Origin: a virus
Direction: 5' to 3' (one strand)
Length of the DNA: 26,035 nt
IMG/VR virus record: IMGVR_UViG_3300006735_000204
Span: 1-26,035 of that record
Shown piece after piece: positions 1-26,035 of the stretch. How positions within the stretch are numbered: position 1 is the stretch's first letter; each line of letters starts with the position of its first letter. Both the position numbers and the translations under genes were made by a program. The notes under the pieces are model-generated. The model was not told the DNA's origin and did no database searches. It saw nothing but the letters and a program-made list of their open reading frames with translations.

Positions 1-69
1 CTCTTTTACTTCATCAAGAGGAGTTTTTTTAGTATTTCCAAAAAAATCTGAAGGCTTCTTTAGTGCCAC
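1..69 (-). CDS. gp17: Terminase large subunit gp17, N-terminal 23 codons only (partial)
   Basis: This reading frame begins with GTG at 67-69 and stays open to the window edge. It reads M-A-L-K-K-P-S-D-F-F-G-N-T-K-K-T-P-L-D-E and continues as VKE. A Shine-Dalgarno-like AGGAG lies about 11 bases upstream, and no ATG is available between the gp16 stop and this point. The fragment is too short to show ATPase or nuclease motifs. The call rests mainly on position, because gene 17 follows gene 16 in T4-like phages. The KPSDFF opening also fits my memory of marine T4-like terminases. The full protein would be the packaging motor that pumps DNA through the portal and cuts concatemers. A different small late gene cannot be excluded from 23 residues. 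Confidence 0.72.
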   Translation of the reverse strand, partial: MALKKPSDFFGNTKKTPLDEVKE

Positions 70-79
70 GTTTAATATA

Positions 80-86
80 TCTCCTG
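80..86 (-). promoter_or_regulatory. Ribosome binding site deciding the GTG start of gp17
   Basis: The minus strand reads CAGGAGATATATTAAAC followed by GTG. The AGGAG core is the best Shine-Dalgarno match in the 24-base gap after gp16. It supports the non-ATG start, although the spacing of about 11 bases is somewhat long. Confidence 0.55.
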
Positions 87-93
87 TATTTTA

Positions 94-516
94 TTATTTA
101 TTGTCCTCTTTTAATCCATGTTTGAGCATTTTTGCTAGATCAGCAGTAGATCCGACAAAGAGAGCATTATTGACTGTGGATGGACCTTTTGCTTGTTTCT
201 CTTCTTCTACATCTTTTAGTTTTTTCTGTAAATCTAGTAATTTATCTGTTGCATCAGCAACATTTTTAATTAATTGACCTGCAACTTCATATGCTCTAGG
301 CATTTCACTTTCTTGAGCAAGTTCAAGAACACCATTCAATGCCTCTTGTCCTTTTTCAATTATACTATATAGATTTCCTCTAGTATATTCATAGTCTTTT
401 TTTATATCATCAGAATTAGATTTTGCAATATCTAATTCCTTCTTAACTACTTCTGCCTTTACAATATCATCTGAAACATTGAAAGTTTCATTAAGATCAT
501 CAAAGTTTTTAGTCAT
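94..516 (-). CDS. gp16: Terminase small subunit gp16
   Basis: This 140-residue protein aligns by eye with T4 gp16 (164 aa) at three places. DYEYTRGNLY (residues 41-50) matches T4 DYGVVRRNMH. MPRAYEVAGQLIKN (72-85) with the following helix DKLLDLQKKLKDV (91-103) matches T4 SPRHMEVF...ILKLHKDMKDI. VNNALFVGSTADL (115-127) matches T4 IQNATVFMGSPTEL. The middle is two long, probably coiled-coil helices, as expected for the oligomerising core of the family. The ends are acidic and lysine-rich. The protein would form a ring that recognises phage DNA and stimulates the gp17 motor. Its ATG overlaps the gp15 stop by one base (TAATG), which suggests translational coupling, and gp17 follows 24 bases later. 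Confidence 0.92.
   Translation of the reverse strand: MTKNFDDLNETFNVSDDIVKAEVVKKELDIAKSNSDDIKKDYEYTRGNLYSIIEKGQEALNGVLELAQESEMPRAYEVAGQLIKNVADATDKLLDLQKKLKDVEEEKQAKGPSTVNNALFVGSTADLAKMLKHGLKEDNK
95..102 (-). promoter_or_regulatory. Candidate late promoter core (AATAAATA) upstream of gp17
   Basis: The minus strand reads AATAAATA, one base different from the T4 late promoter core TATAAATA. It overlaps the last codons and stop of gp16 and lies 25 bases before the proposed gp17 start. AT-rich sequence yields such octamers by chance. Support comes from the same element recurring in the other three larger gaps of this window. Confidence 0.4.
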
Positions 517-1535
517 TAGATAAATCCACCATCAAAACCAAAGTTATCTCCATCTTCAATGAGAGCACTATCTACACCAATTGTACCAACATTTGGTAGA
601 GTTGTTTCTGTATAGTCGATTCCTTTGACATCTGAACCAGCAACGTGTTTTTCTGCTTTTGTGTTATCTCGTCCCCTATCAACTGTAAGTTTATTGCCAG
701 TCTTAGAGCGAACATAGAGTTCTTCATCACCAATAAAGATATATTTGTCTGCTTTAATTCCAGTAGCGTCTGCAACTTCAATAGTTTTTGCTGTTGCTGT
801 AATGTCTGTTGCCAACGTTGTGACAACATTATCAACATAAGACTTAAGTGCTCTTGCAGTAGCAGAATATGTAACTTCTCTTCTTGTATTTGAAGTATCT
901 GTTCCAGTAAGATAACTGACAGTTGCTCTTTTGATAATATCTTTGGACGCAGACTTGGTAGGACCAAATAGATATGTTTTAGCAGTAAATCTTAAAGTGT
1001 AATATAAAACTCTTCTGGTCGAGAAATCTCCTTCATAATCATCTTGCATCGTAACGCTTTCCAAGACAATTGGAATATCCCTCTTTTCTCTTATTTCATC
1101 AACTAACTCAATACTCAAGTTATATGATGGTTGAAAATATGGTAAAATTTGTTCAACAATTTGAAGGGCATCATCATTTAACTTAGTAAAGATGCTCAGT
1201 TCAAATTGCATATTATATGGAACTGGCATGAAAGTTTTCTTTGTCTCAGTTCCATCATTTTTATCCTTTGATACAAAAGTCTGTGTAGTGCTGACTTTTC
1301 TAGAAGGATCATAAGTTAATCCAGTGAACTCAAACGACATTCTTGGCAAAGTAATTGCCATTGGTTTGTTGAGATCAGGAGATTGTTCAATTCTTGCAAG
1401 AAATTTCTGTGTTGGTCCATACGCCAAAGGAACTCTGATAGCGGATCCTTCTTGCTGAATCTCTACCGAGTTAAACAGGGTTCCAAAACCAATAATAGTT
1501 CTTCTCAGAATTTCGTTATAGAAATATTCAAACAT
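516..1535 (-). CDS. gp15: Tail completion / sheath terminator protein gp15
   Basis: This 339-residue protein is clearly T4 gp15 (272 aa in T4). The start MFEYFYNEILRR matches T4 MFGYFYNSSFRR. IRVPLAYG (33-40) matches IRVPITYA. The segment at 111-136 (FELSIFTKLNDDALQIVEQILPYFQP) is almost the T4 sequence, and KRDIPIVLESV (151-161) matches KRDIKIVLMSA. gp15 forms the hexameric ring that ends the tail tube and sheath and docks to the neck proteins. After the T4-like core, residues about 239-307 hold a small extra module containing IGDEELYV and VDRGRD, which also appears in other proteins of this window. The acidic, glycine-rich tail DGDNFGFDGGFI ends the protein. A TAAGG-like ribosome site precedes the ATG, and gp16 starts inside the stop codon. 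Confidence 0.95.
   Translation of the reverse strand: MFEYFYNEILRRTIIGFGTLFNSVEIQQEGSAIRVPLAYGPTQKFLARIEQSPDLNKPMAITLPRMSFEFTGLTYDPSRKVSTTQTFVSKDKNDGTETKKTFMPVPYNMQFELSIFTKLNDDALQIVEQILPYFQPSYNLSIELVDEIREKRDIPIVLESVTMQDDYEGDFSTRRVLYYTLRFTAKTYLFGPTKSASKDIIKRATVSYLTGTDTSNTRREVTYSATARALKSYVDNVVTTLATDITATAKTIEVADATGIKADKYIFIGDEELYVRSKTGNKLTVDRGRDNTKAEKHVAGSDVKGIDYTETTLPNVGTIGVDSALIEDGDNFGFDGGFI
615..821 (-). other. Inserted E-x-(L/Y)-Y / RG module in gp15
   Basis: gp15 residues about 239-307 show the pattern [strand]-D-A-T-G-I ... I-G-D-E-E-L-Y-V ... V-D-R-G ... H-x-x-G. T4 gp15 has no counterpart at this place. A similar pattern occurs in the DUF4815 protein (LLIGEEIVEY ... GGITRG) and in the giant protein (LIKIDDEIILY ... 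CIRG). It is probably a compact beta module. Its function is unknown, though surface decoration or binding is plausible. Confidence 0.6.
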
Positions 1536-1571
1536 GATTAAACCTTAGACTTTTGGTGCCAACTATACAAT

Positions 1572-1579
1572 TATTTAGG
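1572..1579 (-). promoter_or_regulatory. Candidate late promoter core (CCTAAATA) upstream of gp15
   Basis: The minus strand reads CCTAAATA across the stop codon of gp14, 36 bases before the gp15 ATG. The TAAATA half equals that of the T4 late promoter TATAAATA. The identical octamer CCTAAATA occurs upstream of gp13. This is inferred from position and recurrence only. Confidence 0.35.
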
Positions 1580-3026
1580 GCATTCCAAATGGGTTTTGCT
1601 CGCTGAAGTCTAAAATACCATCTGCTGCCGTTTCAATATCAAAATTATCTGCATAAGGATCATTATTGACCGTTTTATCAATTGTTGTCAATGTACGTGT
1701 CGCTCCTGATGTGGATCCAGTTAATGTTTCTCCTTTAGTAAACGAACCAGAAACATTTGCAACTTCAAGAACATTAGTATCTGCGTCCCAAGATCTAACT
1801 CTTGCAGTGGTTCCGCTGGAAGATCCTGTTATTGTTTCATTAAATATAAAACTTCCAGTATTTGTTCCACTAATTGGTGCCGCGATAGAAATAGTTGGTG
1901 CTACAGAATACCCAAGACCTGTATTTGTCAAATAAATGTTAGTAATGGTTCCTCCTGCACTAACAACAGCAGTTGCTGCTGCTCCAACAGTAGTTACACC
2001 AGTTTTAAATACTTCATTTGTAAATGTAATTGTTGGATTGGTTATATAACCACCACCAGAATTTGTAATTGTTACTATTCCTACAATATCATCTCCGATA
2101 ATAGTAGTTGCAGCAGCACCAGAACCAGTTCCATCAGTAGTTCTAAATGTAACTGTAGGTGCAACTGTGTATCCAGATCCTGGATTTACAACATTAACTG
2201 CCTGTACAGATTGCAATCTAGGATTGGCATTTAAATTACAAACATTAATTCCTCCAATCATTGTTGCAATACCAACGGCAGTTACTCCTCCAGATGGAGC
2301 AGCACTAATATTAACTGTTGGAACCATTCCATAACCACCACCCCTATTAGTTACTGTAAATGACCTCACACCACCGTTAACAAGACCTGTGACGGCAGTA
2401 GCATTAACTGCTGTTCCAACCACTGTGAGGGTTTGTGTGATGCCCTGTACGGTACTAATGCCATCATCAGTCAATCCATCAGATTCATCTCCTAGAAGTT
2501 CATTATCAATATCATCAATCCCAGTGGAAATAACCTCATCTTGATAGCGGAAGAGTTCGCAATATAATTCATAAACATAAAGGTTTTGAAGTTGATAATA
2601 TGGTTTTGCATACTCAATATCTTTGATTTCATAAAGACGATCATCAAGTGGAAACCAAATTAAATCTCCTCCTTTAGGTCTAGTTGATAGTTTAATATTT
2701 GCTTGTCCTTGAATAAGTGGTGTTATATAATTCTCATATCTCTCTCTAGAAATAATAAGTCTTACTTCATCTTTTGATTCAATACCAAACTTTGATAGAA
2801 CATCTCCTGCACCAGAATATGCATCATAGTTATCTACATATGCTTCAATTGGTAGCGCATTATCAAATTTAGATTGAACAACTTCTCTTATGACAGTTTT
2901 TTCTGTCATATACTTTCTTGGAATATAATAGATGTCAACACCATACATCCTCAACTGTTCGTTAATCAAATCCTGAACAAGATTTTGTTCAGATCTAGTT
3001 CCTTGAGTAAAATATGGATTTAACAT
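1575..3026 (-). CDS. gp14: Neck protein gp14 with a long repeat-bearing insertion
   Basis: This is a 483-residue homologue of T4 gp14 (256 aa in T4). Residues 1-165 align with the T4 protein: LNPYF, then YGVDIYYIPRKY (28-39) against T4 RGIECYYVPREY, then AYVDNYDAYSGA (62-73) against AYLNSFEGYEGA. KGGDLIWFPLDDRLYEI (118-134) matches EGDLIYFPMDNSLFEI. The extreme C-terminus DPYADNFD...NPFGMP resembles the T4 ending SSPFDNDFMD. Between these, residues about 190-450 are extra: four Gly-x-Gly-Tyr repeats, then a GE-x-x-TGS-x-SGAT module. gp14 joins gp13 to form the head-tail connector that seals packaged DNA. The extension should project from the neck. The ATG overlaps the gp13 stop (TAATG), and the ending CCC-TAA-ATA carries a possible promoter for gp15. 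Confidence 0.92.
   Translation of the reverse strand: MLNPYFTQGTRSEQNLVQDLINEQLRMYGVDIYYIPRKYMTEKTVIREVVQSKFDNALPIEAYVDNYDAYSGAGDVLSKFGIESKDEVRLIISRERYENYITPLIQGQANIKLSTRPKGGDLIWFPLDDRLYEIKDIEYAKPYYQLQNLYVYELYCELFRYQDEVISTGIDDIDNELLGDESDGLTDDGISTVQGITQTLTVVGTAVNATAVTGLVNGGVRSFTVTNRGGGYGMVPTVNISAAPSGGVTAVGIATMIGGINVCNLNANPRLQSVQAVNVVNPGSGYTVAPTVTFRTTDGTGSGAAATTIIGDDIVGIVTITNSGGGYITNPTITFTNEVFKTGVTTVGAAATAVVSAGGTITNIYLTNTGLGYSVAPTISIAAPISGTNTGSFIFNETITGSSSGTTARVRSWDADTNVLEVANVSGSFTKGETLTGSTSGATRTLTTIDKTVNNDPYADNFDIETAADGILDFSEQNPFGMP
1692..1853 (-). repeat. Tandem GE-x-(I/L)-TGS-x-SG(A/T) module in gp14
   Basis: gp14 residues about 392-445 contain two copies of one motif: FNETITGSSSGTTARV, then KGETLTGSTSGATRTL. 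They are separated by a turn with DADTNVLEV. The same motif is found in the DUF4815 protein (for example VGETSGAEATV and GQTSGVTATV) and, more weakly, in gp8 and the giant protein. Confidence 0.65.
1881..2363 (-). repeat. Array of four Gly-x-Gly-Tyr repeats in gp14
   Basis: Four repeats follow the pattern V-T-N-x-G-x-G-Y-x-x-x-P-T-(V/I)-x-(I/F): NRGGGYGMVPTVNI (227-240), NPGSGYTVAPTVTF (281-294), NSGGGYITNPTITF (322-335) and NTGLGYSVAPTISI (368-381). The spacers are rich in Gly, Ala, Thr and Val. Unit spacing is about 41-55 residues. The pattern suggests short beta strands with glycine turns. The same family appears in gp8, the DUF4815 protein and many times in the giant protein. Confidence 0.8.
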
Positions 3027-3871
3027 TAGCCTATCATATCAAAAGGTGGAAGTTCATATGTATTTGACATAACTTCTTTAATCTTATCTATTTCTTTCTC
3101 TGCATCATCATAAATTTGTCTACCATTTAACTCAACTCCACCAGGAAGTTTTACACCTTGAAATTTAATTAAATTTTGTCCCCATTGTCTCTTAATGAGA
3201 GCAGTCAAATACCTTTTTACAAATGAATCATTATATACTCTTGCGTAATCATTAGGATCTAAAAGTCTGTAGCAATCAATAACAATATAATCATCAACTG
3301 TAACACTTCCCCAGTCAATATCAAGATATAACCTATCTTGTCTTTGATTGAATCTAATTTGTTTTTGTGTAGTTAATGCAAAATCAATATCCTCAAGATA
3401 TCTCTTTGTCATTGCATAGGTTAATATCTCTGTCGAACCAAAATAGTAGATATCATTCAGAAATAATTGATATTTAACACTAAACATATTATTTGTTGTA
3501 GTGTTTGACCCATCAAAGTGAAAAATCTTTGAAATTCCTATAATATGTGGTGGAATTTGTAGATAATTACTATTTTCTTCATAGGAAAAAGTAGTTGCAG
3601 TTCCTACAATAGTGGTGTCTGCAGTAGTGGTTACAATACCAATAGGATTACTACCACCTCTTCCTCTTCCTCTATCAATATCTGCTTGAGTAACCTTATA
3701 CTTTAGGAATGTCTGAGTTACTCCATCAAAATGTCTTTCATGAAAATATTGAAATGCATCATCAACCAGGTCATCAATTTGCTCATCGGCAACGTTGATC
3801 TCCAACACAGGAGCACCAAGTTGTCTCTTGCAATAGTTGATTAAATCTGTCCTACTTGCTGGTTGAGCCAT
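3026..3871 (-). CDS. gp13: Neck protein gp13
   Basis: This 281-residue protein has the typical marine T4-like gp13 N-terminus. SRTDLINYCKRQLGAPVLEI is followed by NVADEQIDDLVDDAFQYFHERHFDGVTQTF, an acidic helical segment. T4 gp13 is about 309 residues. gp13 binds the portal after packaging and, with gp14, forms the neck collar that accepts the tail. Residues about 65-100 hold a short Gly/Arg/Thr-rich insertion (RGRGRGGSNPIG, then TTTADTTIVGTATTF). The C-terminal half is basic and aromatic, with KRYLEDIDFAL, and ends PPFDMIG. The gene follows the 128-aa gene after a 25-base gap with a candidate late promoter. It is coupled to gp14 by a TAATG overlap. The ribosome site is modest (GTGGA or AGGA). 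Confidence 0.88.
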   Translation of the reverse strand: MAQPASRTDLINYCKRQLGAPVLEINVADEQIDDLVDDAFQYFHERHFDGVTQTFLKYKVTQADIDRGRGRGGSNPIGIVTTTADTTIVGTATTFSYEENSNYLQIPPHIIGISKIFHFDGSNTTTNNMFSVKYQLFLNDIYYFGSTEILTYAMTKRYLEDIDFALTTQKQIRFNQRQDRLYLDIDWGSVTVDDYIVIDCYRLLDPNDYARVYNDSFVKRYLTALIKRQWGQNLIKFQGVKLPGGVELNGRQIYDDAEKEIDKIKEVMSNTYELPPFDMIG

Positions 3872-3893
3872 TTATCCACTAGTTTCCTAACTG

Positions 3894-3901
3894 TATTTAG
3901 G
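3894..3901 (-). promoter_or_regulatory. Candidate late promoter core (CCTAAATA) upstream of gp13
   Basis: The minus strand reads CCTAAATA across the stop codon of the 128-aa gene, 22 bases before the gp13 ATG. It is the same octamer as upstream of gp15. It would separate neck and tail-completion transcription from the baseplate block. Inference from similarity to the T4 late core only. Confidence 0.35.
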
Positions 3902-4283
3902 GTGCTGATGAAACGGGAGGAACTACCATAATATTTCCATTTACTAAAGTGTATGTAGTTGATCCACTACTTACCAATACATCATAAACATATCTACCTT
4001 CGGCAAGACTTCTAGTTGCAGTTGATCCAAGAGATATATTCAGTTTTCCTCCTAGAGCACTAGTAATACCAACAGTAAAAGATGTTGTTATTCCTAAAGT
4101 TGCTCCAATAGAAACGCTTTTAGAAATAGCACCAGATCCAGTGTAGTCAGTTAAATCAAACGCTGTATTTGCTACATTCGTTATATTAAAGGTAGTACTA
4201 AAATTAGCGCCACCGTATATTGTTAAATTGGTGCCATAGGGTACACCTAAGTCTGGATCAAAAGTTATATTTCTACTGGGCAT
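3897..4283 (-). CDS. Small beta-rich virion protein of unknown function, adjacent to gp13
   Basis: This 128-residue protein lacks any signal peptide or membrane segment and is rich in Thr, Ser, Gly and Val. The layout is an N-terminal YGTNLTIYGGANFSTTFNI (16-34), then FDLTDYTGSGAISKS (42-56), then GGKLNISL (78-85), then LAEGRYVYDVLV (93-104), ending in LVNGNIMVVPP. The order 'D-L-T-x-Y-T ... L-x-L ... L-x-x-G-x-Y-x-Y-D-V ... G-x-x-x-V' resembles small immunoglobulin-like domains at the N-terminus of phage baseplate upper and fibre proteins. This is a pattern judgement, not a proven homology. It sits directly upstream of gp13, where T4 has wac (fibritin), so a neck or baseplate accessory role is plausible. 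An AGGA ribosome site lies 7 bases before the ATG. Confidence 0.8.
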   Translation of the reverse strand: MPSRNITFDPDLGVPYGTNLTIYGGANFSTTFNITNVANTAFDLTDYTGSGAISKSVSIGATLGITTSFTVGITSALGGKLNISLGSTATRSLAEGRYVYDVLVSSGSTTYTLVNGNIMVVPPVSSAP

Positions 4284-4287
4284 TTTA

Positions 4288-4455
4288 TTATCCTAGGATT
4301 GCGATTGTTTCTTGCTGCTTATAATATAGTTTTGCAAAAGACTTTGCAATATTTTTTAGCACATCACGATCATCAACACTATCTATTTCAGATGCAATCT
4401 TTTGATATGCAAAAGATTTTTCTAAACTTGCGATTTCAATATCATTTGGGTCCAT
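4288..4455 (-). CDS. 55-residue conserved small protein, function unknown
   Basis: The frame starts with ATG at 4453-4455 and ends with TAA at 4288-4290. The 55 residues begin MDPNDIEIASLEKSFAYQKI and end with FAKLYYKQQETIAILG. The protein is almost entirely helical in character and has an acidic centre (EIDSVDDRD). A strong AAAGGAG ribosome site lies 6-7 bases upstream. The gene overlaps the end of the 75-aa gene by 14 bases and ends 4 bases before the 128-aa gene, so it fills the otherwise empty stretch exactly. I recall similar small proteins at this place in marine T4-like phages, with no known function. It could be a chaperone or assembly factor, but nothing in the sequence shows that. 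Confidence 0.82.
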   Translation of the reverse strand: MDPNDIEIASLEKSFAYQKIASEIDSVDDRDVLKNIAKSFAKLYYKQQETIAILG

Positions 4456-4669
4456 TGATTAACTCCTTTAATAGGGACTTGATTTCATTAAGTTCACTTT
4501 TTACATTAGCAAGATCTTCTTCCATCGTCTGTACTTTTTGATTCTTTTCCGACTTTACCTTTCTTTTGGCAATGTATTGGTCATATTCAGTTTTATTCAC
4601 ATTTAGTATTGTATTTGTTTCGGGATCTCTTGCGAGATCCCTATGTCCTTTAACAGAATAAATTTCCAT
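4442..4669 (-). CDS. 75-residue coiled-coil protein, function unknown
   Basis: I chose the ATG at 4667-4669, one base after the stop of the DUF4815 gene. A TTG five codons upstream lies inside that gene and is less likely. The protein starts MEIYSVKGHRDLARDPETNT, a compact charged N-terminus. It ends with a heptad-patterned helix at about residues 48-72 (MEEDLANVKSELNEIKSLLK), which should form a short coiled coil. A lysine-rich linker lies between (KRKVKSEKNQK). There is no signal peptide. It sits between the baseplate genes and the neck genes, where T4 carries wac and other fibre genes. A small accessory or assembly protein is likely, but the function is unknown. The first codons contain a perfect RNA hairpin at 4622-4641. 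Confidence 0.82.
   Translation of the reverse strand: MEIYSVKGHRDLARDPETNTILNVNKTEYDQYIAKRKVKSEKNQKVQTMEEDLANVKSELNEIKSLLKELINGPK
4459..4468 (-). promoter_or_regulatory. Strong ribosome binding site of the 55-aa gene
   Basis: The minus strand reads TTAAAGGAGTTAATC immediately before the ATG. This is the best Shine-Dalgarno match noticed in the window, and it lies inside the end of the 75-aa gene. It is the main support for the short gene that follows. Confidence 0.7.
4622..4641 (-). other. Perfect 8-bp hairpin with GCAA tetraloop at the start of the 75-aa gene
   Basis: On the transcript the arms GGGATCTC and GAGATCCC pair perfectly around the loop GCAA, a stable GNRA tetraloop. It lies about 30 bases after the stop of the 7.6-kb DUF4815 gene and 28 bases inside the 75-aa gene, encoding R-D-L-A-R-D-P. 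No U-run follows, so it is not an intrinsic terminator. It could mark an mRNA processing or stability site, or be chance. Confidence 0.6.
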
Positions 4670-4670
4670 A

Positions 4671-7600
4671 TTATGCAAAAGCAATTACTCTCAGATCTCT
4701 AACTTTTGGTACAAGTACTTGACTTGTAGAAGCAAGAATAATTTTTATTCTATAAGATCTAAATGAAGGTAAATTATCTATTTCAAAAAGATGTTCTTTA
4801 AATTCAAAACTATCATATCCAAATCCTTCTAGTAGTGAGGAAGGAACGAAAGTATTTGTTGTTCCATTATTATCTGCTTCATTAATGATATCACCTCTTG
4901 TGTTGAGATTTGCAAATCCTGGGAATGGAGTAAAGATTGGTTCAAATCCAGGATCTTCGCTTACAGAATAGAACGCTCTAATATCGGATACTTGATTAAC
5001 ATGAGCATCTAACATAATTCTGATGGCAGATGCTGGGTTTTCTAAAGTTACCTCTTTAGAAATATACTGACATGCACTTGGATCGTCAAAGAGCGTATTA
5101 ACTCTAGCATCAGTTGCATAGTTAGTAATCTCACTATTAATCCTATTTGAGAATGTTTCAAGACTACATCTCTGAAGATCAATTTGAGGACTTACTAAAG
5201 TATTAGTAGTTCCAAGTAGCATTCTCATTTGCACGGATTTGTTTCCAGTAAATCCTGCCAACTTAGCGTCTTCATTGACCTTAGAATAAATTGCTCTAGG
5301 AGAATCAAAATAATTGTTCTGGTTAAGAGTCAGATCTTCAAATCCTGCATCTACATATGGAATTTCAGTTCCACTAATACTTTGTGCAGTAATTGTTCTA
5401 ATTTGAGCGGTAAGAGTCGTACCTTCAACGGTCATGTTATGAACCAATGGTTTGACTCCTTCAAAAGGAACGTTTTGCGTGGCCTTAACATTATATCCAC
5501 CAGCAGTTTTACTTCCCCCAATAAACAATTTATTGAATGGAGCATTAACGCTTCTGTCAGCATTATTAGCAGCACCAAGAGAATCCGTATTACCATTACC
5601 AAGTTTTTCTGCCATATCAAGTTTGATATGATACGAATCTAAAGTAATTGGATCCGCAATTGTAGCAGAACTCAAAGCATGAGTCTTATTAATTCTAGCA
5701 AGACTTACTCCACCAAGTTCATATTTAAAGACTGGAGTTCCTACTGAATATGACTTAGTAAGATTTCCTCTAGTGATACCACCAATGGTTGTTGAAGTTG
5801 CAGAAGTATATTCGACAATTTCCTCTCCAATTAACAACAGTCCAGTATTTGTTGTACCAATTCCAACTCCTTCAAAGTTACTAAATGCAGATGCATCAGA
5901 AACTACAATTGGATCTGAAGATGCTTTATCATAAGCAGCAGTAAGTTTAGTTGGTTTAACATCTGAAAGAACATCGGAGATTATAACTCTATTATCTTCA
6001 AAGTTCATACCATGGTTTTTATGGTTGATTTTAATATGAAGTCCATCAGAGACTTGTGTTATACCACCCGATGATATAGTTACATCTCCTTGAGCAGTTC
6101 TACCATTAAGTTCTGTCGAAATTCCAGAACTATTAAAGAACTTGATAGTACCAGCAGCACCAACAATAAAGTCTCCCTGAACATTATCCAGAATCAACTG
6201 AGTTGTAACTCCAATTCCTGCAACTGTGAATCTAATGTTTCTACCAATACTTGCAATACCAATGGTTCCTACAGTCAGAACATCACCAACTTGATAACCA
6301 TCTCCTCCTGCAGAAATAGTTGCACCAATAGCAACACCATCTTGAATAGTAATATCAGCAGTTGCATTTGCACCAGTTCCAGAAACAGTAATCAGATTTA
6401 CGCCACTAAATCCTGCCATTCCATCTGCTGGAGTATATCCAATACCTGGATTTGTAATCGTTAATGTTCCAGTCGCACTTGCAGCAACTCCTACCAAATC
6501 ACCAGTTGCAGTTGGATTTGAATTAGGACCTTGGAAGAAGGTATTACCAAGTTCATAGTCAACCTCATGAACGGTAGTTCCAAGTCCTACACGAATTTGT
6601 TTGGATACAACATTAATTGGATTTGGAACTAAAGTAGCAATTTGTTTGTTACCTTCTGACAATTCTGGACTATAAAGTTCTACACTTCCAGTGCTTTCAA
6701 ACTCTGCTCTGTATAGAGTAAATTTAAGGTCCTCCCATTGACTTGGTTCCCATGTAGATGCGTTCTGAGATTTAAATAGTGATCCCAATGTAGGTTGGTT
6801 AGAAATATAAGCGTCACTAACAATGTCATTCTCACCAACTCTAGAGATATAAACACTATACTTAGTTGAGTTAGAAATCAAACAAATTGCATATTCAGTA
6901 CTTTCTCCTTCAAGATATACTGGTGCATCAAACTCAATCGTAGAAGCAATAGTTCCATCATCTGAAGTATTAACTTCATTAGGATTAAGAACAACTTCAG
7001 AGAAAGGCAGAACATTTGGAGTTGGGAAACCATCCTTCATAGTTCTAAGTTGGAACCTGACAGGAGTATTTTCATCATCCTTAGTACGGAAGAACACATC
7101 ACACTTAGTTACAAATACACCAGGTGCTTCTTGAACTAAGAAAGACTGTGCAAGTGGGTCATACCAACCAACAATTTGTTCATTTGTTTGTGGGCTTCCA
7201 ATCGTTCTACTAGAAACAACTTCAGTATCAAGAGTTCTGTTGACAAGTTGTGATTCAAATTCTTGTCTATTTTCAATTCTTGCATTTCTAATAGACATGA
7301 TTTGACCTTGTACGGTTTCCAAACTTCCAGAAGTTGGATATGCCTCTTCAGCAATAGTGTTAGCAGCATTCTGATCATTATCAGATTCGTTTGTAAGTGT
7401 AAACGTATTTGTTCCCGTCTCAAATCTTGGGTTATCTCCATTATCTGGATCTGGAATAAAGAAACTTCCTCCGAGAGCAGATGAAATGTCAGTAACAAGT
7501 CTAACATTGGACACAGTTGCTTCAGCGCCGCTGGTTTCTCCTACAAGAACCATTCCAGTCTGAATAAATCCAAAGAAATCTCCTTGTGGTTGATCAGCAA

Positions 7601-10600
7601 GAGAATAGGTATCAACATTTAGTGTTGTAGAAACTGAGGAATATGACTCCGGAATAGGAGTATTACCTATTGTATAAGGATTGTTTGGATAAGTTTCTGT
7701 AGGAGCATCATAATCTCCTCTTCTGTGATTTGATTGTGCTACTCTAAAGTTAATAGATGGATCTGCGTTCCTACTTTGTTCGGACAATCCAGTAGAAAGA
7801 ACTCTGCCAGAAACAGTTTCTCCTACTTGGAACACTCCAGACTTCATTTCAATTTCGATGAGTTTAGGAACACAATACTTGGTTACATCTTTACCATCAA
7901 AGAAAGCATAGATTCTTGTTGCAGGTTTTAAATTACTTGCATAAAATTCTACATTTCTAGATCTAACTGTAGTAATAATTTCACTACTTATAACCTTATC
8001 ACCTGCATCAATCTCTTCAAAGTCTTCAACAACCATTGTTGTTGTTCCAGTTCTACTCGTAGTTCCCTCTTCAACGGTGCTATCTAGAACATCTTCAAGT
8101 GTAGAAGTTGTTGTTCTTTGAACCCACTGGGCGACACCACTGCCTCCATTAATCCATCCACCTCTACCAAATCTAGGACCCCTCGTAGTTTCTGTTCTTC
8201 TATTAGATTCTCTAATTACACTAGTCCCTCCAGGCCAATTAGTTTCCCAAGAATTCCATATTGTAGCAGCCAAACCAGTTTGAGGGTCTACATTAAATTT
8301 CTCTTCTGCCTCTGCCATGACCTGGGCATAGTTTCCAGGAACCTCAATAGTTTTTGCTTCAAGTCTATTTTGAGTTACCCAGTTATCAGAAGAAGGAACA
8401 AGTGCAATAGTGCCTTGCCAGAAACTAATAAGGAATGGAGTTACACTCTCAGTTCTAGTTGCAAATGTTTGTTTTACATATTCAACTTCAGAATACTCAA
8501 GATTTAAAATATCATTTTGTTTTCTAATATTAATTCCTTCAATTGGAGAAGTTCTCTTGTCTTCAGTGGAATCTATATCAACCACTGGTCCAGTCAGCAT
8601 ATCAACTGAAGTTGTATAATGAGAGGGTCTCATCAACTTATGAGTTTTATCAATACTATATTTTCTGGACAAGAAATAATCTTGAGATTTAAATGATGTA
8701 AAGTTATCTACAAAGAATCCAGACTTAAATCTGTTAAGGCCCTCACTATCTGGAACAAACATATTCGCTGTATTTGATTCCAGCATTGAAAGAGAAGTAT
8801 AATACTCAAGATTTCTAACTCTATCTTCCAATTTTTTGATATCCTTCATCTGAAATCTCTTGTGTTTCAGATAGTGGATAGATGCTTGTTGTACGTTATG
8901 CAGATAGGGAGGATATCTAATTTCTGCAATTTCAATTGCATTATCAACTGGATTTGGTCTTTGTGGATCGTCTGATGGAGTTCCAAACTTCATTTGGAAC
9001 TTGCCATCTTTATTTAAAAATAATCTATCAATTCTTCCTTGATAATATGAATAATCAAGGAAAATATTTTCATTTGATGCTAAAATATTAGGAACTGAAG
9101 ATCCTGTACCATTAAAAGTTCTTCCAAGAAACTCAAGAGGAGATCTGGTTCCTGCAGTGGTTGTGTAATTGGTAACTCTTGGTCTTAGATCAATAATATC
9201 GGTATTGAGATATCCATTGACCGATTTAATTTCTGTAGAATAATCAAAATCATTATAAGAATCTACCGTTACAATATCTCCATTGTCTGTTGTATCAAAA
9301 GATGCATTTTTAAAATAAATTTTAATTTTTTTAGAAGGAGCATCAGAATCAGGTGTTCTAGTTAAGAATCCATAATTATAAATTGTTCTATTTTGTCCAG
9401 AAGAATATGTAAAATTAGATGATATATCAAATGCAGAAGTATCTAAATCACTAATAATACCAGATACTTCAGTCTCTTGACTAGTAATAGTTTCTCCTTC
9501 TACAAATTTAAAATTATTCTTACTAATGTAACGTATGGTTGTATTGTTGACAATTTCTGCAACAACAGCAGATGCATCACTAGTTTGCCCTATAATTAAT
9601 TCCCCTACAATCAAATCATCTGTAGTTGCAGTTGGTCCATTTAATTGAACTAACTGCATAGAAGGGGCCCCAAAAGAAGTTGGATTAACCTCATTTGATT
9701 CATAAATTCCATGAATATCAATAACATCCGGAGCATTTAGAGAAATAATTTTATCTTGAACTCGTGTTCCAAATGGAAAGTTTCCATATGATAAACCATC
9801 ATTTAAAGTTGTAGATCCGATTCCAGATGCTGGAGTAATTGATTTATCAACTATAAGATTTGATACTCTATTTTTAATTTTTTTCTTAGCCTTTACTTTT
9901 CTCTTCTCAATAGTAACAGTTAGTGTTGCTCTGTTATCATTTGCTCCAAGATTTCTAATTTGAAGTTCTCTTCCGTTAGCACTGAAAGAGAACTTATCTG
10001 CGGTCAGAACTTCAATGAGTCCATCAGATCTGGTTAAGGTATATCTTTCATCTGTAAATGGAAGATAAGACTCTCCATCAGGTAATGTAAGTACAAGTAA
10101 AGTATCAGAAGTAAATTGATTATTGGAAATTTCAACAGTAAAAGATTTTCTAATACTTAAGAAAGAATCAGTAAGATCTACTGATGAAATATTTTCTTTA
10201 GGTAATGGTGTATAAAGTGTGCCATCTGATTGAACATCTAAAGATGTAGTCAGAATTTTCAATTCTCCCTGAGCCAAAGTAAAGTCGGAACTTGGAAGGG
10301 TTCCTTCAACTTCTCCATCAACTGAAGTAACCGCTGAGATTGAAACGTTCGTATCAGCAACTCCAACTACTCTTGCAATAATTGGGAAAGTTGAAGATAC
10401 ACTTACATTTGAAAATTCAACTAAATTGTTTACTTTTAAAGTACCTGGAATCTGAGCACTTGTAGATGTAAGTGTTGCAACTCCTGCACTAGCAGCAGTT
10501 ACACTAACAATATTATCTACACTAGAGAGAGTAGATTGAATAACGTTTGCGCTAAATGTATTGATACCCGTAATTGCTGTTCCACCAGTACCAGCAACAA

Positions 10601-12314
10601 TACCTGTGTTGGAGAAAACGGATTTTACATCACCGATCCCAAAAGAAAGAACATTAGAAACAGTTCTAGTTTCAGTAACCTTTGTAGTAGAAATTCCACT
10701 TCTAAAAGTTAAAATTTCATTTTCAATAAAATCTCCTTTTTTATCATATACAGTTACTGCAGTTCCTGCAACTGAGTGTCTTAAGAATGCAGTAGCACCA
10801 CTGCTGTTTCCTTCAACATAAGTAGGAGCAGACAAGTTGATTGTCTGATTAACTGTAAGTTCTGTAAATGGTACAATATCATATAAAGATGTTCCCCACT
10901 CATTAAGTTTTGGATAAGTGGTATTATATGATCCAGATTCAAGCCTAAAATCAAATACTCTTGCTAATCCAATTTCTTTGCCTGGAGCAGTCTCTGAATT
11001 TACACCTACTCTCTGATTACGCAAACTTAATACAAAAGTGTTACCTACACCGACTGTAGGAGATCTAAAGATACTATTAAGTTTTAAAGTTGGTCCAGTA
11101 TTGTACTGGAAGAATTGATCTTCAAGAGTTCTAGTTGTTCTTGGTTTATCAACATCAATAAATGTTGGGGCAATAGTTTCAATTTCATATCCTCTAACGT
11201 ATGCTTTACCTGGAGATATTCTACAAATAGAAAGATCATCAGATACACTTCCACCACTGGGAGTAAACTTACCAGCATCTAATAAACCTTGATTCCCCAT
11301 ATTATTGTTTAGGGAATTAATAATCGATACATTGAACGGTTTTACAACATAATGTCCACTCTCATCAAAAGTTCTTCTTGCAAGGACATCTCTAAGATCG
11401 TCATAGAATACACCACCACCTGCTCTAGCACTTCCTCTCTTTAGTGCTGAGGTTGTAAGGACACCATTAACAATAGTTGCTAACTCGATAAAGTTGTCAT
11501 CATTAAAGTCTGTTAAAGATTTTTTAAGAAGGCTAAGAGAGATTTTTAATCTATCTGCACCTGGAGCGCCATAATTATTAAATCCCTGAGAATTATCATT
11601 TAAAGATTCGTCAGAATTTGAATTTACAATTTCTTCTGATACAAATAAACCTACTCTATAACTTGGAGTATTTGTATATTGATCTAAAATTAAAGATTCC
11701 TTATTTACATTTACAAAGTTGCCACGAACAAAGTATATACCTTGTTCTATCTGAAATACTGAACCAATTGCTGAAGATCCTGAGGAAATCGTGCGTGCAA
11801 ATGGAGTTCCTGGATTAATAACTGAGTTTCCAAGAAGTCCAGATGAAATTGTTTGATTAGAAATAAGTTGTTCTCCATCGGAGAACGTTTGTGTTGCATT
11901 ATCTCTTGTAGAAGAACCTTTGTATGCCACATACAAAGTTAAATTATCTGTTTCAGAATCAGCAGAGAAAAGAACATTATCTACTGTTGCAGTAACACCT
12001 GATGTTTGTCCCGTAATTGTCGATCCAGTTAATTGTTCAATATATGCCTCAACAGGAACTCCTTGATAGGTATTCGCTAATTTGACAGCATAATATAATT
12101 GAGAATACCCAGTATTACCTGGAATAACTTTTGCACCTTCTTTAAAGAAATGCTGTCCAAATCTTTCTATTTGATTCTGCAGAATTGATTGCAGAGTTGA
12201 TAATTCTCTAGCCTGTACAGGATATCCAGGCTTAAAAAGCACCTTATGGTAGTCATTTGTCGGATCAAAATCGTCAAAATATGGTGCTACGTTTAAATTC
12301 GTCTGCTGTGGCAT
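4671..12314 (-). CDS. Large DUF4815-type virion structural protein (baseplate/fibre, gp10-region)
   Basis: This 2547-residue protein has the hallmark N-terminus of DUF4815 proteins of marine myoviruses: NLNVAPYFDDFDPTNDYHKV (6-25), then LFKPGYPVQARELSTLQSIL and HFFKEGAKVIPG. Further family-type landmarks: a helical coiled segment MKDIKKLEDRVRNLEYYTSL (about 1150-1170), IWNSWETNWPGG (about 1355), RSRNVEFYASNLKP with FFDGKDVTKYCVP (about 1455-1480), and DPLAQSFLV (about 1720) leading into FRTKDDENTPVRFQLRTM. A lysine-rich stretch lies near 800. Inserted modules include TSGA-type motifs (about 95-110, 500, 910, 1590), a GxGY pair (about 1955-2005) and an IGEEIVEY/RG module (about 2160). It is probably a structural component of the baseplate periphery or a fibre. 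T4 genes 9-12 occupy this position, but I see no direct similarity to them. It starts 6 bases after the gp8 stop and has only a weak ribosome site. Confidence 0.92.
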   Translation of the reverse strand: MPQQTNLNVAPYFDDFDPTNDYHKVLFKPGYPVQARELSTLQSILQNQIERFGQHFFKEGAKVIPGNTGYSQLYYAVKLANTYQGVPVEAYIEQLTGSTITGQTSGVTATVDNVLFSADSETDNLTLYVAYKGSSTRDNATQTFSDGEQLISNQTISSGLLGNSVINPGTPFARTISSGSSAIGSVFQIEQGIYFVRGNFVNVNKESLILDQYTNTPSYRVGLFVSEEIVNSNSDESLNDNSQGFNNYGAPGADRLKISLSLLKKSLTDFNDDNFIELATIVNGVLTTSALKRGSARAGGGVFYDDLRDVLARRTFDESGHYVVKPFNVSIINSLNNNMGNQGLLDAGKFTPSGGSVSDDLSICRISPGKAYVRGYEIETIAPTFIDVDKPRTTRTLEDQFFQYNTGPTLKLNSIFRSPTVGVGNTFVLSLRNQRVGVNSETAPGKEIGLARVFDFRLESGSYNTTYPKLNEWGTSLYDIVPFTELTVNQTINLSAPTYVEGNSSGATAFLRHSVAGTAVTVYDKKGDFIENEILTFRSGISTTKVTETRTVSNVLSFGIGDVKSVFSNTGIVAGTGGTAITGINTFSANVIQSTLSSVDNIVSVTAASAGVATLTSTSAQIPGTLKVNNLVEFSNVSVSSTFPIIARVVGVADTNVSISAVTSVDGEVEGTLPSSDFTLAQGELKILTTSLDVQSDGTLYTPLPKENISSVDLTDSFLSIRKSFTVEISNNQFTSDTLLVLTLPDGESYLPFTDERYTLTRSDGLIEVLTADKFSFSANGRELQIRNLGANDNRATLTVTIEKRKVKAKKKIKNRVSNLIVDKSITPASGIGSTTLNDGLSYGNFPFGTRVQDKIISLNAPDVIDIHGIYESNEVNPTSFGAPSMQLVQLNGPTATTDDLIVGELIIGQTSDASAVVAEIVNNTTIRYISKNNFKFVEGETITSQETEVSGIISDLDTSAFDISSNFTYSSGQNRTIYNYGFLTRTPDSDAPSKKIKIYFKNASFDTTDNGDIVTVDSYNDFDYSTEIKSVNGYLNTDIIDLRPRVTNYTTTAGTRSPLEFLGRTFNGTGSSVPNILASNENIFLDYSYYQGRIDRLFLNKDGKFQMKFGTPSDDPQRPNPVDNAIEIAEIRYPPYLHNVQQASIHYLKHKRFQMKDIKKLEDRVRNLEYYTSLSMLESNTANMFVPDSEGLNRFKSGFFVDNFTSFKSQDYFLSRKYSIDKTHKLMRPSHYTTSVDMLTGPVVDIDSTEDKRTSPIEGINIRKQNDILNLEYSEVEYVKQTFATRTESVTPFLISFWQGTIALVPSSDNWVTQNRLEAKTIEVPGNYAQVMAEAEEKFNVDPQTGLAATIWNSWETNWPGGTSVIRESNRRTETTRGPRFGRGGWINGGSGVAQWVQRTTTSTLEDVLDSTVEEGTTSRTGTTTMVVEDFEEIDAGDKVISSEIITTVRSRNVEFYASNLKPATRIYAFFDGKDVTKYCVPKLIEIEMKSGVFQVGETVSGRVLSTGLSEQSRNADPSINFRVAQSNHRRGDYDAPTETYPNNPYTIGNTPIPESYSSVSTTLNVDTYSLADQPQGDFFGFIQTGMVLVGETSGAEATVSNVRLVTDISSALGGSFFIPDPDNGDNPRFETGTNTFTLTNESDNDQNAANTIAEEAYPTSGSLETVQGQIMSIRNARIENRQEFESQLVNRTLDTEVVSSRTIGSPQTNEQIVGWYDPLAQSFLVQEAPGVFVTKCDVFFRTKDDENTPVRFQLRTMKDGFPTPNVLPFSEVVLNPNEVNTSDDGTIASTIEFDAPVYLEGESTEYAICLISNSTKYSVYISRVGENDIVSDAYISNQPTLGSLFKSQNASTWEPSQWEDLKFTLYRAEFESTGSVELYSPELSEGNKQIATLVPNPINVVSKQIRVGLGTTVHEVDYELGNTFFQGPNSNPTATGDLVGVAASATGTLTITNPGIGYTPADGMAGFSGVNLITVSGTGANATADITIQDGVAIGATISAGGDGYQVGDVLTVGTIGIASIGRNIRFTVAGIGVTTQLILDNVQGDFIVGAAGTIKFFNSSGISTELNGRTAQGDVTISSGGITQVSDGLHIKINHKNHGMNFEDNRVIISDVLSDVKPTKLTAAYDKASSDPIVVSDASAFSNFEGVGIGTTNTGLLLIGEEIVEYTSATSTTIGGITRGNLTKSYSVGTPVFKYELGGVSLARINKTHALSSATIADPITLDSYHIKLDMAEKLGNGNTDSLGAANNADRSVNAPFNKLFIGGSKTAGGYNVKATQNVPFEGVKPLVHNMTVEGTTLTAQIRTITAQSISGTEIPYVDAGFEDLTLNQNNYFDSPRAIYSKVNEDAKLAGFTGNKSVQMRMLLGTTNTLVSPQIDLQRCSLETFSNRINSEITNYATDARVNTLFDDPSACQYISKEVTLENPASAIRIMLDAHVNQVSDIRAFYSVSEDPGFEPIFTPFPGFANLNTRGDIINEADNNGTTNTFVPSSLLEGFGYDSFEFKEHLFEIDNLPSFRSYRIKIILASTSQVLVPKVRDLRVIAFA
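6300..6460 (-). repeat. Gly-x-Gly-Tyr repeat pair in the DUF4815 protein
   Basis: Two copies are visible: TITNPGIGYTPADG, then a spacer with GTGANATADITI, then ISAGGDGYQVGDVL. They match the repeat family in gp14 and the giant protein, including the Gly/Ala-rich spacer between units. Confidence 0.65.
9035..9062 (-). other. 9-bp inverted repeat inside the DUF4815 gene
   Basis: Arms TTCCTTGAT and ATCAAGGAA are separated by 10 bases, within codons for F-L-D-Y-S-Y-Y-Q-G. A 9-bp stem with a loop this size is expected about once by chance in 26 kb, so it is only recorded here. Confidence 0.25.
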
Positions 12315-12320
12315 AATTCT

Positions 12321-13874
12321 TTAGAACTGCAAGATAACTTTTATGTCTTCTTTTTGATTCGACGATCTTGTGATAGATGGTCTATTATCTACGTATATAA
12401 TGTTTCCAGAGTGTTGTTTTACTTCAGGAGAAGCAACACCAGTAACAAAGTCCATCCCAAGATAATATGTACGATTATTTATCGTGGTTTTGTTGTCGTT
12501 AAACGTATTATCAATGGTTAAAATAAGACCACTTGTAGGAGTAATATTCCTGTCTCCCCCCGCACTTGGAGAACCTGTGAAAGGTCTTAAAGTATATCCA
12601 AACTCAGGATTTGTTTGTGCAGTTCCTACAGTGCTAAATCCTGAAATTCTTCTATCTTGCCATAACTTTAGAACTCCTGTTGTCTTATCATAACTAACAA
12701 CTTTACCGGCAGCAGTTTGACCTGTTCCAACTGTTTGAGTGACAACAGAGTCTGCCGTGAATGATGCATCACTATATCCTACACCAACTAATTTTAATGC
12801 AGTTACGGCACTTGCTTTATCTGCGGTTAAAATAATGTTTGCTGTTGGAGATGTTGGATTCTCTACAATACCAATTCTAGAAAATTGATTTCCAGTAATA
12901 AAATCTGGATTTTCATTATCATTTTCAATTCTAGAATACATTAATACACTATATGCACCTAACTCACGATAAATGTCAGCGCCATGTCCTCCTTGAGGAG
13001 TTATAATAACATTAAATTCTGGTCTTGTAGTTCCAGTTGGAACTCCTCCAGCGACAAGATCAACATTTCCAAATGTATAACCAGATCCTTGATTAGAAAT
13101 TGTTATCGTTCCAATTTTACTGTCACCATCAATAGTTACCGTACACTCAGCACCAGATCCATCTCCCTCAATAGGAACTCTGGTATAAGTCTGATTTGCA
13201 GTTCCTAAACCAATTCCACGGTTCGTGATAGTGACAATTTTAAGAGAACCATCTACTGCATTACTTCTAACTGATGCAGTATCATTACTTGTGCTCCAAT
13301 CTGTTGGAACAGGAATAAAGTCTGTAGACTCAAATTTTACAATGTCTGCTGGTTTAATTGTGTAAAGATATTTCCAAATATATCCATCACCACTAGTTCC
13401 TGCTGATCTTGGTTCTAAATCAACAAATGTCGGTTCATCAAGAGAAGGTCTACCTAAGGTATTTTCAGGATCAGTTCCATTTTGAAGACAGATGTAAACT
13501 CTATAATCACTGTTTAATACGTAAAAGTTGGAATTATATAAGTTAGTAGAACCAGAAACTGGAGCAATATTTGAGCGACTATAATCATGACGATACATAT
13601 CAAAGGTTGTTCCAGAAGACCAATTTCTTTTTGGAATAACTTGCCTTACATCATCAGCATTAATTTTTTTCAGAGCAATCATAGTGTTCCAATAATCATT
13701 CTCCTGATCAAAATTATCTTTTGGTGCAGGAGGATTATCGTTCCAAGTACTGGAATAATCATCAGAATTTGGGAGACCAATGAAAGAATAATAAGAATTA
13801 CTAGCATTAGTAATTCCTGCAACGAAATTCTTTGCGTTTAATATTCTTACTTGATCAGTTATAATGGCAGCCAT
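12321..13874 (-). CDS. gp8: Baseplate wedge subunit gp8, with central insertion
   Basis: This 517-residue protein matches T4 gp8 (334 aa) at both ends. VRQVIPKRNW (76-85) matches T4 DAVIPRRDW. GDGYIWKYLYTIKP (162-175) matches GDGYVWEYLFEIPP, followed by FIPVP against YIVVP. The last 30 residues, with HSGNIIYVDNRPSI and EDIKVILQF, match T4 HSGEMIYMENRPPI and EEINILFTF. gp8 is a dimeric component of each baseplate wedge and binds gp7 and gp10 in T4. The extra length lies in the middle, about residues 200-440. It contains a GxGL/GxGY repeat pair (NRGIGLG, NQGSGYTFG), a PQGGHGADIYRELGAYSVLM segment and a GQTAAGKVVSY motif. The gene follows the giant gene after 33 bases carrying a candidate late promoter. 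Confidence 0.94.
   Translation of the reverse strand: MAAIITDQVRILNAKNFVAGITNASNSYYSFIGLPNSDDYSSTWNDNPPAPKDNFDQENDYWNTMIALKKINADDVRQVIPKRNWSSGTTFDMYRHDYSRSNIAPVSGSTNLYNSNFYVLNSDYRVYICLQNGTDPENTLGRPSLDEPTFVDLEPRSAGTSGDGYIWKYLYTIKPADIVKFESTDFIPVPTDWSTSNDTASVRSNAVDGSLKIVTITNRGIGLGTANQTYTRVPIEGDGSGAECTVTIDGDSKIGTITISNQGSGYTFGNVDLVAGGVPTGTTRPEFNVIITPQGGHGADIYRELGAYSVLMYSRIENDNENPDFITGNQFSRIGIVENPTSPTANIILTADKASAVTALKLVGVGYSDASFTADSVVTQTVGTGQTAAGKVVSYDKTTGVLKLWQDRRISGFSTVGTAQTNPEFGYTLRPFTGSPSAGGDRNITPTSGLILTIDNTFNDNKTTINNRTYYLGMDFVTGVASPEVKQHSGNIIYVDNRPSITRSSNQKEDIKVILQF
12476..12483 (-). promoter_or_regulatory. Possible internal late promoter core (GATAAATA) in gp8
   Basis: The minus strand reads GATAAATA inside the gp8 coding region, about 160 bases upstream of the DUF4815 start. 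It differs from TATAAATA at one base. The DUF4815 gene has no room for a promoter in its 6-base gap, so an internal one is possible. The octamer may equally be coding sequence in AT-rich DNA. Confidence 0.25.
13040..13240 (-). repeat. Gly-x-Gly repeat pair in gp8
   Basis: Two units, ITNRGIGLG... and ISNQGSGYTFGNVDLVAGG, are separated by the spacer GDGSGAECTVTIDGDSKIGT. They form part of the segment absent from T4 gp8 and belong to the same family as the gp14 repeats. Confidence 0.65.
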
Positions 13875-13894
13875 TTTTGACAGACTTTTTTACT

Positions 13895-13902
13895 TATTTA
13901 TT
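13895..13902 (-). promoter_or_regulatory. Candidate late promoter core (AATAAATA) upstream of gp8
   Basis: The minus strand reads AATAAATA in the 33-base gap between the giant gene and gp8, 20 bases before the gp8 ATG. It matches the T4 late core at seven of eight positions. It would restart transcription after a 12-kb gene. Of the four gap elements this has the most convincing context, since it lies entirely outside coding sequence. Confidence 0.45.
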
Positions 13903-13907
13903 ACACA

Positions 13908-16900
13908 TTATGATGAGAACTTTTTAAACCTCACATATCTGGTTCTAACTAATTTTGTTGATGTAGAAATTCCAGTAACTTCATTAGTTCCAATTCCAGA
14001 CATTGTGTTTGCTGGATATGAAACTTCTTTAGTTCTTCCAGACAAGATAACCTTACCCCAAGAATAATCACCAAAAACAGAGGTTGTAATACCAACAATT
14101 CCTGTAGGAACGTTAGTAACATTTGCAAATACTCTCTTAACCACCGTGCTGACTCCAGCAACACTCTTAGAAACTAATTGAACAGAATCTACCGCATAAA
14201 CATTATCAGAGAACTCTGTGCCGATTCCAATAATAGTAGAGTTATCAGAATAAAGCGAAGTAATACTTGTGGTTGCAATACCAACGCTAGAATTTCTAAC
14301 GATAAAGTAATCATCTACACTGATTGAAGAAAGTGTAATTGCTGTTCCTACAATAGTAGAATCTCTCAAGACAGAATCATATGGAATATGTAAATCAAAT
14401 ATCATTTGAGTTGTTCCAATACCAACATTTGTTCCAAGTCCAACAATAATTCCAGAGTCTCCTTCATAAGAAGAAACATCATTTGTTTCAGTTTCTTTGG
14501 TTGGTGGACCAATAAGAACACTTGGTGGGGTCAAAGTCGTATATCCAGTTCCAGGATTGCTAATTGCCACTCCAGTTACAACTCCACCGCTGATAGTAGC
14601 AATAGCAGTTGCTCTGGTGCTACCAATACCAATACTAACTTCAGGAGTGGTTGAGTATCCAACTCCACCTGTAGAAAGAACAATCGAAGATATAGTTCCA
14701 GCAGCAGATACTACTGCTGTTGCCGCCGCTGATACAGTTACTATAGGTTGAATGAATGTCACTTCTTTCTGAACACTGTTTCTAAACGGAGCATCTTGAC
14801 TCTCATTTTCTAGATTAAACATTGGTCTTAATCTATCAACATAAAATATAGTAGAACCAATTCCAATAGGACTAATAATATTAGCAGTTGGGTTGATTAC
14901 TGGTTCATAAAGTTCTCTATCCTTACCAACTTCTTGACCGTTGATAATTTTATCTTGAGTTTGTCTACACCAAACAATAGGTCTTTCTAAAGTCGTATCT
15001 TTAGTATTACCTGGACCATAATATGGAATAGTTTTTACGGTATCAATAGAAGTAACTGTGCTTATAGTTCTTGCATTTTCTTGTAAGTCCTCTCGCTGAC
15101 CTCTATCTGGATCATAATTTAAAGTTACTTCATCACCAAATTTAATTGTTTCAAGAACTTCTCTATCAACAACATCAAGTTCATCTCCACTTCCTTTGTA
15201 GAAAACAATCTTAATATCATCACCCTCTTTTGGTGCTTCTTTAAATGTTATGACAGAACCACCATTGAACTCATATGCAACTCCAGGTTTCTGTAAAATG
15301 CTGTTGACAAAGATAAGTAAGAGATGATCAAGTTCAATTTTAGAACCTTTAGATTTCATAATAGATATCAAATTCCCACTTCTAAGTAATGGGAAGTCTA
15401 ATCTTACTCCATTAATAAATTTGTTTACATTATCTAAAGTTTCAAGAACACCCAGAGACCATCCAGTAAATTCATCAGAAATAATTTTTTCAATTTGAAT
15501 TTGAAACTCATTAGAACCGAATGATGATGTTGTTGGAATTCCTGTTGCACCACCAAAAGGAATTGTTAACACTTCTCCATTGCCATAACCATACCCAGTA
15601 TTAACTAATTCAAAGTCAATAATGCTAGAACCTTGACCAACAACAACATTAATTGTTGCATCAGTTCCAACTCCAGAAGAGGAAGAACTATATTGAAGAG
15701 GAATTGCTGAGTAAGAACTTGGAGAATCAAATACAACGAATGGAGGACTTGATGTTGTATATCCGGATCCAGGATTTGTAATAGTTACTCCTGTAATATT
15801 GCCATTAGATATTAATGCAGTTCCAATTGCAACTATATTTGATCCAGTAACACTAGTAGTTCCAACACTAACATTTACAGTTGTTTGAATTCCTGTTCTA
15901 TAACCAGAACCAGAATTACCTATTGAGATTGCAGAGATTGTTCCCGCTGTAGATACTGTAGCAGTTCCGCCAGCAGCAACAAGAGGTTGATAACCAAATC
16001 CTTCAGTAGAACCTACAGAAACAATTATTCCTCCTCTTGGGAAACTAGAAACACCAACATCTCTTCCCATTGATTCAACAAAAGCAGACTGAGTTGTCCT
16101 ACCAGAACCAACAAAAGAAATTGAAGTTATTCCAGTATTTTCACTAAGTTCATAGTTGTCTGTTGCACCAGAAACTTGGAAAATATCATTTATAAGAACA
16201 ATTGCCCCTTCATCAGAAATTCCAGTAACATTAGCAGCATCACTCGTAAGAGTAAATGTATTTTCTATACCATTAAAATCTGATGAGATATCATCAAAAA
16301 CATTATTTTTGTAATATGTTTCATTAATTGAATTTGGAGCAGCATTTCTAATAAATGATCTGCCTTGGAAAGTCGAACTTGTCGATATTCCTTGGAAATC
16401 TCTTTCATCTGGAGCATTTGTTGATGTTCCTAATGGAGTATTTCCATATGGTGCTTCAACAAAGTTAAGAGTATTATCGACAATATTATAATTACCAACA
16501 ACTTTAGTAATTGTAGTACCAGTATCAATTCCAGTAAGTGGTGTTCCCATCCACTGTCTACGTACTCTTACAAAGTTTGTAGAACCAATACCAACTCCTT
16601 CAATTAACATAATTTCTTCGCCAATTCTGACAAGATCTCCACCAAAGAAAGAGGATATTCCAGTAAATTCTATGATATCATCAGTGGATACTACATTACT
16701 AGCTAAAGATGATGTAACAGCTGTTGATACGATTGGAGACTGAATTAAATTATCAAGTGCTACCAGGACTTTGGGATTTTGATTAATTGAAGTAAATCTA
16801 TGAGAAGTTCCAATTCCAACACTTGTTATATCAACAACCTGAGGAATGACTGATAATGCATTCTGTGCGCTAGTTGCTATCTTAATTTCATTATCGTTGA

Positions 16901-19900
16901 CCTTAACTGCAAATAGACCACTCTGAGGAAGTTTTGTTGTTGTTATACCTGTTGATGGGAATGTTGTAGATGCAATTGAAATTGCTTGTGTAGATCCAAT
17001 ACCAGCATGAGTATACCTTAACTGTTCTCCTGTTACAAAGAAATGATTTGGTATTTTAATTGTATCTGCATTAACACTAACAATGCTACTATCATTACCT
17101 AAGAAATATCTCTCAAAGATAGGATCGCTCTTATGTTCAAGTGGGAAAGATCTCTTGATATCTCTGTCGGTTCCTGTATATTCAGCAAATCCAGTTTCTA
17201 TAGTTCCGTTAACAAGAGAGATTACATCTTTCTGATCATCTTCCAATCTTAAGGCATTCATAAAGACATGAACCTTTGCGTCAATGCCAGAAAGTGGGGT
17301 ATAAAGAAGTTCTGTAGTTGCAGCAGCACCTACTACATTAATTCTACTACCAAAAGTACCTAAGCCAATATGAGTTTCGATATTTCCATATTCAGTATCA
17401 TAGGTGTCATGAGTAGAGATACTTTCTACATGATCGTCAACAATGATATATTCTAGGAACTCATATCGATTATTTGTAGTATCATGAACCTGAACTAAGA
17501 AGTGTGCCGCATCATATCTATCGGTACTTGCTGAAATATGACTTGGATAGGATCCAATGACGTTCTCTGTAGGTGAACCAGAAGCAGAAATACTAGTAAT
17601 TTTAGATTCAATTCTGGCATGTTTCATGTCAGTGAATGACGTTCCAGTTGATACTGAAGATAAACCGACAACCATTGTATTAACAACTGCTGTAGTTCCA
17701 ATTCCTGCTGATGGATTAAAATCAACTTTTATCTGGCCACCAGAAAGGTAAGCAGTATAAGTTCCGAATCCTGTTGCAGATAAAGGACTACTATTTGTAG
17801 TCAGTTTACCAAACTCTAAAATAGAAACATTAGTTCCATCATGAACAATATTTAATTCTTGTGCTTCAAATTCATTTAAGTTAAACGTAGATGTTGAACC
17901 AAAAGAAACGTTTGATACATCTGGAGCAATAGTAATGAGAACTTTAGCAGAGTGATAAGTATCACCAATACTTACAATAGTTTCCGATGTACCTGAATTT
18001 ACGACAACACTTTCTGAATCTATTATAGATCCTCCAATAACAGTGCTACCAGTGCTCAAGAGATTATCATTTAAATTATATGAAATCGCTGTGATATCAT
18101 AATCATTCACCGATGATCTAGTTGGATAGAATTGAAGTTGTCCTTCATTGCCAGAAATAGCAAAGTCAAAAGATCCCTGGTCATATACAGTTTCAAGTCT
18201 TGCATACTGATTTAAATATCCAAAAGATTCATCATGAATCAGATCAACAATCATTAATTGTCTCTCTTGAGTAAATCTATGATCTCTCAAATAAGTAATG
18301 TATTTTCTAAAGCGGAACTCATCTAATGAGAAAGAATTTACAACAGAAAATTGAGTTGCTCTAGGATTACTGTTGAACTGACTGCTTAAATCGTCAATAG
18401 AGAGAACTCTATTTCCTACTGATTCAGTAAAGTCAGAAAGTATTCTATTTTCAAGAATAATTTCGTCAGATAAAATACCATTTTCAATATCAAAATTTAA
18501 ATTATTCTCTCTAGCGATATCAAAATCAAATACACAGTTTGTATCTGTAAATCCACCAAGACTGCTTATGATAGAAAGATCTGTTAATTCTGTTGAGAGT
18601 CCTATTCTGATAGGACTCTTGTTTGTGGTTTCAATTTGAAGATCACCAAACTTTCTATATCCTAAAGTGTGATTAGTACTAGAAACAACATCATTCCAGG
18701 TATCAAAAGGAATTCTTGACTTTAAAGAATATGCAAAATTTTGATAATAAAAATTGTCTTGCAATCTTTGTAAATCTGTGTTTAATATGCCAGAGTATGA
18801 TTGATTACCCTCAAATATATTTGTAGATGGGCCAAGATCAAAATAACATTCATAGGCAGTAACACTAGATGCGATACCGATTAACTCAGATGTTAATCCA
18901 CGAATTTTATCATTAACAACAAAATCATCAGTTGAAAGAACTCTTAGAGTTTTAGTTCCTCTATCCCAACTCTGTACAGTTCCACTCTTACCATTTGTGG
19001 TTACTATTTCTCCTGGCAGATAGTTTGATACTTCAACTATAGTATCAAATATTGGGAAAAACTTTTGTGGTATAACAATACCAGAGGAATTGATAGGATC
19101 AAATACTCCAGGAACTTCTCCAGTGCTTAAATCATCTGCAATATTATATGTTATACTACCAATTCCTCCAATATTTGGAGTAACACTAGTTACAGTAAAT
19201 AACTTATAATCATAGTTTTCGGAGTTGAATCCTTTTCCAGTTGATCCGACACCAACACTAATATTCTCAACTAAAACTTTATCATCTACATTGAATGGGA
19301 AAGAATCAGAAGTAGAGAAACCAACCGACATAGTTAGAGTTACATCTTGTGTAATCGTATTAAATCCAACTGTACTAATACCAACGCCGTTGCTATTTTG
19401 AATTGGAAGTAATGTTGGGACTACATTGTTAATACCACTAGTATTTCTTAAAATAGTGACTTCGGAATCACCAAGATTATAATTAAGGTCCAAGTCAGTA
19501 ATTCTACTTCCAGTTTCTCCATCAAATGCGAGTAACTTAGGTGCAGAAGTATATCCTCTTCCTGCAGAAGTTATGCCAATAAAATTAATTTTTGCAAATC
19601 CATCAACTTTTATTATTTGTGGTAGAGATGCACTTGGTTTGAGGGTAGTGTCAGTTGGGAAATCATAACCAATATCATTTATTTTTATTTTTTCAATTTG
19701 ACCAATAATGTCGCTAGTAGCGGCAAGATCTGCTCTGACTCCATTAATAGTGGTTATTGAAGAAATTTCTGGTAAAATATTATAGTTTTTACCAGTGCTT
19801 GTTATATCAACTTTTGCAATTGGTCCATCAGTATGAACACAGTCAGTTATGTATGATATTGAAGACGAAGTTGAAACGTATGAATCTCTTTCAGGAACTT

Positions 19901-22900
19901 CCGCAAGATTAAAGTCAAACGAATTGGTTCTAGCGATTGCTACTCTTCTACTACCATTATAGACACTATTCTTAGATTGAAGTTGATTGTTTCCTACAAC
20001 CTCATCATCAATTACAATTTGCAATTGATTTTCTGAAAGATCATTGTCAGTAATTGGTTCTACTTTATAATAAAGTGTTTGTGGTGTTGATTGTCCAATA
20101 GTAACAGTAACTGTTGCATCAGTGTTTATTCCAGGAAGCCCATTTCTAATTACATCAAAAGTATTAGAAGAACCATCAGTCTTCCACTTCGATGTGCAGT
20201 TTTCGTCAAGATAGAAATTAAGTCTAAACGCTGAATATGATGAAGTTTGTTTTATGTACGACAATGATGTATCAGACATATCAAATACAACACTTGAACT
20301 TCTGTAAGCAGGAATTGGTGGATTAACTAGTCCAAATTCTCCGGCAGCAGTAGAAGCAATACTAACAATTGATGGTTTTAATTTTGTTGCATCATGATGA
20401 GTATTTGATAACCTAAAGTTATTATTATCTACCTTTACAATATAAAAAATGTTATCATTATGAATAACTTTGTCTCCACTTTGATATCCATGATTAGTAA
20501 TTGTAAACGTGTTAGTTGTAGTGTTTATACCAGAAGATGCAAAAGTATTAATACCAACTAAAATTCTTCTGTTTAATGAATTATATTTTACTTTATAAGT
20601 GCTAGAGAGCGATGGATTTACATCAATAAAAACTCTATGGTCTTTATGTAAGGAATGATTTTCCTTGGTTACTACAGTAACAGATCTCTTGGTAATATCT
20701 CCTGTTAGATTATCGTATCTTGTGGCAAAACTATGTGTACTACCTGCGCCAACATTAGTAAAGAAGATAGTTCTAGCAGTATTGCCAACTCCAATGAATC
20801 CATCTGTTCCTAGTCCAACTCTTACTGTTGCAATTCCAATCAGGTCGTCTGAGATCTTTGCAACAAACAAGGTTTGTCCATCAGTAAAAGTCTTTGCAAC
20901 ACCAATAGAACCACTCTCATTGTATTGAATTTCAGTTCCGCCATTTGGAGAATATGTAAGACTATCACCTGTTTTTAAATTGTGCCCCTTAATAAAGACT
21001 GATTTGGTTGGAATAAAGATTTGAGTAGAACCTGCACCAGGATTACCAAAGGTTATAGTAGTTCCAGAACCAACCTCAGTTGCTGTTCCAAGTCCAAGTG
21101 CTTCTACTGGAGTGAAGTAAATTTCTTTATTTCTTCTGAACTCGTATGTAGTCTTAAATCCAGCATTAATTATAAATCTTCTAGGAATTTCTGTTAGAAC
21201 CGATCCAATAGTATGAATACCATCTACACCATTTACCGCTCTAAGAACTCTAAATCGTGAGTTTAGTTTATCAACATTTAAAACTTTGACTTGTTCTGTT
21301 CCTATTCCAAGAATATCATTAGGTACAATAGAACTACTATTTAAATCTCCACCTCTTACATTAAAGAATGTAACTATACCGGTAACTGTTGATGAACCTA
21401 TAGATACTCCTGTGGTGCCAGTACCAACTAGTCTAAATGATTCATTTTTAACTTCAATAGTATATGATCCTTCAATTTGCGAAGATGTAGTTGACATACC
21501 TGATATAGTAACTATATCGAGGTCATTAAAAGAATGAGGTGTATCTGATTCTACACTGTAATGTCCTTTTTCATTTATTGGTAAGAAAGATGAGTTAGAT
21601 ATGATGGTTTCATTTGATGTTATAGATAAAACTGTTTTACCCTTAAGAAGAGAAACTTTTCCAGCAGCACCAAAACCAGTTGTACCTGTATCAGAGAAAT
21701 TTACCAGATCTCCAACTTTGTAAAAATCTCCACCATTCTTAATCTCAATCCCTCCAATTCCATTTTTATTAGTAGAAACAATTTCCCCAGTCTGACTTAA
21801 GTTATTTGGAACGTAAATATATGGAAACTCTAAATCGGGATCGTTCAAGTTATATGAATAAGTGTTTCTACACCAATCTTGATTATTTAAGTCATAGTCA
21901 TCTTGGTTAGCAGAATTTTCAAAATTGAATGTAATTGGAGTAGAGTTATACTTATCACCAATTAAATATGGAAACTGTGGTTCCTTGAAATTTTTAAATG
22001 CTTCTGATGAAGAAACATTGCCAGAAGATATTGTTGCAAAGTATGCATAAATTCCTTTAGGGAAGTCTGGTGTTATACAGAACCTTCCATTATTTCTATC
22101 CAAGTAACTATCATCATTATTCTCATAATAAGTATAATCTTCAGTAAAGAATCCTAATGGGTAAATTGATGTTGGTGGCCCATCTGTTCTTAATTCATTA
22201 AGTCTATAACTAGACTTCATTAATGTAACAATGCCACCATTAGACCCGGAATATCCATATGGCCCATAAATTGGATTACCATCATATGCCCAACCAATAA
22301 TTGGAGAGTGATCAGTAAATTCAGTTTCTTTTGAGTTTACAATTTTTAAATCAGGTGTTCCAAATAAAGTTTCTCCACCTTCACCAAGAGAGAATAGAAG
22401 TTCTCTTAGTTTTCTAGGAGCATACATGTGGTAACATTGTAATCCAAATTTACCACTAGAAGATTCTGAAATCACTACATCATCATCTTTTAGTTCTTTA
22501 TTTTGATAAAGTTTCTCAAATAAGTTAAATCTCCAAGTTTTAATAATAGGATTAAACTCTGCTCGTGTTTCAGTTGTAACTACATCAATACTTGTAGTAT
22601 CTTGAGTATATCCGATTCCTGGTTCAATTACTTTAACTTCTAGTAATCTTCCATTCTCAATAATAGGAGTCAGAACACAACCAATACCAGTTCCATTAAT
22701 AACAAGATCTGGTGTTGATGTATACTTAGAACCTACATTAGAAACAATAACTTCGATAATTCTACCATCAGCAGTAACTATTGGAGTTACCTGTGCATTT
22801 TGACCAGAAATGATAGAAACAGATGGTTTTCTATTAAGATTAATAATTTCACTATCTCCATATCCAGATCCACCAGATTCTAAATGAATCGATGTTAAAC

Positions 22901-25900
22901 TACCTCTAAAGATAGGTTGAACAACTGCTTTAAATGTATCAGTTCCAACTGATGCAATTCCAACTGCACCTTTAACTGTTACCGAAATTGGTTGATAATT
23001 AAAATATTGAGTTCCAGATCCTTTAGAAATTATGTCAACATACTGTCTTGTATTATAGAAAAATTCTCTACCTTGGTCAGATGTTCCAATCTGAGAAAGT
23101 CTAAAGGAATCAGAATCTATTTTAGTAATATAATAATCAGTGCCATCTGTAAGACCACTTATAGTATTACCCGATCCAACAGAATATCTTACAATTTCTC
23201 CAGAATTATAATCATGATTTTTAATTGTAATTGTATCAAGTGCAGTGTTTATACCAGCGACACTAACCGATCTTTTTTTGGTTTGATAACCAGAACCATT
23301 ATCTATAATGTTGATTGCATCAATAACTGCCTTCTTGTTTACACACTCTAACCTATGTTTACCTATTCCAAAGAAAGTTAATGTTACTGTATTAATTCCA
23401 ACTACGGCATCTGCTAATTTAGTATGAAGTTTAACTGTTGTTGGACTAACAATTGAGGTATAATATACTGCATCTGTAGATAATCCACCTACACCATTTT
23501 GTGCATCAGTTCTGTAAATTACTTCTTCACCACTTCTAAGTTTATGATAAGTTGAGAATCCAATGGTTGATTGAGTTGCACCTAGTCCAACTCGCTCTGA
23601 TTGTGGATCTGAGAAAAATTCTACACTATGATCAATTAATTTTAAAGAGGCAGATGCTTTTGCATCAGATCCGTTTCCACCAGTGATTGATATGGTTGGA
23701 TTTTCAATGTAGTCAAATCCACTATCTACAATATTAATTTGTCTTAAACTTCCTTCAACTGCCAAAAATCCAGTAGCACCAGTACCTACAGCATCTTCGA
23801 TTAGTAATTCTGGAGGATTGATAACATCAAAACCATCTCCAGGAGATGTTACTTCAATATCTTGAATGGGACCAAAGTAAACTAAATCGCCAGATTTGTA
23901 GTTTAAAATTTCAACTCCATTAATAAGTACACCAGTAGGTCCAATAGCAGTTTCTTCTGGAGAATATGTCTCTATAGGGGTAGAAATTTCTCTGTAGAGT
24001 TTTTGTGGTTCTACAAATTTATCATGTACTTCTTGTGGTTCAAGAATATTATCTTCTACAGTTGGTGATCCAGATAAAATTACAAAATTAGAACGATAAA
24101 TGTTTGATAAAGACTTTGCTAATTTAATATTATTATCATCAACTCTTTTTACAAAGTAAATTCCTTCACCACCAGTCTCTCCGTCAAACAATGAAGATAT
24201 GATACTAGTTTCAGTAAATTCTTCTCCATCAAAAGAAGATGTTGTTACTATCTTCTGTGGTGTATAATAAACAGATTCACCAGTGTAATATCCATGATCA
24301 ATAATAGTAAAAGTATCTCCAGTAAATGTTCCACTAAGTATGTTCTGTTTTTTACCAGTAACAATTGGTTGAGTTGCATATGAAGGTAAGGAGTTTGATG
24401 CAACTAAAAGAGAATCCGAATATTTTTTCTTATAAATGTTTTGTACGTTTGCTTGAAATTTTTTCAAGAAAGTAAACTCTAAAGAATTTACTTTACTAAT
24501 TTTTTTCCTAATATAATAAGACCCAGAAACATTAATGTTTCCAGAAGTTTTTATAAACACCGTGGTTGAGGATATAACATCAGATACAGTGCAATCTGAA
24601 GATTCTGTTCCAAAAATATCGTTTATTGTTAACTCATCCCCTATCTTCAAATAATGTTCTTTTTTCAGAATCAATTTGTAAGTTTGTGGAGAAGATGTAC
24701 TAATAATTTCAATACTGTCAATAGTGTATTGAACTGGATTACTATAAAACCAATTTTTAAATTTAAATCTATTATCGTTTACGCCCAGAGATTTAATTTT
24801 AAAATTGTCTGCTACTTTAAAATCATGTGCTTCTTTTGGTTTTGAAAATCCAGTTAAAACAGATCCAACTCTCACATCAATATTAAATCCATCATCAGGT
24901 TTGTTATAAACAAAGCTACTGATACCTACACTATCTCCATCAACAATCGTATCTTCAATATTACTACAACCTAAGAACTGGGTAAGTGTCTTAGATGTAT
25001 ATGAAACTATTCCAGTTGGATTAGCAGTATTATTTGGATACTTTACAAAAAGATTACCAGAAGTTTCAAACCCAACAGTGGAGTCTACATCAATAAAGGT
25101 AGAACCAGCAGATACATTGCCAATTGCATGAGTTTTTGGAGAAACTTTAAAGTTTCCATAAGTAGCACCAAGAACTCTACTATCTCTATTATATCCACTA
25201 TCAAAAGATAGTCTATAATATGTTTTTCCAAATCCGACTTTAATTTCTTCTACATCATAAATTGAAGTATATGCTTTTGCTGGGTAATCCTGGAAGACGG
25301 TTTGTAATTCTAATTCTTTTGGATCTCCTACAATACTCTCTACAACAAAATTTGATGTTACTAAATTTTGTGCATTTGATGGAGTAAAGAGATATTCTTT
25401 TGTCCTAACAATATCAATATTTTCTCCATACAGAACTTTAAATAAAATTTTGAAAGACTCATCTGTACCTTTACTACTGTAAAAGTCTTTTGATTGTTTA
25501 ATAAATTTATTTTGGTCTAAACCAGGAAATAAAGTTCTATCAGATAGTCCAGGAAGAAGTTGAACTTTGGTTTTTTTAAGAAATTCTGTTAAAAACAAAC
25601 ATGTTAAATTCTCTATGGTTGCATCAGACTTATGTTCTGCAGCTGCAGTAGATTCAAAGACAAGACTTTCTGGATCTACGTCTGACTTATAAGAAGATAC
25701 GCCAACAAAACCTCTTATACATCCAGTAAAAGAATATTGCGTCTTTCCAGTATATAATATAATTTCATCATCAATTTTAATGAGTCCATTCGTTTCAGGA
25801 AACTTTTGAGTACCTGCAGGAGACTCTGATGGATTGATATTGATAGTTGTTGCAAACTCATCAATATCATCAGACAGAACTATTGTATGATTTATATTTG

Positions 25901-26035
25901 TTTGTTCATCAAGTGCAATATATTGATCAATATTTTGAATTAAATCAATAGGAGCACTTTTAAATTCTTGAGAAAGATAATATTGCTCTAAAAACTCTGA
26001 GATAAGCGGAAAATCATTCGCAACATAAGTTGGAA
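13908..26035 (-). CDS. Giant virion structural protein in the gp7 position (5' end outside window)
   Basis: The frame is open from the window edge to TAA at 13908-13910, giving at least 4041 residues. No start codon occurs before a TTG at 25596-25598, and that TTG is not the start: coding continues upstream with PTYVANDFPLISEFLEQYYL and LIKIDDEIILYTGK. Counting from the edge, visible elements are: FCCH-like 'NH-x-G' repeats near 575, 935, 1845 and 2990; a YHYH-like domain near 1215-1335 (GWAYDGNPIYGPYGY); a non-repetitive helical stretch near 2400-2600 (LRDHRFTQERQLMIVDLIHD); a FVNSILQKPGVAYEF module near 3575; and at least 15 Gly-x-Gly-Tyr units. It ends with DYSWGKVIL and RYVRFKKFSS. It is most likely a baseplate or peripheral fibre protein, judged by position next to gp8. 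Homology to T4 gp7 (1032 aa) is not visible. Exact role unknown. Confidence 0.93.
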   Translation of the reverse strand, partial: PTYVANDFPLISEFLEQYYLSQEFKSAPIDLIQNIDQYIALDEQTNINHTIVLSDDIDEFATTININPSESPAGTQKFPETNGLIKIDDEIILYTGKTQYSFTGCIRGFVGVSSYKSDVDPESLVFESTAAAEHKSDATIENLTCLFLTEFLKKTKVQLLPGLSDRTLFPGLDQNKFIKQSKDFYSSKGTDESFKILFKVLYGENIDIVRTKEYLFTPSNAQNLVTSNFVVESIVGDPKELELQTVFQDYPAKAYTSIYDVEEIKVGFGKTYYRLSFDSGYNRDSRVLGATYGNFKVSPKTHAIGNVSAGSTFIDVDSTVGFETSGNLFVKYPNNTANPTGIVSYTSKTLTQFLGCSNIEDTIVDGDSVGISSFVYNKPDDGFNIDVRVGSVLTGFSKPKEAHDFKVADNFKIKSLGVNDNRFKFKNWFYSNPVQYTIDSIEIISTSSPQTYKLILKKEHYLKIGDELTINDIFGTESSDCTVSDVISSTTVFIKTSGNINVSGSYYIRKKISKVNSLEFTFLKKFQANVQNIYKKKYSDSLLVASNSLPSYATQPIVTGKKQNILSGTFTGDTFTIIDHGYYTGESVYYTPQKIVTTSSFDGEEFTETSIISSLFDGETGGEGIYFVKRVDDNNIKLAKSLSNIYRSNFVILSGSPTVEDNILEPQEVHDKFVEPQKLYREISTPIETYSPEETAIGPTGVLINGVEILNYKSGDLVYFGPIQDIEVTSPGDGFDVINPPELLIEDAVGTGATGFLAVEGSLRQINIVDSGFDYIENPTISITGGNGSDAKASASLKLIDHSVEFFSDPQSERVGLGATQSTIGFSTYHKLRSGEEVIYRTDAQNGVGGLSTDAVYYTSIVSPTTVKLHTKLADAVVGINTVTLTFFGIGKHRLECVNKKAVIDAINIIDNGSGYQTKKRSVSVAGINTALDTITIKNHDYNSGEIVRYSVGSGNTISGLTDGTDYYITKIDSDSFRLSQIGTSDQGREFFYNTRQYVDIISKGSGTQYFNYQPISVTVKGAVGIASVGTDTFKAVVQPIFRGSLTSIHLESGGSGYGDSEIINLNRKPSVSIISGQNAQVTPIVTADGRIIEVIVSNVGSKYTSTPDLVINGTGIGCVLTPIIENGRLLEVKVIEPGIGYTQDTTSIDVVTTETRAEFNPIIKTWRFNLFEKLYQNKELKDDDVVISESSSGKFGLQCYHMYAPRKLRELLFSLGEGGETLFGTPDLKIVNSKETEFTDHSPIIGWAYDGNPIYGPYGYSGSNGGIVTLMKSSYRLNELRTDGPPTSIYPLGFFTEDYTYYENNDDSYLDRNNGRFCITPDFPKGIYAYFATISSGNVSSSEAFKNFKEPQFPYLIGDKYNSTPITFNFENSANQDDYDLNNQDWCRNTYSYNLNDPDLEFPYIYVPNNLSQTGEIVSTNKNGIGGIEIKNGGDFYKVGDLVNFSDTGTTGFGAAGKVSLLKGKTVLSITSNETIISNSSFLPINEKGHYSVESDTPHSFNDLDIVTISGMSTTSSQIEGSYTIEVKNESFRLVGTGTTGVSIGSSTVTGIVTFFNVRGGDLNSSSIVPNDILGIGTEQVKVLNVDKLNSRFRVLRAVNGVDGIHTIGSVLTEIPRRFIINAGFKTTYEFRRNKEIYFTPVEALGLGTATEVGSGTTITFGNPGAGSTQIFIPTKSVFIKGHNLKTGDSLTYSPNGGTEIQYNESGSIGVAKTFTDGQTLFVAKISDDLIGIATVRVGLGTDGFIGVGNTARTIFFTNVGAGSTHSFATRYDNLTGDITKRSVTVVTKENHSLHKDHRVFIDVNPSLSSTYKVKYNSLNRRILVGINTFASSGINTTTNTFTITNHGYQSGDKVIHNDNIFYIVKVDNNNFRLSNTHHDATKLKPSIVSIASTAAGEFGLVNPPIPAYRSSSVVFDMSDTSLSYIKQTSSYSAFRLNFYLDENCTSKWKTDGSSNTFDVIRNGLPGINTDATVTVTIGQSTPQTLYYKVEPITDNDLSENQLQIVIDDEVVGNNQLQSKNSVYNGSRRVAIARTNSFDFNLAEVPERDSYVSTSSSISYITDCVHTDGPIAKVDITSTGKNYNILPEISSITTINGVRADLAATSDIIGQIEKIKINDIGYDFPTDTTLKPSASLPQIIKVDGFAKINFIGITSAGRGYTSAPKLLAFDGETGSRITDLDLNYNLGDSEVTILRNTSGINNVVPTLLPIQNSNGVGISTVGFNTITQDVTLTMSVGFSTSDSFPFNVDDKVLVENISVGVGSTGKGFNSENYDYKLFTVTSVTPNIGGIGSITYNIADDLSTGEVPGVFDPINSSGIVIPQKFFPIFDTIVEVSNYLPGEIVTTNGKSGTVQSWDRGTKTLRVLSTDDFVVNDKIRGLTSELIGIASSVTAYECYFDLGPSTNIFEGNQSYSGILNTDLQRLQDNFYYQNFAYSLKSRIPFDTWNDVVSSTNHTLGYRKFGDLQIETTNKSPIRIGLSTELTDLSIISSLGGFTDTNCVFDFDIARENNLNFDIENGILSDEIILENRILSDFTESVGNRVLSIDDLSSQFNSNPRATQFSVVNSFSLDEFRFRKYITYLRDHRFTQERQLMIVDLIHDESFGYLNQYARLETVYDQGSFDFAISGNEGQLQFYPTRSSVNDYDITAISYNLNDNLLSTGSTVIGGSIIDSESVVVNSGTSETIVSIGDTYHSAKVLITIAPDVSNVSFGSTSTFNLNEFEAQELNIVHDGTNVSILEFGKLTTNSSPLSATGFGTYTAYLSGGQIKVDFNPSAGIGTTAVVNTMVVGLSSVSTGTSFTDMKHARIESKITSISASGSPTENVIGSYPSHISASTDRYDAAHFLVQVHDTTNNRYEFLEYIIVDDHVESISTHDTYDTEYGNIETHIGLGTFGSRINVVGAAATTELLYTPLSGIDAKVHVFMNALRLEDDQKDVISLVNGTIETGFAEYTGTDRDIKRSFPLEHKSDPIFERYFLGNDSSIVSVNADTIKIPNHFFVTGEQLRYTHAGIGSTQAISIASTTFPSTGITTTKLPQSGLFAVKVNDNEIKIATSAQNALSVIPQVVDITSVGIGTSHRFTSINQNPKVLVALDNLIQSPIVSTAVTSSLASNVVSTDDIIEFTGISSFFGGDLVRIGEEIMLIEGVGIGSTNFVRVRRQWMGTPLTGIDTGTTITKVVGNYNIVDNTLNFVEAPYGNTPLGTSTNAPDERDFQGISTSSTFQGRSFIRNAAPNSINETYYKNNVFDDISSDFNGIENTFTLTSDAANVTGISDEGAIVLINDIFQVSGATDNYELSENTGITSISFVGSGRTTQSAFVESMGRDVGVSSFPRGGIIVSVGSTEGFGYQPLVAAGGTATVSTAGTISAISIGNSGSGYRTGIQTTVNVSVGTTSVTGSNIVAIGTALISNGNITGVTITNPGSGYTTSSPPFVVFDSPSSYSAIPLQYSSSSSGVGTDATINVVVGQGSSIIDFELVNTGYGYGNGEVLTIPFGGATGIPTTSSFGSNEFQIQIEKIISDEFTGWSLGVLETLDNVNKFINGVRLDFPLLRSGNLISIMKSKGSKIELDHLLLIFVNSILQKPGVAYEFNGGSVITFKEAPKEGDDIKIVFYKGSGDELDVVDREVLETIKFGDEVTLNYDPDRGQREDLQENARTISTVTSIDTVKTIPYYGPGNTKDTTLERPIVWCRQTQDKIINGQEVGKDRELYEPVINPTANIISPIGIGSTIFYVDRLRPMFNLENESQDAPFRNSVQKEVTFIQPIVTVSAAATAVVSAAGTISSIVLSTGGVGYSTTPEVSIGIGSTRATAIATISGGVVTGVAISNPGTGYTTLTPPSVLIGPPTKETETNDVSSYEGDSGIIVGLGTNVGIGTTQMIFDLHIPYDSVLRDSTIVGTAITLSSISVDDYFIVRNSSVGIATTSITSLYSDNSTIIGIGTEFSDNVYAVDSVQLVSKSVAGVSTVVKRVFANVTNVPTGIVGITTSVFGDYSWGKVILSGRTKEVSYPANTMSGIGTNEVTGISTSTKLVRTRYVRFKKFSS
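14520..15925 (-). repeat. C-terminal cluster of Gly-x-Gly-Tyr repeats in the giant protein
   Basis: In order of translation: NSGSGYRTGIQTTVNV, NPGSGYTTSSPPFVVF, NTGYGYGNGEVLTI, then further on TGGVGYSTTPEVSI and NPGTGYTTLTPPSVLI. Spacers contain the recurrent VSAAATAVVSAAGTI and GIGTAL types of sequence. The PP following GYTT is shared by two units. The FVNSILQKPG module interrupts the cluster. Confidence 0.75.
15265..15320 (-). other. FVNSILQKPG-x-x-Y module in the giant protein
   Basis: The sequence LLLIFVNSILQKPGVAYEF is followed by GGSVITFKEAPKEGDDIKIV. The pattern '(V/I)-F-V-N-x-x-L-Q-x-P-G-x-x-Y ... I-x-F-x-x-A-P-x-x-G-D-x-I-x-V' is common in phage tail fibres and baseplate-attached proteins as a small beta sandwich. 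A weaker relative, IVLINDIFQVSGATDNYEL, lies upstream near 16170-16205. Confidence 0.6.
18596..18619 (-). other. Perfect 10-bp hairpin with a 4-base loop inside the giant gene
   Basis: Arms AGAGTCCTAT and ATAGGACTCT pair perfectly around the four-base loop CAGA on the transcript strand. It encodes S-P-I-R-I-G-L. No U-run follows, so it is not a terminator. A stem this long with so short a loop is expected well under once in 26 kb of random sequence. It may be a structural or pausing element, or chance. Confidence 0.5.
22030..22390 (-). other. YHYH-like domain within the giant protein
   Basis: Signature segments in order: GETLFGTPDL, then DHSPIIGWAYDGNPIYGPYG, then a variable loop, then PLGFFTEDYTYYEN, then NGRFCITPDFPKGIYAYFATI. 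The core 'SP-I-x-G-(W/F)-A-x-D-G-x-P-I-Y-GP' is the hallmark of the YHYH domain family. The role of this family in virions is not known to me. Confidence 0.75.
22595..23850 (-). repeat. N-terminal cluster of Gly-x-Gly-Tyr repeats in the giant protein
   Basis: In order of translation: SPGDGFDVINPPELLI, DSGFDYIENPTISI, then DNGSGYQTKKRSVSV, GGSGYGDSEIINL, NVGSKYTSTPDLVI and EPGIGYTQDTTSI. Several units are degenerate (GFD-Y and GSK-Y), which suggests old duplications. An FCCH-like unit at about 23170-23240 lies inside the cluster. Confidence 0.7.

Follow-up and report, generated by a model that had tools for sequence, protein, structure and literature searches.

Gene content and reading frame

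The stretch of DNA analysed here, hereafter the window, is a 26-kb IMG/VR fragment (IMGVR_UViG_3300006735_000204, 26,035 nucleotides) from a T4-like marine myophage whose relatives include the cyanophages S-SM2 and Bellamy. The genes described below all lie on the minus strand. They encode the gp16 terminase small subunit (94-516, PF11053), the gp15 tail sheath stabiliser (516-1535, PF16724), a gp14-type neck protein (1575-3026, PF11649), a gp13-type neck protein (3026-3871, PHROG 211), a 2,547-aa VrlC/DUF4815 protein (4671-12314), and the baseplate wedge protein gp8 (12321-13874, PF09215). Next to gp8, positions 13908-26033 encode 4,041 of the 4,057 residues of a giant gp7 (baseplate wedge subunit/initiator), which matches PHROG 2885 'baseplate wedge subunit' with E=0 and 3,682 bits (residues 1-3401 on positions 21-3365 of the 4179-position profile). 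The gp7 gene is flanked downstream by gp8 and upstream, on an overlapping contig, by gp6, as it is in Bellamy, S-SM2, and T4, and the T4 gene 7 product at this place has 1,032 aa, as the original prediction stated. The order gp25-gp6-gp7-gp8-VrlC is kept among marine relatives, and gp6-gp7-gp8 is found in T4. A solved structure, PDB 9euf ('DUF4815 domain-containing protein / ORF65'), is related to the VrlC of the window (E 1e-42) and could help to place VrlC in the marine baseplate.

The original prediction, which was made from the window alone, described one uninterrupted frame reaching the window edge, with no start codon ahead of an internal TTG. This description was correct. The frame runs for 4,041 codons without a stop and past the edge, and its earliest ATG, GTG, or TTG inside the window is the TTG at 25598, which is internal. 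At the base composition of the window, the chance of such a stop-free run is ~10^-141, and the GC contents of codon positions 1, 2, and 3 (43, 41, and 15%) give a strong coding signature. The first 16 codons lie just past the window edge. Contig L015, which is 99.6% identical to window positions 20711-26035 (5.3 kb), extends farther upstream; on it, the gp6-position frame stops at a TAA and the gp7 ATG comes directly after, adding MTEKRIKFSNIIKSQV ahead of the first residue of the window. The full-length protein has 4,057 aa, a mass of 439 kDa, and a pI of ~4.8, and the proposed virion protein of more than 4000 residues thus has its real start.

An open end in an IMG/VR fragment leaves room for a frame made by chimeric assembly or from mis-joined genes. 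However, no upstream stop or assembly frameshift was found on L015, where the frame continues to the ATG, and this contig is independent of the window. The same frame is open in all 80 related IMG/VR loci (contigs found by the gp7 N-terminus); 37 of these keep it open over 3,100 residues or more, up to the end of each sequence, and nearly all 80 have the Met 16 codons upstream of the position of the window edge. Furthermore, several isolates have full-length colinear homologues. An assembly artefact was rejected on these grounds, and we regard its probability as negligible.

Core segments of gp7

Two segments connect the giant protein with T4 gp7. Segment A (residues 140-234; 25332-25616) contains the helix motif SKDFYSSKGTDESFKILFKVLYGE and matches T4 gp7 727-758. 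Segment B (residues 2408-2470; 18624-18812) contains YYQNFAYSLKSRIPFDTWNDVVSSTNHTLGY, and its counterparts are T4 gp7 865-889, phiM19 932-985, and HTVC008M 758-814. Comparison with T4 gp7 by blastp gave 56% identity across 32 residues (E 6e-5), and hhalign of the N-terminal core against the T4 gp7 family (five Straboviridae gp7s) gave an E-value of 8e-11. When a profile of segment A was searched against 177,635 PDB sequences, the two known T4-type gp7 sequences were the only significant matches (E 1.7e-5), as they were with a deeper alignment (E 6.5e-5). Segment B was first located via HTVC008M and phiM19. A broad profile around B had no match in the PDB, whereas a narrow alignment including these two phages ranked the two known gp7 sequences at the top of the whole PDB (E 0.03 and 0.05); the T4 gp7 match of B is short and is the one with E 0.03. 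In a set of 14 phages that includes T4, with 806 ORFs in all, HMMs of A and B picked one ORF per phage, which was gp7, the gene after gp6. The order of A and then B is common to T4, phiM19, HTVC008M, and all the giants.

The AlphaFold2 model of the N-terminal 440 aa is mediocre (pLDDT 67, pTM 0.35), with helices at 3-60, a beta domain at 66-158, the helices of A at 160-218, and then further beta domains; its overall TM-score to T4 gp7 is low (0.12-0.13). Only two PDB chains, from 9f4a and 5iv5, passed E<1e-3 in a Foldseek search with this model. Both entries contain gp7, and we infer from the chain lengths (1,031 and 1,004), which fit gp7, that these chains are gp7. Several tailspike domains were also matched weakly (3-4 Å over 85-97 columns, E 0.02-0.4).

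The giant protein of the window is almost certainly gp7, and its core very probably consists of two colinear pieces, as judged from the profile matches. The original prediction had left a choice between a positional replacement of gp7 and its massive elaboration, built from modules. The second was borne out, since the A and B profiles best match T4 gp7 in the whole PDB, in the T4 order, and nothing else among the 806 ORFs matches them. The first was not supported. A replacement, in which an unrelated giant would occupy the place of gene 7 and the gp7 role would fall to a different protein, for instance VrlC, would agree with a published statement that pelagi- and cyanomyophages have no T4 gp7 and apparently use VrlC in its place (PMC7029224). 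It would also agree with a similarity to T4 gp7 that is undetectable over most of the giant's length, and with HTVC008M giving only sub-significant matches to the T4 family. Nevertheless, VrlC carries neither segment, with no match to A or B in the window's copy, is a separate DUF4815 protein with a solved relative of its own, and coexists with gp7 in S-SM2, P-HM1, HTVC008M, and phiM19. VrlC was therefore rejected as gp7, and a replacement is very improbable.

Contrary to PMC7029224, marine T4-like phages appear to keep gp7, judging by the presence of A and B in I899_gp055 of HTVC008M and in the giants. It has been noted before that gp7 is so divergent that many gene clusters hold it (Sullivan et al., PMC3037559). 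It was likely missed earlier because fewer than 200 residues make up its recognisable core, and as many as 2.8 thousand others divide them.

Sites of growth

In T4 gp7, A and B flank the Pfam gp7 domain V (766-861), a helical domain (643-689) precedes A, and domain VI (920-1012) comes after B. In the window gp7, A and B are separated by an insertion of ~2,170 aa (residues 235-2407; 18813-25331), and B is followed by a C-terminal extension of 1,571 aa (residues 2471-4041; 13911-18623), where T4 has 107 aa and 143 aa (domain VI), respectively. A and B lie 105-107 residues apart in the Straboviridae that yielded both, 510 in HTVC008M, 787 in phiM19, 2,174 in the window gp7, and 1,540-2,784 in the other giants. 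The residues after B number 143 in T4, 202 in HTVC008M, 22 in phiM19, 1,571 in the window gp7, and 3,715 in P-SSM4. Conversely, the ~640 residues that make up the N-terminal domains I-IV of T4 gp7 (1-640) are absent from the giant, in which A starts at residue 140 with nothing significant against T4 upstream of it. Considering that phiM19 and HTVC008M likewise have A close to the N-terminus, domains I-IV are features of the T4 lineage and do not define the core. Judging by the A-B spacing and the residues after B, the giants were enlarged in two places, between A and B and at the C-terminus, whereas T4 grew before A.

The two added parts, both glycine/serine/threonine-rich and modular, with beta-rich structure where modelled, behave differently. 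Across 37 environmental loci the A-B insert hardly changes in length (2,164-2,339 residues), for which reason the idea of the insert as a host-range hot spot was dropped. The C-terminal extension ranges in length from 433 to 3,715 residues, and S-SSM7 and B23 encode most of it in a second gene, split off at different points. In B23 (L267:15962-27741), two genes with a 4-nt overlap correspond to window residues 1-2924 and 2940-4039, and in S-SSM7 (L008:3562-22656) the halves are parted by a gp9-type gene. Continuity of the chain through the extension is not essential in these two phages, although the B23 split may reflect a sequencing frameshift.

Relatives and presence in virions

A match to the gp7 N-terminus was found in 466 records, nearly all of them cyanophages, and many Kyanoviridae carry a full-length homologue flanked by gp6 and gp8. 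The closest comparisons are gp7 of Bellamy (gp111, YP_009791268, 4,067 aa; 52% identity, window residues 1-4039 on 17-4065) and of S-SM2 (YP_004322253, 4,156 aa; 46% identity across window residues 1-4039), which have the same neighbours gp6 and gp8 and differ from the window gp7 only by sequence divergence and small length differences. Other colinear isolate homologues are those of SynMITS9220M01 (42% identity), P-TIM68 (37%), and S-SCSM1_15 (35%; 4,120 aa).

More distant relatives vary the same plan. Like the window gp7, T4 gp7 (1,032 aa; PDB 5iv5, 5hx2) has A followed by B in the slot between gp6 and gp8. The gp7s of HTVC008M (I899_gp055, 1,016 aa) and phiM19 (gp93, 1,007 aa) show the plan of the giants at the size of T4 gp7, with A and B close to the N- and C-terminus and an insertion of 510 and 787 aa, respectively, between them; unlike the window gp7, they have little or no C-terminal extension. 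In S-SZBM1_208 (6,619 aa), S-RIM2 gp7 (6,378 aa), and P-SSM4 gp7 (7,312 aa), which are encoded directly after gp6, A and B are present with an insertion of ~2,700-2,800 and a C-terminal extension of ~2,900-3,700 residues, and, unlike in the window gp7, an extra N-terminal part of ~500 residues precedes A. P-SSM4 gp7 (L007:2145-24083) is the largest protein found in this comparison.

The original prediction regarded the size of the protein as exceptional for a baseplate component. This was not supported, since proteins of 3,000-7,300 aa are common at this locus in cyanophage genomes and have already been annotated as gp7 or baseplate wedge initiator. The lengths at the locus range from 1,016 aa (HTVC008M) to 7,312 aa (P-SSM4), so 4,057 aa is ordinary for the family.

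The proposed check by mass spectrometry of virions is in effect already available for homologues. In CsCl-purified virions, S-SZBM1_208, the homologue encoded after gp6 (6,619 aa, 724 kDa), was represented by 71 peptides (PMC9146016). The GenBank record of S-SCSM1_15 labels it 'virion protein', in line with the virion mass spectrometry run by its authors (PMC9602691). S-CREM2 ORF122 (1,937 aa by coordinates), a candidate homologue listed as a wedge protein, was represented by 91 unique peptides (PMC10665884). The giant gp7 thus belongs to a known family whose virion location is known from mass spectrometry of relatives, and its existence is no discovery.

Labels in the databases are uneven. 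RefSeq calls the gp7 orthologue of HTVC008M, I899_gp055 (L004:3436-6486), 'head closure Hc2', the name also borne by PHROG 3465, a family that this protein fills. This label likely comes from a 'GY'-type module in common with gp14 (PHROG 460). HTVC008M 059, 062, 063, and 064 are labelled 'baseplate wedge initiator', yet they carry neither of the gp7 core segments.

Modules of the elaborations

The elaborations contain a recurrent glycine-rich unit of ~30-50 residues, approximately ATAxVSxxGxIxxIxITNxGxGY, which we call the 'GY' unit. The window gp7 has at least seven: one each at residues 759-781 (23691-23759), 1082-1110 (22704-22790), and 2143-2167 (19533-19607), and two each at residues 3356-3427 (15753-15968) and 3771-3833 (14535-14723). 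Four more are found in gp14 and two in gp8, and VrlC is marginal. In a dozen related marine phages, nearly all matches fall in gp7, gp8, and gp14, whereas the T4 stretch had none. Neither the 'GY' unit nor an 'NHGY..GD' module could be named by a Pfam search at E<=10.

The most conserved named domain of the insert is a YHYH-type domain (residues 1165-1388; 21870-22541). It matches PF14240 at residues 1237-1336 with 86.5 bits against a curated cut-off of 25, and its AlphaFold2 model is confident (pLDDT 84, pTM 0.81). A Foldseek search of the PDB with this model gave no match under E 0.99 and hence no similar solved structure, and the surrounding region (residues 980-1500) had no sequence match in the PDB. 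Relatives of the domain are YHYH proteins of cyanophages and of giant viruses (Mimiviridae ChoanoV1, Megaviridae).

YHYH domains fused to tail or baseplate proteins have been predicted to be Zn hydrolases with a site of three His and one Asp (Iyer et al. 2021, PMC7824862), and this domain could accordingly make gp7 an envelope-degrading metal hydrolase. Conservation in the gp7 copies is partly in line with such a role: His1242 is kept in 103 of the 108 aligned copies, and Asp1251, Asp1299, Asp1312, Asn1315, and Arg1317 are kept in all 108. However, the gp7 copies do not have the YHYH motif itself, showing Y[SA]H[LIV] or no His instead, and only 59 of the 108 have any His in the motif segment. 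The first ~87 of the 193 Pfam positions are likewise unmatched in gp7, and GQYHYH is found in a separate protein, S-SZBM1_207. A Zn-hydrolase site in the YHYH domain of gp7 was rejected, since the His triad is not kept and one His (1242) with Asp remains; overall, we consider a hydrolase function of gp7 unlikely.

S-SZBM1_207 (L095:22634-24232; 532 residues) adjoins gp7 and retains an intact YHYH motif. Comparison of the sequences suggests that the free and the gp7-embedded YHYH domains may have diverged in function. No relatives of S-SZBM1_207 were found in bacterial genomes. P-SSM4 also encodes, near gp7, a 1,443-residue protein (L007:25346-29677) with a second, partial YHYH-type domain and 'GY' units.

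Discussion

In T4, T6SS, and Vibrio phage XM1, a gp7/TssG-type subunit and gp6/TssF form the wedge as a heterotrimer with two copies of gp6/TssF (PMC6300606, PMC10457771). By analogy with these structures, A, B, and the helical N-terminus of the giant would form the (gp6)2-gp7 heterotrimer with its core bundle and trifurcation, with one copy of gp7 per wedge and six per particle. The minimal gp7 orthologue is gp17 of XM1 (242 aa), in which residues 80-106 (inside domain I) and 201-242 (the C-terminus) lie outside the rigid core, each holding one set of six tail spikes; its authors propose that the pull on the spikes passes through the wedge to the sheath (PMC10457771). Like the window gp7, XM1 gp17 has the same proposed core with a domain I loop and a C-terminal tail beyond it. 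Unlike the giant, in which these parts comprise thousands of residues, it binds separate tail-spike proteins with two short parts. Mapping by domain order, we infer that the two enlarged sites of the giant may correspond to the spike-holding sites of XM1, and on this analogy we propose for the extra mass a peripheral position in the baseplate, facing the host.

In the proposed arrangement, the insertion and the C-terminal extension would project from the wedge as permanently attached arms around the six wedges, giving a covalently attached peripheral layer of 6 x 0.44 MDa, or ~2.6 MDa. This layer would dock fibres or spikes or touch the host, and the contact signal would pass to the sheath through the gp6-gp7 core. 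That the extra mass forms a large peripheral structure, as the original prediction had it, is plausible, and the explanation as a whole, a split gp7 core in the wedge with peripheral elaborations, is probably correct. For a peripheral, host-facing function of the elaborations, which is argued by analogy, we put the chances at about even. We found no baseplate structure of Kyanoviridae in the literature, and no receptor-binding domain was identified in gp7.

The main rival to peripheral arms is a purely structural role, in which the extra mass would space or stabilise the baseplate as a scaffold, or offer a binding surface to other virion proteins, and would not touch the host. The occurrence of the 'GY' unit in gp7, gp8, and gp14 of the same particle fits protein-protein packing, and the near-constant length of the insert in the clade (n=37) is unlike that of typical host-range parts. 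On the other hand, the length range of the C-terminal extension, with a gene of its own in S-SSM7 and B23, is as expected of a peripheral, exchangeable part, and the two enlarged sites would be sites of spike attachment by analogy with XM1. Such a structural role is a serious but somewhat doubtful possibility. Returning to peripheral arms, a bolder form would be that the spike-attachment sites of the gp7 core became megadalton arms, and that some of the work of recognising the host and triggering falls to the wedge subunit itself instead of separately encoded spikes or short fibres. We offer this only tentatively and regard it as rather unlikely.

In summary, the useful result of this analysis is the anatomy of gp7, a bipartite core that appears to be decorated at different places by lineage: before A in T4, between A and B in phiM19 and HTVC008M, and both between A and B and after B in the giants. 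This anatomy would correct the published claim that marine T4-like phages lack gp7, and the split of the core helps explain why gp7 genes have been mislabelled. The YHYH-type domain stands out as the most conserved part of the insert, with a fold that has no solved example. For the biology of these abundant ocean phages, the anatomy names two sites where their host-contact machinery may sit.
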